Source: Bacteroides gallinarum DSM 18171 = JCM 13658 (lineage in GTDB: Bacteria > Bacteroidota > Bacteroidia > Bacteroidales > Bacteroidaceae). From it: a DNA stretch of 64,000 nt. The notes beneath the pieces were generated by a model, which was given only the letters and a program-made list of their open reading frames with translations, did not search any database and was not told the origin of the DNA. The DNA lies in contig NZ_KB894122.1 in the NCBI RefSeq assembly GCF_000374365.1, positions 1 to 64,000 of the forward strand, in the 5' to 3' direction. Shown in pieces: positions 1 through 64,000 of the stretch (within the stretch, counting starts at the first letter, position 1; each line of letters opens with the position of its first letter). A program made the position numbers and the translations under genes.

Positions 1-222
1 ATGGCATACAGAAGGTTCCGGCATGTGGGAGAAGACAAGGTGACAATGGACTTTGCCTTCTTTGCCATAGCTTTTAATATCAAAAAGATGTGTGCAAAAA
101 TGCGAAAAGCAGGAAAGGGACTTATTACATTTGCTAAATCTATGCTTATTGGGCTGTTTATAAACCGCTACAAGTGGAAGATGGCAACTTCTTACCAAAT
201 GAATGAGAAAAAAGCAGCATAA
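1..222 (+). pseudogene. IS1182-family transposase, C-terminal end (cut by window start)
   Basis: The 73 residues contain a stretch (DFAFFAIAFNIKKMCAK, about residues 17-33) that I recognise as the conserved C-terminal end of IS1182-type transposases of Bacteroides. The reading frame is open to the first base, so the gene probably continues to the left and the Met at position 1 need not be a start. A hairpin that could be the right end of the insertion sequence follows about 40 bases after the stop. Whether the whole transposase is intact cannot be judged here. Family call by recall of the motif, fairly sure. Confidence 0.65.
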
Positions 223-261
223 GCAAAAGAAAAGATAGTAGGACTATAAATCATAAAAAAA

Positions 262-287
262 GGTTGTGCCAACGTTTTGACACAACC
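262..287 (+). terminator. Hairpin after the transposase (IS end or terminator)
   Basis: GGTTGTG at 262-268 pairs with CACAACC at 281-287 around a 12-base loop, 39 bases after the transposase stop. There is no strong T-run, so it may be part of the insertion-sequence terminal inverted repeat rather than an intrinsic terminator. Confidence 0.4.
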
Positions 288-395
288 CCGTTTCCACCAA
301 CAATCAATCAATTACCTTAAATCTCCGTACGTTTAATTCCCTCAGACGGAGTGCTGAATAGTGGGAACGTTCGTCTCTACCTTCAAAAACCATTG

Positions 396-490
396 TGGCA
401 GCAACAAGACTCGAACTTGTGACAAAAGACCTGCATACACGTATCATCACGTATGCATACCTGCGCTCTACCAACTGAGCTATACTGCCA
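396..490 (-). tRNA. Aberrant tRNA-like gene with enlarged anticodon region
   Basis: On the minus strand a 7-bp acceptor stem (GGCAGTA at 489-483 with TGCTGCC at 403-397, one G-U pair), a normal 4-bp D stem with loop AGTTGGTA, and a perfect 5-bp T stem with loop TTCGAGT can all be drawn. The part between the D and T stems is 44 nt instead of the usual 23. It holds a palindrome (TGCATAC at 457-451 with GTATGCA at 438-432) in place of a normal 5-bp anticodon stem with 7-nt loop, so no anticodon can be assigned. It could be a degenerate tRNA, one remodelled by an integration event, or a tRNA with an inserted element. A tyrosine recombinase lies 1 kb away, which fits use as an attachment site, but no duplicated end was identified. 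Confidence 0.6.
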
Positions 491-885
491 TTCTTTGTGA
501 CGCACACGCGTTTATGACGCTAAAATAGCATTTATTTTATAAACACCCACTATAAATCAAGCACTTATAAAAGATGTGCAACCGTATCACATACTAAAAG
601 AACTATACTATCCCCCTATAAATGTCTATTTAAACGCTTAAAAACATAGCTTAAAAGGAAATATCATATAAAAAACATACCTCAAAATCATAGTAGAAAG
701 TATGCCCAACTTGGTATGCCCAACAGTATGCCCAATTCGCTATTTAACATTTCGACACTCTATTATTTCCTCTTATTATTGTCGCTGCTTACCTCAATTT
801 TATAGAATAGATAGCCACTCTTTCTAAACACTTTAAACAGTATATTTTTTCTATTAAAATACTTCTATATAATAATTATTTAGAA

Positions 886-893
886 TATATTTG
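886..893 (+). promoter_or_regulatory. Bacteroides -7 box for the 922 gene
   Basis: TATATTTG matches TAnnTTTG and lies 28 bases before the start codon of the small gene at 922. No clear TTTG -33 partner is present. Confidence 0.45.
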
Positions 894-921
894 TGGAAAG
901 AAATATCTAAATAATGAATTT

Positions 922-1131
922 ATGACTAAAGTAATTCACGTACATCTCATTTTCGAGAAAAAGGACTATTATTTCGGCAGCATCAGCGCTATCTACACCG
1001 TCCTAAATGACGCTCAAATAGGTATCAAAAAGAACTCTTTGCTTCATGCCGGCCTCGTTGATGGTGGCGTTAAAATAACCCGTAGGGCCATTATTAAGCA
1101 GTCTCACCTTATTCGTAGTACCCAAGAGTAA
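922..1131 (+). CDS. Small conserved-looking protein of unknown function
   Basis: A 69-residue protein, basic toward its C-terminus (residues 52-65 with ITRRAIIKQSHLIRS-like composition). It reads as a real gene: a TAnnTTTG box sits just upstream and a stem-loop follows the stop. I have a weak memory of similar short proteins near integrases in Bacteroides mobile elements, but assign no function. It lies between the tRNA-like gene and the recombinase, so it may belong to the same integrated element. Confidence 0.5.
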   Translation: MTKVIHVHLIFEKKDYYFGSISAIYTVLNDAQIGIKKNSLLHAGLVDGGVKITRRAIIKQSHLIRSTQE

Positions 1132-1154
1132 CCTAACCAAAACATTGAAAAAAA

Positions 1155-1189
1155 GGCTGATTTGCGCCTCAAAAAGCGTCAATTCAGCC
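1155..1189 (+). terminator. Probable terminator after the 922 gene
   Basis: GGCTGA at 1155-1160 pairs with TCAGCC at 1184-1189, with further inner pairing (TTGcG/CGtCAA). It follows the stop by 24 bases and is followed by a T-rich stretch. Confidence 0.5.
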
Positions 1190-1398
1190 CTCATTTTATC
1201 TCAATGTAACATTTGACTGTTTAAATCGTCTTCGTTTCCAGCTCAAATGTAGCACTCATGTCTCATAATGTAACAATTCGATTTGATTTCTCGGACACAT
1301 CCAAATATGCGTCAATCCCTTTGTACATAGGCGCTTCAGCCATATTTACACCTACCTTTATTTACACACAAAGTGAATTGTCCCCCTTACTTGTTTAG
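1190..1398. other. Intergenic region without a visible gene
   Basis: About 200 bases between the terminator and the integrase promoter. No open frame or RNA structure I would defend. Confidence 0.5.
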
Positions 1399-1428
1399 TT
1401 TGACATTTGAGTTTGGAATGTATTTTTG
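1399..1428 (+). promoter_or_regulatory. Promoter of the integrase gene
   Basis: TTTG at 1399-1402 and TATTTTTG at 1421-1428 are separated by 18 bases, a good match to the Bacteroides -33/-7 promoter. The integrase start codon lies 22 bases downstream of the -7 box. Confidence 0.65.
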
Positions 1429-1450
1429 CAAAACCTAAATTGATGCGTTT

Positions 1451-2671
1451 ATGACAAAGGTTCAACGAGAGACAATGAATGTTTTGTTTTTTATCAAGAA
1501 GACAAAACTGCTCAGAAACGGTGAGGCTCCTATCTGTGTGAGAATAACAGTCAACAAACAGTCTGTGGAAATTAGAATTAAGCGGAGTGTCCCGGTTGAC
1601 AAATGGTGCCAGGCTAAGGGCTGCTCCAAAGGAAAAGACCGGGAAGCCAAGGAACTGAACAGTTTCCTTGATGCCGTGCGTCTGAAGATTCTACAAATCC
1701 AGTGCGACCTTGAACTGGAGGCCCGGCAACCCGTATCGGCATCCGCAATACTTAAACGTTATTACGGAAAGGATCAAAAGATGTTGCTGGAGGTGTTCAA
1801 GGAGCACAATGACAAATGCCGTGCCCTGGTCGGTAAAGAATACGTGGAAGGGACCATACGTAAATTCGATACATCTCTTTTATATCTGGGACAGTATTTG
1901 CGCTCCCAATACGGCAAGGAGGATATTGCACTTCAGGAAATAGACCAGGAATTTGTGCGCAACTTTGAATTTTTCCTTAAAACCGAGAAGAACTGCCAGA
2001 ACAATTCCGCATTGAAACATATCAAGAATTTCCGGAAAGTGATTCGAATTGCAATAGGCAATGAATGGATAAAGAGAGATCCTTTTTACGGATTGCACTT
2101 CAAGGAGAACGAGGTTGAGGTCGGCTTCCTTTCCAGTGAAGAACTGAATACTATCCGGAACAAGGAATTTGACATACCACGTTTGGAGCAGGTAAGGGAT
2201 GTTTTTGTCTTTTGTTGCTTCACTGGTTTGGCTTTTGTGGATGTATCCCAACTTACGGCCGATCATCTGGTGAAAGACGCACAAGGAAAACTTTGGATTC
2301 GCAAACCGAGACAAAAGACCAAGGAAATGTGCAATATCCCTCTGTTGAGTGCCGCCAAGGAAATTCTTGACAAGTACGAAAGTTATGCTGTTTCCAACGA
2401 GCAGCATCTGCTTTTGCCTGTACTGAGCAATCAGAAAGCCAATGCCTATCTAAAGGAAATAGCTGACATTTGTCACATCAAGAAGCGCCTGACCACGCAC
2501 GTTGCCCGGCATACCGCAGCAACTGTAGTTTTCTTGGCCAATGATGTCTCAATGGAAAATGTGGCCAAGATTCTTGGTCATGCCAACCTTAATATGACGA
2601 GGCATTATGCGAAGGTTCTTGACCAGTCCATTATGCGAGATATGGAAAAGGTGGAAAGGTGTCTGGCGTAA
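1451..2671 (+). CDS. Tyrosine site-specific recombinase (integrase)
   Basis: A 406-residue protein of the usual length for Bacteroides integrases, with an N-terminal arm-binding region, a SAM-like core-binding region (about 105-200) and a C-terminal catalytic domain. The catalytic signature is visible: HVARH (His and Arg II, about 345), GHAN (about 370) and the nucleophile Tyr in HYAKV (about 382). The Arg I position reads TGLAFVD, i.e. Ala instead of Arg, as in other IntDOT-like enzymes that lack this arginine. It would catalyse integration or excision of a mobile element through a covalent phosphotyrosine. The nearby tRNA-like gene is a plausible target site. No transfer or mobilisation genes follow, so the element looks eroded, although this gene itself appears intact. 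Confidence 0.9.
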   Translation: MTKVQRETMNVLFFIKKTKLLRNGEAPICVRITVNKQSVEIRIKRSVPVDKWCQAKGCSKGKDREAKELNSFLDAVRLKILQIQCDLELEARQPVSASAILKRYYGKDQKMLLEVFKEHNDKCRALVGKEYVEGTIRKFDTSLLYLGQYLRSQYGKEDIALQEIDQEFVRNFEFFLKTEKNCQNNSALKHIKNFRKVIRIAIGNEWIKRDPFYGLHFKENEVEVGFLSSEELNTIRNKEFDIPRLEQVRDVFVFCCFTGLAFVDVSQLTADHLVKDAQGKLWIRKPRQKTKEMCNIPLLSAAKEILDKYESYAVSNEQHLLLPVLSNQKANAYLKEIADICHIKKRLTTHVARHTAATVVFLANDVSMENVAKILGHANLNMTRHYAKVLDQSIMRDMEKVERCLA

Positions 2672-2969
2672 AATCATTTTTAAGGGAAATTATCCTGTTT
2701 GCTATGGAGATTCCAAAGGAGTTTCCTCTATTTATAACTGCATTTTATCGATTATAAAAATCTGCGAAGTATAAGTTTTTTGTTTGGAAAAAATAATTAT
2801 AATAGGAAGTATAATAATCTGTATATTATTTTGTTATAACCTTTCCCGATATTGTTTATATAAGCATATTAAAGCATTGTTTTAACTGTATTTCGCTGCA
2901 TATTTCAAATATACCTATAAGGTATGGGAAAGTTAGTTTGTAAAAAAGAAAATAATCATAGCGCGGCCG

Positions 2970-3940
2970 AAGAAAGTCCAGAAAATAAAAGAGCCCGTCC
3001 GTCAGCATAAACTGGCTAACGGAAACATGAGTTTATATTTCGACATTTATGTAAAAGGTGTACGTAAAGTAGAAACACTCGGTTTATGCCTTATGCCCGA
3101 ATTGACACCGCTTGACCGTCAGCGGAATATCCATACGAGGTAGATAGCCGACAAAATCAAGGTGGGGCATTTTTGCATTACAGAACCACGGTGTACATCA
3201 GTGGGACAAAGTAAAGCGCTCGTACATTACGCTTGTCGATTATCTGAAAGAATACGAGCAGGAGAAGTTCGTTTTTTCCACATCCACTCTTAAAAGCAGG
3301 TGTGATTTACGGCTGAAAATAGAAACGTATTTGAAGGAAATAGGTTACCCGGGTATTGTGTCATGGTAAACGTGGATGTAGATGTTTGGCGTGGCTTCAT
3401 CGATTTCCTTCGCTATACGAGGAATGGCATGTGCAAGGGACGGCAGCGTCATCAGCAACGGTGCGGCATATCATCATCTGGTAGTGCTGAACGTTGCTCC
3501 GGACAAAGTGGTACGTGATGGTGTCTTGTCGGCTCACCCTTTGAAGTCCATTAGTTCAAAGGAAAAATATCAGTCGTTGGAAAGCAAGAGGGAGTATCTT
3601 ACATTGGAAAAAAAATGAAAGTAGTAATGGCTGTCTCATGTCTGCATGGGAATGTCAAACGGGCGCTCTTGTTTACCTGCTGCTTTTAAATTTGCTCATT
3701 ACAGCCTGCTATACCGAATTGCGCGACTGCCAAGAAACGGGGTGTCAGATTTCATGGCAGTTGCAGGAAAAGCAGGAACAGAAAGCATAGGCAAGCTGGA
3801 AAAGGGAAAGAAAGATTAGACAGCGCAGCCACAACTCATGCAGATTGGAGGGAGCTGAAATCCCTGTCTTGTTGTCGGAAAAGCTTAAGGTTGCTCTTTG
3901 CTTTTTTGTTGTTCTGAATCTTCCTCGGTTCTTCATAGAT
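2970..3940 (+). pseudogene. Decayed second tyrosine recombinase
   Basis: Translations in shifting frames recover pieces of an integrase in the right order: an arm-binding segment around 2985-3140 (KLANGNMSLYFDIYVKG, then LTPLDRQRN before a stop), a core-binding segment around 3180-3365 (DYLKEYEQEKF and LKIETYLKEIG), a linker ending SKREYLTLE around 3575-3612, and a fragment of the catalytic domain around 3650-3770 (NVKRALLFTCC, then ISWQLQEKQ). Several stops and frameshifts separate them, and the HxxR and Tyr motifs are not recoverable. It follows the intact recombinase by 300 bases, suggesting two successive insertions at the same place. Confidence 0.7.
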
Positions 3941-4033
3941 ATTGATTCTTATAATGATAGCCTCGTTTAATAGCCATGCGTCATGTCAGTCGCAGTTAAT
4001 CCCTGTAATCTTCCAACCAGCTCCAATCCGTTT

Positions 4034-4116
4034 GCCGCCGCATTCTTTTTCATTAGAATTTTCATGGCGAAGCCTACAGAAAATTCTAATGAAAAAAAGG
4101 AACAAATGCGGCTGGC
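4034..4116. repeat. Imperfect inverted repeat
   Basis: The 18-base arm GAAAATTCTAATGAAAAA (4079-4096) is the reverse complement of 4046-4063. Pairing resumes further out (GCCGCCGCAT with ATGCGGCtGGC) after an internal bulge, giving arms of about 30 bases and a 15-base loop. It may be a relic of a small transposable element or a strong transcription stop. No gene is attached to it. Confidence 0.6.
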
Positions 4117-5494
4117 AAAACAGGATTGGGGCTTATCTTTGATGAAAGGGATAACTGTTTTAACATTATAGAAATAACGTAGTCCTTCATTTCGTTTATC
4201 GGAGGATTTAATCTGATTATGGATTTATTTATTCATTATGTGTTCGGAAATGCTTGTCTAATCATGTGTATATATTTTCTGATGATTAATGGTAGTTTTT
4301 TTTATAGAGACGTTAATCTCATTTTGCATTTCATTAGTTACAAATACAGATACCAGAGTTGTAAATGCCTAAAAGTACTTCATTGAGTCCTATACTACCA
4401 TAAACTTTTACTTATCATAAATGTCAGGTATTGATTCATAGGATATTTAAAAGGCTTATGATAAGAACAGCCAGTTGATAAGATGCTACTTATAAAAAAG
4501 CTTTGATTGAAACTGTCAATGACAAACAATTTATTGTTGTTGTTTATGCCCAACTCACGTAAAATAGGAAAGAATATTGTAATTATCCCTACCGCTATAA
4601 TTCTAAAATTAGAGAGTTTCGATTACAATATTTCTAAACTTTTAATCCTTGTTAAGAATATCAAGGTAGTCTTCTTAGTCTTGAATTCGGTCTGCATAAT
4701 CTTCATCAGATTCAAAAGGATTTTTATCCCAATCTGTTGGAGAGTAATAATCCTCATCATCTTCTTCCGGGTCATTATTATACCCTTTTGTATTATATCT
4801 GCTCGTAATTCTTTTGATACTAAAGTTAATAATAAAATATCTTATTCGCCATTAAGATAGAAAAAAATAAAAGATTTATTCTACATCACTTTACTTTTTA
4901 TCTTTTAACACACTAACAAGCCAGGTTCTATGAAAAATTATGGTTTGGAACTCTGTACTGGTATTAGTTTTATATTTTTTCTCACTTACGCGTCTACCTT
5001 TGAAAAGAAACCCGCTATTAATGTGTGTAAATTGACTGGCAATTTACTGTTTTAATTTTACACCGAAGTTACGTTATTATAGATATGCACTTCATTTATC
5101 GAAACCACTTGCTTGCCTTAACAGCAGGTTCAACTTTTCAATTGTAAAAGCTACGAAATTTGCCAGCAATTTCTAAAGTTTATCCTTTAGCGGAGCGTAA
5201 AGGAATGAGTAAAATGTTCCAAAATTATCTTTAGTGGAAGAAATATTTTTATTCCTTTTTTTTGAGTCTTGATTAATATAATTATATTTATAAAGTAATA
5301 ATATAAAAGTTATGTATATAGGTTAATTTTAAGAGAGATTTTGTGGAAAGAAGATTATTGTTGTCGGCCTATATTCCGTGAGCATAGTTTTTGTGGCGGT
5401 TCGGACATCTACAATTTCAGGAGCAGTTGCTCCCTGAAGAGAATGGTCAACCTAAAAGCAAAGTCAAACAGAGATTATCATACATTTTAATTAT
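4117..5494. other. AT-rich stretch with no convincing gene
   Basis: About 1.4 kb without a defensible coding sequence. A plus-strand frame at 4507-4860 is open for 117 codons but is low-complexity and rich in Ile/Leu/Phe. On the minus strand, 4851-4675 is open for 58 codons and encodes an acidic tail containing DPEEDDEDYY and DWDKNPFESDEDY, which looks more protein-like, but it has no ATG. The rest is probably decayed mobile or accessory DNA. Confidence 0.5.
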
Positions 5495-5782
5495 ATGCAG
5501 CGAATATCTAAAGTAACAAGCATGCGCATAATAACAGCAACATTACTATTGCTATTTACCATGGCAATGCCCATCGGCATATCTGCGCAGAATTTAACAA
5601 TCAAAGGTATTGTGAAAGACAAAACAGGAGAAGCGGTCATCGGCGCTTCTGTAGTACAGAAAGGCAATAACAGCAATGGTACCATTACTGATATTGACGG
5701 AAAATTCTCTCTTAATATTCCGGCTGACGGGATATTGATATTCTCTTATGTAGGAATGAAGACACAAGAAATTCCAATCTCG
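5495..5782 (+). pseudogene. SusC/RagA-like outer-membrane receptor, N-terminal fragment
   Basis: About 96 residues with a signal peptide (hydrophobic core LLLLFTMAMPIGISA, cleavage near SAQ) followed by the carboxypeptidase-regulatory-like (CNA-B-like) domain typical of SusC receptors: GIVKDKTGEAVIGASV, ITDIDGKFSL and FSYVGMKTQEI. The plug and beta-barrel, normally about 900 further residues, are absent. At about 5782 the frame runs into an unrelated gene end (prmA). No SusD partner is present. The truncated protein could at most yield a secreted fragment. Confidence 0.8.
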
Positions 5783-6152
5783 CCATATTGGCACGTATGC
5801 GCGGTGCCGCCCCCTGTACGGCTATCGACATAGATGAATGGTGCGTGCGCAATTCGCTTGAGAATATAGAATTAAACGGTGTAGACCGCATTTCCGTTTT
5901 TCAGGGAGATGCTTCCGCATTGAAGTCGATGTAATCATTGCCAATATCAACCGCAATATCCTGCTGAATGACATGAAGTAATATGTAAGCCGCATGCATC
6001 CGGGGTCGGAACTATACATGAGCGGTTTTTATGTAGACGACATCCCTGTAATACGAACTGAAGCAGAACGTAACGGACTGCATTTCGTGTATCATAAAGA
6101 AAAGAACCGTTGGGTTGCAGTGAAGTTCATCCTGCAAACACATAAAAATAGC
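5783..6152 (+). pseudogene. prmA: Ribosomal protein L11 methyltransferase (PrmA), 3' fragment
   Basis: Shifted frames give the C-terminal half of PrmA: a SAM-binding segment with AIDIDEWCVRNSLENIELN, then FQGDASALK, a frameshift near 5930, IIANINRNILLNDMK followed by an in-frame stop, then HPGSELYMSGFYVDDIPVI and RWVAVKF. The N-terminal half and start are missing. The piece is fused to the SusC-like remnant upstream. A working prmA is presumably elsewhere in the genome, since this copy has at least one frameshift and one stop. Confidence 0.8.
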
Positions 6153-6210
6153 TGAAACCATTCCGCCCAAAGAACGATTTCGGCTATTCCCTATAATACA
6201 TTAATTATAT

Positions 6211-7455
6211 TCAGACAACCAGCCCCTCTTTTATCTTCGCCACAATATATCGCGCATCATTCTCAGTCACCATCGGACCACTCGGCAGACATAAGCCCTG
6301 CTTGAACAGCCGTTCACTCACACCGTTCGTATACGCAGGATTATCCTTATACACCGGTTGCTTGTGCATAGGTTTCCAAAGCGGACGGCTTTCGATACCT
6401 GCCCTGTTGAGCCATAACCGCATGGCTTCCACATTGCGGTTAGGTTCACAGTCCGTATGTGTGGAAGAAGCCTCATGCGTCACACCCGCAGCGCCACCTA
6501 CAGCACCTTGCGCCTTCTCCTCATAAGCATGCTCCTCCCCTGCCACATGCAGACATTCGTCCAGCAACACCGTATTCAGCCAATAGTTACTGTCGTAATC
6601 GGTGGAAGGATTTATATGCAACGTAATCCCCGGCACATCCCTCAGCAAATCACGATAAAGCGAGCAAATCATCTTATGATGCTTTATATGGGCATCAGCA
6701 ACAGTCATCTGACCACGACCGATACCGGCACAGATATTGCTCATGCGATAATTATAACCGACACGCTCGTGCTGATAATAAGGATATGCCTCACGTGCCT
6801 GCGTGGCATAGAACATGATTTCTTTCTTGGACTCCGCATCCGGACATATCAATGCGCCCCCGCCCGAAGTGGTAATCATCTTATTACCATTGAAAGACAA
6901 TACGCCATACCTGCCAAAAGTACCGCATACACCTCCCTTATAACGGCTGCCAAAACCTTCGGCGGCATCCTCTATCACCGGAATGTCATACTTCGCAGCC
7001 ACCTGCATTATTTCCTCAATCTTCGCTGGCATGCCATACAGATAAACCGGCACAATAGCCTTCGGCTTCCTGCCCGTCTTGGCGATACGGTCCGCTATCG
7101 CCTTTTCCAACAGGAAGGGGTCCATGTTCCACGTCTCTGCCTCACTGTCTACAAACACCGGTGTCGCCCCCAAGTAAGTAACCGGATGCGACGAGGCACA
7201 AAACGTAAAACTCTGTACCAGCACCTCGTCGCCGGCACCTACACCGCATGCCAAAAGTGCCAAATGTACCGCAGCCGTGCCGGCAGACAAAGCCACCACA
7301 TGCTTATGCCCGCCCACAAAAGTCTCCAAATCCTGTTCAAAGCCATTTACATTCGGACCGAGTGGAACTACCCAGTTTGTATCGAAGGCTTCACGTATGA
7401 AATCCTGCTCCTTGCCACTCATGTGAGCAAGGCAAAGATAAATTCGCTTGTCCAT
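6211..7455 (-). CDS. DegT/DnrJ/EryC1/StrS-family sugar aminotransferase
   Basis: A 414-residue PLP-dependent enzyme of the family that aminates nucleotide-linked 4-keto sugars. The Schiff-base lysine is in SFNGNKMITTSGGG (about residue 190). Upstream are the GTAAVHLAL cofactor loop and the EDAAEGFGS motif, and near the end SRPLWKPMHKQPVY. It is the last gene of the capsule operon. With the PglC-like transferase three genes upstream, it resembles PglE-type enzymes that make an amino sugar to be loaded first onto the lipid carrier. A roughly 35-residue Ala/Gly/Glu-rich insert (about 312-347) precedes the SRPLWKP motif and is unusual. The exact substrate is not deducible. Confidence 0.88.
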   Translation of the reverse strand: MDKRIYLCLAHMSGKEQDFIREAFDTNWVVPLGPNVNGFEQDLETFVGGHKHVVALSAGTAAVHLALLACGVGAGDEVLVQSFTFCASSHPVTYLGATPVFVDSEAETWNMDPFLLEKAIADRIAKTGRKPKAIVPVYLYGMPAKIEEIMQVAAKYDIPVIEDAAEGFGSRYKGGVCGTFGRYGVLSFNGNKMITTSGGGALICPDAESKKEIMFYATQAREAYPYYQHERVGYNYRMSNICAGIGRGQMTVADAHIKHHKMICSLYRDLLRDVPGITLHINPSTDYDSNYWLNTVLLDECLHVAGEEHAYEEKAQGAVGGAAGVTHEASSTHTDCEPNRNVEAMRLWLNRAGIESRPLWKPMHKQPVYKDNPAYTNGVSERLFKQGLCLPSGPMVTENDARYIVAKIKEGLVV

Positions 7456-7535
7456 AAAAATATATATGATTTATAAAACTATAGATAGTTATAAAGGAAC
7501 TGTATTTCACTCATCGGACGGTTATCAAGAGAACT

Positions 7536-8198
7536 CTACAAAATGAAGTTTTCCAGACCATGAAAATTAATAATCTCATACTGAGGCTTCATCTTATCAG
7601 AAACTGATACCTGTTTATGAATATTCCGCCCGTCATCCAACAAGCATATTGTAGTCCACCCCAGTTGGTTGGGAGCTATAAAATCTTTTAAGACATTATC
7701 GCCTATATAATAATAATCCGCATCTCCGTATTTATTTTGGAAATACCCAAAAGCCTCTGTGGAAGGTTTCGAGTAACCAAAAGCCTCTGATATGATACAG
7801 TTTTCCCAAGACATATATCTATCAAGTCTCAATGCTTTTATTTTATTAGATTGAGTAACACTCCTACCATCTGTTATAATACCTAAAGGAATATTGGCTT
7901 CACGCATCCTCTTCAAAGTGTACTCTGCATCGTTAGACAAAAATATTGTTGGAAAATGCTCTCTGTATTTCTTTAAATATGTTACCAATGGAATATCCAG
8001 TTCATATTCACTATTTACACATAGAAATACATTTAGCTTCTGCTCATAACAATATAGCATATACTCGTACACACCTTTTTTCCCATATACATTTCCAATC
8101 CACAATGCAATCTCCATATAGGCCGATTTTACAAAATCAATCTCCTTATAAAGAGTATCATCCAAATCAAATATGACTATTTTCTTTCTCATAAACAA
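7536..8198 (-). CDS. HAD-family hydrolase
   Basis: A 220-residue HAD phosphatase-like protein. Motif I is DLDDTLY near the N-terminus (nucleophile and acid/base aspartates both present), motif II is FLSND or IITDG (about 91-118), the motif III lysine is in SKPSTEAF, and motif IV is YIGDNVLKDF. The start overlaps the end of the ATP-grasp gene by 32 bases (26 if the second Met at 8192 is used), so the two are translationally coupled. In this operon it probably dephosphorylates a capsule precursor or intermediate, but the substrate is unknown. Confidence 0.85.
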   Translation of the reverse strand: MFMRKKIVIFDLDDTLYKEIDFVKSAYMEIALWIGNVYGKKGVYEYMLYCYEQKLNVFLCVNSEYELDIPLVTYLKKYREHFPTIFLSNDAEYTLKRMREANIPLGIITDGRSVTQSNKIKALRLDRYMSWENCIISEAFGYSKPSTEAFGYFQNKYGDADYYYIGDNVLKDFIAPNQLGWTTICLLDDGRNIHKQVSVSDKMKPQYEIINFHGLENFIL

Positions 8199-9144
8199 TT
8201 ATCTCTGAGTCATAGCGTAACATCAAAGTATTATCTAACCATTTATCAGAATATCGAATTTCTTTATTCAAAAAATATTCTTGAATCAAATATCGAGGAT
8301 AATCAGCTTTTGCATAATACGACAATGGATATCCACCGCCAAACCGAGGATTAATTTCGATACCTACTACATCATTATCATGTTCTCTATAAAATAGTTG
8401 AATACAAATACAACCGACAACTCCGGGTAAGTAATTCATTCTCTCCTTTAAATAGGTGACCAAATAGTTCTTTCTTGTATATCCTTTATTAATTTCACCT
8501 GCCCGTATTTCAATTCTCTCTCGAGGAACAATAGACTTGACATAATGATCTTTGCCATAATACATATCCACTGTGAATTCTTTATATTCGGTCTTATCAA
8601 TATATTCCATGAATATCAATTTGGGATGGTGCATTATCTCCGGAGTTAGTTCATCAGGGCTCTTCACTACAAACAAGTCTTTGGACAACGAACCGTCATA
8701 AGGCTTTGCGAATAAAGGAAAAACCGGATGAAACTTATCAATTGGTTTAGGAACACGAATGCCTAATTTTCGCAGGAAGTCCCCGGTATTACGTTTATCT
8801 CTGCAAAACTGAATAAAAGATGTATCGGAAACTATAATAGAGATATGTCTATCACTAAATTTATCCTTATTTTCAGATAAGATGAGTAACTCTGTATCAA
8901 TAGTCGGTATCACCATCCCAATATGGTTATCAATACAAATTGATAATAAAGTATCAATATAGCCTGATGCTGTTACCTTAGGAACTTTAAAGCATTTATC
9001 AGATATAATTCCAGCTGGCGCTAAAACCGGATTCATATCTGTGGTACATACCATAGCATCAATATTACAATCCTTTAAAGCCTTTTTAAATAGCTCTACA
9101 AGCACAACCCGCTTTCCTGCAGAAGTGATTAAAATATTTTTCAT
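8167..9144 (-). CDS. ATP-grasp domain protein (CarB/PylC-like)
   Basis: A 325-residue ATP-grasp ligase-like protein. The N-terminal Rossmann-like pre-ATP-grasp part begins ILITSAGKRV, and the ATP-grasp fold follows with FAKPYDGSLSKDLF, FMEYIDKTEYKEFTVDMY and the Mg-binding GIEINPRFGGGYPLS (about 275-290). Such proteins join a carboxylate to an amine through an acyl-phosphate. Lying between the phosphoglycosyl transferase and a HAD protein, it may add an amino-acid-like substituent to a capsule sugar, which is inference. It starts 4 bases after the preceding gene's stop, within the capsule operon. Confidence 0.85.
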   Translation of the reverse strand: MKNILITSAGKRVVLVELFKKALKDCNIDAMVCTTDMNPVLAPAGIISDKCFKVPKVTASGYIDTLLSICIDNHIGMVIPTIDTELLILSENKDKFSDRHISIIVSDTSFIQFCRDKRNTGDFLRKLGIRVPKPIDKFHPVFPLFAKPYDGSLSKDLFVVKSPDELTPEIMHHPKLIFMEYIDKTEYKEFTVDMYYGKDHYVKSIVPRERIEIRAGEINKGYTRKNYLVTYLKERMNYLPGVVGCICIQLFYREHDNDVVGIEINPRFGGGYPLSYYAKADYPRYLIQEYFLNKEIRYSDKWLDNTLMLRYDSEIIVYEKENSHI

Positions 9145-9148
9145 TAAT

Positions 9149-9757
9149 TTAATTGTTACCGGTAAAATATTCCATTGTTGCCGAAGTCTCAGAACTGATG
9201 CCTTCTCTTATAAAAACTTTTTTTATTGTCAAAAAAATAATTTTCAAATCGAGTAAAAAAGAAGAATGGTCAACATACCACACATCCAATTCAAATTTCT
9301 TAGTCCATGATATAGCATTCCGTCCATTTACCTGTGCCCAGCCCGTAATACCCGGACGGACTTCATGCCTACGTGCTTGTTCTTTATTATACAGAGGAAG
9401 ATATTGAGGGAGCAAAGGACGTGGACCTATCAGCGACATATCCCCTCTCAAGACATTAATCAACTGGGGTAACTCATCAATGGAAGTTGAACGGACAAAC
9501 CTCCCTACTTTCGTCAGCCGTTGTGCATCAGGCAACAGATTACCGGCAGCATCCCGTTCATCCGTCATAGTCTTAAACTTGATCACCTTGAATATTTTCC
9601 CATTTTTGCCCGGCCGTTCCTGAGTAAAGAATGCTCCAGCACCTTTGTTGGCGAAATGGAGCCAAATAGTAACAAGTAGCAGTATCGGCCAAATCAAAGC
9701 CAATACGCATAACACGAGAATGAAATCAATCACCCTCTTAAAAAAATGAGAATACAT
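9149..9757 (-). CDS. Undecaprenyl-phosphate sugar phosphotransferase (PglC-like)
   Basis: A 202-residue monotopic phosphoglycosyl transferase of the small (PglC) type, which starts repeat-unit synthesis by moving a sugar-phosphate from a UDP-sugar to undecaprenyl phosphate at the inner membrane. Visible are one re-entrant membrane helix (about 8-34), the FKVIKFKTM segment, the catalytic Asp-Glu pair in [24 protein letters not shown], and [14 protein letters not shown]. The size matches PglC rather than the longer WbaP/WcaJ enzymes. Together with the aminotransferase at the operon end it suggests that an amino-deoxy sugar is the first residue. Confidence 0.93.
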
Positions 9758-9939
9758 GATTTAATAATTGATTAGACCTGCCAATTTCCTATATCTTCTA
9801 TTTTGAGGAAGCGAAACAATAAACGCCTCTATACCGCTCCTCTTTTTTCCTATAATAAATGATTTAATGATGCACTATATAGAACACTGCAAAGATGAAC
9901 AATATGATTTTACTCATAAAAAAAGAACTACTTCCATCT

Positions 9940-10115
9940 CATTCTCTCTGCCAACAATCCATCCATTTTTTGCTTAGAATCATTCGCCCCTTCTCACGAG
10001 CCATCCGCATATATTTTATGGCATCCACAAGAATATCATCACTCAAATAACCATGTTGCAAACTCTTTTCAGTTGCGAATAAACAAGATACTCTTGTTTC
10101 CACAATGACATGTTT
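9940..10115 (-). pseudogene. C-terminal gene remnant in the capsule operon
   Basis: An open minus-strand frame with no start codon encodes about 57 residues (containing SLQHGYLSDDILVDAIKYMR and KGRMILSKKWMDCW) and ends in a stop. It begins right behind the upstream glycosyltransferase and looks like the tail of a lost capsule gene, possibly a glycosyltransferase, though I cannot name it. The 180 bases between it and the phosphoglycosyl transferase hold nothing visible. Confidence 0.45.
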
Positions 10116-10125
10116 TTTTTAAAGT

Positions 10126-11286
10126 TTACGACAAAATGTCCTCCAACTTAGAGTATATGATGTCCTTGTCGAGCAACTCATCCACCAGCCTTTTATTATT
10201 CCGCTTCCACTCCTTATAATCAGCCCAGTGTTCCGAACATTGTAACAACACCTTGTCCAGTGTATTGTCTTTAAAATCGAAATTAAGCCCAACCTTATAT
10301 CGGTCAATCATATCGGCAGTCTCCCCCGGCAAAGAATTTAAGATAAAACAGTTTGCCGCTGCATAATCATTGAATTTATAACTATGCACAACTTTCGTAT
10401 TGTCACGAAAAATATTCACCGCAATATCGCAACACGACAGATATTTCAACAAATCTCCATATTTCAAAAAGCCTGTGATTTCAGCCTTTACAGAATACTT
10501 GTCAATAAGATTCTCTATTTCGGCACGGCATACCCCATCGCCTATAAAAAGAAGTTTGTACCGGTATTTCCCATTAAGGGCAGCCACTCCTTTTATCAAA
10601 GTTTCAAAATCATAACTTGTCCCCAAACTGCCTGCATACCCAATCCATAACTCGCCCGCAGGTTTGTCAAGAACCAGTTCGCTTTCCGCAATAAGTTTCT
10701 CCACCATCCTTTTATCAACTCCCAAATACAAAGGATGCACAAGAGCTTTTTCGTTGTAAAGAGCCGCTTCATTAGCATATCGTACCGACTCTCCCAATAT
10801 TGCATCCGCCATTTTATACGCCCGCACTGTAATGCACTTCCATGGAAAAACGACATATTTCAGCAACCGGCCTTTCATTCCGCCTACAATAGGCATCAAA
10901 GAATCCGGCCATAAGTCTATTACATCTATCACCAGCTTCACCCCGTGTTTCCTACAATATTTTCCACAAACATAAGCAGCCGTAGAAGCCGGCATGGCAC
11001 AATAAACCGTTGTCGGAATCTCCCGAAGCGAATTCAAATACTTCCTCAGCCTATAAGCGAAAACAAGATGGCTGTACAAACGTCTGACGGAAAGATTTTT
11101 CTTATAAGCAGGAACATGCAGGAAAGTACAATCCGGATGTTCCGCGTGTCCTTTGTAACGTTTGCACCTATGATTGAAATCCGATACTACCGCATGCGTA
11201 TCTAAATTCGGCGCATAGTGAAATATATTATATAACCGTGAATTGTCTGCGTTTATATCTCCGAAAAGCGAAACTAACAGTATCAT
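10126..11286 (-). CDS. Glycosyltransferase, GT4-like (GT-B fold)
   Basis: A 386-residue GT-B glycosyltransferase. The N-terminal acceptor domain includes VIDVIDLWPDSL. The C-terminal nucleotide-sugar domain has GYAGSLGTSYDFETLI, YKLLFIGDG and ITGFLKYGDLLKYLSCCDIAVN. The usual EGFG-like donor-binding glutamate motif is replaced by a segment around NTKVVHSYKFNDYAAAN, as in WbuB-type members. It would add one sugar of the capsule repeat at the cytoplasmic face. It lies 17 bases downstream of a GT2 gene in the same direction. Confidence 0.88.
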   Translation of the reverse strand: MILLVSLFGDINADNSRLYNIFHYAPNLDTHAVVSDFNHRCKRYKGHAEHPDCTFLHVPAYKKNLSVRRLYSHLVFAYRLRKYLNSLREIPTTVYCAMPASTAAYVCGKYCRKHGVKLVIDVIDLWPDSLMPIVGGMKGRLLKYVVFPWKCITVRAYKMADAILGESVRYANEAALYNEKALVHPLYLGVDKRMVEKLIAESELVLDKPAGELWIGYAGSLGTSYDFETLIKGVAALNGKYRYKLLFIGDGVCRAEIENLIDKYSVKAEITGFLKYGDLLKYLSCCDIAVNIFRDNTKVVHSYKFNDYAAANCFILNSLPGETADMIDRYKVGLNFDFKDNTLDKVLLQCSEHWADYKEWKRNNKRLVDELLDKDIIYSKLEDILS

Positions 11287-11303
11287 TTTTATTGTTTGTT
11301 ATA

Positions 11304-12005
11304 TTAAGAAAATTTCCGTTTTAATAATTCTATAAGGAAATGCCAGCGGTAGGCTATTCTATACGACCACTTCAAATGACTCTTCTCTCCGGAACACGAT
11401 GCATTGTCTCCATGCCTGCGATACCTAATCAATTTGTCGGGAATGAACTCCACGGAATAAAACGCCGAAGCGCAAATGCCCAGCCAGATATCGTGCATCG
11501 CCAGATTTCGGGGAAAAGGCAAAGCTTTGTTGAGAAGCTCTTTCCGGAAAGCCATGCAGCAGCCCAAGAAATTGTTACTAACGAGGTTAGCAATCACGCC
11601 TTTCGGGCGCGCCTTGCCGTGGCAAAACGAGTCACGCACCACCCGCATGCCCGCATCCACTACGCGGCAATCGCTGACCACCAACGTGCTGCCCTGCAAA
11701 TGCTTCATCATCACTTCCACTTTGCCGGGTTCCCACACGTCGTCCTGGTCGGAAAGGAAGATGTAATCTCCCTTCGCCATTTTCAACGCGTTCTCAAAGT
11801 TATAGACCGGCGATTTGAAGCGTTGGCAGGCATATATCTTTATGCGCCGGTCGCCGAATGCTTCAATCGCTTCTACCGTGTTGTCTGTCGACGAGTCATC
11901 GGAGACAATTACTTCATCCCCCCCTCCCAATTGCGGAAGAATGGAATCCAGTTGCTCTTTGATATATTTGCCACCGTTGTAAGTGGCGATACATACGGAA
12001 ATCAT
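11304..12005 (-). CDS. Glycosyltransferase family 2
   Basis: A 233-residue GT-A enzyme. It starts with ISVCIATYNGGKYIKEQLDSIL, has the nucleotide-binding VSDDSSTDNT, the DxD-type FLSDQDDVWEPGK (about 84-96), and the acceptor-site region MHDIWLG. Length and motifs match the short GT2 enzymes of polysaccharide loci, often rhamnosyl- or related transferases. It sits 12 bases after the preceding GT2 gene. Confidence 0.9.
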   Translation of the reverse strand: MISVCIATYNGGKYIKEQLDSILPQLGGGDEVIVSDDSSTDNTVEAIEAFGDRRIKIYACQRFKSPVYNFENALKMAKGDYIFLSDQDDVWEPGKVEVMMKHLQGSTLVVSDCRVVDAGMRVVRDSFCHGKARPKGVIANLVSNNFLGCCMAFRKELLNKALPFPRNLAMHDIWLGICASAFYSVEFIPDKLIRYRRHGDNASCSGEKSHLKWSYRIAYRWHFLIELLKRKFS

Positions 12006-12017
12006 AGAAAAAGTTGT

Positions 12018-12842
12018 TTATGACTTAGGGAATAAATAATGCTTCAGAAATTTTGCCGACCTGCACCGGAGCGTGAGCGATAAAGTCCTTTTGAGTAGTA
12101 TGATGACGATGGCTAATCTGCTTGCAAAGGAATCAGATTTATAGGCTTTCAGACTTTTGCAGAACAATTTATACCGTACAAACAATTTGTCCGAATCCGT
12201 TTCTTCATTTGAAAAATCCTGAATAAGTTTCCTGTCAATTAGATAAAATGATTTATACAGAACGCTCAGTCTGTCCACAAACTGGTAATCGGAATAATCA
12301 AGGAAAACCTTCTCATTATATCCGCCTGCTTTCTTCATGGCATTCACCTCAACGAACATGCCGCTGTTGATTATGCCTGCCGACTTCATGGGATATTCCC
12401 TGCCTGCCTGAAAAACGAATCTTGTCGGGATTTTCAACCTGAGGCGGACGGGAGACATACGGCATCCCGACGTAGTGACTACCTGAGGGACAAACAGCTT
12501 TATATGAGGCAGCTTTCCGGCTTTCTCGATGCACGCCTGTATGTAATCGCAACTGTCGAAAGTCGAATCCTGGTCCAAGAGCAAAAGGTATGTAAAACCG
12601 TTCTGGAGCGCAAAATCGGACGCACGGTTGTAGCCTGCGGAAACTCCGGGATTAGTCACGTCGGAGACATAGTGGATAAACGGATTGTGCCGAAAATCAT
12701 GTTCCGAATGTTCCGGACTGGGAGAGTTGTCATAAACATACAATTGGATGCCGTCGGACAACACGCCTTTCACCAAAGTAGAAAAAGCCGCAGCCTCCTG
12801 CAACTTTCTATTGAACAAGATTATAACGCAAAGAACTTTCAT
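12018..12842 (-). CDS. Glycosyltransferase family 2 (rhamnosyltransferase-like)
   Basis: A 274-residue GT2 protein with VYDNSPS near the start, GVSAGYNRASDFAL and the DxD-type LLLLDQDSTFD (about 90-100). The second half contains INSGMFVEVNAMKKAGGYNEKVFLDYSDYQF, typical of the dTDP-rhamnosyl transferase branch. It overlaps the polymerase gene by 35 bases, implying coupled translation. The donor sugar is a guess from the family. Confidence 0.88.
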   Translation of the reverse strand: MKVLCVIILFNRKLQEAAAFSTLVKGVLSDGIQLYVYDNSPSPEHSEHDFRHNPFIHYVSDVTNPGVSAGYNRASDFALQNGFTYLLLLDQDSTFDSCDYIQACIEKAGKLPHIKLFVPQVVTTSGCRMSPVRLRLKIPTRFVFQAGREYPMKSAGIINSGMFVEVNAMKKAGGYNEKVFLDYSDYQFVDRLSVLYKSFYLIDRKLIQDFSNEETDSDKLFVRYKLFCKSLKAYKSDSFASRLAIVIILLKRTLSLTLRCRSAKFLKHYLFPKS

Positions 12843-13971
12843 TTAACCGGGATAACTTATTGGAAACGACAAAAGAGAGCAATACAAAACTCATCCCAAT
12901 CGGATTGATAAGAAAAGGATTGAACAGCGATTGGACATAGACACACACCGCCCCTATCATAAAAAGGGATGCCGTTTGTTTATACTCTGTCGGCGTGCGC
13001 TTATAGTCAGCATAAATTTTCCAAAGCAGCAAGCCCCAGAACGACAGTCCGAGGATGCCTTGCTTATGAAAAATCTCAAGGATAGAATTTTCCATGTGTA
13101 TATCTCTTACCGGCACTCCATACCCGAACCCATGCCCGAACAGAAACGAAAAAGGGGTGATTCGCTCAATAACCTGCAGGGCTGTCAGCATCCGCAATTC
13201 GTCGCCGCCTGTCCTGTCCTCGCCTACATCGAACAATCCCAGCTGCAAGGTTACGAAAAGCAACAACAAGCAGAGCAGAAACAAGGAAGCGGCGGTGGAT
13301 GGCTTCATCTTATGGCGCGTGACATACAGCAGTAGTATGGCAAGCAAGGTGATTACATAAAACCCTCTTGTCTGGGTATAATAAATAGCCAGCAAATGCA
13401 AAAGGGAGAAAAGCCATTTCTTCTCATTCATCCAGAAAAGGAGGCCAATCGTCAGGTACAGGAAGCCTTTATAGAATAATTCCCCTTCATCTCCCCTGAA
13501 CATAAAGTCGCTTTCTTCCTCCATCATGACATAAAAAATATTGAAGTCTATCACCTTCAAATATTTTATAAGCACAATATATACCAGATAGGCTACCGAC
13601 ATGAACAGAGACGACCACTTGATTATGGAGCATACATTCTGAATCACCTTTTTGTCGCTTACCATGAAATAGATAAACGGGAGCGTAAGGAAAAACGACA
13701 GCTGCTTTATATCTGCGAACAAATTCTCCTGATTATTGGATATCAAGCAAAAAGAGAGCGCCACCATAGTGGTAAACAGATAAAACATCAGCATATTTCC
13801 TGCATACTGTCCTATACGCCGGTTTATGATTAATGGCACGGTCAGACCGATTGCTATCAGAAAATTGAACATACGCAATGTCAGTCCGCCCGCCACGTGA
13901 ATCACCTGCCCGCTGCCACAAAGCAACAACTCTGCAATGAAAAAATAAAAGAACAGTCTTATACTTTTCAT
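12808..13971 (-). CDS. wzy: O-antigen/capsule polymerase (Wzy-like)
   Basis: A 387-residue polytopic membrane protein with about ten hydrophobic helices and a large loop before FLFGHGFGYGVPVRDIHMENSILEIFHKQGILGLSFW, the pattern of O-antigen ligase/polymerase (Wzy_C) proteins. It would join lipid-linked repeat units in the periplasm. It is the first gene downstream of the antisense VirE island. No good TAnnTTTG box was found directly upstream, so its transcription may depend on read-through from the invertible promoter or on an unrecognised promoter. Confidence 0.82.
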   Translation of the reverse strand: MKSIRLFFYFFIAELLLCGSGQVIHVAGGLTLRMFNFLIAIGLTVPLIINRRIGQYAGNMLMFYLFTTMVALSFCLISNNQENLFADIKQLSFFLTLPFIYFMVSDKKVIQNVCSIIKWSSLFMSVAYLVYIVLIKYLKVIDFNIFYVMMEEESDFMFRGDEGELFYKGFLYLTIGLLFWMNEKKWLFSLLHLLAIYYTQTRGFYVITLLAILLLYVTRHKMKPSTAASLFLLCLLLLFVTLQLGLFDVGEDRTGGDELRMLTALQVIERITPFSFLFGHGFGYGVPVRDIHMENSILEIFHKQGILGLSFWGLLLWKIYADYKRTPTEYKQTASLFMIGAVCVYVQSLFNPFLINPIGMSFVLLSFVVSNKLSRLNESSLRYNLVQ

Positions 13972-14071
13972 CCACTTAAATTATTATACAATATTCTTTA
14001 CAAACTGTCATGGATGCACAATTCTTATTTTCACACAAATGTTCCGATCGGAAGAGCAAAATCCGCAATGC

Positions 14072-14235
14072 CATGTGACGCCTTGTCACCACACTTGCAC
14101 GACTTTTTCCTCGCGTCTATGCCTATACGCGCGCGAGGGACGGAATTTTCCGGAACAAGCAGGCGGAGGACGTGTGTCTCCCAGACGCGCGCATGAGGAA
14201 AAAGTCGTGCAACTACGGTGACAAGGCGTCACATG
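14072..14235. repeat. Large inverted repeat upstream of wzy
   Basis: Arms 14072-14112 and 14195-14235 are reverse complements over 41 bases except for a four-base mismatch block. Inner pairing (GCGTCT at 14113-14118 with AGACGC at 14183-14188) extends the hairpin. The core motif TTGCACG...TTTTTCCTC recurs in the palindrome at 37138-37194, which suggests a family of dispersed elements. Transcripts from either side would fold into a very stable hairpin here. Confidence 0.75.
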
Positions 14236-14349
14236 CGGCAAGCGCGAAAAGTTTTATATCTTAATTATTTTAACGTTTGAGGGCAAAAAAACGCTCCGAA
14301 AGAGTTAATTACAGTTAAATATCGCGGTTTTGTTTTCCATCGCACGGCG

Positions 14350-14434
14350 GTTTCATTCAGACTTCATGCTTGTCTTCCTGACGCAGACTACGCCGATTTT
14401 ATTTCCTTTTCAGGCGCGGATACACTTAAATGAA
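14350..14434. repeat. Short MITE-like repeat, related to 25187-25535
   Basis: Starts GTTTCATTCAGACTTCATGC and ends with CTTAAATGAAAG, close to the two ends of the longer element near 25.2-25.5 kb. It looks like an internally deleted copy. The rest of the region between 14236 and 14547 shows no gene. Confidence 0.45.
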
Positions 14435-14547
14435 AGCCCGTGTTTTCAACCCATAAGAGGAAAACAAGCGATTAGTAAATCCGGGGAATTATTTCCACCT
14501 TTACGCCACAGTTACAACAAAGTATCACACCCAAAAAACAACAAAAA

Positions 14548-16501
14548 ATGGAAAACTACCCCATAAGTCTTTTCAAAGGCTATTCAGACACACATCCCAC
14601 AGACTCCACCTTGCAGGCGGTGGTAGGCATGCTGCGCGACGACCGCGCCGTAGCCGAACACACCGAGAAGCACCGCTACTACCTGCAACACGGGCAGAGC
14701 GCGGCGGCCGCCCGCGAAAAGTCGTCGTGCCCCTGCTTTGCCGTGGCGGTGCGCTTCAGCGGCGGCAAGCAGCGGCGGCACATCTGCGCCTGGACGGGAC
14801 TCTGCCCCGTGGACATCGATCACGTGCCCGCCAACCGGATGGAGCATTGCCTCGAGCTGATACGCGCCGACCGCCACACCCTGCTTCAATACGTCACCAT
14901 CAGCGGCAGCGGCATACAGCTGCTGTGCCGCTACGCTGGACTGACCGACGACCACGACCTGCGCCTGCATGCGCGCGCCTTTGCCGCCATCAACGCCCAC
15001 TATGCCCGCCTTACAGGGCTGGAGTGCGACCTGAAGTGCAAGAACGCCACCCGCCTGAGCGGGCTGGCGCACGACGAACGGTTTTTCTTCCGTCCCGACG
15101 CCGATCCGTTCGACCTGTCCGGCTCCGCCGCCCCCGCCGCTGCCCGGGCGCGCAAGCAGACTTCCGCCGACAAGCTGCGCCGCCGCCTGCTGCGGGTGAC
15201 GGAGGCCGTGGCCCGCCAGCTGGCGGACGAGGGGGTGGAGTATGCCGCGCACCACCGCAACGAGTACATCATGCGCACGGGCTATCTGCTCAATGCCTAC
15301 GGCGTGGCGCAGGCCGCGGCCACCGAATGGGCTGCGGAGCGTTTTGCCGACTACGACGGCAACGTGCCAGCCATCTTCGCCTCCTGCTACCTCAACACCG
15401 CTGAGCACGGCACCCGCACCCTGCCGTCGCGACAGAAAAACGCCGCAGGCGACGGGGGGCGACCGGAGTTCCTGGCATCGGTGGCGGAAATAGAAGAGTT
15501 TCTGAGCACGCAGGGGGCTTTCCGTAAGAACACCGTCACGGGCAAGTGCGAGGCACTGCCTGCCGACAGCCCCGACGGGAAGTACGAGGAACTGACGGAC
15601 CGCTACGTCAACACCCTTTGGTGCCGCATGTGCAAGGAAGTGAAGCCGGCGGCGGCGCACATACGCGCCGTGCTCGACTCCGAGTTCATTCCCCTGTTCA
15701 ACCCCTTCGAAGCGTATTTCCGCAACCTCCCGCCCTGGGACGGCGTCACCGACCACATAGCCCTGCTCGCCTCGCACGTGCACGTGCGCAACAACGCCAT
15801 CTCCTTCGCCCACTACTTCAAGAAGTGGCTGGTGGGCATGGCGGCCGCGCTGCTCGACGAGGACGTGGTGAACCACGAGATACTGGTGCTCACCGGCCGC
15901 CAGGGCATCTACAAGACCACCTGGCTGAACAACCTGCTGGCGCCCGAGCTGCGCCGCTACTTCTACCTGAAGAGCAACGCGCGCCGCATCACCAAGGACG
16001 ACCTGCTCACCCTCTCCGAGTTTGCCATCGTCTGCTTGGAAGAGCTGGACGAGATGGAGACGCAGGAGGTGAACCAGATAAAGGCGCTCACCACCATGAA
16101 GACCGTGAATGAGCGCGCCGCCTACGCCCACTACAAGGAGCACCGCCGGCACATTGCCAGTTTTTGCGGCACCAGCAACAACACCCACTTCCTGACCGAC
16201 CCCACCGGAAACCGCCGCTGGCTGCCCTTCGAGGTGGAGAGCATCGACAGTCCTTACGATTTCCCGGTGGACTATGCGGGCGTCTACTCGCAAGTCTACG
16301 CCTTGCTGCAGAGCGGCTACCACTACTGGCTGGAAGGCGATGAACCGGAAGCGCTGAACCGGCACAACAAGCATTTCGCTGAGCCAAGCGGGTTTCGAGC
16401 CAGTCCGCGCCGGGGGCAAACGGGGCTACCGGCTGGTGGAGCTTACCGGCGACGAGATACGGGAGAACCAGTATGCCATGGGGCGGTACACGGGTAATTG
16501 A
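14548..16501 (+). pseudogene. VirE-type P-loop protein (BT4734-like N-terminus), C-terminus frameshifted
   Basis: The frame codes 649 residues to 16497. The N-terminal part (about 60-210, with DIDHVP and SGSGIQLLCRY) matches the BT4734/BF3469 domain, a primase-like fold. The C-terminal part (about 380-640) is a VirE/DUF3987-like ATPase with Walker A GRQGIYKTTWLNN, Walker B-like CLEELDEME and TNNTHFLTDPTGNRRWLPFEV. After NRHNKHFAEPS (about 16385) the protein leaves the family's usual sequence. The expected ending (GFEPVRAGGKRGYRLVELTG and onward) is present in another frame, ending at 16501, so an out-of-frame deletion seems to have removed part of the C-terminus. The core ATPase motifs are intact. 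Base composition is much more GC-rich than the capsule genes on both sides. It heads a Bacteroides module of VirE, DUF4248, HU-like, smalltalk and amidase genes whose role is unknown. Confidence 0.8.
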
Positions 16502-16553
16502 TAATCTTTTCAATTGACAATTGACAGTTGACAATTAACAATTAAAGAGCCAT

Positions 16554-16612
16554 GTTCCGCTCCGTAAAGTGCCACTTTACGATGCTAAAGTGGCACTCTA
16601 CGGAACGGAAAC
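16554..16612. terminator. Strong hairpin between convergent genes
   Basis: The outer arms GTTCCG.TCCGTA and the inner AGTGCCACTTTA with its complement form a stem of about 25 bp around 16554-16612. It lies between the end of the VirE-like gene and the end of the DUF4248 gene, where a bidirectional terminator is expected. Just before it (16511-16545) short TTGACAA/TTAACAA repeats occur. Confidence 0.65.
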
Positions 16613-16620
16613 ACCTGTCT

Positions 16621-16863
16621 CTACTTGTCATCGGCTTCCACCGAAAAAGGCTCGCCCAGCGCGTTGTAGATGAGCTGCACCTGCGCCGGAGTGTACGTCC
16701 GCACCTTGTCCGAGGGGACCAGGGCGCGCAGCTCGCCGCGCAGCGTGGGGTGGAAATCAATCCACTGGTTCAGTTTGCGGAAAGCCGCCTGCGGGCAGAG
16801 TCCCGGGCAATAGATCTGGGCGAGTTCCGTCCGCCCGTAAGTACGTATTTCAAAGTGTTTCAT
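16621..16863 (-). CDS. DUF4248 domain protein
   Basis: An 80-residue protein beginning MKHFEIRTYGRTELAQIYCPG, with AAFRKLNQWIDFHPTLRGEL and a C-terminal YTPAQVQLIYNALGEP. This matches the DUF4248 family that regularly sits in this Bacteroides module, divergent from the HU-like gene. The fold looks like a small helix-turn-helix protein (FRKLNQWI helix). A DNA-binding or regulatory role is inference only. A TAnnTTTG box lies 30 bases upstream. Confidence 0.8.
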   Translation of the reverse strand: MKHFEIRTYGRTELAQIYCPGLCPQAAFRKLNQWIDFHPTLRGELRALVPSDKVRTYTPAQVQLIYNALGEPFSVEADDK

Positions 16864-16892
16864 ATCCTTGGCATTAGCGTTTCTCTTTCTCG

Positions 16893-16900
16893 CAAATATA
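16893..16900 (-). promoter_or_regulatory. -7 box of the DUF4248 gene
   Basis: TATATTTG on the minus strand, 30 bases before the DUF4248 start, matching TAnnTTTG. Confidence 0.5.
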
Positions 16901-16940
16901 CCGAAAATTCTTCACATACTGGCATCCCGGAACAACAATA

Positions 16941-16990
16941 ACGAACGGAAACGAACCATAACGAACCGTAACCTACCGTAACGCACAAAC
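16941..16990. repeat. Five tandem 10-bp repeats between divergent promoters
   Basis: Consecutive decamers ACGAACGGAA, ACGAACCATA, ACGAACCGTA, ACCTACCGTA and ACGCACAAAC lie exactly between the -7 boxes of the DUF4248 and HU-like genes. The 10-bp period keeps the same DNA face exposed, as expected of a cooperative operator. It begins 41 bases from one -7 box and ends 17 bases from the other. Confidence 0.6.
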
Positions 16991-17007
16991 CGCGCCGGAG
17001 CATGCCG

Positions 17008-17015
17008 TATCTTTG
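17008..17015 (+). promoter_or_regulatory. -7 box of the HU-like gene
   Basis: TATCTTTG matches TAnnTTTG, 58 bases before the start of the HU-like gene and right after the decamer array. Confidence 0.55.
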
Positions 17016-17073
17016 CTTCGTGATCACAAAGAGAACCTAAAAACCAAAATTCAAAACTTAAAACTTAAACATC

Positions 17074-17520
17074 ATGATTCGTTACAAAAAGTATCAGTTT
17101 ACCGGAGAGAACCATCCGCTTAAGGGGCTGTGGTATGCCCGTCCCATGATAGACGAAACCTACGACACCGCACGACTGGCGCAGCACATGGCAAACCATA
17201 ACACGCCCTACTCCGCCGGGCTTATCAAGGGCGTGCTGACCGACATGATAGCTTGCATCAAAGAGCTTATTCTCGACGGCAAGAACGTGAAGCTGGACGA
17301 CCTCGCCATCTTCTCCGTGGGCATCGTCAGCAAGAAGGGCGCCGCATCGGCGGACGAGTTCACCGTGGCGGACAACGTGAAGGGGCTGAGACTCCGCGCA
17401 CGCGCCACCGGCGAGCTGAGCAACACTCAAATCAATCTGGACGGCCGCCTGAAAGAGGCTGCCAAGTACAGCGTAGAAGGCGGCTCCACGGGCGGCGACG
17501 AAGAAGAAGATCCGCTGTAG
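17074..17520 (+). CDS. HU-like DNA-binding protein (HU-HIG type)
   Basis: A 148-residue relative of HU/IHF with the Bacteroides-specific arrangement: an extended N-terminus (YKKYQFTGENHPLKGLWYARPM), helices around AQHMANHNTPYSAGLIKGVLTDMIACIKELILDGKNVKLDDLAIFSVGI, a beta-arm, and an acidic Gly/Glu tail (GGDEEEDPL). It would bend or coat DNA in the cytoplasm. It opens the right half of the module (HU-like, smalltalk, amidase, same strand) and is preceded by its own promoter and the decamer array. Confidence 0.88.
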   Translation: MIRYKKYQFTGENHPLKGLWYARPMIDETYDTARLAQHMANHNTPYSAGLIKGVLTDMIACIKELILDGKNVKLDDLAIFSVGIVSKKGAASADEFTVADNVKGLRLRARATGELSNTQINLDGRLKEAAKYSVEGGSTGGDEEEDPL

Positions 17521-17522
17521 CA

Positions 17523-17604
17523 ATAATCAGTGATTAGTGATGAATGATTAATGATTAATCACTCATCATTAATCACTAATCATTCATCACTAATCGCTGA
17601 TTAT
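17523..17604. repeat. 82-bp near-perfect palindrome
   Basis: Arms of about 39 bases built from ATTAGTGATGAATGATTA-like units are reverse complements at 37 of 39 positions. It separates the HU-like gene from the smalltalk gene. Similar GATTAATGA hairpins occur at 55105-55188, so it looks like a common intergenic stem-loop that could attenuate transcription. Confidence 0.7.
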
Positions 17605-17643
17605 CAGTTTATTATTTTTTTTACCATTAAAATCAAAATCCTT

Positions 17644-17751
17644 ATGAACACAAAATCAAAATCAGTCTTGGGGATTATCCTCAAAAGCATCGTGGTGGTG
17701 GCTACCGCACTGGCAAGCGTATTCGGTTTCACATCCTGCACAGGCCGATGA
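17644..17751 (+). CDS. Smalltalk protein
   Basis: A 35-residue peptide starting MNTKSKSVLGIILKSIVVV, with a single hydrophobic helix (about 9-30) and a basic N-terminus. I recognise it as the small membrane peptide named 'smalltalk protein' in Bacteroides annotations, always just upstream of an N-acetylmuramoyl-L-alanine amidase. The stop overlaps the amidase start by four bases (ATGA). The pairing with a lysozyme-like amidase resembles a holin-endolysin arrangement, but that role is speculation. Confidence 0.8.
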   Translation: MNTKSKSVLGIILKSIVVVATALASVFGFTSCTGR

Positions 17752-18161
17752 GAACCGTCACCCTTATCGTCGTTCACTGCTCGGCCACGCCTCGGGGCGT
17801 GGACCTGAGCTTCGAGGAGTGCCGCCGCGACCACATCTTCCATCGCGGCTTCCGCGACATCGGCTGCCATTTCTACCTGACGCGCGACGGCGAAATCCAC
17901 TGCGGCCGTCCGTTGGACGAAACCGGCGCACATTGCCGGGGGCACAATCGCCACTCCGTGGGCGTCTGCTACGAGGGCGGACTCACCGCCGACCGCCGCC
18001 CCGCCGACACCCGCACGCCGGAGCAGAAAGCCTCGCTCGTGGCGCTGCTGCGCGAGCTGAAGCGGCTGTTCCCGCAAGCGCTGATAGTGGGCCACCGCGA
18101 CCTGAACCCGATGAAAGAATGCCCCTGTTTCAACGCCGTGGCAGAGTATCGGGGCCTGTAA
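17748..18161 (+). CDS. N-acetylmuramoyl-L-alanine amidase (amidase_2, T7 lysozyme-like)
   Basis: A 137-residue zinc amidase that cuts the lactyl-amide bond between MurNAc and the peptide. Zinc and catalytic residues are visible: HCSATPRG (His about 10), GCHFYLTRDGEIHCGRP, HCRGHNRHSVGVCYEGG (His about 64), and GHRDLNPMKECPCFN (His and Cys ligands about 119-128). No signal peptide is seen, so export would need help, possibly from the overlapping smalltalk peptide. It is the last gene of the GC-rich module. Confidence 0.9.
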   Translation: MRTVTLIVVHCSATPRGVDLSFEECRRDHIFHRGFRDIGCHFYLTRDGEIHCGRPLDETGAHCRGHNRHSVGVCYEGGLTADRRPADTRTPEQKASLVALLRELKRLFPQALIVGHRDLNPMKECPCFNAVAEYRGL

Positions 18162-18182
18162 AGCCCGCAGACTGCCATCCCG

Positions 18183-18262
18183 CCTGCCCCATGCAACAGC
18201 CAGACATTCCTTTTCCTCACCCGACAAGGGATGCTCCGCCGCTGCGCTCTGCAAGGGGCAGG
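18183..18262. terminator. Hairpin between convergent amidase and glycosyltransferase
   Basis: CCTGCCCC at 18183-18190 pairs with GGGGCAGG at 18255-18262, directly at the ends of the two converging genes. The inside carries a degenerate copy of the AGAGCGCAGCG-type repeat seen at 22833-22920. Confidence 0.5.
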
Positions 18263-19405
18263 TTATTTTAATATTTCAGCAACCAGCAACCGGAAATCCT
18301 GCTCCTGCCTTTTGCTGACTACATCATAACGTTCTCCGCTTTTCAACCGATAGTGATGGTAGTTGGCATCCAGATATTTCATCTTACAAAACAAATCGTT
18401 TTCATAAAACGGCGAGAAATAAACGGCGGCATTCCCTAATACTTCGGGCATCGAACACACATTCGAGGCAAGTACCGGCGTAGAATATTTTATCGCTTCC
18501 ACCGGGGGATAGCCAAACCCCTCCGCCAGCGAAGGATAGACTAAAGCCCAAGCCTGCTTATACAGATGCTCGACATCAGAATTGGACACATAATTCAGAC
18601 AAACGACGTTATCCTCTTTTATATCTTTCCTTAACCCTGTAACAACCAGATACATATCAGGAAAAGCATGCCTTATCTTTACGAAACTCTTGCGCAGTAT
18701 ATCGAAATTCTTATTCGCCCTGCCGGCACTCAACAACAGCAGAAACCGTTTCCGTTCCTGAAATAAACGCTTCAACAGCACATTCTCCACCTCCGGACTG
18801 CAAAAATAGTTTTTCACCGGAGGATACAACACCTTTATCTCCTTTCCCGACAATTCCGGAAAGAAATAGAAAAGGGAATCTTTCGTATAAGAAGAAACGG
18901 TTATAAGCGAAACGTTGTCATTCACCCAAAAAGCTCTCAGGCTGTCATAAAGCCCCATTATCCGGTTGGCGGTGGCATATCTGCCATTTTTCCAAAAATA
19001 GTCTATTCCAATTTTCACAAAATCTTTCCAGCTATGGTGATACAAGAAGTGAATGCGGTTTTCGGCGATCTCTATATTCCCTATGTCATGAACCGTACAG
19101 ACAACCCTGCACCGTATCCCCGACAAATCATAATTTATGTATCGCTGTGCGATTCCGATGAAAAACGTGTCCACGTTATAAGTTTCCACCATTTCCAACA
19201 GTGTTTTCGACTGTATATCCGAGAGGACATACCGGGCGGAGAAAACCGCATAATCATCATCCAGGAATTTCAAGCGGGAGTCGTACACCCCGACAATCTT
19301 CACGTCAGTCCGGGCTGACAAGTCGGCAAGCACTTTCCTTACATATTCTTCCCCGCCATTATGGTAGTCTTGCAGAGAAATGAAATCGAACAATATAGTC
19401 ATCAT
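18263..19405 (-). CDS. Glycosyltransferase, GT4 family
   Basis: A 380-residue GT-B glycosyltransferase. The donor domain shows LLLLSAGRANKNFDILRKSF, YLVVTGLRKDIKEDNVVCLNYVSNSDVEHLYKQA and the EGFGYPPVEAI motif with its glutamates (about 310-325). It would add a sugar of the capsule repeat. It is the last gene before the antisense island that splits the locus. Confidence 0.9.
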   Translation of the reverse strand: MMTILFDFISLQDYHNGGEEYVRKVLADLSARTDVKIVGVYDSRLKFLDDDYAVFSARYVLSDIQSKTLLEMVETYNVDTFFIGIAQRYINYDLSGIRCRVVCTVHDIGNIEIAENRIHFLYHHSWKDFVKIGIDYFWKNGRYATANRIMGLYDSLRAFWVNDNVSLITVSSYTKDSLFYFFPELSGKEIKVLYPPVKNYFCSPEVENVLLKRLFQERKRFLLLLSAGRANKNFDILRKSFVKIRHAFPDMYLVVTGLRKDIKEDNVVCLNYVSNSDVEHLYKQAWALVYPSLAEGFGYPPVEAIKYSTPVLASNVCSMPEVLGNAAVYFSPFYENDLFCKMKYLDANYHHYRLKSGERYDVVSKRQEQDFRLLVAEILK

Positions 19406-19451
19406 ATCCTATTTTAATAATGATAAGCAACTTATCAAAAAAAAACACGAC

Positions 19452-20576
19452 CTATTTCGAACATTGGACAAGAACATTGAGAAACTTCATAGCTTGCTGT
19501 GTAATATCATATTTAGCCTTGAATATATCCGAAATTTTCTTCAATTGTTCATCCGTTGGATAATTGTTCAAAACTTCTTCTATTTTACTTTTCAGCGCAA
19601 TAGCATCTAAAGCGGGTTCATAATAGTTCAACAGCCCCATAGTGACTTCAGGCAAAGCTGTTTCTTTAGTACAAATAACCGGTGTCCCGCAAATAGCCGC
19701 CTCAATCGGAGTATAGCCAAAGCCTTCGTGTAAAGAAGGAGATATAAAAATGTCTGCCGACTGATACAAACGTATAATATCTTCATCAGAGACATAATGG
19801 GAAAGGTGCACAACACGGTTTTCCACACCATGCTCTTTTATCATTGGCAGTACCGCATTCTCCCAATAAGGAGTAGACTTCCCAACAATTACCAACTTAT
19901 GAGGTATCTTATCTTTCAATTCTATAAAAGATTTTACTAACGTACCTACATTTTTGTATTCAAACAAAGTGCTGACATACAATAAATATTTACAATCCAG
20001 ATCCTTTTGAAAACTGTCTGTAACTCTTTGCACTGCTACTCCATTGTGGACAACCGAAATTTTTTCAGCAGAAATAAACGGATAGGTTTTCAATATATCT
20101 TGCTTCACAAACTCTGTTATTGCGATTATCCTATCCGAATGTTTCAGTAGTTTAGGAATCAAAAAACGAAATAATAACCTCATCCTTCCTCTCCAAACCC
20201 TCAATGGTTGAAGATCGTGAACTACCTGCACCCTATAGAGTCTGATTCTTCTGTAAGAAGAACTGTCCAATGCCAAAGATACATATATATCACAGTCAAA
20301 CTGTTCGTCCACTATCTTCCTCCATTCTCGCCCCACTATAAACCAACTATACCTAAAAAGCGCCGCAACACTATTGTTATACGTATAGGGTTTAAAAACT
20401 ACATATTCAAAATTCGGAAATTCAGTTTGAATAATCTGTTCCGCTTCTTCTTTTATCAGAAGACGTATTTTTACATCACCTATATCTGCATCTCTCCACG
20501 ACTTCAAGATACGCAAAGCATATACCCAGATGCTTGTCCCCCGACCACAAGGTGTCATATCTAACAATATCTTCAT
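19452..20576 (-). CDS. Glycosyltransferase, GT4 family
   Basis: A 374-residue GT-B enzyme, similar in plan to the next gene in the operon: LLDMTPCGRGTSIWVYAL at the start, VVHDLQPLRVWRGRMRLL in the acceptor domain, then LLYVSTLFEYKNVGTLVKSF, LSHYVSDEDIIRLYQSADIFISPSLHEGFGYTPIEAAICGTPVI with the donor-binding EGFG. It starts 6 bases after the flippase stop, within the capsule operon. Confidence 0.9.
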   Translation of the reverse strand: MKILLDMTPCGRGTSIWVYALRILKSWRDADIGDVKIRLLIKEEAEQIIQTEFPNFEYVVFKPYTYNNSVAALFRYSWFIVGREWRKIVDEQFDCDIYVSLALDSSSYRRIRLYRVQVVHDLQPLRVWRGRMRLLFRFLIPKLLKHSDRIIAITEFVKQDILKTYPFISAEKISVVHNGVAVQRVTDSFQKDLDCKYLLYVSTLFEYKNVGTLVKSFIELKDKIPHKLVIVGKSTPYWENAVLPMIKEHGVENRVVHLSHYVSDEDIIRLYQSADIFISPSLHEGFGYTPIEAAICGTPVICTKETALPEVTMGLLNYYEPALDAIALKSKIEEVLNNYPTDEQLKKISDIFKAKYDITQQAMKFLNVLVQCSK

Positions 20577-20582
20577 AAACTA

Positions 20583-22127
20583 CTATTTTATACGTGTAAA
20601 TACCAAAATTCTGTTTACTCCTCTCCTCATCGGACTACTCACGCCACACAGTATAAGCAGAAATATCACGCTGAAAATCACTACTGATACAATAGCATAA
20701 AGGGTAAGTATCTGACAATCGTCACCTATATTTGCCTTCATAAAAGAATAACCTGTCAAGCAAATCCATACAGCCGCCACTCCGGCAACAAAGCATTTAA
20801 AATAAAGTCTCCAGTAATGGAACACGGAAATATTAAATCCCCAATGATACAGAAAATACGGTTTCCACAAAAAGATTATCAGCAACAGACTCAAAAGCAC
20901 GCCTGCCAATATGCCCGGCAATCCCCATATAGAACCAAACCATACAGAACAGCTGATATTAATACACGCCTCTACAACTGTTGCCCATACATCCTGAAAA
21001 AGTCCATATGCACTATTGAATGAATCGACAATATTGCGCACCAAATCTACGAAAAGAATAGCGGTAATCAATAATAAAGTGGTATGATCCAACAAGTATG
21101 ACCCACCAATCCACAAAGAGATAAAGGGACCAGCCAGCATATAATATCCAAAGCATACCACAGTTACTATGTAGAAACGAAGAGAAAAAAGTTCATTGAA
21201 GACAGAAACGGTACGTTCTTTATTATTTTCAGCCACCAAATTGCCAATACCCGCATTTATGCTATTGAATATGGCACTTATCAACATTTGAAGACCGGTA
21301 GCAATCAGCATATAATTGCCATAAACAGCCACTAATGAAAGAGAAGCATACGCATATATAATAATAAAACCGGACTGGGTAAACGCAAAACTACCTATTT
21401 TGTGAAAAAAAATCTGTTTGATTTTCTTGATAATCTCCGTATGCTTTTTACGAAGTTGTCCGCCCAATCGAACTTGCGGACACAACCAAGGATACTCCCG
21501 ATGCAACACATAATTGATAATAACCGTAGTGGCTATAGCCATCAGAAACTCAAGCACCAGCCAATACACATAGCCGTTTGCCAAACAAGTTATGGCTGCT
21601 ATCTGAACAAGCACTTTTATAACTTTGACACCTTGTATATTCAGAGTGATTTTATATTCTTTCTGGTCCGCAGTCAGTACAATCTGTTTGTAATTGAAGA
21701 AATACCCCAACAAAGCACTGAACAGCAACACGATGAACGAGCCGTAGGTGTACCACATGGGCACTTCCGCTTTCTCGAAGATGAGCGGGAAGAAGCACAT
21801 CAGCACGCAAGCGCCGGCTATGACGATATAAGCCACCCGCCGATAGAGCCACCCCTGCACGGAGACAATCTCGTTGATGGCTTGCGTGTCACTCTCGAAA
21901 ATCGGTTTGTAGAGGGTAAAAGCGACGGCGCCGCCAATGCCCAGCTCTGCCAGATTCAGAAAGCCGATAAGGTTCTGCGCAGTGGTGTTCAGTCCGAGCA
22001 CTTCAGCCCCCAAATAGTCGAGAAAGACTTTGCGGGAGAAGAACTGGAGGACTAAATTAATGAAATAAAAGGCAAGGGCTACCTTGGCATTTTTGATGCT
22101 TTTGGCAGTCCGGGAGAGTTCAGACAT
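20583..22127 (-). CDS. wzx: Polysaccharide flippase (Wzx-like)
   Basis: A 514-residue MOP-superfamily exporter with about 14 hydrophobic segments and the N-terminal KNAKVALAFYFINLVLQFFSRKVFLDYLGAEVLGLNTTAQNLIGFLNLAELGIGGAV typical of Bacteroides capsule flippases. It would turn lipid-linked repeat units across the inner membrane before polymerisation by the Wzy-like protein. It is the first biosynthetic gene after the regulatory leader genes. Confidence 0.9.
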   Translation of the reverse strand: MSELSRTAKSIKNAKVALAFYFINLVLQFFSRKVFLDYLGAEVLGLNTTAQNLIGFLNLAELGIGGAVAFTLYKPIFESDTQAINEIVSVQGWLYRRVAYIVIAGACVLMCFFPLIFEKAEVPMWYTYGSFIVLLFSALLGYFFNYKQIVLTADQKEYKITLNIQGVKVIKVLVQIAAITCLANGYVYWLVLEFLMAIATTVIINYVLHREYPWLCPQVRLGGQLRKKHTEIIKKIKQIFFHKIGSFAFTQSGFIIIYAYASLSLVAVYGNYMLIATGLQMLISAIFNSINAGIGNLVAENNKERTVSVFNELFSLRFYIVTVVCFGYYMLAGPFISLWIGGSYLLDHTTLLLITAILFVDLVRNIVDSFNSAYGLFQDVWATVVEACINISCSVWFGSIWGLPGILAGVLLSLLLIIFLWKPYFLYHWGFNISVFHYWRLYFKCFVAGVAAVWICLTGYSFMKANIGDDCQILTLYAIVSVVIFSVIFLLILCGVSSPMRRGVNRILVFTRIK

Positions 22128-22238
22128 GCAGAAAACTGTAATTCAATTACGCTTCATCATCGTGGCACGGATTGCCACGATATAAAGGGTAGTTTTTGTG
22201 AAACGAGTAAGCACTCAATTTAGGACATCCCCTTTGAA

Positions 22239-22258
22239 AGGGCACTTTTCAGTGCCCT
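22239..22258 (-). terminator. Short hairpin in the capsule leader
   Basis: AGGGCAC (22239-22245) and GTGCCCT (22252-22258) form a 7-bp stem between the small frameshifted gene and the flippase. With only a weak T-run it would be a poor intrinsic terminator, but it could be an attenuation point relieved by UpxY. The 22259-22446 stretch shows no gene. Confidence 0.35.
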
Positions 22259-22446
22259 AAACCGAGTTTTGTTAATTAATAGGTTTTGAATTAATATTGG
22301 ACGAAAGCCAAAGTGATTTTGGCGGGGAGCATGTCAACATAATCCCTGCACCCGTTAAAGATATATAACCCTTTGGCATCTGAAAACAAGCCTTGCCGTA
22401 ACCTGTCACCGCAGTGGTTGCGCGGTGGCAGGGCATCAAAGCGGCG

Positions 22447-22739
22447 CTATCTGTTGCAGTAGTCCAGCCGGAGACGTTCAAACAGTTCCTTCAGCACGAT
22501 CAACAGGGTTTTGTCGTCGTGCCGGAAGCGGAGTTCGTCCACGTAGCAACGGGCTACGCGAAGGTAAAGCCCGAGATCCGGATTGAAGCCCTTTTTAAAC
22601 TTACATAGGTTTTACTGCTTATGCCTGTGCAACGGCACACGTCGCGGTCGTTCAAACGGATGCCGCCCACCTCTATCGTCTCCTGCAACAAGGTCAGGAA
22701 ATCTCCCAATTCGGCATTGGGAACGAATTCATTCTTCAT
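22447..22739 (-). pseudogene. Small capsule-leader gene with -1 frameshift
   Basis: The start MKNEFVPNAELGDFLTLLQ at 22739 is read to a stop at 22554, but the natural continuation (KGFNPDLGLYLRVARCYVD, then KTLLIVLKELFERLRLDYCNR) is in the -1 frame and ends at 22447. Joining the frames gives about 97 residues of a coherent small helical protein with RNDRDVCRCTGISSKTY-like middle. The switch falls exactly on the heptamer T TTA AAA in phase (22593-22599 in plus coordinates). The product would arise by ribosomal slippage, or the gene is broken by loss of one A. I do not recognise the family. Confidence 0.55.
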
Positions 22740-22832
22740 GTTTTTTTTATCTTTTAATAATTTCAACTTTACGCGCGTAACAGCTCGTACCAATGAAGCT
22801 GAATTCATTTAAATAAGTATTGGAATTCAGTC

Positions 22833-22920
22833 TGTCATTCAGAGCGCAGCGAAGAATCTGCTCTTCTCTGCGCACACAAAGGAGAAGAGATTCTTCGTCG
22901 CTTCGCTCCTCTGAACGACA
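22833..22920. repeat. Dispersed REP-like inverted repeat
   Basis: TGTCATTCAGAGCGCAGCGAA... reads inward from both ends of this 88-bp palindrome (right end TTCGCTCCTCTGAACGACA). Half-copies occur in inverse orientation at 25304-25334 and 25409-25443, and a degenerate one at 18183-18262. This is a common intergenic repeat type in Bacteroides. Confidence 0.75.
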
Positions 22921-22970
22921 ATTTTTACACATCTGCTTATAGAGATTTAGTTTATCCTGTTTACCGGAAA

Positions 22971-23300
22971 TTATTTATACCGACTCAATTGTTCGGAAAT
23001 AATTCTACGGATGGTTTCCGGTGATTGGCGCGAGTCGCATATTGAAACAATATAAATCGTGTCTTGCTCAATCACATAATAAATAAGATTAGGAGTATTA
23101 ACCAAGTATCGGACCTCCCTATTCGCTGTTGAAAAGGTTATGTCGCGTACTCCTATTCGCGGAAATGAGGATAATAACCCGACATGCAATTGTATTCTTT
23201 CGGCAACCTTAGTGGATATGGCGTTACCAAACAAATCTTTTACGCTTCTCAGAATAGTCAGAAAATCATCAGTTGCAACAGGAGACCAAATTATTTCCAT
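22971..23300 (-). CDS. RelE/ParE-family toxin
   Basis: A 109-residue protein beginning EIIWSPVATDDFLTILRSV, the usual ParE/RelE opening (W-x-x-x-A), followed by a helix pair, GLLSSFPRIGVRD, REVRYLVNTPNLIYYVIEQDTIYIVSICDSRQSPE. The fold predicts an mRNA-cleaving or gyrase-blocking toxin; the ParE/RelE branch cannot be decided. It overlaps the antitoxin by 10 bases. The pair lies between upxZ and the flippase in the capsule operon, in the same direction. Confidence 0.85.
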   Translation of the reverse strand: MEIIWSPVATDDFLTILRSVKDLFGNAISTKVAERIQLHVGLLSSFPRIGVRDITFSTANREVRYLVNTPNLIYYVIEQDTIYIVSICDSRQSPETIRRIISEQLSRYK

Positions 23301-23521
23301 CCCATTTTTTCATTTATATAGGAAGCTATTTGGTTGTGCGGAATGCCTTTTCCAGCCTTACAGTCTCTTATGGCAACATCAATCAGACGCTGCATCGAAT
23401 CCACCGGAATAGACGCAATGAAATCATCCACACTGCGGGTCGGCACTTCGTACATCATGGCAGCCTCATTCACCATTTGGTTTTCAGACTCCTGCGTTTC
23501 ATATAATTTGGATTTATCCAT
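23291..23521 (-). CDS. Antitoxin partner of the RelE/ParE toxin
   Basis: A 76-residue acidic protein (SENQMVNEAAMMYEVPTRSVDDFIASIP), with a helical C-terminus (DCKAGKGIPHNQIASYINEKMGW) that could wrap the toxin. It precedes and overlaps the toxin gene, as usual in type II pairs. No clear ribbon-helix-helix or HTH motif is seen, so autoregulation is uncertain. Confidence 0.7.
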   Translation of the reverse strand: MDKSKLYETQESENQMVNEAAMMYEVPTRSVDDFIASIPVDSMQRLIDVAIRDCKAGKGIPHNQIASYINEKMGWK

Positions 23522-23614
23522 AATCTCCTGATTTTGCTATCAAAGATAGGTTAAATTATTGATACTTCCTAATCGCAATAGTTTTATCTTGTGATATTCT
23601 CAAAATTTTCTTCC

Positions 23615-24103
23615 TTACTCATCTACGTATTCCCACGGATAAGGGTTATCCACCGCATTCCGGAATTCCTCGACAGCTTCCTTCTGCTCGGCTGTGAGCG
23701 ATGCGGCGTCCCAAGAGGCAATAATCGCACGGGCAGCATCCGCCAAAGGCTCGTCGTAGACCTCGCCATAGCAGGCGGTGAGCAGACGGAGTTTCAAGAG
23801 CGAAGCGGGAAGGGCTTCGAGAATATCCCAACAGCGGTCCAGCACTTCCTGAATGTGTCCCTGCTTTTCGCCATGGTCTATGAACGAAGCATTATAACCC
23901 ATCAGAAGAGCAAGGCAGACATTGGCCTGTTCTTCGACGGTAGCGCCGCGGGCACCGGAGCTATACAAAGCTGTGGTCAAGCGATAGACCTCGCCGTTGC
24001 GACGGGAAAGGTCGTCACTGTAGACGGGACTGCCGTCCATACCCAGATACATCAGGTCGTGCGCAGCACGCTGAAGGGTAAGAGTTTCTTCGGAAAGAGA
24101 CAT
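23615..24103 (-). CDS. upxZ: UpxZ-family inhibitor of capsule antitermination
   Basis: A 162-residue protein with AAHDLMYLGMDGSPVYSDDLSRRN, CLALLMGYNAS and LPASLLKLRLLTACYGEVYDEPLADAARAIIASW, the recognisable UpxZ pattern. In B. fragilis, UpxZ proteins block the UpxY proteins of other capsule loci, so that mainly one capsule is made per cell. It follows upxY by 49 bases, the standard order in these loci. Confidence 0.92.
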   Translation of the reverse strand: MSLSEETLTLQRAAHDLMYLGMDGSPVYSDDLSRRNGEVYRLTTALYSSGARGATVEEQANVCLALLMGYNASFIDHGEKQGHIQEVLDRCWDILEALPASLLKLRLLTACYGEVYDEPLADAARAIIASWDAASLTAEQKEAVEEFRNAVDNPYPWEYVDE

Positions 24104-24152
24104 AATGAATTACGAATTATGCAGACGTTAAAAATTAGTTTATACTACCTAC

Positions 24153-24692
24153 TTATGGGTTGATTACTTCTATCAGGTCCGGATGGATGGTAGCCATGGC
24201 AACGGCTATGACACCCTGAATTTCGATGACAACACGACGGTCGCGCGCTCCTTTCACCTTCACAAAGACGCCTTCCTGTCCTTCGAAGTCGCCGCCTGTG
24301 ATGCGCACCTTGGTGCCTTTGGACAGGTTCAACTCTTCGGGTTGAAAATAGAGGAGTTGGTCACTGTAAGTACCCACTACGGCAATGAAACGCCGCATCT
24401 GGACATCGGGAACAATAATCTTCTGCCCGCTACGGGTATCGGTGATGTACTGCAAATAAGTAACTTTCGACTTTACACGTTTCAAATCCGAAGGACAGGC
24501 ATGGACAAAAATCAGATTGTGGATGACAGGAACCAGCATGCGGACTTTCTTACCCCGCTTGACCGTCACCTTATATTGCATGGGAACGAAGCAGTCCAAC
24601 TGTTCCTTCTCAAGCAAGCGTACAGCGTCCGGCTCCCTGCGGTATGTGGCACGCATGGCATACCATAATTCGGTTTCTTTCGCTGTTTCCAT
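24153..24692 (-). CDS. upxY: UpxY-family transcription antiterminator (NusG paralogue)
   Basis: A 179-residue NusG-like protein. The NGN domain (about 8-105) opens with LWYAMRATYRREPDAVRLLEKEQLDCFVPM, and a KOW domain follows (LSKGTKVRITGGDFEGQEGVFVKVKGARDRRVVIEI). UpxY proteins bind elongating polymerase and prevent premature stops in the leader of their own capsule operon. The start at 24692 gives the normal N-terminus. About 210 bases of untranslated leader separate it from the promoter in the invertible segment. Confidence 0.95.
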   Translation of the reverse strand: METAKETELWYAMRATYRREPDAVRLLEKEQLDCFVPMQYKVTVKRGKKVRMLVPVIHNLIFVHACPSDLKRVKSKVTYLQYITDTRSGQKIIVPDVQMRRFIAVVGTYSDQLLYFQPEELNLSKGTKVRITGGDFEGQEGVFVKVKGARDRRVVIEIQGVIAVAMATIHPDLIEVINP

Positions 24693-24877
24693 CTATATGC
24701 CGGTTCGGAAAAGAATATTCTCCTGGGGCTTTGAAATCCTTGTATACACTTGAATTTCAATCATTTGCAGACACCTTATACAGAATACGGCAAGTTTTGT
24801 GCCCCTCTTGCCTATGTTTTTTCCGTAGTTGTACACTATTAAACTGATAAACTACTGTAAACAAACGTGTTATAACA

Positions 24878-25107
24878 GAAAAGCGTTTTTTAGACGTTCG
24901 TTTAATGTGCACAAAGATACATGCTATTTTTGATATGTGCAAAATGTTCGATAAAAATATGTTCTATCATACTCGTAAATACTTGTGTATTAAATGACTA
25001 TCTCTATTTATAGAACTGGTTATCACCCTTGTTTTTGTCTAAAATCGTCCGCTTCTTACATGAATTATCTTGACGTTTTTTAAACGAACGTTTAAAAAAC
25101 ACTTTTC
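24878..25107. promoter_or_regulatory. Invertible capsule promoter segment with 28-bp inverted repeats
   Basis: The 28-base repeat at 24878-24905 recurs as its reverse complement at 25080-25107 with two mismatches. Each copy holds a perfect match to ARACGTWCGT (AGACGTTCGT at 24892-24901; AAACGTTCGT on the minus strand at 25093-25084), the core reported for promoter inversion by the Mpi serine recombinase in B. fragilis. The 174 bases between carry the upxY promoter. No invertase gene is in the window, so it acts in trans. Confidence 0.88.
24912..24943 (-). promoter_or_regulatory. upxY/capsule promoter, in the ON orientation
   Basis: On the minus strand TTTG (24943-24940) and TATCTTTG (24919-24912) are 20 bases apart, a close match to the Bacteroides -33/-7 promoter. 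The box lies inside the invertible segment next to the proximal repeat and points to upxY. Inversion would turn it away. Confidence 0.8.
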
Positions 25108-25186
25108 TTCACTATATATAAGCCTTTGATTTTCCGGAACTTACTGCAATAATTTTCAAAGCAATATCCGGAAGCATGCACAGGGC

Positions 25187-25535
25187 TATTTCATTCAGAC
25201 TTTATGCTTATTTTTCAGATGCAGATTTCTTTTTTTCCTTTTCCCTGTCATTAGCTTCGCTCAAAACATCTTCTTATTTTTATACTAAAGTATAATCAAA
25301 GGGGAGGAGATGCTTCACTGCGCTCTGAATGACAAGGGCGGAAAAGAAATCTGCGTCATCAGCGTCTGAAAAATGTAATTCATCACTTATCACTATATGG
25401 CATACAGAGGGGAAGAGATACTTCACTGCGTTCTGAATGACATAAATTTCTCACCAGGTATGGACTTACGCGGAATTTACGGAAAAGGTAAAAATAAATC
25501 TGCGTCTGAGAATAAAAGAATCGCTTAAATGAAAG
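25187..25535. repeat. MITE-like element with about 40-bp terminal inverted repeats
   Basis: The left end (TTTCATTCAGACTTTATGC at 25189 onward, through TCAGATGCAGATTT) is mirrored by the right end (AAATCTGCGTCTGAGAATAA through GCTTAAATGAAAG, ending near 25535). The interior contains no open frame, a further CTGCGTC/GCGTCTGA copy near 25369-25389 and two half-copies of the REP-like repeat. A deleted relative lies at 14350-14434. The ~80 bases before it show nothing. Confidence 0.6.
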
Positions 25536-25595
25536 TGCCGTGTTCACGAAGTAAAAAAAACTGTCTTTTATAAGTGATTTATGCCTTTTTATTGT

Positions 25596-25603
25596 TATTT
25601 TTG
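25596..25603 (+). promoter_or_regulatory. -7 box with a long leader before the zinc-ribbon gene
   Basis: TATTTTTG matches TAnnTTTG. If used, the transcript has a leader of about 260 bases before the start codon at 25872. Confidence 0.45.
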
Positions 25604-25673
25604 TGTTCGGATTGAGGTAACTCTATCCAAGACATGTGAAAAAAAATAATAAGAAGCGTTATGCTGTTCTTGT

Positions 25674-25819
25674 GATTTGGAAACGTAGGAAACTTTCAAA
25701 TTTAGCACAAAGAAGGCATAGTGGTTCTCACGCTATAGCGTGGGCTGCTATTACCATATCCGTGCTAAAGGTTTCCTACGACCTCCAAATCAGAATGTGG
25801 TAGCATTGCAGTTCCACGC
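25674..25819 (+). ncRNA. Candidate structured leader RNA
   Basis: GATTTGG (25674-25680) with CCAAATC (25785-25791), CGTAGGAAAC with GTTTCCTACG, and TTTAGCAC with GTGCTAAA form a long interrupted stem. The apex holds the palindrome CACGCTATAGCGTG. A competing pairing joins GCGTGGGCTGC (25738-25748) with GCAGTTCCACGC (25808-25819). Two exclusive folds in a 5' leader suggest a regulatory element. Part of the pattern recurs upstream of the OmpA-like gene (31984-32066). No known riboswitch class was recognised. Confidence 0.4.
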
Positions 25820-25871
25820 TTCGTGTTTTTATAAACTCATCTTGGAGCTGGGATGATAAAGTTTTAAACTC

Positions 25872-27929
25872 ATGGCACTGATAAATTGTAGTGAATGCGG
25901 AAACCAGATGTCCGACAAAGCTCAAAGTTGTCCAAAATGTGGTGCGCCCAATCCCAATGCATCTATGCGGATTCCGATGGGATTTTCCTTTAATCCATGC
26001 GCTTGGCATAGCGATGCACCTGCTGTATCGTCTTGCGTTACTTGTGGAAAAGCGATGTGTAAAAAATGTGTAGATTCAGCACCTTTTACATTAGACAATA
26101 AGCCGCAATGTAATGAATGTAGTTTGCAGATGTTAGCAGAGAACATAGCGGCCAATAAAAAAACGAAAGTCTGGTCTATTGTCAAACTTATATTCCTGTT
26201 GTTTTTCATGTCTATCGGACTTATGATGTATTTGTCAAATCCAAATGACATCATGAATGCGTGGATTTATGCAGGTCTTGGCGGACTTCCCTCGGCATTG
26301 AAAACCTTTGTGACCCGTTCAGCAGAAGAAAAATGGGCAGATGAAGCCATGTCCCGTGTAAATCCGAGTGAAGGATGTTTCCAACAAATGGTTGCTTTCA
26401 TCATCAAAATAATCTTTGCTTTTGTTTTCGCTCCGGTTGCTGCCATTTGGTTTACGATAAAGAACAGTATCGCTATCGCAAAATCCAGTCGTGCTATCAA
26501 GGCAGACCAAGAAGATTACGATACGATTCAGTCACGTATGCAAGAAATGGAACATCCTAACGAAGAACTTGCCACATATATCGGACAAGAGCCACAAATG
26601 GCAAGTCAGACTTCTGCCTATGCTCCAGTTCTACCGGAAATTCCAGTACAACAAGTCAGCCCTGATCAGATATCAACTGATGTAATACATGCACAACCCG
26701 CCCACACTTCTCAAACTCCCCCAGTTACATCGTCTTATCAAACACCGACATCACCAAAACGAAACAATGCTTTGGTTATTGGTATTGCTATAGGTGCGTT
26801 AGCACTTGTCGGGCTTATAGCCGGATATTTTATATGTTATGTTCCATATGCCAAAGACAGAGATGCGCTGCGCACCTACGTAGTTGCCAATAATGTATTT
26901 CTACGTTCGTCAAAAGTGGCGGGTGTAGAATATAATGTTTTGTCGAAAGTTCCTTACGGTTCCGAACTGATTACTTATTCAAAAGATTCGGAATGGGCAG
27001 AAATCAAGGTAAATGGTGTGGAAGGGTTTGTTGCCTCTCCATATTTGCTTGAATGGAATGATTTCAAATTGCTTAATGATGTATGGGGTAGCGCGGACAC
27101 GAAGGAGTATATCGAATCTTCCAAATGCCGCCTTGCAATACTCGACTACTGTAAACGCAATCTGTTTACTACAGGGAATGATGGTTGGCAGCTTTACACA
27201 TTGCAGAAGAATGTAAAGCCGAACAATGTTTTGTATCCTCGTTTAAACAACGGTTACGATAAGTTTACCGAATTTGCTTTTATCCTTAAAAACAACGCCA
27301 CGCAAGAACGACGGTTCGCCCTCTATTCTTTCGATGAAGAAACCGAAAAACCCATATTCCTATATGAGGAAAGTGCACCGGCAGAAGGCGAGATTAAGAA
27401 TGTGAGATACATCAATAGGAAAAATCAATATTATGTGACTTATACGGGAGGCAATATCATTTCCGCCACGAAGGAAACAAGTGTCCGGAGTAAAGTCAAA
27501 GAGCTAGCTCCTCCACCGCCGGAACAAGAAATATCGACGATAAAATATGTTCCTCCCGTCATAACAACCGAAGAGGTAAAGGTAGATAAAAAAGAGAACA
27601 TTGCGGACAACACCATTTATGAAACGGTGGAACAAATGCCAGAATTTCCTAATGGCGGAACAACCGGTCTGATGAATTTTATCGGCAAGAACTTAAGATA
27701 CCCCACCTATTGCAAAGAGGAAGGCATACAGGGTAGAGTGATTGTGGTATTTGTGGTAAACAAAGACGGCAGCACAAGCGATTTTAAAGTTGTATGGAGC
27801 GCGAATAAACATTTGGACAAAGAAGCGTTACGGGTATTGAGCGGTATGCCCAAATGGAAACCCGGAAAACAAAACGGAGTGCCCGTAAGAGTCAAGTGCA
27901 CTATTCCCATCAATTTTAAACTTTCATGA
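25872..27929 (+). CDS. Zinc-ribbon membrane protein with SH3-like and TonB C-terminal domains
   Basis: A 685-residue mosaic. An N-terminal zinc ribbon (CSECGNQMSDKAQSCPKCG, 7-25) is followed by a B-box-like cluster (CAWH..C..CGKAMCKKCVD..C..C, about 42-82), two hydrophobic stretches (about 98-118 and 172-200), a Pro/Gln/Thr-rich linker, another membrane helix (about 296-322), an SH3-like domain with VFLRSSKV and GYVA-like turns (about 335-385), and a C-terminal TonB-type domain (MPEFPNGGTTGLMNFIGKNLRYP to GVPVRVKCTIPINF, about 595-685). The layout suggests a cytoplasmic zinc sensor joined to a periplasmic, cell-wall- or TonB-box-interacting end. It overlaps the L,D-transpeptidase gene by four bases, linking it to peptidoglycan. 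Function otherwise unknown. Confidence 0.82.
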   Translation: MALINCSECGNQMSDKAQSCPKCGAPNPNASMRIPMGFSFNPCAWHSDAPAVSSCVTCGKAMCKKCVDSAPFTLDNKPQCNECSLQMLAENIAANKKTKVWSIVKLIFLLFFMSIGLMMYLSNPNDIMNAWIYAGLGGLPSALKTFVTRSAEEKWADEAMSRVNPSEGCFQQMVAFIIKIIFAFVFAPVAAIWFTIKNSIAIAKSSRAIKADQEDYDTIQSRMQEMEHPNEELATYIGQEPQMASQTSAYAPVLPEIPVQQVSPDQISTDVIHAQPAHTSQTPPVTSSYQTPTSPKRNNALVIGIAIGALALVGLIAGYFICYVPYAKDRDALRTYVVANNVFLRSSKVAGVEYNVLSKVPYGSELITYSKDSEWAEIKVNGVEGFVASPYLLEWNDFKLLNDVWGSADTKEYIESSKCRLAILDYCKRNLFTTGNDGWQLYTLQKNVKPNNVLYPRLNNGYDKFTEFAFILKNNATQERRFALYSFDEETEKPIFLYEESAPAEGEIKNVRYINRKNQYYVTYTGGNIISATKETSVRSKVKELAPPPPEQEISTIKYVPPVITTEEVKVDKKENIADNTIYETVEQMPEFPNGGTTGLMNFIGKNLRYPTYCKEEGIQGRVIVVFVVNKDGSTSDFKVVWSANKHLDKEALRVLSGMPKWKPGKQNGVPVRVKCTIPINFKLS

Positions 27930-28474
27930 AAACTGCGTTAAGAATATTTTTACTATTGGTATGTTGCTTCTGTACATGGTTGGTATGTAGTTATCACCAT
28001 CAACAGATTATCTCTAAAATTGAAAATGCCAACATCATAGTCATCTCCAAGCAGGACATGCAACTAAATCTGATTTCCTACAAAGGAGATACATTGTTTT
28101 GCGCTCCTATTGCAGTAGGAAAGGCTTACGGGAACAAACAAAAGCAAGGAGATATGCGTACTCCGGAAGGAGTTTTTAAAATTGTTGATATTCAAAATGC
28201 CTCTGAATGGACGCATGATTTTCACGACGGTAAAGGGGAAATAAAGGGAGCATACGGAAAACACTTCATACGCTTGAAAGTACCCGGACATAAGGGAATA
28301 GGCATTCACGGAACACATGCCCCTGAAAGTATCGGAAGTAGAGCAACAGAAGGATGTATTCGGTTAAATAACGACGATTTGGAGCGGCTGGTAACTTTAA
28401 TATATCCCCCGCTAACAGTTGTTATTACTCCGTCCGTAATGGATGAAAGCCAAAACTTGAAAAATCAGGAATAA
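27926..28474 (+). CDS. L,D-transpeptidase (YkuD domain)
   Basis: A 182-residue protein with an N-terminal membrane anchor or signal (about 4-22, with Cys at 13, 14 and 21) and a YkuD domain. The catalytic signature is HGTHAPESIGSRATEGCIRLNNDD (His about 129, Cys about 146). Upstream KQDMQLNLI, GKAYGNKQKQGDMRTPEGVFKI is typical. The enzyme would form 3-3 crosslinks or attach proteins to peptidoglycan through a Cys acyl-enzyme in the periplasm. The ATGA overlap with the upstream gene implies co-expression. Confidence 0.92.
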   Translation: MKTALRIFLLLVCCFCTWLVCSYHHQQIISKIENANIIVISKQDMQLNLISYKGDTLFCAPIAVGKAYGNKQKQGDMRTPEGVFKIVDIQNASEWTHDFHDGKGEIKGAYGKHFIRLKVPGHKGIGIHGTHAPESIGSRATEGCIRLNNDDLERLVTLIYPPLTVVITPSVMDESQNLKNQE

Positions 28475-28507
28475 GACATACTTAAAAATTATTCTCTGTA
28501 AACAAAA

Positions 28508-28548
28508 AACATCGGGGAAACTTGAAATCATCCCGATGTTTTTTGTTT
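28508..28548 (+). terminator. Intrinsic terminator after the L,D-transpeptidase
   Basis: AACATCGGG and CCCGATGTT pair around a loop and are followed by TTTTTTGTTT, about 35 bases after the stop. Confidence 0.8.
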
Positions 28549-28644
28549 ACTTGTTGAAAATCTCCATTTTAATAGCTTACGGTCGTTGCTGTTTCCCTCC
28601 AATACTTTCATCTGTTGAATGGCTATCTGATTGAGCTTAACCAA

Positions 28645-29163
28645 CCCAGCGGGTCGAAGTTCTCCATATTGCATACCGTGATACAGTTGTCGAAACGGTC
28701 GCGGACAACCTCATACTCCACTTCCTTCCAACCGCGCAACGACTTCTCCACCAGTACTTGCGGGGAGAAAGAAAAGCCTCCTCTACCAGCACATTCAACT
28801 CTTCCTCGTTGTCGCAGAAACCGGAACCCAGTCCGCCGAGCGCATAGGCGGTGCGTACAATGACCGGATAACCCAACTCCGCGGCGGTACGACGGGCATC
28901 CGCAGCATTCTCCACCGCCTCGCTCCGGATAGTCTTTACATCGATTTCGTTCAGCTTCCGCACGAATATCTCACGGTCTTCCGTATCGATGATAGCCTGC
29001 ACGGGAGTACCGAGCATTTTTACTCCGTATTTCTCAAAAACTCCCTCCTTATAGAGCGCCACACCGCAGTTCAGCGCCGTCTGCCCGCCGAAAGCGAGCA
29101 TGACACCGTCGGGACGCTCTTTCTCGATAACCTTCTCTACGAAATAAGGGGTAACGGCTAGAA
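28645..29163 (-). pseudogene. carB: carB fragment (carbamoyl-phosphate synthase large subunit)
   Basis: About 170 residues of the N-terminal ATP-grasp region of Car[76 protein letters not shown] frameshift near 28770 breaks the frame, and the true continuation ([27 protein letters not shown]) follows in another frame. Both ends are cut: the preATP-grasp start and more than 800 residues are missing. It is a stray piece between accessory genes, not a working enzyme. Confidence 0.85.
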
Positions 29164-29400
29164 AGTAAATCTGAAAAGACATTTTTGTACCAAAAAAGTA
29201 AAACAAATCACCTTTTTAGATGCAAATAATAGTATATGCGTAAAGATGAGTGAATTTGAGCATTTTCACTGAATGTCAGTTGATTTGGCTTTGATTGGCA
29301 CAAAATGGCATAAGAGTAGAAAAACGGTTTTAGGCAGCTTACAGCAGAAGATGCTTTTCCAAACCATTACCTGTAATCAATCAGATTATTTCTTTTTTCC

Positions 29401-29408
29401 TATTTTTG
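29401..29408 (+). promoter_or_regulatory. -7 box of the TonB-C/WG gene
   Basis: TATTTTTG lies 24 bases before the Met at 29433 and only 12 before the Met at 29421, which argues for the second Met as start. The 29164-29400 stretch otherwise shows no gene. Confidence 0.5.
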
Positions 29409-29432
29409 TAATATCACAAAATGTATTGCGTC

Positions 29433-31223
29433 ATGAAAAGATTATTCGTCCTCATACTTTTATTTGCAACTATTTGCTTTATCCAAGCACAAGAAAATAT
29501 AGTTGAAGATACTCTTGTCTTATTGGAAAACAAGATTTGGCAAGCACAGTTACCTGATGGAAAACAGTATTCATCGGAAATGGAATTTCGCGATGCTATT
29601 TGGACATCCACATTCCTATACAACGGGCAAGTAAAGACTCTTGAAACCTCTTACGAGATATGCGGTGACACTATCAAAACGTATGACCGCAAACAATATA
29701 AAATCCTCGAGCTTTCCGACAGCACATTGGTTATTCAGTATTTGCCGGAAAGACTGGCAATAGGCGTTGGAGCAGTAAAGTATATCAATACCATTAACTC
29801 CCCCGTAAAGATGCAAGAAAATGAAGACCGCCTGGACAGCATTTGGCGGAAAGAAGATATATATAGTAAAGGGCTTTCTTTCATAGAGCAAGGTATAGAT
29901 ACGACTGGTATAGAAGCCCCTCAATGGGCTAAATGGAATGATTTGGAAGATTATTTCACTGCCCGAATGGAATATCCGGTACATCTCTTGGAAAAGAATC
30001 AAGCCGGATACTCCATAGTCATGTTCTCCCTCGATACTTTGGGACTGCCACGAGGTGTCAATATCTTGACAACCAAACATAAGGACTTCGACAAGGAAGT
30101 AATAAGGCTGGTTAGGGAACTTCCCCATTGCCTGCCATGTCGGGATAAGGAAGGCAAACGGATGGAATGCCTATACACTGTATATGTGCCCTTTCTGCCG
30201 CAACATTACAGAAATAGAGTAAAAGCGGACAGCATTCGGGAAGAAGAATTGAAACATAGCTTCGTGACATGGGAATCTCCATCGCGTTTCCGAGATGGCA
30301 GTCCGTTTGCCGTAACCGATTATATCAACGAGCGGCTTACATATAACCCGAAACTACTGGGTGACCAAAAACAAATCAGAGGAATCTATAGGATACGAAT
30401 CAATTCGTATGGAGAAGTGACGGAGGCTGAAATTTTCCGGAGTTGCGGCATTCCTGCATGGGACGCTCAGGTAATGGACATTATCAAAGGTATGCCCCGG
30501 TGGATTCCGGAAGTCAGTTATTATGGGAAAGGAAGATACCGAAGCTCGGTTTGGACTGTTCCTGTTATGTTAAAAAATGACAGTTTGATAACTCAACATA
30601 AATCTCCCAATGAAGTTCATGATTACAATTGGCTCATAAAAACTTTGAGCAAATCATGTAAATACCCAGTAAGATTACAGAAAAAGGAACAAGAGGGAAT
30701 ACTTCGTGTGGCATACGAGATAGACAGTAACGGATATATTATCAATCCTGCAATAATTTATTGCGACAATCAGAAGTTCAAGAAGACTGTATTGGATGCT
30801 TTCAAAGCAGTCATTGACCGCCCTACCATATTACAGACAGGAAGGGACACGCTTCTTTTTCAGTTCAAATTGGATACTCCGACAACTCCTGTGCATCCTC
30901 ATGCAGATGTTTTAATATTTGGTTATTCAACTTGTGATGTTCCTGTTTTAATGCGATATGAGAAATTACTAATAGCACATACCAACGAAAAGCGGTTGGA
31001 AGTTGGTGCTCCCGTATGTTACTTGAACGAACGTGGAGATACCATTGTTCCGTATGGCAAATATAGGTTCTGTCAAACGGACACGATACAAAACATAGGT
31101 TTTGTATATGAAAATAAACCTGATGCAAAAATAGTTTGCATAGACGTGGAAGGGCGTAAGTTGTTTAATGTATTCAAATATGACAACGGAGTGGATTATG
31201 CCAGAGAAGTTTTTTTCGTATAA
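29433..31223 (+). CDS. Exported protein with TonB-C-like repeats; frameshifted before its C-terminal tail
   Basis: From the Met at 29433 the protein has 596 residues, beginning with a signal peptide (KRLFVLILLFATICFIQAQ). Several segments look like TonB C-terminal modules: ARMEYPVHLLEKNQAGYSIVMFSLDTLG, YINERLTYNPKLLGDQKQIRGIYRIRINSYGEV...MPRWIPEV, and SCKYPVRLQKKEQEGILRVAYEIDSNGYI. After VDYAREVFFV it stops, but WG-repeat-like sequence continues in the -1 frame. The break lies on T TTT TTC, a canonical slippery heptamer in phase, so either slippage or loss of one T from a homopolymer explains it. It probably acts in the periplasm or outer membrane; the role is unknown. Confidence 0.75.
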   Translation: MKRLFVLILLFATICFIQAQENIVEDTLVLLENKIWQAQLPDGKQYSSEMEFRDAIWTSTFLYNGQVKTLETSYEICGDTIKTYDRKQYKILELSDSTLVIQYLPERLAIGVGAVKYINTINSPVKMQENEDRLDSIWRKEDIYSKGLSFIEQGIDTTGIEAPQWAKWNDLEDYFTARMEYPVHLLEKNQAGYSIVMFSLDTLGLPRGVNILTTKHKDFDKEVIRLVRELPHCLPCRDKEGKRMECLYTVYVPFLPQHYRNRVKADSIREEELKHSFVTWESPSRFRDGSPFAVTDYINERLTYNPKLLGDQKQIRGIYRIRINSYGEVTEAEIFRSCGIPAWDAQVMDIIKGMPRWIPEVSYYGKGRYRSSVWTVPVMLKNDSLITQHKSPNEVHDYNWLIKTLSKSCKYPVRLQKKEQEGILRVAYEIDSNGYIINPAIIYCDNQKFKKTVLDAFKAVIDRPTILQTGRDTLLFQFKLDTPTTPVHPHADVLIFGYSTCDVPVLMRYEKLLIAHTNEKRLEVGAPVCYLNERGDTIVPYGKYRFCQTDTIQNIGFVYENKPDAKIVCIDVEGRKLFNVFKYDNGVDYAREVFFV

Positions 31224-31438
31224 TAGATGATAAAGGGCTAATAGGGTTTGCGGATACATTAGGTAATATAGTCATCAAAACTCAATTCAAATTTGCTTTT
31301 CCATTCGAGAACGGCAAAGCGAAGGTTACATTTTCCGGCAAAAATAAGGAAATTCCCGATTCTAATGGAGAAAAACACTATTGGGATAGTTCTGAGTGGT
31401 ATTATATAAATAAAAACGGTAAAATAATTAATAAGTAG
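31216..31438 (+). pseudogene. Out-of-frame WG-repeat tail of the preceding gene
   Basis: In the -1 frame relative to the 29433 gene the sequence reads RIIDDKGLIGFADTLGNIVI, KFAFPFENGKAKVTF and WYYINKNGKIINK to a stop at 31438. The G-x-A-D-x-x-G and F-x-N-G-x-A-x-V patterns are those of WG repeats. It is the natural C-terminus of the upstream protein, reachable only by frameshifting. Confidence 0.7.
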
Positions 31439-31443
31439 AGGTG

Positions 31444-31497
31444 TATGAAGAATCTGATTTATTTATTCGTCCTTTTGTCCGTTGGGTCGCTGAAATA
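31444..31497 (+). pseudogene. Vestigial signal-peptide ORF
   Basis: ATG followed by NLIYLFVLLSVGS, then a stop after 17 codons. It looks like the severed start of an exported protein. The 31498-31940 stretch after it shows no defensible gene; a minus-strand frame at 31896-31630 is low-complexity and aromatic-rich. Confidence 0.3.
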
Positions 31498-31983
31498 GAA
31501 TGAGGACATTGATTTTCCTCTTTCTCGGTCGTAAATAGAGAAGTACGAAAGCCGTGTGCGTATCCAACGGCTTCCCAATGCTGCCGTTATACATTCGGAC
31601 GCTTACAAGATTCGTATCCGACAATCTGTTTACTCGCCCTTGACCCCAAAAATTACATTGGATGTAAAACTCAATATATATAAACCGGCTAGTAAGAACG
31701 AGATTACTGCCTTTTTCTTATCATGATACAAGAGTGGAAAGAAATATCGTACATAAAAATCCATCAAAATTTGCTGATTATTGAAAAAATATATTCCTTT
31801 GCAAATCTTATAGTTTTTCTTCCAAAAAAATGCTATAAGACAATAATGTACGAAGAGCGTTTTTAGTGATATTATTCTTGTTTCGAAAATCGCCAATTTT
31901 CACAACCATTCAAGAAGAATAGACAATAAAACGCTCACCTCTTTTGGTATATGCACATCCCCCAGGGAAAGGTATATCTAAAG

Positions 31984-32066
31984 GGCGTGGGTTGTCTATG
32001 CGTCGTTTGAATGGTGGGTGTTTGGCGATACCTCGAAACAAATGGTGCACTAAGATAGTTCCCACG
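31984..32066 (+). ncRNA. Possible structured leader of the OmpA-like gene
   Basis: GCGTGGG near 31984 can pair with CCCACGC near 32056-32066, followed by CTTCTTTTTTATTATTT. The GCGTGGG...TTCCCACGCTTC arrangement and the distance to the start resemble the leader at 25674-25819. Only a similarity by eye. Confidence 0.3.
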
Positions 32067-32120
32067 CTTCTTTTTTATTATTTAAAATCCATCTGGGAAT
32101 TATGGGCATTTTTTATTCAA

Positions 32121-33362
32121 ATGGCAAATAAATATTTGGTGTTTATTGTGTTATGTTTCTGTTATACGATGGGGGCTGCACAACCTGTCGCCAGCAAGGC
32201 TGACAGAATCAGATTTGGTGTCAAAGGGGGAGTTCATTTTTCCAGCACGCATTATTCCAGTCTTGACCAATACGATGCGGGAGGGATAAGCAGCGGTTTG
32301 GGCGGATTTTTTGCCGAATTTGACTTGGGTGCAAAACGGCGTTTCACGCTTCGCCCGGAAATATTGTTTCTGCGTCGCGGTTCGGAGGTTAACGGAACGG
32401 ATGTTTACGGTGAGGATTTCAACTATCGGCTGAAAGCCAAATATACGGATATCCGACTGCCGATCATCTATAATTTCAGCAATCCGGACAAGGTGAGTCC
32501 GTATGTCTATGTTGCTCCTGTTCTGAGTATTGCACGGGGCGGAAATATAGACTATACAACCTACATGATGGACGAGCCGGAACCGTGGCCCACCGTGGAT
32601 GCCAGTACAGCTAACCTTTCCAAATTCGATTTTAGCGCTGCCGCTGGTATCGGTCTGCGGATTCCGGTACGAATAAACGAGTCCAAAAGATTACATCTGT
32701 CGTTGGAAGCCAACTACCAGTACGGATTTACCGATACATACGGCAGTAAGGAAAAAGACGGAAAGGCCATCGCCTTGAATCGCAATGTTTACAATATTAC
32801 GGGGACCCGGAAAAATCGTGGATTTGAAATATCGGCTTCCGTATCCGTCCCTATGAGCATCTTCAAGAAGACAAAGAAAAAGGTTGTGGCGCCGACATAT
32901 ACCCCTGCTCCGGTATTGGAAAAAGAGCCAGAACCCATAGTGGAGAAAAAAGCGGAGGAAAAACCTTGCTATACTCTGGACGAAATCATGCAGTTGCTTG
33001 AAGACGGACAGCCTATTGTAGGAAAAACTATCTGTGCCATAGAGCAGATAAATTTTGCTTTCGGGAAAAGCGATATCGATAGGGAATCGTACGGGTATTT
33101 GGACAAAATCGTGGCATTGATGCAACAAAGCAATATCCGCATGGAAATCAAAGGACACACGGACAATGTAGGAAGTGAGAGTTTTAATCTTGAGTTGTCC
33201 AAAAAAAGAGCCATGGCCGTATATGCCTATCTGGTGAAGAAGGGAGTCAATGCGGACAGATTGTCATACAGTTATTATGGCATGGGCAAACCCATTACAA
33301 GCAACGACACGGAAGAAGGAAGAAAAGTGAACCGCCGTGTGGAGTTTGAAATATTAAACTAA
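32121..33362 (+). CDS. OmpA-family outer-membrane protein
   Basis: With the Met at 32121 the protein has 413 residues and a clear signal peptide (YLVFIVLCFCYTMGAAQ). An N-terminal beta-barrel (about 30-240, starting RFGVKGGVHFSSTHYS) is followed by a Pro/Glu/Lys linker and an OmpA C-terminal peptidoglycan-binding domain (INFAFGKSDID, MEIKGHTDNVGSESFNLELSKKRAMAVYAYLV, ADRLSYSYYGMGKPITSNDTEEGRKVNRRVEF). The open frame extends 177 bases upstream, but only this start gives a signal peptide. It anchors the outer membrane to the wall. The following lipoprotein gene begins 28 bases later, so they form an operon. Confidence 0.9.
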   Translation: MANKYLVFIVLCFCYTMGAAQPVASKADRIRFGVKGGVHFSSTHYSSLDQYDAGGISSGLGGFFAEFDLGAKRRFTLRPEILFLRRGSEVNGTDVYGEDFNYRLKAKYTDIRLPIIYNFSNPDKVSPYVYVAPVLSIARGGNIDYTTYMMDEPEPWPTVDASTANLSKFDFSAAAGIGLRIPVRINESKRLHLSLEANYQYGFTDTYGSKEKDGKAIALNRNVYNITGTRKNRGFEISASVSVPMSIFKKTKKKVVAPTYTPAPVLEKEPEPIVEKKAEEKPCYTLDEIMQLLEDGQPIVGKTICAIEQINFAFGKSDIDRESYGYLDKIVALMQQSNIRMEIKGHTDNVGSESFNLELSKKRAMAVYAYLVKKGVNADRLSYSYYGMGKPITSNDTEEGRKVNRRVEFEILN

Positions 33363-33390
33363 TGAAACTAAAACAATAGAACAAATATTT

Positions 33391-34662
33391 ATGGAAATAA
33401 AAAATATGAGACGGATCAGATTATGCATGTTGCTGCTTTTCTGCACAGCCATGATATCAAGTTGTATTTCCGAGGGAGATGAGACCTATGTACTTGAGGA
33501 ACCCACCCTCAAAGCCTCTCAAATGATTATAGGGAGCTGGAAGAAAACAGCGACGAAGATTATGGATGAGGAGGGAAACGAAATCAAGAACCCTGTGATA
33601 GATGAAGAAATGGAAAACATTCCCGACATCGCGTTCGGTGAAAATGGAAATTATACCGTAACCTACCCTGACGGCAATACAGATACGGGGTCATGGAATA
33701 TCTCCGATGACGAGAGCCACATTTATTTCGGGGATATAAGTTGGGAGATTTATTCATTCGGAGAAAACAGGCTGGTCATTATCTACCAGTACTATTATGA
33801 GGGGGAATATTACTATATCATGTACATCTTTGACAGGACATCTTATCCGGAAGAAAAGCCCGGGGACGGTGAAATCCCCGAAATCGGAGATATATCCGAC
33901 AATAACCCGTATAAACCTTGGGAGGGACGCTTGGTATCAAAAATTACATTGACACGCCGTTATACCAGGGACAATACAACAAGCAAGACTGTTTATCTGT
34001 TCCAGTATGATAAGAAGTCCCGTATCATAGAATATACGGAGCAGAATTATAATATGGTAAACAATACTGTGGCAAATTCGGACAAGTTCAATTTCATTTA
34101 TGATGACAGCAAGGTCTACCTGTATCATAACGGTGAACTGATGAATACCGGCATTATCGGCAAGAACGGTTATCTGAGCACACTGTATGAAGGTAACTCC
34201 ACAGAGGTAAACAGTACATTTACATACGATTCCGACGGATATGTCACTTACTTGAAAACAGGCAATCAAGAATGGACTCCTTCTTACGGCAGAAGTTCCT
34301 GGGTAGGACAAAAGAATATGACTTCTCCCCAAAAGGACGGTGATCAGTTAAGTTATGGGACAGATGCCATGAATAATGTTTCCGTTGATTTCAATGGGTT
34401 AATGACAACTTGTTATCAATGGGAATGGTTCATGCATTATGACTTTTCCGGGGTTGTTTTAGGGTTGTTCAATTTTTATGGAAAGCGAACCTTTGAAGTA
34501 GCAAGTAAGGTTGTAAGAGGTACATACTGGACGGATCAGATGACAGACTGGAGGACAATCAATGATCCGGATAGTAATTACATTCCTACCCTTTATCAGA
34601 TTACGAGGACCGGGTTGAATAATCCGTTCGTCGCAACATACGAAATAGAATATTATCAATGA
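33391..34662 (+). CDS. Lipoprotein with lipocalin-like N-terminal domain
   Basis: A 423-residue protein with a lipoprotein signal (LCMLLLFCTAMISSC, lipidated Cys about 30; the Met at 33406 is an equally possible start). Residues about 45-155 (LKASQMIIGSWKKTATKIMDEEGNE, YTVTYPDGNTDTGSWNISDDESHIYF, WEIYSFGENRLVIIYQYY) resemble the lipocalin-like domains of Bacteroides lipoproteins. The remaining about 260 residues (KITLTRRYTRDN, DKFNFIYDDSKVYLYHNGEL) look like RHS/YD-type or DUF4595-like beta-strands. Probably on the cell surface or periplasmic face. It follows the OmpA-type gene. Confidence 0.75.
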   Translation: MEIKNMRRIRLCMLLLFCTAMISSCISEGDETYVLEEPTLKASQMIIGSWKKTATKIMDEEGNEIKNPVIDEEMENIPDIAFGENGNYTVTYPDGNTDTGSWNISDDESHIYFGDISWEIYSFGENRLVIIYQYYYEGEYYYIMYIFDRTSYPEEKPGDGEIPEIGDISDNNPYKPWEGRLVSKITLTRRYTRDNTTSKTVYLFQYDKKSRIIEYTEQNYNMVNNTVANSDKFNFIYDDSKVYLYHNGELMNTGIIGKNGYLSTLYEGNSTEVNSTFTYDSDGYVTYLKTGNQEWTPSYGRSSWVGQKNMTSPQKDGDQLSYGTDAMNNVSVDFNGLMTTCYQWEWFMHYDFSGVVLGLFNFYGKRTFEVASKVVRGTYWTDQMTDWRTINDPDSNYIPTLYQITRTGLNNPFVATYEIEYYQ

Positions 34663-34794
34663 GTGGAAAGAGGAAGCGGCTTTGAAAAAGCATAGTTCCT
34701 TTTGCCCGCAACCTTCGATGAAAAGAGGTATCAAAACCCAATTTTAGAGAAAATGAACTTTTAATCTGGAACTCGATACCCTTTATAAGTAATA

Positions 34795-34842
34795 AAAAGA
34801 ACTGTATCAACTCTACTTTCAGAGTAACGATACGGTTCTTTT
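34795..34842 (+). terminator. Intrinsic terminator of the OmpA/lipoprotein operon
   Basis: AAAAGAACTGTATC pairs with GATACGGTTCTTTT, with inner ACTCT/AGAGT, followed by T-rich sequence. Confidence 0.7.
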
Positions 34843-35987
34843 GTGTTTATTAGCACAACACTCAGAGCTGCCTGTCTGATTGTTTCCGCAACAGTATATC
34901 CCACAGGAGCTTCACAGAGAATGGTGACTTGATATTATAGTTCTTGCATTTGTAGATTTCTGCATGCAAGATATACGAAGAAATTCAGAAAAAAGAATCA
35001 GCAACTTTCTTTTTTCTAAGAATTCAGTTCAAGAGGCCGTATCAGTAATCAATTCCCGCCAATACAATCTCCTCACAATTTATCGTGGGCACTTCCCTTG
35101 CCAACAGTTTTCGGCATATTTCGATTAAATCTGACACAAAAGTGTTTTTGCAGACTATTTTAATCCTGTATTATCTTCTTGTTATATTATTTCTTGGACT
35201 AAACAGATTGGCTATTTTCCGACTTTGGAGGAAAATTCCCCGACCGTGAGGGAGGGCAAGTTGGTTTCGGTCGGACAAAAATATTTTTGTCGGACTGAAA
35301 CACAACTTGCTATTACCTTTGTGGTAATAAGAGCCAGTTCTCCATTTCATGTCGAACAGTCTCATCGCAACCTGTTGGTTATGGTTTTGATAGAATTGAT
35401 ATATTATAAGCGGCTACGGGGTGAACAGAACAACTTGTCAGGTTCATGGTCTATCACAACATTTGTCCCTGTATTCGGCTTAGAAAGTGTACTATATAAC
35501 GAGCGATTGCGTGACTTATGGCGACGAATAATGCCATGTGGTGACAGCCCGGCTTAAAAAAGGCCATGGAATAGGGCAATTTCCCTACTTTTAGCCATCG
35601 GATAATGACGTTTCATCCCGTCAGGATGCTGTGATAGCTCACTTTTAGCGGAATGACATATCCTTATGTTTTTATGTTAAGGAAATAATGTGTCGGCATG
35701 TCAAGAGAAGAACCGGATAATATGATGACAGAAAAAAGGTTTATTGCCACCAGAGCGGATGGTGGCAGGGTATCGGTGGACTACAGTTATGGCATGTTAT
35801 TCTGTTGCCCGGTTCCGATGTTGTTACCTTATCCCCCGAACAGCGGATTGCTTCCAGACCCCAAGGCAATATGCAATCGCTGTAACAACCGGGCGAGGTA
35901 TTCGGATAAAGGTATGTTATTGGAAAGAAAGGGTAACGGGGTATATATATATAATCCATTGCAGGTAACTTCTGAATATTCTCCCAT
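34843..35987. other. Region with no convincing gene
   Basis: About 1.1 kb. Open frames at 35225-35557 and 35698-36060 (plus) lack recognisable domains; the second runs through the terminator of the minus-strand operon, so I do not call it. A 55-bp palindrome at 35256-35310 followed by TACCTTTG (35313-35320) is the most structured part. A small RNA or short peptide downstream of this box cannot be excluded. Confidence 0.45.
35256..35310. repeat. 55-bp palindrome before a promoter-like box
   Basis: GCAAGTTG at 35256-35263 pairs with CAACTTGC at 35303-35310, and GACAAAAATA with TATTTTTGTC sits at the centre. A perfect TAnnTTTG match follows after two bases, and TATTACC/GGTAATA forms a second small hairpin at 35311-35329. 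It could be an operator. Confidence 0.55.
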
Positions 35988-36025
35988 AAAAAAGGATATC
36001 CGGTCGGTTTTGTCTTCGGATATCC
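35988..36025 (-). terminator. Intrinsic terminator of the sigma-like operon
   Basis: On the minus strand GGATATCCG and CGGATATCC form a 9-bp stem followed by TTTTTT, 28 bases after the stop of the 36053 gene. Confidence 0.85.
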
Positions 36026-36052
36026 CTTGTGCATTCAGTTCTTTCGTCTGTA

Positions 36053-36445
36053 TTATCTGAGAATCGGATTGGAAAGCAATATCTTGTAATAAACCACCCC
36101 GCCAGCCTCCATCGGTGTCTTCGCTATCATGAACTGTACGCTTTTTCTGTCCACCTTTGCCTGCCGCATGAGCCTTTGCACGATAAATCCTGCTGAGAAC
36201 CTTGCGCATCTTCTGTCCTTCCATACGATGAACCCTCCGTTGTCGTCATCCCGGCAGATGTACCAGTCGCCCGTTTCGTCATCGTGTGCGAAGTTCACCC
36301 TTCCACCGCCGAGAATCCCCAGCTCGATGGACATAGTCTTGGACAGGTATACGGTTCCCCTGCTGTCCATGTTAATGGTCCGCTTCCCGTTGTATATGAC
36401 TTCCTGCGGACGCGAATTTTCCCTGTTATATACTATCAGTGCCAT
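36053..36445 (-). CDS. Hypothetical protein downstream of the sigma-like gene
   Basis: From the Met at 36445 (ALIVYNRENSRPQEVIYNGKR) the protein has 130 residues. It shows beta-rich segments (TINMDSRGTVYLSKTMSIELGILGGGRVNFAHDDETGDWYI) and a basic helix (GFIVQRLMRQAKVDRKS). I do not recognise the family. The frame is open further upstream but would overlap the sigma-like gene; this start leaves 32 bases between. A shared strong terminator follows, so the two form an operon. Confidence 0.65.
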   Translation of the reverse strand: MALIVYNRENSRPQEVIYNGKRTINMDSRGTVYLSKTMSIELGILGGGRVNFAHDDETGDWYICRDDDNGGFIVWKDRRCARFSAGFIVQRLMRQAKVDRKSVQFMIAKTPMEAGGVVYYKILLSNPILR

Positions 36446-36477
36446 AATATTACTTTTATATCGGTTAAAACAATCCT

Positions 36478-37065
36478 TCAATACATGAAATTCTCTACTG
36501 CCAGCATCTGGCTTCTCCAGACGAAACTGTTGTGGGTACGTACCGCCTCCATAATCCTGCATACTTTCTGTGATATGGCTGATGCCGATATGCCCATGTA
36601 TTCCGCCAGCGCCTTGAGGGGGAATTGCGCCTCGTAGAACCTGAGCATGAACATCCGGTATTCCTCGTATGAGAACTTCTGGCGGATGAAGCGTAGAATA
36701 TCCTTTACCAGTCTTTCACAGCCGTTCAGGTCGTCTTCTGAAATGAACTCGGCCTCTTTCCCGCATCTGAGGAAGAAGTCGTCTTCGGGATGGGTGTACC
36801 TGTTCTCCTTCCTGATTTTCACCAGTGCCGCCTTCCTGTAGCATCCGATGAAGTACGCTTCATAGTCCGCAATCTCTTTTCCCGGTGACATTACCTGTTT
36901 CCTTACAAAAAGATAGGTGTCGTGGAAATTGTCTTCGTCCAGCATACCATATTTCCGTAGAGAGATTCTCAGTTTGTTGTAGGATTTTGTGAACCATTCA
37001 TTGAAGAGTCTTTCCTTTTCTGTGCTTTTGTCTGCCATATCCATATATTTTTTTGAGTTATACAT
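36478..37065 (-). CDS. Sigma-70-like (ECF-type) factor or related HTH protein
   Basis: A 195-residue protein (186 if the Met at 37038 is used, which lies better clear of the hairpin GCCTAC/GTAGGC at 37069-37084). The N-terminal half (RLFNEWFTKSYNKLRISLRKYGMLDEDNFHDTYLFVRKQ) resembles sigma region 2. The C-terminal half (YEEYRMFMLRFYEAQFPLKALAEYMGISASAISQKVCRIMEAVR) has the region 4 helix-turn-helix. Length and plan fit small Bacteroides sigma factors. No anti-sigma gene is adjacent. Target promoters are unknown. Confidence 0.7.
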   Translation of the reverse strand: MYNSKKYMDMADKSTEKERLFNEWFTKSYNKLRISLRKYGMLDEDNFHDTYLFVRKQVMSPGKEIADYEAYFIGCYRKAALVKIRKENRYTHPEDDFFLRCGKEAEFISEDDLNGCERLVKDILRFIRQKFSYEEYRMFMLRFYEAQFPLKALAEYMGISASAISQKVCRIMEAVRTHNSFVWRSQMLAVENFMY

Positions 37066-37120
37066 CGCCTACGCGGGTAGGCATTCTTATTTCTTGTGCT
37101 TTTTTTCAGTTTGTTTTTCG

Positions 37121-37228
37121 GCGGTTTCCGACAAGGCTTGCACGTGAAAAAATACGCTCACGCTCCTGCGTGAGGAAGATTTTTTCACGTGCAACCAGCC
37201 CGCAGGGCTGCCTTGCGGAACCGGCCTG
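37121..37228. repeat. Compound inverted repeat
   Basis: The inner palindrome 37138-37194 (TTGCACGTGAAAAAAT with its complement, apex CTCACGC/GCGTGAG) is extended by GGTTTCCGACAAGGC on the left and GCCTTGCGGAACC on the right. The right arm carries an extra small hairpin (AGCCC/GGGCT). It shares the TTGCACG...CCTCACGC-type core with the repeat at 14072-14235. The 37229-37500 stretch shows no gene apart from a small ACACCCTGAGGGTGT hairpin. Confidence 0.65.
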
Positions 37229-37500
37229 AAAAACAACTATTTTTGCTGCAAGAAATGAGGATGACAACAGGAAGGCTTATCCTTGTGATTTATCTGATTC
37301 CCTTTGTTTATATTTTTTGTCACTTGTTATTTGGCTAATTGGAAAAAATAGCTTATCTTTGGACTCGTTAAGCGAAACAAATAGTTGCAGGACTATGAAA
37401 TAAGATAAGTTCTTAAACATGGGACTTTTATTGAAATACACTCGCAAATCGTTGATTATTAACTGAAATGAAATATAGTTCGACACCCTGAGGGTGTACT

Positions 37501-37532
37501 AAAAAAGGAACAACTCACGTTGTTCCTTTTTT
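37501..37532 (-). terminator. Terminator of the phosphoethanolamine transferase gene
   Basis: AAAAAAGGAACAA and TTGTTCCTTTTTT form a symmetric hairpin directly after the minus-strand stop, with a T-run. Confidence 0.85.
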
Positions 37533-37537
37533 AGTAT

Positions 37538-39244
37538 TTACCGGTATGATATTCCTTTCTTTTGCAGCATCTCGAAATCTTCTTCGCGCATTCCTATATC
37601 GTCCAGCGGGCGGGCTTCGTTGTGGTCGTTAAGATATACCCTGGGCTTTTCGGTAAACAGGATGCTCGTAACGGACAATGAATCGTTCCGGTACGGTGTT
37701 TCCACTCCTCCTAATTCCAGCATGGTGTGGAAGAAAGACGCGCTGGACGAGATGTTCTTCTGCCTGTTGCTTTCGGCATTCTGCATAAGAGCCGGATAGT
37801 TGCGCCGGTAGCTGTCGGACATCCATATCAGGAAAGGCACGTGTATCTGGTAATACGACGGAACGGGCGATGCGTGCAGGAAAAGATGACGGTCGTCATC
37901 GAAAATATCCTCTCCGTGATCGGAGGTATAAAGCATTGCCGCATCTGCGTCTTGTTCTTGCAGCATTCGGATGAGACGTGTCAGGAAGCCGTCCGTATAG
38001 CGTATGGAATTATCGTAGGCGTTTATCAGGTTATCCTTATATTTCACTTCGGCATCCACCGGAAAGTCTGGCAGAAAGAAGGCATCTTCCGAAGGATAAC
38101 GTTCCCGGTAGTTGAAATGCGAGCCGTAGGTGTGGAGTACGATAAACTGCTTGGTAGCACCTTTCGCCAGTTCGCCAGCCACCGACTTCAAAAGCTCGTC
38201 GTCGGAGGGGTTGTAGCCGGAGTCTCTTGTATCTTCTTTAATGAAATCGTATGTATCGGCTTCCTTTCCGAAGAAATCGATGAAAGAGTGGTTATAGCGC
38301 TGGTTGGAGAAAAAAGCCGTCCGGTAACCCGCTTCCTTGAATGCCGTGATAATCCCCTTCTGCCGGTAAATGGAATTGAAATCGTGTGCAGAAACCGGAG
38401 ACATCAGCATCGGTACGCTTTTGTGCGTAGTGTTGGACTCCGTCAGTACGTGGCGGAAGGCCGTCAGCCCCTCTACCGCCGACAGGCCGGGGTTCGTTTC
38501 GCGGTCATAGCCGTAAATCGTCCAGTTGGCGGCACGGGATGTTTCGCCGATTACCATAACGTAGACTTCCTTATGCTCTTTCGGGCGGACGGCTTTTGCC
38601 TGGAAGGTGAAGTCTTTCGAAGTGCTTGCATAATTCTGCGTCTGTGCAGTGCGCTGAAAGGCGAGTGCGATGTTGTAACATACATTTGCCGGGTACAAAT
38701 CCGATTTCAGTTCGTAGCGGAAATCGAGCAGGTACGCAGCTCCTAACGAAAGGATGCCGGCAGCGAGTGCTATCCGGGCGTGCTTGCGTTCCCGGAGGAT
38801 AAAGGTTTCCGGTAACTTCCGTTTCTTGACGACAGATACCGTGGCCAGTACCAGTGCCGGAATATACAGCAGCACTACCATGATAATGGCGGGTATCAGG
38901 TTATCCAGCAACTCCAAAGCCTCGCTGGAATTGGTAGTCACCAGGTTAAGGAACATGTCTACTGCGATAATGGACTGGCCGAAAAGGTATAACAGTACAA
39001 TCTGGAACGCCCCGAAGAAAAGGAACGGAAACAATATCCAGAAAGTCCTACCGCAGTTTTTCGACCAACTCATTATCGCATAATATACGGAGAAGGGCAG
39101 CAGTACATTACATACCTTTGCCACTGCCGGCATCGGCTCCGTAAAGCATAGTACGATATTGGGTACTATCAGAATTGCCAGGAACAGGTAAAAGAGGTTC
39201 TCCTGGTTTTCAAACCATTTCTTAATCTCTCTAAAAAGCTTCAT
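37538..39244 (-). CDS. Phosphoethanolamine transferase (EptA-like, alkaline phosphatase fold)
   Basis: From the Met at 39244 the protein has 568 residues: five membrane helices in the first about 200, then a periplasmic sulfatase/alkaline-phosphatase domain. Metal and nucleophile motifs are visible: VMVIGETSRAANWTIYGY, ESNTTHKSVPMLM (catalytic Thr), HTYGSHFNYRERYP, and MLYTSDHGEDIFDD. It would move phosphoethanolamine from phosphatidylethanolamine to an envelope glycolipid, most likely lipid A, as known in Bacteroides. The upstream frame extends to 39280 but overlaps the outer-membrane protein gene further; 14 bases of overlap remain with this start, implying coupling. Confidence 0.88.
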   Translation of the reverse strand: MKLFREIKKWFENQENLFYLFLAILIVPNIVLCFTEPMPAVAKVCNVLLPFSVYYAIMSWSKNCGRTFWILFPFLFFGAFQIVLLYLFGQSIIAVDMFLNLVTTNSSEALELLDNLIPAIIMVVLLYIPALVLATVSVVKKRKLPETFILRERKHARIALAAGILSLGAAYLLDFRYELKSDLYPANVCYNIALAFQRTAQTQNYASTSKDFTFQAKAVRPKEHKEVYVMVIGETSRAANWTIYGYDRETNPGLSAVEGLTAFRHVLTESNTTHKSVPMLMSPVSAHDFNSIYRQKGIITAFKEAGYRTAFFSNQRYNHSFIDFFGKEADTYDFIKEDTRDSGYNPSDDELLKSVAGELAKGATKQFIVLHTYGSHFNYRERYPSEDAFFLPDFPVDAEVKYKDNLINAYDNSIRYTDGFLTRLIRMLQEQDADAAMLYTSDHGEDIFDDDRHLFLHASPVPSYYQIHVPFLIWMSDSYRRNYPALMQNAESNRQKNISSSASFFHTMLELGGVETPYRNDSLSVTSILFTEKPRVYLNDHNEARPLDDIGMREEDFEMLQKKGISYR

Positions 39245-40424
39245 TGATATTGAATATAAATCCGGTCTGGTGTTTGCCAAACCCTAAATCCAAACGTACG
39301 TTCACTCTCTTTTTAAACTCCCAGCGATAGCCTACGCCATAGTTCGGGAGGACACGCTTTATATCGAACCCGGAGAGTTTCGGGAAAACAGTCCCCGCTC
39401 CTACCCATACCGCCACTCCGTTCCGCTTCCATACATGCTGGCGAAGCTCTATCTGTACATCCATAGCACATTTGTCCCGGTAGCGCCCTTCGTAATAACC
39501 GCGCATGGAGTACGAACTGCCCAATGTAGCCAACAGCCCCCAGGGAGGATTGCCGTAGTTCAGCAAGGTATGGAACTGCCCTGCCAGTACGCCGCCTTTC
39601 CATACCGTATGGTAATACCTCGTATCCAGCTCCGTACTGCTGAAGGCATATTCGTTGCCTAAAAAGGCGGGGCTGAAACGCTGGTCTATTCTCAGGTAAT
39701 ATCCCCGGTATGCGTTCGTCAGGAAGTCGCGCGAGTCATAAAGCAGCGAGAAGCCCAGGCTAAGGTTCTTTGTACGCGCCTCCATGCCTTCCCACAGCTC
39801 CGGCTTCTCGAAATCGTGTCCATATACGTAATCGAAAACGACCATGGGACCTATATAGAAATTACGTGCCAGCCGGAACATGAAGTCCACTTTCATTTGT
39901 GCCTGAAAGCGGTCGTAGTCGCTTTCGTTGTCGTCATTGGCTCCGTTGTCATACCCTTTTCCCCAATATAAGCTCGGAAAGGAGTAGAAATACAGGTTGT
40001 AGTTCAAACGGTATCTGTCCTGGGGGAACAGGTGCGTTCCGCGTACCCCCAATAAGTAGAAGCCTACCGTAGAGACATCTCCATACAGCGAAACGTTGGA
40101 AGGCGGAAGAACCGTATCATTCCGGTCGGAACGGTAAAGCCCGGCCGCCACTAATCCCAGCCCCAGCTTGGTGTCACTGGAATAATGAGGCCCTCCGATA
40201 ATGCTGAAGTCGAACTTTTTGTTCTTTTTTTCTTTATTGGCATCGTTGAAGTAGTCCAGGAATTTCTTGAAAAAGCTCCTTTTCGCAGGAACGGAATCGG
40301 AGGCTACGGCAGCATCCGTACCTGCCGGAATATCGGCCTCTGCCGAACGTGTCTGTGCATGGACAGTAGTTACAGTCATCAGCAGAATTAATGAGGATAG
40401 CCATCCTTTTAGTTTTGTGTTCAT
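39231..40424 (-). CDS. BamA/TamA-type outer-membrane beta-barrel protein
   Basis: A 397-residue protein with a signal peptide (SLILLMTVTTVHAQ) and a barrel with the D15/surface antigen pattern: IIGGPHYSSDTKLGLGLVAAGLYR, LSLGFSLLYDSRDFLTNAYRGYYLRI, SYSMRGYYEGRYRDKCAMDVQIELRQHVW and a terminal aromatic Phe after IFNINEAF. No POTRA domains are present, so it is a short barrel (like patatin-linked or MSMEG-type single barrels) rather than BamA itself. It shares an operon with the phosphoethanolamine transferase. Role unknown. Confidence 0.82.
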   Translation of the reverse strand: MNTKLKGWLSSLILLMTVTTVHAQTRSAEADIPAGTDAAVASDSVPAKRSFFKKFLDYFNDANKEKKNKKFDFSIIGGPHYSSDTKLGLGLVAAGLYRSDRNDTVLPPSNVSLYGDVSTVGFYLLGVRGTHLFPQDRYRLNYNLYFYSFPSLYWGKGYDNGANDDNESDYDRFQAQMKVDFMFRLARNFYIGPMVVFDYVYGHDFEKPELWEGMEARTKNLSLGFSLLYDSRDFLTNAYRGYYLRIDQRFSPAFLGNEYAFSSTELDTRYYHTVWKGGVLAGQFHTLLNYGNPPWGLLATLGSSYSMRGYYEGRYRDKCAMDVQIELRQHVWKRNGVAVWVGAGTVFPKLSGFDIKRVLPNYGVGYRWEFKKRVNVRLDLGFGKHQTGFIFNINEAF

Positions 40425-40618
40425 TCTCTGTCGGTAAGAAAACTTCAGGCAAAGTTAGTTGTAAATTATCCATGTTACAACAATGTTTCAAGGCTTTTTG
40501 TTTCCGTTTCTTCTTATTTAGTGTCTATAAATTCCTTTGGTCGTTTTAAGCCGGCCGCCGGCAGAACATTCTTACATTCCCTGCGTTCTTATATAATGAA
40601 CAAAGAACAACTCGAAAT

Positions 40619-41905
40619 ATGAAAACAGCAATGGATATTCCCGATAAGGAGGGACGCAAACGACTGGTTATTGTGGGCGGAGGTTTCGGCGGGCTGAAAC
40701 TGGCAAGAAAGCTGAAAGGCGACAAATTCCAGGTCGTTTTACTGGATAAGAACAATCACCATATCTTTCAGCCCCTGCTCTACCAGGTAGCTACGGCGGG
40801 TATCGAACCGAGCGCCGTATCCTTTCCCTACCGTAAAATCTTTAAGAAGAGGACTCATTTCCATATACGTATCTGTGAGGCGCAGCGTGTAATTCCGGAG
40901 AATAACCTGCTGGAAACCTCTATCGGTGTGCTGGCCTATGATTACCTGGTGATTGCTACCGGGTGCGACACGAATTATTTCGGCAATGACGGCATAGCCA
41001 GGCAAACAATGGCGTTGAAGAATACCTCGGAAGCCCTATACAACCGTAACCGGATTATAGACAGCTTCGAACAAGCCCAGAATACCGGAAACGAAGAAAG
41101 GCGCAGGCGCCTGATGACTTTTGCCATAGTAGGCGGCGGAGCCACGGGTATAGAACTGGCGGGCGCTTTGGCGGAGATGCGGAAGTTTGTCTTGCCGCAG
41201 GACTATCCCGACTTGAATATGGATGAAATGCGTATTATCCTGATAGACGGTTCTTCCCGGCTTCTATCGGCTTTCTCGGAAAAGTCCTCCCGGGAAGTGG
41301 CGGAATATCTGAAAAGCCGGAATGTGGAAATCAAGCTGGATGTACGTGTCGTTAATTACGGGAACAATAAGCTGGTGTTGAGCGACGGACAGGCAATCGA
41401 CACCGAAAACGTATTCTGGGTAGCCGGTGTAAAGGCGAATAGCCTGCAAGGTTTCCCCTCCGAAGCATACGGAGCGGGAAACCGCTTGAAAGTGGACGGC
41501 TACAACCGTTTGCACGGATATTCCGACATCTTCGCTATCGGCGATACGGCACTGATGACTTCCGACGCTTTTCCTAAAGGACATCCCCAAGTGGTGCAAC
41601 CCGCCATTCAGCAAGCGAAAAATCTAATAAAGAACTTACAGCGTATGGAACAAGGGCGGCCTTTATCTCCTTTTATATATCGCAATAAAGGCTCTATGGC
41701 CACTATCGGGCGCAATCATGCGGTGGTAGAACTGAAAAACCTGCGCTTCGGCGGTTTTCCGGCATGGGCGGTGTGGCTATTTATCCACCTTATGAGCATT
41801 GTAGGCGTAAAGAACCGTCTGTTCATATTTATGGACTGGATGTGGAGTTACTTTACATACGACCCGTCACTGCGGATTATCATCAAGCCGTTGAAACGGG
41901 AATAG
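40619..41905 (+). CDS. ndh: Type II NADH dehydrogenase (NDH-2)
   Basis: A 428-residue flavoprotein that passes electrons from NADH to quinone at the membrane without pumping protons. The FAD-binding VIVGGGFGGLKLARKL lies at the start, the NADH-binding FAIVGGGATGIELAGALAEM at about 170-190, and the second FAD contact IFAIGDTAL at about 305. The C-terminus (AWAVWLFIHLMSIVGVKNRLFIFMDWMWSYFTYD) is an amphipathic or membrane segment. The family's length is normal. Expressed alone, divergent from the outer-membrane operon. Confidence 0.92.
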   Translation: MKTAMDIPDKEGRKRLVIVGGGFGGLKLARKLKGDKFQVVLLDKNNHHIFQPLLYQVATAGIEPSAVSFPYRKIFKKRTHFHIRICEAQRVIPENNLLETSIGVLAYDYLVIATGCDTNYFGNDGIARQTMALKNTSEALYNRNRIIDSFEQAQNTGNEERRRRLMTFAIVGGGATGIELAGALAEMRKFVLPQDYPDLNMDEMRIILIDGSSRLLSAFSEKSSREVAEYLKSRNVEIKLDVRVVNYGNNKLVLSDGQAIDTENVFWVAGVKANSLQGFPSEAYGAGNRLKVDGYNRLHGYSDIFAIGDTALMTSDAFPKGHPQVVQPAIQQAKNLIKNLQRMEQGRPLSPFIYRNKGSMATIGRNHAVVELKNLRFGGFPAWAVWLFIHLMSIVGVKNRLFIFMDWMWSYFTYDPSLRIIIKPLKRE

Positions 41906-42013
41906 GCATTTGCTCTACCTTTGAGGCAGGGCAGTAAGATTTCCGAATCGCTTTCTCACAAATAGAGGCGGATAGACGCCGTTGTCTTACAAAGTGTAGA
42001 TTTTTGCGGCATT

Positions 42014-42045
42014 TTTGCGTTTTTTTATAAAAATGATTATATTTG
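42014..42045 (+). promoter_or_regulatory. Promoter of the DUF3332 gene
   Basis: TTTG at 42014-42017 and TATATTTG at 42038-42045 with 20 bases between, 61 bases before the start. Confidence 0.6.
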
Positions 42046-42106
42046 CACTAACCTAAAAGAGAATAATAGGATATTATTTTATATAAACACGGTAAAATAA
42101 AAGAAA

Positions 42107-42667
42107 ATGATTATGAAAAAGTTCAATTTGAAATTGGCTGCAACTGTAATGGTATGCGGCGCTTTTCTTTTCAGTTCATGTATCGGTTCTTTCGGGTTGC
42201 ACAGCAAGCTGGTGAATTGGAACGAGAGCATCGGTAACAAGTTTGTCAACGAACTCGTTTACCTTGCATTCAACATCATTCCGGTGTACGGCGTATGCTA
42301 CCTGGCAGACGCGTTGGTTATCAACTCTATCGAGTTCTGGAGCGGCAGCAACCCTATGGCAAGCATCGGTGATGTAAAGAAGGTAAAGGGTGAAAACGGC
42401 GACTATCTGGTAGAAACTCTCGAAAACGGTTACTCTATCACCAAAGAAGGCGAAACCGCATCTATGGAGTTAATCTACGACAAGGACTTGAATACCTGGA
42501 ATGTCGTAGCCGACGGTGTAAGCACCGAACTTTTACAGATGAACAACGACGGTACTGCACAGATGACTTTACCCAACGGCGAGGACATGACCGTTACCCT
42601 GGATGCCCAGGGAGTATCCACCGCACGTCAGGCAACTATGGTCAATACCTACTATGCAGCACGTTGA
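42107..42667 (+). CDS. DUF3332 lipoprotein
   Basis: A 186-residue protein (the Met at 42113 is equally possible) with a lipoprotein signal (LAATVMVCGAFLFSSC, Cys about 24), then GSFGLHSKLVNWNESIGNKFVNELVYLAFNIIPVYGVCYLADALVINSIEFWSGSNP, which is the recognisable DUF3332 core with one membrane-associated helix. The C-terminal about 100 residues are beta-rich. Function unknown; probably in the outer membrane or periplasm. Confidence 0.85.
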   Translation: MIMKKFNLKLAATVMVCGAFLFSSCIGSFGLHSKLVNWNESIGNKFVNELVYLAFNIIPVYGVCYLADALVINSIEFWSGSNPMASIGDVKKVKGENGDYLVETLENGYSITKEGETASMELIYDKDLNTWNVVADGVSTELLQMNNDGTAQMTLPNGEDMTVTLDAQGVSTARQATMVNTYYAAR

Positions 42668-42700
42668 GCATTAAGCAACACGCTAAGTATTAAGATTTGA

Positions 42701-42755
42701 AAATTAAAGACTGAAGGCTACGCAGTTCGGACGAACAGGGCGTAGCCTTTAATTT
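42701..42755. terminator. Bidirectional terminator
   Basis: AAATTAAAG...GGCTACGC pairs with GCGTAGCCTTTAATTT between the convergent DUF3332 and TamL genes, with T-runs on both strands. Confidence 0.85.
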
Positions 42756-42765
42756 TTCAGCTCTT

Positions 42766-45078
42766 TTAGAACGGATATCCCACGGCAAAGTGGAATGCGA
42801 AGTCACGGCTGAACTTGGGATGTATAATCGGGAAATGCTCCTTTTGGTTGCTGTACACCGGATTGACGGCTTTCATACCCCCGTCGAAGCGCAGCACGAA
42901 GAAATCCAGGTCTAACCGCAGTCCCAGGCCGTAGGCAACGGCTATCTGTTTATAGAACTTATTGAATTCGAATTTACCGCCCGGCTGGTCTTTATAATCG
43001 CGCAACGTCCATATATTACCCGCATCTACAAAGACCGCTCCCCTGAATTTCCAGAACAGGCGGGTGCGGTATTCTACATTCGCATCCAGTTTTATATCTC
43101 CCGACTGGTTCATGAAATTGCCGTCGCCGGGAAAGACACCCGGTCCCAAATCACGCACCGACCAGCCGCGTACACTGTTGGCGCCACCGGAGAAGTAACG
43201 CTTCTCGAAAGGCACAATCGTTGCATTGCCGTACGGAACGGCTATCCCCGCTCCTACATGAAATGCAATGGAGTTACGGTTATCGATAACGACATTCTTG
43301 GCAAAGTCGAAATCTCCTTTTATATATTGTGCGAAGGGGATGCTCAGTAATGAATATTCCCCGTCTTCATTCTTTTTCATATTGGTCATTTTGGCAACGG
43401 CATACAAAAGATTGCCCGCAGACTCGAAATTGACGCGGATAGAATACGAGTTGCCGATAATCGTATTATTCATCAGCGCCTGCCCCGCGCTGTTGTAGGT
43501 ATAGCTGTATCCCGTACGCACAATCAGACGGTCGTCGTAGTTATACTTCAGGATGTAATTCTGCTCGTTGTTCAGGTATTTGTCGCGGAACTCCTGCGAA
43601 ATGGAGGGCATGTATAGGTAATTGATATCCAGCAGGTCGATGCGGTGCTGGGCGCGCTGGCGCTGCAGTCCCCATTTATAACTCCAACTGGCAGAGGCGA
43701 TGATACGTGAAAACTCCGGACGTATCTGATAGTTATACTGCACGCCGAATTCTGTGGTGGCACGTATCTTGCGCCGGAAGTCGTTGGACAGGAAGGGGAA
43801 AAGGAAACGCGGAAAGTTAATCGTCGCTTCCGCCCCCAATTCCGTATAATCCTCGTGGTTGTATCCGCTCTGCAATCCGGACACCGCCTCGTAAGCGCCG
43901 CGCAGTTTTATCATAAAAGCCTCGGAGCCCTTGAACATATTCCGGTTCTGGAACGATACGGATGCGGCAGCACCCAAGTCCCCGGCAGAATTGGTTCCCT
44001 CTAACTCGAACGATACGGACTGATATTTGCTTTTCGTCAGCATCACATAAGCATTCAGCTTGGAAGTGTCGCTCGCCTGCGTTTCTGAAAAGCGGATATT
44101 GGTGTACTTCAATGCCTGCAAACGCCCGAAGTTGGAGTAGGTACGCTGCACATCGGGTTCGTTATACAAACTGCCCGGTACAATACGCAAATTGTTGGTA
44201 AGCACCTTGGGACGCAGGTATAGCTTGTCCTTATAATATATGGGAAACCCCTTGTAATGTATGGAATCGTTAATATCTATACCGTTTACGGCAGACGCAC
44301 CCAATACATTGTAGTCCGTAATGAAGCTTACCTTATTGATGTAATACTGGCGGTGATTTTGCGGAGTGTCGTCGTTGGGCTGCCGGTAAGGTGCCAGATG
44401 CATGGTTACATCCACCTGGTACGTATTCCTTACCGTGTCCGCCGTATAAGAGATATATTCTTTGTTGAACTTATAATACCCGTTGCGAAGAAGATTATCC
44501 GTAATGCGCTGGCGTTCCGCATCCAGGCGGTTCACATCGAAATACATTCCTTCGGTCAGGTAGGTATCCGCCGAGTCCTGCTGCATATATTCCCATATTT
44601 TCTCATCCTTGATGTCATATTTGAGAGAACGTATCTTGTAAGGCTTTCCGCTGGAAACCTTATAGGTCAGTTTAAGCTTCTTCTTTTTCTTGCGCGTCAC
44701 GGGTACTACGGTGGCACTCATATACCCCATATTCTGTATCGCCTTCGTCATTTCCTCGCTGGAACGCTTCGTCTCCTCCTCCTTGTATATCACCGGAGCA
44801 TCTCCCATTCGCCGCAAAGTACGGTTTATCCAGCGTGCGGAGTCCCTGCCCGACCAGTTGTAAACATACAACTGCGTCTTTATCAGGCTGAACCATTTTG
44901 CATTCGGATTCTGGCGGACATACATCGAGAGGCTGGAAGGCTTTATTTCCTTGTTGTCCGTCTGTATGCGCACCTCGTCCAGTAAATACGAACCTTCCGG
45001 CACATATTTCGTGGCAGAACATGAAGCTAATAAAAGTACGGCGGTAGCAAGTAGTGCGTAGCGGAAGCCTTTCTTCAT
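42766..45078 (-). CDS. tamL: TamL, lipoprotein form of the TamA outer-membrane protein
   Basis: A 770-residue protein with a lipoprotein signal (YALLATAVLLLASC, Cys about 20), POTRA-like domains (about 30-330, e.g. TYKVSSGKPYKIRSLKYDI) and a BamA-type 16-strand barrel. The conserved barrel elements FEKRYFSGGANSVRGWSVRDLGPG and VAYGLGLRLDLDFFVLRFDGGMKA are present and the last residue is Phe. Bacteroidota carry TamL, a lipidated TamA homologue, working with TamB in envelope biogenesis. No tamB is next to it here. Confidence 0.88.
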   Translation of the reverse strand: MKKGFRYALLATAVLLLASCSATKYVPEGSYLLDEVRIQTDNKEIKPSSLSMYVRQNPNAKWFSLIKTQLYVYNWSGRDSARWINRTLRRMGDAPVIYKEEETKRSSEEMTKAIQNMGYMSATVVPVTRKKKKKLKLTYKVSSGKPYKIRSLKYDIKDEKIWEYMQQDSADTYLTEGMYFDVNRLDAERQRITDNLLRNGYYKFNKEYISYTADTVRNTYQVDVTMHLAPYRQPNDDTPQNHRQYYINKVSFITDYNVLGASAVNGIDINDSIHYKGFPIYYKDKLYLRPKVLTNNLRIVPGSLYNEPDVQRTYSNFGRLQALKYTNIRFSETQASDTSKLNAYVMLTKSKYQSVSFELEGTNSAGDLGAAASVSFQNRNMFKGSEAFMIKLRGAYEAVSGLQSGYNHEDYTELGAEATINFPRFLFPFLSNDFRRKIRATTEFGVQYNYQIRPEFSRIIASASWSYKWGLQRQRAQHRIDLLDINYLYMPSISQEFRDKYLNNEQNYILKYNYDDRLIVRTGYSYTYNSAGQALMNNTIIGNSYSIRVNFESAGNLLYAVAKMTNMKKNEDGEYSLLSIPFAQYIKGDFDFAKNVVIDNRNSIAFHVGAGIAVPYGNATIVPFEKRYFSGGANSVRGWSVRDLGPGVFPGDGNFMNQSGDIKLDANVEYRTRLFWKFRGAVFVDAGNIWTLRDYKDQPGGKFEFNKFYKQIAVAYGLGLRLDLDFFVLRFDGGMKAVNPVYSNQKEHFPIIHPKFSRDFAFHFAVGYPF

Positions 45079-45128
45079 ACTGAGTTATTAATTGCGCATA
45101 AATTACTGCAAATATAGAAATAATCGTG

Positions 45129-45136
45129 TACTTTTG
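45129..45136 (+). promoter_or_regulatory. -7 box of the SpoU methyltransferase gene
   Basis: TACTTTTG matches TAnnTTTG, 22 bases before the Met at 45158, so the longer frame from 45092 is not the coding start. Confidence 0.55.
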
Positions 45137-45157
45137 CCAAATAAAACCGAACAACTT

Positions 45158-45919
45158 ATGGCATTAAGCAAGAATCGTATTAAATACATCCGTTCGTTGG
45201 AGTTGAAAAAGAACCGTAAAGCCGATAAAGTGTTTTTAGCAGAGGGACCTAAACTGGTAGGCGACTTGCTGGGGCGCTTCCATTGCCGTTTCCTGGCTGC
45301 AACCGCCGGGTGGCTCTCCGTACACGGACATATACCGGCGGACGATGTGGCCGAAGTCTCCGAAGAAGAACTCGCACGTGCCAGTTTGCTGAAAACTCCC
45401 CAACAAGTGCTGGCGGTTTTTGAGCAGCCGGACGAGGCGACGGATACTTCCGTAATAAGCCGCTCCCTCTGTTTGGCACTGGACGATGTGCAAGACCCCG
45501 GTAACCTGGGAACTATCGTCCGCCTTGCCGACTGGTTCGGAATCGAACATATCTTCTGCTCACCCAATACGGTGGACGTCTATAACCCCAAAACCGTACA
45601 AGCTACTATGGGAGGCATCGCGCGGGTGAAACTGCATTACACTCCCCTGCCCGAACTCATTGGCTCACTGGCAGACATACCCGTGTACGGCACTTTCCTG
45701 GACGGTGAAAACATATATACGCAACCGCTTTCCGCCCACGGGCTGATAGTCATGGGAAATGAGGGCAACGGCATAGGCAACGAAGTGAAGCGGCTTATCA
45801 ACCGGAAACTCTATATACCTAACTATCCGCCGGAGCGCGAAACCTCCGAATCGTTGAACGTCGCCATTGCTACGGCAGTTGTCTGTGCCGAGTTCCGGCG
45901 GCAGGCAGCATCGTTGTAA
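45158..45919 (+). CDS. SpoU/TrmH-family RNA 2'-O-methyltransferase
   Basis: A 253-residue SPOUT enzyme. The N-terminal substrate-binding part (ALSKNRIKYIRSLELKKNRKADKVFLAEGPKLVGDLL) is typical of the rRNA Gm-type members. The knotted C-terminal domain carries motif 1 DVQDPGNLGTIVRLADWFG, motif 2 LIVMGNEGNGIGNEV and motif 3 IPNYPPERETSESLNVAIATAVVCAEF. It methylates a ribose in rRNA or tRNA using SAM; the exact site cannot be read from sequence. The end overlaps the convergent 45870 gene by 50 bases. Confidence 0.9.
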   Translation: MALSKNRIKYIRSLELKKNRKADKVFLAEGPKLVGDLLGRFHCRFLAATAGWLSVHGHIPADDVAEVSEEELARASLLKTPQQVLAVFEQPDEATDTSVISRSLCLALDDVQDPGNLGTIVRLADWFGIEHIFCSPNTVDVYNPKTVQATMGGIARVKLHYTPLPELIGSLADIPVYGTFLDGENIYTQPLSAHGLIVMGNEGNGIGNEVKRLINRKLYIPNYPPERETSESLNVAIATAVVCAEFRRQAASL

Positions 45920-46211
45920 TATCGAAACCGGAGAAATAAACGGGGAATAACCCGTACCCTCCGTCCGCAGGGTGCGGAGGAGCAGCCAGTAAATTCCGGG
46001 GAAATTTTATTGAGGCAGTATTCGTACCGAGCTCTTTCAATTCATTTTGCGACAAGAGGGCGATTGCGCCCGGCAGCCATTCCACATCCTCCACTTCTTC
46101 CGTCAGCGGAAACAGGCGTACGGCTGTTCCCCCTTCCGTCTCTACTGCATACTGCTTGAGATAGCCGCCGTATGCAGGCAGGAATACGAAGTGCGAGGCA
46201 AACCGTTTCAT
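45870..46211 (-). CDS. Small conserved hypothetical protein
   Basis: A 113-residue protein beginning MKRFASHFVFLPAYGGYLKQYAVE, then RLFPLTEEVEDVEWLPGAIALL. This N-terminal pattern recalls Bacteroides proteins annotated only as hypothetical. It overlaps the DUF4296 gene by four bases and the 3' end of the convergent methyltransferase gene by 50 bases, so the last about 35 residues (Pro/Gly-rich) may not be conserved. Last gene of the ileS-dksA-lspA-DUF4296 operon. Confidence 0.65.
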   Translation of the reverse strand: MKRFASHFVFLPAYGGYLKQYAVETEGGTAVRLFPLTEEVEDVEWLPGAIALLSQNELKELGTNTASIKFPRNLLAAPPHPADGGYGLFPVYFSGFDITTMLPAAGTRHRQLP

Positions 46212-47152
46212 TTCTTTTCGGTAATGGGGCGTAAGTGCGGACGGGGACGTCCTTCCGGGCGGCGGACATTCTCTTTCCTTTCATCCGGTTTCTTCAATTC
46301 CACAGGCTTGGACTTATCCGGAACCGAATCCTTCTTCACCGCCTTGCCGCCGGTTTCGAGGCTGTCTTTCTTTGCATCGAACAAAGTATCCGTTGCATGA
46401 TAACGCATCAGGCTGATTCGGTCTGCCAATACATCTTGTACCGGTTTCTGTGCAGGATAATAGATAAAGCCTCGTATTTCCTTTATCTCTCCCAGCGTAT
46501 CGGCGAACAATGAAACGGTTTCCGTTCCCGACCGCTTTACTTTCAGCATACCGTTCAGCGTATCCTTGGCATAAAGAACCTGCATAGCCATTAATGGGGC
46601 ATGCAAGCTGTCGGGCGTTCCGTTCAGGAAGCGGAAACGCACCGTCCACCTAAGGGTATCCCTATCCTTGAAGTTGGTATCCGAAGGAAGCGTGAAAGTC
46701 AGCTTGTTACCCAGCGGCGCGCCGGACAGGTGATAGATGCGCCGCCCTATCCATACATCGACACTGTCGCCCGGTAGAGACTCCTTGGGCTTGTTGTCGC
46801 GCAGGGCAATCAGGTGATTGATACCGTCCCTTTCGGCTTTCAGCCGCGCGTTCACCTTTTCGTAGACTTTTGTGAGAGCATCCGGGTGGCGGGCATACCA
46901 CACCATGGAAGTGTCGAAATCGGCTTTGGTAATGCCGTGTTTCCTATAAACCGATTCAATGTACAGCACACGCTTATAACTTTCGCTGTAAGGCACTTCC
47001 TCTCCCATTGCCTTTGCAATGTGGAAGTCGTAAAGCACATTCTCCATTTTGGCGTCCGGTATGACCGTATCGGGTCTTTTCACCTGACACGCCGCCATGC
47101 CGAACGCCAGAAGGATTACGCTATACCATTGAATCCGGTTCTTCCTTTTCAT
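46208..47152 (-). CDS. DUF4296 lipoprotein
   Basis: A 314-residue protein with a lipoprotein signal (YSVILLAFGMAAC, Cys about 22) and the DUF4296 start region (VIPDAKMENVLYDFHIAKAMGEEVPYSESYKRVLYIESVYRKHGITKADFDTSMVWYARHPDALTKVYEKV). The C-terminus is a long basic, Pro/Lys/Arg-rich tail. It overlaps lspA by four bases, so the lipoprotein is made together with the lipoprotein signal peptidase. Function unknown. Confidence 0.85.
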   Translation of the reverse strand: MKRKNRIQWYSVILLAFGMAACQVKRPDTVIPDAKMENVLYDFHIAKAMGEEVPYSESYKRVLYIESVYRKHGITKADFDTSMVWYARHPDALTKVYEKVNARLKAERDGINHLIALRDNKPKESLPGDSVDVWIGRRIYHLSGAPLGNKLTFTLPSDTNFKDRDTLRWTVRFRFLNGTPDSLHAPLMAMQVLYAKDTLNGMLKVKRSGTETVSLFADTLGEIKEIRGFIYYPAQKPVQDVLADRISLMRYHATDTLFDAKKDSLETGGKAVKKDSVPDKSKPVELKKPDERKENVRRPEGRPRPHLRPITEKK

Positions 47153-47778
47153 GATTTCTTTATAACATGATAGGAATCATTCAAATATTTACTGTAAAAC
47201 AGCAGCAAGGCTATGATTCCGCAACTGATTGCAGCATCGGCGAAGTTGAAAATCGGACTGAAAAAGATGAAATGATTTCCGCCTATGAACGGCATCCATT
47301 CAGGCCAGTCGGTTTCGATAATGGGGAAATAAAACATATCCACCACCTTGCCGTAGAATAACGGGGCATACCCGCCGCCCTCCGGCATAAACGTAGCCAG
47401 TTGCGAATACGTGCTTTCATTGAACAGCACCCCGTAGAACACGCTGTCGATGATATTGCCCAATGCCCCCGTCAGGATAAGCGATACGCAGACGATAAAT
47501 CCCGTTTTCATTCCATGCTTTATGCACTTGTACAGGAACCACCCTATTGCGCCTACCGCAATAATCCGAAATGAAGTGAGGAACAACTTCCCGAATATCT
47601 CCATCCCGAAAGCCATACCGTTGTTTTCGGTGAAATAGATATAAAACCAATCCGTGATACGTATGCTCTCATGCCAATACATATGCGTTTTGACAATCAC
47701 CTTAATCACCTGGTCGATAATCAGTACCGAGAAAATAACGAGCAAGGCCACCTGCCCTTTCGTGAGAAAACTCTTCAT
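47149..47778 (-). CDS. lspA: Lipoprotein signal peptidase II
   Basis: A 209-residue inner-membrane aspartic protease that removes the signal peptide from prolipoproteins. Four membrane helices are visible, with the conserved NNGMAFGM, GALGNIIDSVFYGVLFN (catalytic Asp about 111) and FNFADAAISCG (second Asp about 178). Bacteroides versions are longer than the E. coli enzyme because of an insert before the second Asp, as here. Encoded 2 bases after the DksA-like gene. Confidence 0.95.
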   Translation of the reverse strand: MKSFLTKGQVALLVIFSVLIIDQVIKVIVKTHMYWHESIRITDWFYIYFTENNGMAFGMEIFGKLFLTSFRIIAVGAIGWFLYKCIKHGMKTGFIVCVSLILTGALGNIIDSVFYGVLFNESTYSQLATFMPEGGGYAPLFYGKVVDMFYFPIIETDWPEWMPFIGGNHFIFFSPIFNFADAAISCGIIALLLFYSKYLNDSYHVIKKS

Positions 47779-47780
47779 CC

Positions 47781-48161
47781 TTATTTCTTGCCGTTGTTTT
47801 TAGCTTCGATGCTCAATGTAGCATGAGGCACTGCACGCAGACGCTCGGCAGGAATCAGTTTACCCGTTTCGCGGCAGATACCGTACGTCTTGTTCTCGAT
47901 ACGTACCAAAGCGGCCTGCAACCCCTGGATAAACTTCAACTGGCGCTGCGCCAGACGCGTCGTTTCCTCCTTAGACAGAGTGTTGGCTCCCTCTTCCAGT
48001 ACTTTATACGTCGGGGATGTATCGTCGGTATCGTTACCGTCTGCACCGGTCAGGCTGGCTTTCAACAATTCATAATCACGTTGTGCCAACTCCAGTTTTT
48101 CCATAATAATGGCGCGGAATTCTTCCAATTCAGCATCCGAGTATCTTGTCTTTTCTGCCAT
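47781..48161 (-). CDS. TraR/DksA-family protein lacking most zinc cysteines
   Basis: A 126-residue DksA-like regulator with the coiled-coil N-terminal half (about 1-90, including LTGADGNDTDDTSPTYKVLEEGANTLSKEE) and the globular end YGICRETGKLIPAERLRAVPHATLSIEAK. In classical DksA the four zinc cysteines would be at C-x2-C and C-x2-C; here only the first is kept (ICRET, LSIEA), so zinc binding is unlikely. It would enter the RNA polymerase secondary channel. It lies 33 bases after ileS in the same operon. Confidence 0.88.
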   Translation of the reverse strand: MAEKTRYSDAELEEFRAIIMEKLELAQRDYELLKASLTGADGNDTDDTSPTYKVLEEGANTLSKEETTRLAQRQLKFIQGLQAALVRIENKTYGICRETGKLIPAERLRAVPHATLSIEAKNNGKK

Positions 48162-48194
48162 AACTTTACGTGTTTAATCGTTAGTATTAATAAT

Positions 48195-51100
48195 TTATTC
48201 CTTTACAACGCCCACATACAGCTTGAAATCGTCGAACTCCAATTCCGTACCGCTTTCCACGCCCTCTGCCAGCGTCAGTGAGGTTCCTAAAACCTGGTTA
48301 CAAATATAGTCTTTATATTCGTTTACCGCATCATCTGTTTGCGGATTTTTTGATAATGTAATCTTTATTTTGTCCGTTATCTCGAAACCGCTCGATTTGC
48401 GTATATTCTGGATACGGTTCACCAGTTCGCGGGCAATACCTTCGCGGCGCAACGCCTCGGTAATGGTAACCTCCAGCGCCACGGTCAGCTTACCCTCATT
48501 GGCAACCAGCCAGCCCGGAATATCCTCACTGAATATTTCTACGTCGGATGTCTCTATCACAACTTCCGCATCATCCGCTTTCAGGGTATAAGAACCGTTC
48601 TTTTCCAGCTCGGCGATAGCCTCCTGCGACATCTGGGCAACGGCGGCGGCAACGGCTTTCATCTGCTTGCCGAACTTCGGACCCAGCTTCTTGAAGTCGC
48701 ATTTCACCTTCTTCACCAGCACGCCGGCGGCGCCGTCCACAAACCGGATTTCCTTTACGTTCACCTCGTTCATGATAAGCGCCTTTACGGCTTCGATGTG
48801 GGCGCGCTGCTCCTCGTCCACCACCGGAATCATGATACACTGCAACGGCTGGCGTACCTTGATATTCACTTTGCGGCGCAAAGCCAATACCATAGACGTA
48901 ACATCCTGTGCCATTTGCATACGCGCTTCCAGCTCCTTATCTATCATTTCCTCCCTGCATTCGGGGAACTTAGCCAGATGAACGGAAACCACGTTATCGC
49001 GTCCGGTTACAGCTATCAAGTCCGAATAAAGCATATCGGCATAGAACGGAGCGATAGGCGCCATTAGCTTGGCTACGGTTTCCAGACAGGTATAGAGCGT
49101 CTGGAAAGCAGACAACTTGTCTTGCGTCATACCACCGCCCCAGAAACGTTTACGGTTCAGGCGTACATACCAGTTGGACAAGTTATCGTTTACGAAGTCC
49201 GAAATCAATCGTCCGGCTTTGGTAGGCTCGTATTCGTTGTAACAGTAGTCCACATCCTTCACCAGCGTGTTCAGCACGGAAAGAATCCAGCGGTCTATCT
49301 CCGGACGTTCCGCCATAGGCACATCGGCTTCCTTGTATTCGAAACCGTCCACATTGGCATAGAGGGCGAAGAAAGAATACGTATTATATAAAGTCCCGAA
49401 GAACTTACGGCGCACCTCCTCTACCCCGTCAACGTCGAACTTCAAGTTGTCCCACGGAGAAGAATTGGTTATCATGTACCAGCGCAAGGGGTCGGAACCA
49501 TACTTCTCGATAGTCGAGAACGGGTCTACCGCATTACCCAGGCGCTTCGACATCTTGTTGCCGTTCTTGTCGAGCACCAGACCGTTCGAGATAACAGCCT
49601 TATACGATACACTGTCGAACACCATTGTGGCGATAGCATGCAGCGTGAAGAACCAGCCGCGCGTCTGGTCTACGCCCTCCGCAATGAAATCGGCGGGATA
49701 TACCTGGTGGCTGTCCAGCAACTCCTTGTTTTCGAACGGATAATGAATCTGTGCATACGGCATGGAGCCGGAATCGAACCATACGTCAATCAAATCCGAT
49801 TCGCGCTTCATAGGCTTGCCCTCCTCGGAAACGAGGACGATATCGTCCACATACGGACGGTGGAGGTCTATCCTGTCATAATTCTCCTGCGTGTACACAC
49901 CCGGCTGGAAACCTTTCTCCTTATAAGGATTGGAAGTCATCAGCCCGGCTGCAACGGATTTCTCTATCTCGTTGTAAAGCTCCTCTACGGATTCGATACA
50001 CTTCTCCCCGCTGCCGTCCTCCGTGCGCCAGATAGGTAACGGAGTACCCCAGTAGCGCGAACGGCTCAGGTTCCAGTCGTTCAAGTTCTCCAACCACTTG
50101 CCGAAACGTCCCGTACCCGTACTCTCCGGCTTCCAGTTTATGGTCTTGTTCAGCTCTATCATACGCTCCTTGCAGGCAGTACTGCGGATAAACCAGCTAT
50201 CCAGCGGATAGTACAATACCGGTTTGTCCGTACGCCAGCAGTGCGGATAGTTATGTACATGCTTCTCTATCTTGAATGCCTGGTTAGCGGCTTTCATCAT
50301 CATACAGATATAGATGTCGAGCGTCTCGGCAGCCTGCGCAGCCTTCTCGTCGTACTTGCCGTCCACGGTAAATTGCGGGTCGTAGGCATTTTTCACCCAA
50401 CGTCCCTGATATTCCTTGTAAGCATCTACATCAACACACTCCTTTACGAACTTCTCGTCCAGCTCGTCCAGCAGGTAAAACTTACCGGTAAGGTCTACCA
50501 TTGGGCGGGTTTCACCGCGCTTGTTAATCATAAACAAGGAAGGAATACCGGCTGCACGGGCTACGAAAGCATCGTCCGCACCGAATGTCGGGGCGATGTG
50601 CACGATACCCGTACCGTCCTCAGTGGTTACATAATCGCCCAGGATAACGCGGAACCCCTTGTTGCTGACGCTCCAATTACCGTCATTATCCACATCCACC
50701 GGCTTCACCCACGGAATAAGCTGTTCGTATTCCATACCTGCCAAGTCCGGCCCCTTGTACTCGCCTACCACCTTGAACGGGATAAGCTTATCACCCGGCT
50801 TATAATCCTCTAATGCAAGCTCTTCCGCTTTTTTGTTGAAGTGAGTATATAGCAAAGCCTTGGCAAGTACTACGGTTATCTTCTCACCCGTATAACCGTT
50901 GTAGGTCTGTACGGCTACATAGTCAATTTTCGGACCTACGCAAAGAGCCGTGTTCGAAGGCAACGTCCACGGCGTGGTAGTCCATGCCAGGAAATAAGGA
51001 GTACCCCATTCCGCCATTTCGGGCTTCGGGTTCTTCATCCTGAACTGCCCTACTACGGTAGTATCCTTTACATCGCGGTAACAGCCGGGCTGGTTCAGCT

Positions 51101-51683
51101 CGTGCGAACTCAACCCCGTACCTGCTGCCGGAGAATACGGCTGTATGGTATATCCTTTGTACAGCAACCCTTTTTTATGGAGCTGTTTCAGCAGCCACCA
51201 CAACGTCTCGATGTAACGGTTATCATAAGTGATGTACGGGTCTTGCATATCCACCCAATAACCCATTCTATGCGTCAAGTCCTCCCACTCTTTGGTGAAC
51301 TTCATCACATCCTTGCGGCAGGCGGCATTATATTCGGCTACGGAGATAGTCTTACCGATATCCTCTTTGGTAATGCCCAACGCCTTCTCCACACCCAGCT
51401 CCACAGGAAGCCCGTGCGTGTCCCAGCCCGCCTTACGCTTCACCTGGAAACCCTTCATGGTCTTGTAGCGGCAGAAAATATCCTTAATGGAGCGAGCCAT
51501 TACATGGTGGATGCCCGGCATACCGTTGGCGGAGGGAGGCCCTTCGAAAAACACGAAAGAAGGACAACCTTCACGTTCTGTCATACTCTTGGCGAAAACC
51601 CCGTTTTCGTCCCATTTCTTCAACACTTCCTTGTTTACTTCCGAAAGGTCAAACTTTGAATATTCGGCAAACTTCTTACCCAT
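48195..51683 (-). CDS. ileS: Isoleucyl-tRNA synthetase, type 2 with GIHH signature
   Basis: A 1162-residue class I synthetase attaching isoleucine to its tRNA. The length and AGWDTHGLPVELGVEKALGI place it with the eukaryote-like IleRS2 group. The KMSKR loop is NKMSKRLGNAVDP; the editing domain contains YVTTEDGTGIVHIAPTFGADD. The HIGH motif, expected as H-x-G-H, reads G-I-H-H (residues 57-60, PPSANGMPGIHHVMA). This GxHH form has been reported for IleRS2 enzymes with very high mupirocin resistance. It heads the ileS-dksA-lspA-DUF4296 operon. Confidence 0.95.
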   Translation of the reverse strand: MGKKFAEYSKFDLSEVNKEVLKKWDENGVFAKSMTEREGCPSFVFFEGPPSANGMPGIHHVMARSIKDIFCRYKTMKGFQVKRKAGWDTHGLPVELGVEKALGITKEDIGKTISVAEYNAACRKDVMKFTKEWEDLTHRMGYWVDMQDPYITYDNRYIETLWWLLKQLHKKGLLYKGYTIQPYSPAAGTGLSSHELNQPGCYRDVKDTTVVGQFRMKNPKPEMAEWGTPYFLAWTTTPWTLPSNTALCVGPKIDYVAVQTYNGYTGEKITVVLAKALLYTHFNKKAEELALEDYKPGDKLIPFKVVGEYKGPDLAGMEYEQLIPWVKPVDVDNDGNWSVSNKGFRVILGDYVTTEDGTGIVHIAPTFGADDAFVARAAGIPSLFMINKRGETRPMVDLTGKFYLLDELDEKFVKECVDVDAYKEYQGRWVKNAYDPQFTVDGKYDEKAAQAAETLDIYICMMMKAANQAFKIEKHVHNYPHCWRTDKPVLYYPLDSWFIRSTACKERMIELNKTINWKPESTGTGRFGKWLENLNDWNLSRSRYWGTPLPIWRTEDGSGEKCIESVEELYNEIEKSVAAGLMTSNPYKEKGFQPGVYTQENYDRIDLHRPYVDDIVLVSEEGKPMKRESDLIDVWFDSGSMPYAQIHYPFENKELLDSHQVYPADFIAEGVDQTRGWFFTLHAIATMVFDSVSYKAVISNGLVLDKNGNKMSKRLGNAVDPFSTIEKYGSDPLRWYMITNSSPWDNLKFDVDGVEEVRRKFFGTLYNTYSFFALYANVDGFEYKEADVPMAERPEIDRWILSVLNTLVKDVDYCYNEYEPTKAGRLISDFVNDNLSNWYVRLNRKRFWGGGMTQDKLSAFQTLYTCLETVAKLMAPIAPFYADMLYSDLIAVTGRDNVVSVHLAKFPECREEMIDKELEARMQMAQDVTSMVLALRRKVNIKVRQPLQCIMIPVVDEEQRAHIEAVKALIMNEVNVKEIRFVDGAAGVLVKKVKCDFKKLGPKFGKQMKAVAAAVAQMSQEAIAELEKNGSYTLKADDAEVVIETSDVEIFSEDIPGWLVANEGKLTVALEVTITEALRREGIARELVNRIQNIRKSSGFEITDKIKITLSKNPQTDDAVNEYKDYICNQVLGTSLTLAEGVESGTELEFDDFKLYVGVVKE

Positions 51684-51726
51684 TTTGATATTTACGATTT
51701 GACTATTTACGATTTACTACTCTCAG

Positions 51727-51763
51727 GGATAGCCCGGGGCTTTCCGGCACGCCGGAGCTATCC
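51727..51763. terminator. Hairpin upstream of ileS
   Basis: GGATAGC (51727-51733) and GCTATCC (51757-51763) form a stem with inner CCGG pairing, between the nitrilase fusion gene and ileS. There is no T-run on the minus strand, so it may be an attenuator rather than a terminator. Nothing else is seen in 51764-51878. Confidence 0.45.
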
Positions 51764-51878
51764 TCCTTGTTTTAAGGGTGCAAATTTACAAAAAAGTTAG
51801 AGAAAAGAGATTTTTGAGAAGATAAATTTAATAAGTAAAATCCGCGTCAATCCGCATGACCGGCGTCAAGCCCGTTTT

Positions 51879-53411
51879 TTACTTCTTCATTTTCACCTCA
51901 TATAAATCGCTCCGGCGGTCTTTCAGGTTACGGACACTGCCGTAAGTATGCAACTCGTTCAGCAAATCCAAGTCTACGTCGGACACGAGAATCATCTCCG
52001 TATTCGGAGTCGCCTCGGCACGTTTGCCGTCGGTAGGGAAAGCGAAGTCGCAGGGAGTGAACACACCCGACTGGGCATACTGTATATCCATATTGTGTAC
52101 CCGGGGCAGATTGCCCACACTGCCGGCTATGACTACGAAACACTCGTTCTCGATAGCGCGGGCATGAGCGCACACCTTAACGCGCGAGTAAGCATTCTGC
52201 GTATCGGTAAGGAACGGAACGAACAATATCTGCATCCCCTGGTCTGCCATGATACGCGACAGCTCCGGAAATTCCACATCATAACATATCAGCACACCGA
52301 TTTTCGCACAATCCGTATCGAACGTTTGCAGAGATTTGCCGCCGCTCAACCCCCAGCTCTTTATCTCGTCGGGAGTAACATGTATCTTTTCGTACATTTC
52401 GTAAGTCCCGTCGCGGCGGCATAGGAACCCCACGTTATACAAACGCCCGTCCTCCTTGATAAGAGGCATACTACCCGTAATGATATTGATATTGTAACTG
52501 ATAGCCAGCTTCACGAAACGCTCCCTTATCTCGTCGGTATAAGCGGCAAGCCCGCGGATAGCCTCCGATTCGCCCTCATTATTGAACTTTGCCATTAACG
52601 GCGCGTTGAAGTATTCGGGGAAAAGCACGAAGTCGCTCTTATAGTCCGATACGGCATCCACGAAAAACTCCACCTGCTCGAACAAGTCGTCCAGCGTCTT
52701 GTAAGTACGCATCTGCCACTGCACCAGCCCTACGCGCACCGTAGTCTTGGGGCTGATATACTCCTGCGTGGGCGGTTGATAATAAATATTGTCCCATTGC
52801 AAGAGACAAGCATAATGCTTGGACTCCTCGTCGTTGGGCAAATAATTGCGCATCACCTTACGCACATGGAAATCATTGCTCAGTTGGAACGTCAGCACCG
52901 GGTCGTATATCTCCTTCTGTCTTACCTTGTCGATATACTCCTTCGGACGCATATGGTCGGCATACTTATGATAGTTCGGGATACGCCCGCCGAACATGAT
53001 AGCCTTCAAGTTCAGCGTTTCGCATATTTCCTTACGGTACTCATACATACGGCGTGCCAGGCGCAGCCCGCGATATTGAGGGTGGATAAACACCTCGATA
53101 CCGTAGAGAATGTTCCCCTGCGGATTGTGCGTGTTGAAAGTCTCCTTCCCCGTAACCTGGGCATAAGTATGATCGTTCTTCACATCATCATAATTCACGA
53201 TAATGGAAAGAGCGCACCCCACAATCTTCTCATCCACCACTGTCACAATCTGCCCCTCCGGAAAAATACGGATAAGCTTTTCTATCTGCTTGTGTGTCCA
53301 GAACACATCGCTGCCGTCCGAATAAACACGCGTGAATGACTGCGCCAACTGGTCGTAATCATCTATCTGCAAATTACGAATCTGCACCTTATTGATTTTC
53401 ATTTCGTCCAT
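51879..53411 (-). CDS. GNAT acetyltransferase fused to a carbon-nitrogen hydrolase
   Basis: A 510-residue two-domain protein (Met at 53402 also possible). The N-terminal about 200 residues are a GNAT domain (IFPEGQIVTVVDEKIVGCALSII, GIEVFIHPQYRGLRLARRMYEYRKEI with the acetyl-CoA loop). From about 225 a nitrilase-superfamily domain follows with the Glu-Lys-Cys triad: LFPEYF (Glu), EKIHVTPDE (Lys) and VLICYDVEFPE (Cys). The hydrolase half would cleave an amide or nitrile. The fusion is known in bacteria, but its substrate is unknown. Confidence 0.92.
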   Translation of the reverse strand: MDEMKINKVQIRNLQIDDYDQLAQSFTRVYSDGSDVFWTHKQIEKLIRIFPEGQIVTVVDEKIVGCALSIIVNYDDVKNDHTYAQVTGKETFNTHNPQGNILYGIEVFIHPQYRGLRLARRMYEYRKEICETLNLKAIMFGGRIPNYHKYADHMRPKEYIDKVRQKEIYDPVLTFQLSNDFHVRKVMRNYLPNDEESKHYACLLQWDNIYYQPPTQEYISPKTTVRVGLVQWQMRTYKTLDDLFEQVEFFVDAVSDYKSDFVLFPEYFNAPLMAKFNNEGESEAIRGLAAYTDEIRERFVKLAISYNINIITGSMPLIKEDGRLYNVGFLCRRDGTYEMYEKIHVTPDEIKSWGLSGGKSLQTFDTDCAKIGVLICYDVEFPELSRIMADQGMQILFVPFLTDTQNAYSRVKVCAHARAIENECFVVIAGSVGNLPRVHNMDIQYAQSGVFTPCDFAFPTDGKRAEATPNTEMILVSDVDLDLLNELHTYGSVRNLKDRRSDLYEVKMKK

Positions 53412-53506
53412 AATCTGTGTCGTTACCTTATTGATTTTAAACGGCGCAAAGTTACGTTTTTACCCGCACATTCGTTTTTCCGGCAATATTTTTTTCAAGA
53501 AAAATT

Positions 53507-53548
53507 AAAGGCCATGCGATGTCCGTTCCCCGAACCGCATAGCCTCTA
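53507..53548. terminator. Hairpin between xylE and the nitrilase fusion gene
   Basis: AGGCCATGCG and CGCATAGCCT pair around a 22-base loop, close behind the xylE stop (minus strand) and upstream of the nitrilase gene. Confidence 0.55.
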
Positions 53549-53587
53549 ATCTTCCATATCCAATCTCTAATCCCTCTTCCGGACTAC

Positions 53588-55069
53588 TCAACTGTTTTTC
53601 TTTTTCTTCCAGAGCTTAGTCATATCCTCCAAAGTCTTTCCCTTCGTTTCGGGCACAAGCTTCCATACGAAGATAGCGGCTACCACACAGATGATGCCAT
53701 AAAGAGCATATGCAAACATATGGCCGAACTTATCGCCCATTTCTCCCAGCCGCATATTGTACATAGGCAGGAAAGTAGATGAAACGATGAAGTTGAAAAT
53801 CCACTGGAACGCCACAGCGATAGCCACTGCCGCGCCGCGAATAGTATTCGGGAAGATTTCGGCAATCAGCACCCAGCAGATAGGACCCCAACTGAACATA
53901 AACGAAGCACTGTAAATCATAATGCTGATAACAGATACCACGGCAGGAAGCCCCGTTACTATGTTGCAGAGCGCTACGCCGAACGCACCCACCGCCATAC
54001 CGATAGAACCGGAAATAAGCAACGGCTTACGCCCCCATTTCTCGACGGTGAATACAGCCAGCAAAGTAAACAAGATGTTCACGACACCCATAAGCACAGT
54101 CTGCACCATCGGGTTAGCCATACCCATTGTATCGAATATGCGCGGAGCGAAATAAAGCACGGCATTGATACCCACAGCCTGCTGGAATACACTCAACATG
54201 ATACCGATGAAGATAACCATCCAGCCGTAAGTAAACAACCTTTCGGTCTTTTCCTCGGTAGTAGCCTTGATTTCCGCCAGGATAACCTTGGCCTGCGCCG
54301 CACCGTTGATACGGCTCAACACATTCAGCGCCTTCTCATCCTTGCCCGACATGGCGAGATAACGCGGCGTCTCGGGAACCAGCAATACCAGCAAGGCGAA
54401 CAGACCGGCAGGCACAGCCTCGCTGACGAACATCAGGCGCCAGCCGGTTTCCGTAGTCCATGCCGCAGCCTCGGGATTCATTATCTGATTTACACCGTTC
54501 ACCAAGTCTATCACCGGATTGGCATGACTGCCCAAAATCAGGAAATTCACGAAGTAAACCACCAACTGACCGAAGATAATGGCAAACTGATTCCACGACA
54601 CCAGCGTACCGCGGATATTGCTCGGAGCTATCTCGGCGATATACATCGGGCAGATAGCCGATGCCAGCCCTACGCCCACACCTCCCAATACACGGTAAAA
54701 GTTGAACGCAATCAAAAGCGGATAAGAAGGAACACCGTGCTCAAAGAACAAGAACTCGGGATAATACGAACCCATTGCCGACAGGAAAAACAATATACCC
54801 GCCAGAAACAGCGAATTTTTACGCCCCAGCCTGGAGGCGAAAAAGCCGGAAATGGCACTACCTATGATACAACCTATCAGTGCACTGGACGAAGTGATGC
54901 CGTGAATCGCGTCTGTGTATTCGAAATCGGCTCCCATAAAAAACGCCTGAAGCCCTTTTTCGGCGCCGGAGATAACCGCCGTATCGTAACCGAAAAGCAA
55001 GCCGCCGATAACAGCTACGAGTACGATAGAGAAGAGATAGATTTTACTACCTTTTTCTGTATAATTCAT
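53588..55069 (-). CDS. xylE: Xylose:H+ symporter, sugar-porter MFS family
   Basis: A 493-residue carrier with 12 membrane helices and the sugar-porter signatures: GYDTAVISGAEKGLQ, SRLGRKNSLFLAG, YIAEIAPSNIRGTLVSWNQF, PETPRYLAMSG, AVLYFAPRIF, GRKPLLISG and PETKGKTLEDMTKLW. It would import D-xylose across the inner membrane with a proton. It is the last gene of the xylose operon; a stem-loop separates it from xylA, which may lower its expression relative to xylA. Confidence 0.93.
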   Translation of the reverse strand: MNYTEKGSKIYLFSIVLVAVIGGLLFGYDTAVISGAEKGLQAFFMGADFEYTDAIHGITSSSALIGCIIGSAISGFFASRLGRKNSLFLAGILFFLSAMGSYYPEFLFFEHGVPSYPLLIAFNFYRVLGGVGVGLASAICPMYIAEIAPSNIRGTLVSWNQFAIIFGQLVVYFVNFLILGSHANPVIDLVNGVNQIMNPEAAAWTTETGWRLMFVSEAVPAGLFALLVLLVPETPRYLAMSGKDEKALNVLSRINGAAQAKVILAEIKATTEEKTERLFTYGWMVIFIGIMLSVFQQAVGINAVLYFAPRIFDTMGMANPMVQTVLMGVVNILFTLLAVFTVEKWGRKPLLISGSIGMAVGAFGVALCNIVTGLPAVVSVISIMIYSASFMFSWGPICWVLIAEIFPNTIRGAAVAIAVAFQWIFNFIVSSTFLPMYNMRLGEMGDKFGHMFAYALYGIICVVAAIFVWKLVPETKGKTLEDMTKLWKKKKNS

Positions 55070-55104
55070 GATATAATTAGATTAGGGGGAAATAAACAAC
55101 GATA

Positions 55105-55188
55105 GTGATTAATGAATCAGTGATTTGTTCATAAAGCCGCGCCGGAAAGCCGCAAGCGATGCAAGCAAATCACTGAAACACTAATCAC
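55105..55188. repeat. Stem-loop between xylA and xylE
   Basis: GTGATTAATGAATCAGTGATTTG (first 20: GTGATTAATGAATCAGTGAT) at 55105 pairs with its near-complement ending at 55188, arms about 23 bases. It may differentially stabilise or terminate the xylBA transcript ahead of xylE. Confidence 0.65.
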
Positions 55189-55201
55189 CGATTACCGGTT
55201 A

Positions 55202-56518
55202 TCAGCAATACATATTTACGATTGCCTCGTACAATTCCTGCTTACCGCTGGTTTGTTTCGGCTCACCGTTAGCCTTGGCATAAGCAACCACATCTTCCAG
55301 CGTCAGCTTGCCTTCCTCGAACTCCTTACCCTTGCCGCTGTCGAACGAAGCATAACGCTCTGCAAGCATTTTCTTGTACGGAGACTCCTCGAGCAACTTC
55401 GCAGCACTCTCCAGCGCACGAGCCATTACATCCATGCCGGCGATGTGAGCGATGAAAATATCCTCCAGGTCGGTAGAGTTACGGCGCGTCTTGGCGTCGA
55501 AGTTCGTACCGCCGTTACCGAAACCACCGTTGCGGATAACCTGCATCATAGCCTGTGTCAGTTCGTAGTTGTCGATAGGGAACTGGTCGGTATCCCAGCC
55601 ATTCTGGTAGTCGCCGCGGTTAGCGTCGATAGAGCCCAGCATACCGTTATCCACGGCTACCGCAAGTTCGTGTTCGAACGTATGGCCGGCAAGAGTGGCA
55701 TGGTTCACTTCGATATTCACCTTGAAATCCTTATCCAGATTGTGAGCCTTCAAGAAGCCGATAACCGTCTCGGTATCCACATCGTACTGATGCTTGGTCG
55801 GCTCCATAGGCTTCGGTTCGATGAGGAACGTACCCTTGAAGCCGCGGGCACGGGCATAGTCGCGGGCAATAGTCAACATCTGTGCCAAGTGTTCCTTCTC
55901 ACGCTTCTGGTCGGTGTTCAGCAAAGACATATACCCTTCGCGTCCGCCCCAGAACACATAGTTGGAACCGCCCAGCTCGATAGTAGCGTCGATAGCATTC
56001 TTAATCTGGACAGCAGCGCGGGCTACTACGTCGAAATCGGGGTTGGTGGCAGCACCGTTCATATAACGTGCATGACCGAATACGTTGGCAGTACCCCACA
56101 ACAGCTTGATACCTGTTTCCGCCTGTTTCTGCTTGGCGTAAGCCACGATAGCCTTCAGGTTAGCCTCATATTCTTCGATAGTGTCCGCTTCCTCGCAAAG
56201 GTCTACATCGTGGAAACAGTAATATTCGATACCCATTTTCTGCATGAACTCGAAACCAGCATCCATTTTATTCTTGGCAGCCTGCACCTTGTCGGGGTCA
56301 CCGTTCCAGGGGAACTTCTTCGTACCGCCGCCAAACTGGTCGCCGCCTTCTGCGCAGAGCGTGTGCCACCATGCCATAGAGAACTTCAACCAATCTTTCA
56401 TCTTCTTACCCATGATAACCTTCTCCGCATCGTAATAGCGGAAAGCCATAGGGTTCTTACTTTCTTTACCTTCGAATTTAATTTTTCCTATTCCGGGAAA
56501 ATACTCTTTTGTTGCCAT
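55202..56518 (-). CDS. xylA: Xylose isomerase
   Basis: A 438-residue enzyme that converts D-xylose to D-xylulose. The start [16 protein letters not shown] is that of Bacteroides XylA. The catalytic His is in [10 protein letters not shown] (about 103), the metal ligands in [35 protein letters not shown] and [19 protein letters not shown]. Length and motifs are those of class II isomerases. Encoded downstream of xylB with a 219-base gap that holds repeats. Confidence 0.97.
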
Positions 56519-56599
56519 AATTCTAATTATTTTAAAGGGTTAATGTATTGTATTCATGTCCTGCGGTTTACAGTTTATAAACCCCCGTTCGTTATTTCT

Positions 56600-56737
56600 A
56601 AATAATCGCAATTACTGCATCGCTATCTGTTACTATTACAGTATCATTACAGTATCGCTATCTGTTGCAACTACAACCGCTATCTGCTGTAATTGCTGCA
56701 TCACTCTGTACTATTACAGTATCACTATCTTCTGCAA
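56600..56737. repeat. Imperfect repeat cluster between xylB and xylA
   Basis: Copies of ACTATTACAGTATCACTATC and CGCTATCTGTTGC-like units recur about four times within 140 bases. No gene or promoter is visible. It may form several stem-loops in the xylB-xylA transcript. Confidence 0.55.
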
Positions 56738-58225
56738 TTACCTCATACTCTCCTCCAAGTAATGCTTCCAACGCGCATACGCATCTGCATAAGCCTGGCG
56801 GTCGCGCGGCTTCGGCTCGATGATTTCCAGCTTCTCCAACGTAGCAAAAGCCTCGTTGTTGTCCTTGTAGATACCCGCGCCTATGCCCGCGCCTTTGGCA
56901 GCGCCTACCGAGCCGTCCGTATCGTAAAGCTCGATTACCGCTCCCGTTACCCCTGCCAGCGTCTCGCGGAATAGCGGGCTGAGGAACATATTCGCCTTGC
57001 CCGCATGGATTTTCTGCACGGGGATACCCATTTGCTCCATAATGTCGATACCGTATTTAAAGGAGAACACGATACCCTCTTGCGCCGCACGGATAATATG
57101 CTGCTTGCCATGCTGGTTGAAGTTGATACCCTGCACGGAACACCCCGTCTCCTTGTTCTCCAACATACGTTCGGCGCCGTTGCCGAAAGGCAAGATGCTG
57201 ATACCCGCACTACCGATAGGAGCTTGTGCGGCAAGGACATTCATATCATTGTAAGAAATCCCCTCCGGAGCCACAGTACGTTTTATCCACGAATTGAGAA
57301 TACCCGTGCCGTTGATACACAAAAGAACGCCCAAACGCGTCTGCTCCGCCGTATGATTGACATGTGCAAAAGTGTTGACGCGCGATTTCGGGTCGTAATT
57401 CACCTCGCCGTTCACACCGTAAACCACTCCCGACGTACCTGCCGTAGAAGCGATTTCGCCGGGGTTGAACACATTCAGCGACAGAGCGTTGTTGGGCTGG
57501 TCGCCGGCGCGGTACGTTATAGGCGTACCCTCCTTCAAGCCCAGCTCCTGTGCAGCCGCGGCGTTTACACGCCCCTGCTCGGAGAAAGTAGGCATGATGT
57601 CGGCTATCAGAGAGTGGTCGAAACCGTAATACCTCATCAGGAAATCGGCTACGCAACCGTTCTTGAAATCCCAGAACATACCCTCCGACAAGCCCGATAC
57701 CGTAGTGCAAATCGTGCCGCTCAATTTCATCGCGATGTAATCGCCCGGCAACATAATCTTGTATATCCTTTCGTACACGGAAGGCTCGTTCTCCTTTATC
57801 CACGCAAGCTTGGAAGCCGTGAAATTACCCGGAGAATTCAGCAGATGCGACAGGCACATCTCCTCTCCCAGCGTTTCGAACGCCTTTTGCCCGTACGGAA
57901 CGGCTCTGGAATCGCACCATATAATTGCAGGACGTAGCACCTTCTGCTCTTTATCCACGCACACCAACCCGTGCATCTGGTAAGAGATGCCGATAGCCTT
58001 GATATCCGCCGCATCCGCATGCGACTCCTCCAATACAGCCTGCGTTGCCAGTTTCAGGTTTTCCCACCAATTCTCCGGATTCTGTTCTGCCCAACCCGGT
58101 TTTACAGCGATAATCTCCGCTTCCGTTTTCGGAAAGAATGCGGAAGATACGCATTTACCGCTTTCTGCGTTTACTAAACTCGCTTTTACGGACGAGCTGC
58201 CGATGTCATAACCTAATAAATACAT
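56738..58225 (-). CDS. xylB: Xylulokinase
   Basis: A 495-residue FGGY-family kinase that phosphorylates D-xylulose to xylulose 5-phosphate. The phosphate-binding GYDIGSSSVKASL opens the protein; GISYQMHGLVCVD, WCDSRAV and GDYIAMKLSGTICTT follow. In the C-terminal half GTSGVVYGV, RAAQEGIVFSFKYG and HAGKANMFLSPLFRETLAG complete the ATP and FGGY signatures. The length is normal. It is the second gene of the operon, after the regulator. Confidence 0.96.
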   Translation of the reverse strand: MYLLGYDIGSSSVKASLVNAESGKCVSSAFFPKTEAEIIAVKPGWAEQNPENWWENLKLATQAVLEESHADAADIKAIGISYQMHGLVCVDKEQKVLRPAIIWCDSRAVPYGQKAFETLGEEMCLSHLLNSPGNFTASKLAWIKENEPSVYERIYKIMLPGDYIAMKLSGTICTTVSGLSEGMFWDFKNGCVADFLMRYYGFDHSLIADIMPTFSEQGRVNAAAAQELGLKEGTPITYRAGDQPNNALSLNVFNPGEIASTAGTSGVVYGVNGEVNYDPKSRVNTFAHVNHTAEQTRLGVLLCINGTGILNSWIKRTVAPEGISYNDMNVLAAQAPIGSAGISILPFGNGAERMLENKETGCSVQGINFNQHGKQHIIRAAQEGIVFSFKYGIDIMEQMGIPVQKIHAGKANMFLSPLFRETLAGVTGAVIELYDTDGSVGAAKGAGIGAGIYKDNNEAFATLEKLEIIEPKPRDRQAYADAYARWKHYLEESMR

Positions 58226-58344
58226 AATTAAAGATATATGATTTACGATTTATAATTCATGTTCCTTTCTTGCAATTCATGTTCCTTTCGAAAGAGACTT
58301 CATGCTATTCGAAAGAGACTTTATGATTTCAAATCATACCCTTC

Positions 58345-59076
58345 TCACCGCCTTACTTTATTGTATATCTTCTTATCGAAGCGGTAGTACCGTGCCGCCC
58401 GGTGAGCAACACCCTGCTGCTTCTCCTCCAGCGGAACCACGTACTCCATAAGGGCAATTTTCTTGTGGAAATTACGCACGTCTATCTGCTTGCCGTATAA
58501 CAGCTCGTACAAAGTGCGTAACTGGGAAGCAGTGAATTTGCGCGGCAATAAGTCGAACAGCGAAGACGGATTGAACTCGATATACTGGCGGATGTACGTC
58601 ATTGCCTCCTTTATAATAAGGTTATGGTCGAAAGCCAGCGCCTTGATATCCGGCAGGGCTACCCAGCTTGCCATATAATCGTCCAGGTCGCGGTTCAGCG
58701 TGCGGTCTATCTTTACGAGCGAAAGGTAAGCTATCGTAACGATGCGCTCCACCTTGGACTGCATGGCACGCTCCAGCCAATGCACATCCTTCGGGTCTTT
58801 AGTGCGGTTCTTGGAACCGAAAGCCTTGAACTGCATCAGGCTCACATTCTTAAGCCCCGTCAGCTCGGTCAGCACCCGCTTGGCTGCCTCGTCCAAATCC
58901 TCGTCCATATAAATCAGGCTGCCGGGCAGTTTCATGTCGTGGAAGATTTCGCCCTCCTCCTCGCCCGCCCGCTTAATCAGCAGAACTTTCAGTTGCTCTC
59001 CGTCAAAACCAATCACTACACAATCTACGGAAATATGATTGTTTGCCAGCGGCATGTTATGTTCCATGTTTTGCAT
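58345..59076 (-). CDS. Nudix-type (NrtR-like) regulator of xylose use
   Basis: From the Met at 59076 the protein has 243 residues: a Nudix-fold domain (about 10-150, ISVDCVVIGFDGEQLKVLLIKR) and a C-terminal winged helix (FTASQLRTLYELLYGKQIDVRNFHKKIALMEYVVPL). The Nudix box is degenerate: G-x5-E is kept (GSLIYMDE) but the REUXEE part reads RVLTELTG, so hydrolysis is unlikely and sugar sensing is expected, as in the Bacteroides AraR-type regulators. The frame is open to 59127, but the promoter box at 59098-59105 lies inside that extension. It precedes xylB in the same direction and probably controls the operon. Confidence 0.88.
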   Translation of the reverse strand: MQNMEHNMPLANNHISVDCVVIGFDGEQLKVLLIKRAGEEEGEIFHDMKLPGSLIYMDEDLDEAAKRVLTELTGLKNVSLMQFKAFGSKNRTKDPKDVHWLERAMQSKVERIVTIAYLSLVKIDRTLNRDLDDYMASWVALPDIKALAFDHNLIIKEAMTYIRQYIEFNPSSLFDLLPRKFTASQLRTLYELLYGKQIDVRNFHKKIALMEYVVPLEEKQQGVAHRAARYYRFDKKIYNKVRR

Positions 59077-59097
59077 AATATTTATGTTTAAGCGCTG

Positions 59098-59105
59098 CAA
59101 ATATA
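59098..59105 (-). promoter_or_regulatory. -7 box of the xylose regulator/operon
   Basis: TATATTTG on the minus strand, 22 bases upstream of the Met at 59076. It sets the coding start. Confidence 0.6.
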
Positions 59106-59400
59106 ATGAGGTTTTTCTAATTCGCAATAGGCGGAAAGAATATTTTTATGATGTTATAAAGCATTATTTTTCAGATTACTACATATCGTATGTTTTACAA
59201 TATCAACTAACAGTGTTATCGTACTAAATACAATATGTACTGCAAGGCAGGTACGGCTATGGGTAATCGTAGCGGATACAATAACTATGAAGTGCTTAAT
59301 TTATAAGGATTTCGGCATGCGCCCCTCCACCCTAAGGCAAGGCTACATATTGTACTGCAAACGCATCGGATAAAAAAGGACATTGCACAAAAAACACCCG
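59106..59400. other. Divergent intergenic region upstream of xylose and fabD genes
   Basis: About 300 bases without a gene. ATATGTACTGCAA (about 59231-59245) and ATATTGTACTGCAA (about 59346-59360) are near-repeats in the same orientation and could be operator copies for the Nudix regulator; unproven. Confidence 0.4.
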
Positions 59401-59436
59401 TTTGTGCGGTGATTACCGGAAAAACCCCTACCTTTG
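59401..59436 (+). promoter_or_regulatory. Promoter of fabD
   Basis: TTTG at 59401-59404 and TACCTTTG at 59429-59436; the spacing of 24 is slightly long, the -7 box is a full match, 38 bases before the start. Confidence 0.55.
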
Positions 59437-59473
59437 CACCACTTTTTTAATTAAACACTAAAATTGAGTAAAT

Positions 59474-60361
59474 ATGAAAGCATTTGTATTTCCGGGTCAA
59501 GGCGCCCAGTTCGTAGGAATGGGAAAAGACCTGTACGAAAACTCGGCATTAGCCAAAGAACTCTTCGAGAAAGCGAATGATATCCTCGGATATCGCATTA
59601 CAGATATCATGTTCAACGGTACGGACGAAGATTTGCGCCAGACTAAGGTAACGCAGCCCGCCGTATTCCTCCACTCCGTAATCTCCGCACTCTGCATGGG
59701 CGACGATTTCAAGCCCGAGATGACTGCCGGCCACTCCCTGGGCGAGTTCTCCGCATTGGTAGCTGCCGGTGCGCTGAGCTTCGAGGACGGGTTGAAACTG
59801 GTGTATGCCCGTGCTATGGCAATGCAGAAAGCTTGCGAGGCACAGCCCTCCACTATGGCAGCCATTATAGCCCTGCCGGACGAGAAAGTAGAGGAAATCT
59901 GCGCACAGGTAAGCGCCGGAGGCGATGTATGCGTTGCCGCCAACTACAACTGCCCGGGACAAATCGTTATCTCCGGCTCTATCGAAGGTATCAATAAGGC
60001 ATGCGAGCTGATGAAAGCTGCCGGAGCCAAGCGCGCCCTGCCTCTGAAAGTAGGCGGCGCTTTCCACTCCCCGTTAATGGAACCTGCCAAAGTAGAGCTG
60101 GAAGCCGCTATCAACGCTACCGAAATCCATGCGCCGAAATGCCCGGTTTACCAGAATGTGGACGCCCTGCCCCACACCGACCCCGCTGAAATCAAGAAAA
60201 ACCTCGTAGCCCAACTGACGGCTTCCGTACGCTGGACGCAGACCGTGAAAAACATGGTTGCCGACGGCGCTACCGACTTTACCGAATGCGGTCCGGGTGC
60301 AGTCCTGCAAGGACTTATCAAGAAGATAGAAGGCGGCGTATCGGCACACGGCATAGCCTGA
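59474..60361 (+). CDS. fabD: Malonyl-CoA:ACP transacylase
   Basis: A 295-residue enzyme that loads malonyl onto acyl carrier protein for fatty-acid synthesis. The start AFVFPGQGAQFVGMGKDLY, the nucleophile in TAGHSLGEFSALVAAG (Ser about 89), the malonyl-binding Arg in YARAMAMQKA (about 115), the catalytic His in VGGAFHSPLMEPA (about 200) and the ending FTECGPGAVLQGLIKKI are all present. It is monocistronic, with its own promoter and a strong terminator. Confidence 0.97.
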   Translation: MKAFVFPGQGAQFVGMGKDLYENSALAKELFEKANDILGYRITDIMFNGTDEDLRQTKVTQPAVFLHSVISALCMGDDFKPEMTAGHSLGEFSALVAAGALSFEDGLKLVYARAMAMQKACEAQPSTMAAIIALPDEKVEEICAQVSAGGDVCVAANYNCPGQIVISGSIEGINKACELMKAAGAKRALPLKVGGAFHSPLMEPAKVELEAAINATEIHAPKCPVYQNVDALPHTDPAEIKKNLVAQLTASVRWTQTVKNMVADGATDFTECGPGAVLQGLIKKIEGGVSAHGIA

Positions 60362-60438
60362 CCCCATACGACAAATGGGGAGTGTGTCAAAACCAAAATG
60401 ACTACTCTTAAAAGTTACGGATTGTAACTATAATACCT

Positions 60439-60490
60439 GAAAGGGTCGTATCAAACTCCGTTTTGAGTAATGATACGACCCTTTCTTTAG
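60439..60490 (+). terminator. Terminator of fabD
   Basis: GAAAGGGTCGTATCA and TGATACGACCCTTTC form a 15-bp stem with inner AACTC/GAGTA-type pairing, followed by TTTAGTCTTTT. Confidence 0.85.
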
Positions 60491-60585
60491 TCTTTTAGAG
60501 TGCTCGAATTTCAAATTAAGGATGCTTTACGGGACTTCCATTCCGGCATACCAACTCTCCCTTACCAGAAAAAAAATCCCCTCCA

Positions 60586-60619
60586 TTTGTTTTTTATATC
60601 CTATTTTCCCTTACCTTTG
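60586..60619 (+). promoter_or_regulatory. Promoter of the thiamine operon
   Basis: TTTG at 60586-60589 and TACCTTTG at 60612-60619, directly before the riboswitch. Confidence 0.6.
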
Positions 60620-60630
60620 TCACCGTAAAG

Positions 60631-60705
60631 ACAAAGGGGTGCCCGTCCGGGCTGAGATTATACCCTCGAACCTGATGCAGTTAGTACTGCCGTAGGAATT
60701 GGATA
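60631..60705 (+). ncRNA. TPP riboswitch (THI element)
   Basis: The conserved thi-box sequence is clear: GGGGTGCCC, GGGCTGAGATTATACCC, GAACCTGATGCAGTTAGTAC and TGCCGTAGGAA. It binds thiamine pyrophosphate and lies between a promoter and thiS, so it should repress the operon when thiamine is plentiful. The 83 bases to the thiS start show no strong terminator, which points to control of translation start or another mode. Confidence 0.96.
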
Positions 60706-60787
60706 TTATTTTCTTCATAAAAACTTACCTCAACGGTACACTTCTTTGTATTTACTTCCATTGTTTTACTTAACGGAGAACGAACAA

Positions 60788-60985
60788 ATGAAAGTATCAA
60801 TCAACAACAAAGAAGTGGAAACTGCCGCCGCAACCCTTTTACAACTTACAGCAGAACTCTCCCTGCCGCCGCATGGCGTAGCCGTTGCCGTGAACAACAG
60901 CATGGTTCCGCGTACGGAGTGGGCGGACTATGCCCTGTCCGCAGGCATGTCTATCGTAATCATTAAAGCAGCCTGCGGAGGATAA
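60788..60985 (+). CDS. thiS: Sulfur carrier protein ThiS
   Basis: A 65-residue beta-grasp protein (start at the Met giving KVSINNKEVETAAATLLQLTAEL; the frame upstream is leader). It ends in ACGG, the Gly-Gly tail that is adenylated and then thiocarboxylated to carry sulfur to ThiG. VAVAVNNSMVPRTEWADYALSAGMSIVIIKAACGG is the usual C-terminal half. First gene of the operon, 4 bases before thiE. Confidence 0.95.
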   Translation: MKVSINNKEVETAAATLLQLTAELSLPPHGVAVAVNNSMVPRTEWADYALSAGMSIVIIKAACGG

Positions 60986-60989
60986 GAGT

Positions 60990-61649
60990 ATGGAGCAGGT
61001 TCAGTTCATCACACACTATACGGAAAAGTATTCCTACCTGGACTCCGCACGTATGGCTCTGGCAGGCGGCTGCCGGTGGATACAACTGCGCATGAAGGAT
61101 GCCGGCAGGCAGGAAATACTACCCGTAGCGGCAGCAGTGCGGAGGCTATGCAATGAGCACGGCGCCGTATTCATCATCGACGACCACGTGGAGCTGGTGC
61201 GCGAAATCGGGGCGGACGGCGTACACCTGGGCAAGAACGATATGCCCGTTGCCGAAGCGCGCCGCATGCTCGGAAGCGGGTACATCATAGGCGGCACAGC
61301 CAATACCTATGAAGATGTAAAGCTGCACTGGCTCGGCGGAGCCGATTACATAGGCTGCGGCCCGTTCAGGTACACCACGACCAAGCAGAAACTAAGCCCT
61401 ATCCTGGGGCTGGAAGGATATAAAAAGATTATCCGGAGCATGCAGGCAGAGCATATCCCCCTCCCCGTCGTTGCTATCGGCGGGATAACCTTCGCCGATA
61501 TCCCCTCCGTCATGCAGACGGGCGTTGCGGGCATCGCCCTTTCGGGCACTGTGCTGCGGGCGGACAACCCGGCGGAGGAGATGCGGAGAGTACTTGCAGA
61601 AATCGACCGGACAAAACAATTACCGAAAAACGAAACAATAATAATATAG
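60990..61649 (+). CDS. thiE: Thiamine-phosphate synthase
   Basis: A 219-residue TIM-barrel enzyme that couples HMP-pyrophosphate with thiazole phosphate to make thiamine phosphate. Visible are [48 protein letters not shown] (Mg-binding and diphosphate contacts), [27 protein letters not shown] and [27 protein letters not shown]. In E. coli-like orders the second thi gene is often different, but thiS-thiE-thiG-thiC is the Bacteroides order. Confidence 0.95.
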
Positions 61650-61651
61650 AT

Positions 61652-62428
61652 ATGGAGAAATTAATCATTGCGGGACGCGAATTCGGCTCCCGCCTGTTCT
61701 TGGGAACAGGAAAATTCAATTCCAATGAAATCATGGAACAATCCATTCTGGCATCCGGCACAGAAATGGTAACGGTAGCCATGAAACGCATAGAGCTGGA
61801 CAACAAGGAAGACGACATGCTACGGCATATCCGTCATCCCCATATCCAGCTTCTGCCCAACACTTCCGGCGTGCGCAATGCCGAGGAAGCCGTATTTGCC
61901 GCGCAAATGGCGCGCGAGGCGTTCGGAACCAACTGGCTGAAACTGGAAATTCATCCCGACCCGCGCTACCTTCTTCCCGACTCCGTCGAAACGCTGAAAG
62001 CTACGGAAGAACTGGTGAAGCTGGGCTTCGTAGTCCTTCCCTACTGCCAGGCAGACCCCACGCTTTGCAAACGCCTGGAAGAAGCCGGAGCCGCCACCGT
62101 GATGCCGCTGGGCGCCCCTATCGGTACGAACAAAGGGCTGCAAACCCGCGACTTCCTGCGTATCATCATCGAGCAGGCAACCATTCCCGTGGTGGTAGAT
62201 GCCGGTATCGGCGCTCCCAGCCATGCTGCCGAGGCAATGGAAATGGGCGCTTCCGCCTGCCTGGTCAATACCGCCATTGCCGTAGCGGGCAATCCCGTAG
62301 CTATGGCGCAAGCCTTTAAGCAAGCCGTAGAAGCCGGACGTGCGGCATACGAAGCCGGCTTGGGGTTGCAGGCGGATAACTTCGTTGCCGAAGCCAGCTC
62401 GCCGCTAACCTCTTTCTTGAACGACTGA
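61652..62428 (+). CDS. thiG: Thiazole synthase
   Basis: A 258-residue TIM-barrel enzyme that forms the thiazole ring from DXP, dehydroglycine and ThiS-thiocarboxylate. The Schiff-base Lys is in [11 protein letters not shown] (about 50). [58 protein letters not shown] and [30 protein letters not shown] are typical. It begins 2 bases after thiE. Confidence 0.96.
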
Positions 62429-62523
62429 GAGCCGATTATTTTACAACTAACGCTCTTTGCCCTCTTTTTCCAGCCGAAAGCGCCGGGCGCCCTCCGGACT
62501 ATTACAGGCGGTGAAGAAAAGAA

Positions 62524-62601
62524 TTAGTAAAACGTTCCCGACGATTTAGTAAATCTCTCCCCACGTTTTAGTAAATCTTCTCCGGCGTTTTAGTAAAAAG
62601 G
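62524..62601. repeat. 22-bp tandem repeats between thiG and thiC
   Basis: TTAGTAAA starts at 62524, 62546, 62568 and 62590, i.e. every 22 bases, each followed by a pyrimidine-rich, CG-containing spacer (units end CGAT, CGTT, CGTT). The spacing of two helical turns is typical of regulatory iterons, but the array may also be neutral. It lies in the 238-base gap inside the thiamine operon. Confidence 0.7.
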
Positions 62602-62615
62602 AAAAGACAGTTTAA

Positions 62616-64000
<1,385 letters not shown>

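Follow-up and report, generated by a model that had tools for sequence, protein, structure and literature searches.

The capsule locus described here very likely carries a phase-variable switch, in which a promoter segment in front of upxY would be flipped by an Mpi-family serine recombinase encoded on another contig. The locus belongs to the first 64,000 nucleotides of a Bacteroides gallinarum contig (C8), and this whole stretch is hereafter designated as the window. As judged from sequence, the recombinase would act on two inverted sites and the segment of about 174 nt between them would flip. With the promoter toward upxY, transcription would start at the upxY-side arm of the repeat and proceed into upxY, upxZ, and the capsule genes; in the flipped segment, the promoter would point away and the locus would be off. 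UpxY would enable RNA polymerase to continue along the operon that encodes it, and UpxZ would restrain other capsule loci, the two proteins being described as an antiterminator and a cross-locus inhibitor, respectively (PMC12632263). The switch probably moves in this strain.

The switch region is built on an inverted repeat with two arms of 29 nt each, 93% complementary and spaced by 174 nt, and comprises the following features:

24877-24905, plus strand: upxY-side arm of the inverted repeat, complementary to the distal arm at 27 of 29 positions
25080-25108, minus strand: distal arm of the inverted repeat, partner of 24877-24905
24892-24901, plus strand: recombinase core AGACGTTCGT, an exact ARACGTWCGT
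25084-25093, minus strand: recombinase core AAACGTTCGT, an exact ARACGTWCGT
24906-25079, no strand: segment expected to invert; the homologous segment of locus L152 is inverted, with both flanks direct
24912-24943, minus strand: promoter TTTG-N20-TATCTTTG pointing at upxY (ON), from pattern scan and alignment
24693-24876, minus strand: leader from the repeat to upxY, its repeat-side end aligned directly in six loci with either segment orientation

The original prediction had placed two 28-bp repeats 174 bp apart; the spacing was correct, but the length fell one base short at each outer end. Its other claims for this region, namely an exact ARACGTWCGT in each repeat, a full promoter inside the repeats facing upxY, and an ON orientation in the assembly, were all borne out. 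The two exact cores, one per arm, are in inverted orientation to each other, and a pair of cores spaced by 150-220 nt was found once in the window versus none in 200 Markov-simulated windows. Full Bacteroides promoters were scanned as TTTG-N18-22-TAnnTTTG, TTTG being the -33 element of Bacteroides promoters, and this form was found once in the region and seven times across the 64-kb window. TAnnTTTG is the -7 consensus stated for Bacteroides promoters (PMC4747536). Six bases lie between the -7 box and the upxY-side arm, and the upxY start codon is about 220 bases away from the box; from this position, transcription would be expected to start at about 24905, at the edge of that arm. Since the promoter lies inside the repeats and is aimed at upxY and upxZ, the assembled orientation corresponds to ON. 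A general sigma-70 scan returned 3 sites versus 3.8 in shuffles, and the terminator scan run with it found none. Downstream of the repeat, the leader is conserved at about 24850-24885 (minus strand), a stretch that ends with GTTTTCAGC in four of the six aligned loci and with GTTTACAG in the window. Indifferent to segment orientation, it is possibly part of a UpxY-responsive leader.

The genes on either side of the repeat are as follows:

25872-27929, plus strand: divergent gene with a zinc ribbon, SH3 domain, and TonB C-terminus
24153-24692, minus strand: upxY, NusG-like antiterminator of the capsule locus (NF033644, 174.4 bits, cut-off 100)
23615-24103, minus strand: upxZ, inhibitor of other UpxY proteins (PF06603, 157.4 bits)
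17604-22127, minus strand: capsule block 1, from profile matches and ORFs
20583-22127, minus strand: flippase-like gene of block 1 (weak, below cut-off)
19452-20576 and 18263-19405, minus strand: glycosyltransferases of block 1
17604-18254, minus strand: ORF of block 1 without family assignment
6211-13971, minus strand: capsule block 2, from profile matches and ORFs
12808-13971, minus strand: polymerase-like gene (below the Pfam cut-off)
12018-12842, minus strand: ORF of block 2 without family assignment
11304-12005, minus strand: glycosyltransferase
10126-11286, minus strand: glycosyltransferase, just under cut-off
9149-9757, minus strand: sugar transferase
8167-9144, minus strand: ATP-grasp protein
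7536-8198, minus strand: HAD protein
6211-7455, minus strand: DegT aminotransferase

The closest relatives of this UpxY in a collection of named genomes are from Bacteroides species. The textbook gene order claimed for the locus holds for upxY and upxZ, which come first, and for the biosynthesis genes, which follow on the same strand, but this order is interrupted twice. The first interruption is a ParE-like toxin gene (22971-23300, minus strand) located after upxZ and ahead of the flippase-like gene; the second is an opposite-strand cassette (14548-17520, plus strand) with VapE-like, unassigned, and HU-HIG genes, which splits the capsule biosynthesis genes.

Comparative evidence of inversion comes from relatives, whose homologous capsule promoters appear to occur in both orientations. 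In L152, a locus of another genome of the genus (G138), the flanks match the window on the plus strand (24844-24905, 77%; 25080-25167, 81%; each alignment includes an arm), and for the sequence between the repeats (24880-25106) the match is on the minus strand (77%). The L152 promoter faces away from its upxY and the locus is thus OFF; since its UpxY is only 43% identical to that of the window and the species is another one, L152 is taken as a homologous promoter, maybe not a strict orthologue. A similar situation was found between two B. muris loci (L067 and L068), the segment being inverted (95%) between direct flanks (94% and 90%), with one locus OFF and the other ON. Of 20 site pairs taken from four genomes, tblastn connected 14, including L152, with upxY (five at only 29-31% identity), and these 14 divided into 6 ON and 8 OFF. 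The window segment scored better in the same direction in all six ON loci and inverted in seven of the eight OFF loci, the exception being L147 (OFF) with nearly equal scores (11.5 versus 10.5). As pairs with two exact cores were present in only 7 of 44 UpxY relatives, these 44 were surveyed with relaxed settings, a pair being accepted when its arms were alike at 14-23 of 27 positions and a -7 box stood beside one arm. With each assembly giving one state per locus, the 22 accepted pairs comprised 21 OFF and 1 ON; one of the 22 (L064) has a -7 box only, without a full promoter. No pair was found by this survey in 20 of the 44 relatives, five of which had less than 400 bases of upstream sequence, and two candidates flagged as ON (L072 and L073) were rejected, their arms being alike at only 9-10 of 27 positions.

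These loci also bear on the idea of a two-way selector, in which the flipped promoter would drive the divergent gene at 25872. Beyond the distal arm it is the next gene, and it is oriented away from the repeat, as is the nearest listed far-side ORF in L152. However, it begins about 760 nt past the distal arm, far-side neighbours differ between homologous loci, and in L146 and L149 (UpxY 91% identical) the nearest listed far-side ORF points toward the repeat, so that an OFF promoter could not drive it. We regard such a selector as highly improbable at the window locus.

The enzyme that would operate a simple ON/OFF switch was searched for in the complete set of 102 contigs (4.92 Mb, 99.8% complete). 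That the window encodes no invertase, as originally stated, agrees with the lack of any PF00239 serine recombinase on contig C8, which carries it, with the nuance that a recombinase of another family is present: a tyrosine recombinase gene at 1451-2671 (plus strand), 22 kb from the repeats, with Arm-DNA-bind_5 and SAM-like domains and a PF00589 match at 2195-2623. The serine resolvase domain (PF00239) was matched at seven places in the genome, and the search for an mpi-like serine recombinase, proposed together with the original prediction, found an Mpi homologue, whose absence would have counted against that prediction, on contig C23, identified with the NCBIfam profile for the "master DNA invertase Mpi family":

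C23:27555-28145 (L109:7556-8146): Mpi-family serine recombinase gene, intact, 196 aa (NF009949, 290-292 bits, cut-off 272)

Its product has Y6, R8, S10, and the RLSR motif, which have roles in serine recombinases, and is 86% identical to its counterpart in B. fluxus, 84% in B. cutis and B. muris, and 78-79% in two B. fragilis genomes; an Mpi match was detected in 12 of the 14 named-record genomes searched. A Tpx-like gene comes after mpi in all nine best relatives, with a gene for a DUF308-like membrane protein in between in eight of them, and both occur in this genome; the two B. fragilis genomes share these downstream neighbours. In B. fragilis L168 and L169, a 341-aa ORF, tyrosine recombinase-like by eye, lies head-to-head with mpi, as described for B. 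fragilis mpi and a tyrosine recombinase gene (PMC4747536). Based on this arrangement, L168 and L169 very probably represent the characterised mpi locus, and the C23 gene its orthologue.

The genomic surroundings of the C23 gene have features of their own. It directly follows, on the same strand, ORFs that by eye are UDP-sugar dehydrogenase-, glycosyltransferase-, aminotransferase-, and sugar transferase-like, and the contig also carries a upxY gene at 8329. The aminotransferase-like ORF before mpi is shared with B. muris L163 and not with the other eight relatives examined. The notion that mpi is expressed only as the tail of these polysaccharide genes was weakened by the roughly 60 bases immediately preceding mpi, which are partly conserved in five aligned relatives, most of them with different upstream genes. 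A second Mpi-like gene (C3:37191-37778) scores 242 bits, below cut-off, and has an internal stop codon, genes with similar scores being intact in G021, G131, and G138. With this gene and the other resolvase-family genes of the genome as further candidates, we infer that it is the C23 enzyme that recombines the window repeats.

The distribution of sites across the genus points to the same family. The pair pattern CGTTCGTTT-N162-192-AAACGAACG, searched in 149 genomes of the genus including this one, gave 109 pairs in 28 genomes, and the reversed-pattern control gave 10 pairs, one in each of 10 genomes. Mpi-family matches above cut-off occurred in 48 of the 149, with 26 of 28 pair-bearing genomes versus 22 of 121 without pairs (Fisher p 9e-14, uncorrected for shared ancestry and taking no account of incomplete genomes or Mpi-like paralogues). 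The two pair-bearing genomes without such a match were G002, with a score of 263.6 bits, and G148, which is 60% complete and not among the matches listed.

Further copies of the repeat, another point raised by the original prediction, do exist elsewhere in the genome. The bare 10-base core ARACGTWCGT gave no signal alone (45 genome matches versus 48 for the reversed control) and, not being rare, was replaced by pairing or by a 21-mer site. Allowing up to 3 mismatches, this 21-mer had 12 matches in the whole genome, some of them one site read on the other strand, versus 1 for the reversed control. It marks C8 (the window), C9, C19, and two places on C21, with complete pairs on the first three and a broken pair on C21. 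Eight upxY genes were found above cut-off, of which C8:24171 and the following gene have complete Mpi-type pairs:

C19:38587-39084, minus strand: upxY of the C19 capsule, with a complete pair and a promoter facing away (OFF)

For a third upxY (C21:85056), half of a pair is present at a contig end, and a search of 1.5 kb around the upxY genes on C43, C13, and C23 (8329) detected no such repeat. Of the two C21 half-sites (C21:61421-61441 and C21:85876-85901; L107 and L108), one precedes a stretch of N and the other is located where the contig ends. In L148 and L151, lipB and upxY flank one single pair, and on C21 the half-sites probably represent both arms of a single invertible promoter located between these two genes; the sequence past the gap seems to have been scaffolded in the wrong orientation. 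In viral contigs scanned for the site pair, 4 stretches were detected, none with a TAnnTTTG box inside.

Could the window repeats be a relic locked ON, persisting in a lineage that has lost recombination? The single orientation in this assembly is in line with such a view, but both cores are exact in arms that have kept their complementarity, the Mpi-family gene is intact with its motifs in place, the C19 locus of the same genome is OFF, and C21 is broken at exactly such a site, as mixed orientations would presumably do in a short-read assembly. A relic is thus very hard to credit, even slightly more so than the selector.

The two remaining upxY loci, C8:126453 and C2:35555, have unrelated inverted repeats of 14-18 nt, 178-192 nt apart (e.g., CCTCTGTACAAGAGGT and CATCTCTTAGCAAGAGAT), with a tyrosine recombinase match no more than about 1.3 kb away, and may represent capsule switches of a second kind in this genome. 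These loci, together with the 49 PF00589 matches of the genome, one of them in the window, would favour inversion of the window segment by another recombinase, such as a tyrosine recombinase, but their repeats lack ARACGTWCGT whereas the window has the Mpi core, the window repeats have no PF00239 or PF00589 match next to them, and site pairs track Mpi-family genes across the genus, which makes this reading as improbable as a relic.

Besides capsule promoters, a pair of Mpi-type sites was found on C9 (C9:11536-11736; L105:5537-5737) between divergent glycosyltransferase clusters, flanked by a GT11 gene on the left and a GT90-like gene on the right, whose starts are about 22 and 29 nt from the 21-mer sites. 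The -7 box faces right in this genome and in G131, whose locus (L143) is 88% identical over 7 kb and has the same orientation; in G021 (L157) it faces left. With the strict promoter pattern, the C9 copy gave no full -33 box. With sites so close to both divergent start codons, each inversion would switch one sugar-transfer operon off and the other on. Tentatively, and with somewhat more doubt than confidence, we suggest that the Mpi-type enzyme of capsule promoters may also run a two-way selector at C9; if true, one enzyme would shuffle the capsule state and a second surface glycan. No report of a two-way glycosyltransferase switch in Bacteroides was found in the titles and abstract openings searched.

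At the window locus, cells of this strain probably differ in their capsule, and such variation can be of consequence for phage sensitivity, immune recognition, and strain typing. The value added here is a list of sites and enzyme in one genome, with one single enzyme gene that can be removed as a test of the switch.

The locus closely resembles the Mpi-controlled capsule promoters of B. fragilis (Coyne et al. 2003, as described in PMC4747536 and PMC12632263) in its repeat core, a promoter enclosed by the repeats, upxY followed by upxZ at the head of the locus, and a distant Mpi-family serine recombinase. The exact string ARACGTWCGT was not found in the literature searched. In contrast to B. 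fragilis as described there, the window repeats outside the core are its own, and the C23 mpi has no tyrosine recombinase gene beside it (no PF00589 match on C23) and is preceded by polysaccharide-type genes. In B. intestinalis APC919/174, capsule promoters in invertible segments of 183-186 bp, similar in length to the 174 nt of the window, are reported to be flanked by GTTCGTTTAA, which overlaps the Mpi repeat ARACGTTCGTN; transcription starts in the proximal repeat, and five capsule loci with this repeat and at least two Mpi homologues are described (PMC8375218). The window shares the perfect GTTCGTTTAA inverted repeat beside a promoter, Mpi homologues in the genome, and capsule operons; orientations were measured by reads and expression by RNA-seq in B. 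intestinalis, whereas switching of the window is deduced. The upxY genes reported near invertons in a defined gut community (PMC11892184) are another parallel, with an invertible Bacteroides promoter placed so that a flip can drive upxY; that study surveys a defined community not shown to include this genome. Since repeat, promoter, upxY/upxZ order, and enzyme match the published B. fragilis and B. intestinalis systems, the arrangement is an already published one, with nothing new as a type of system, and the window locus fits the known Mpi-type switch in every testable respect.
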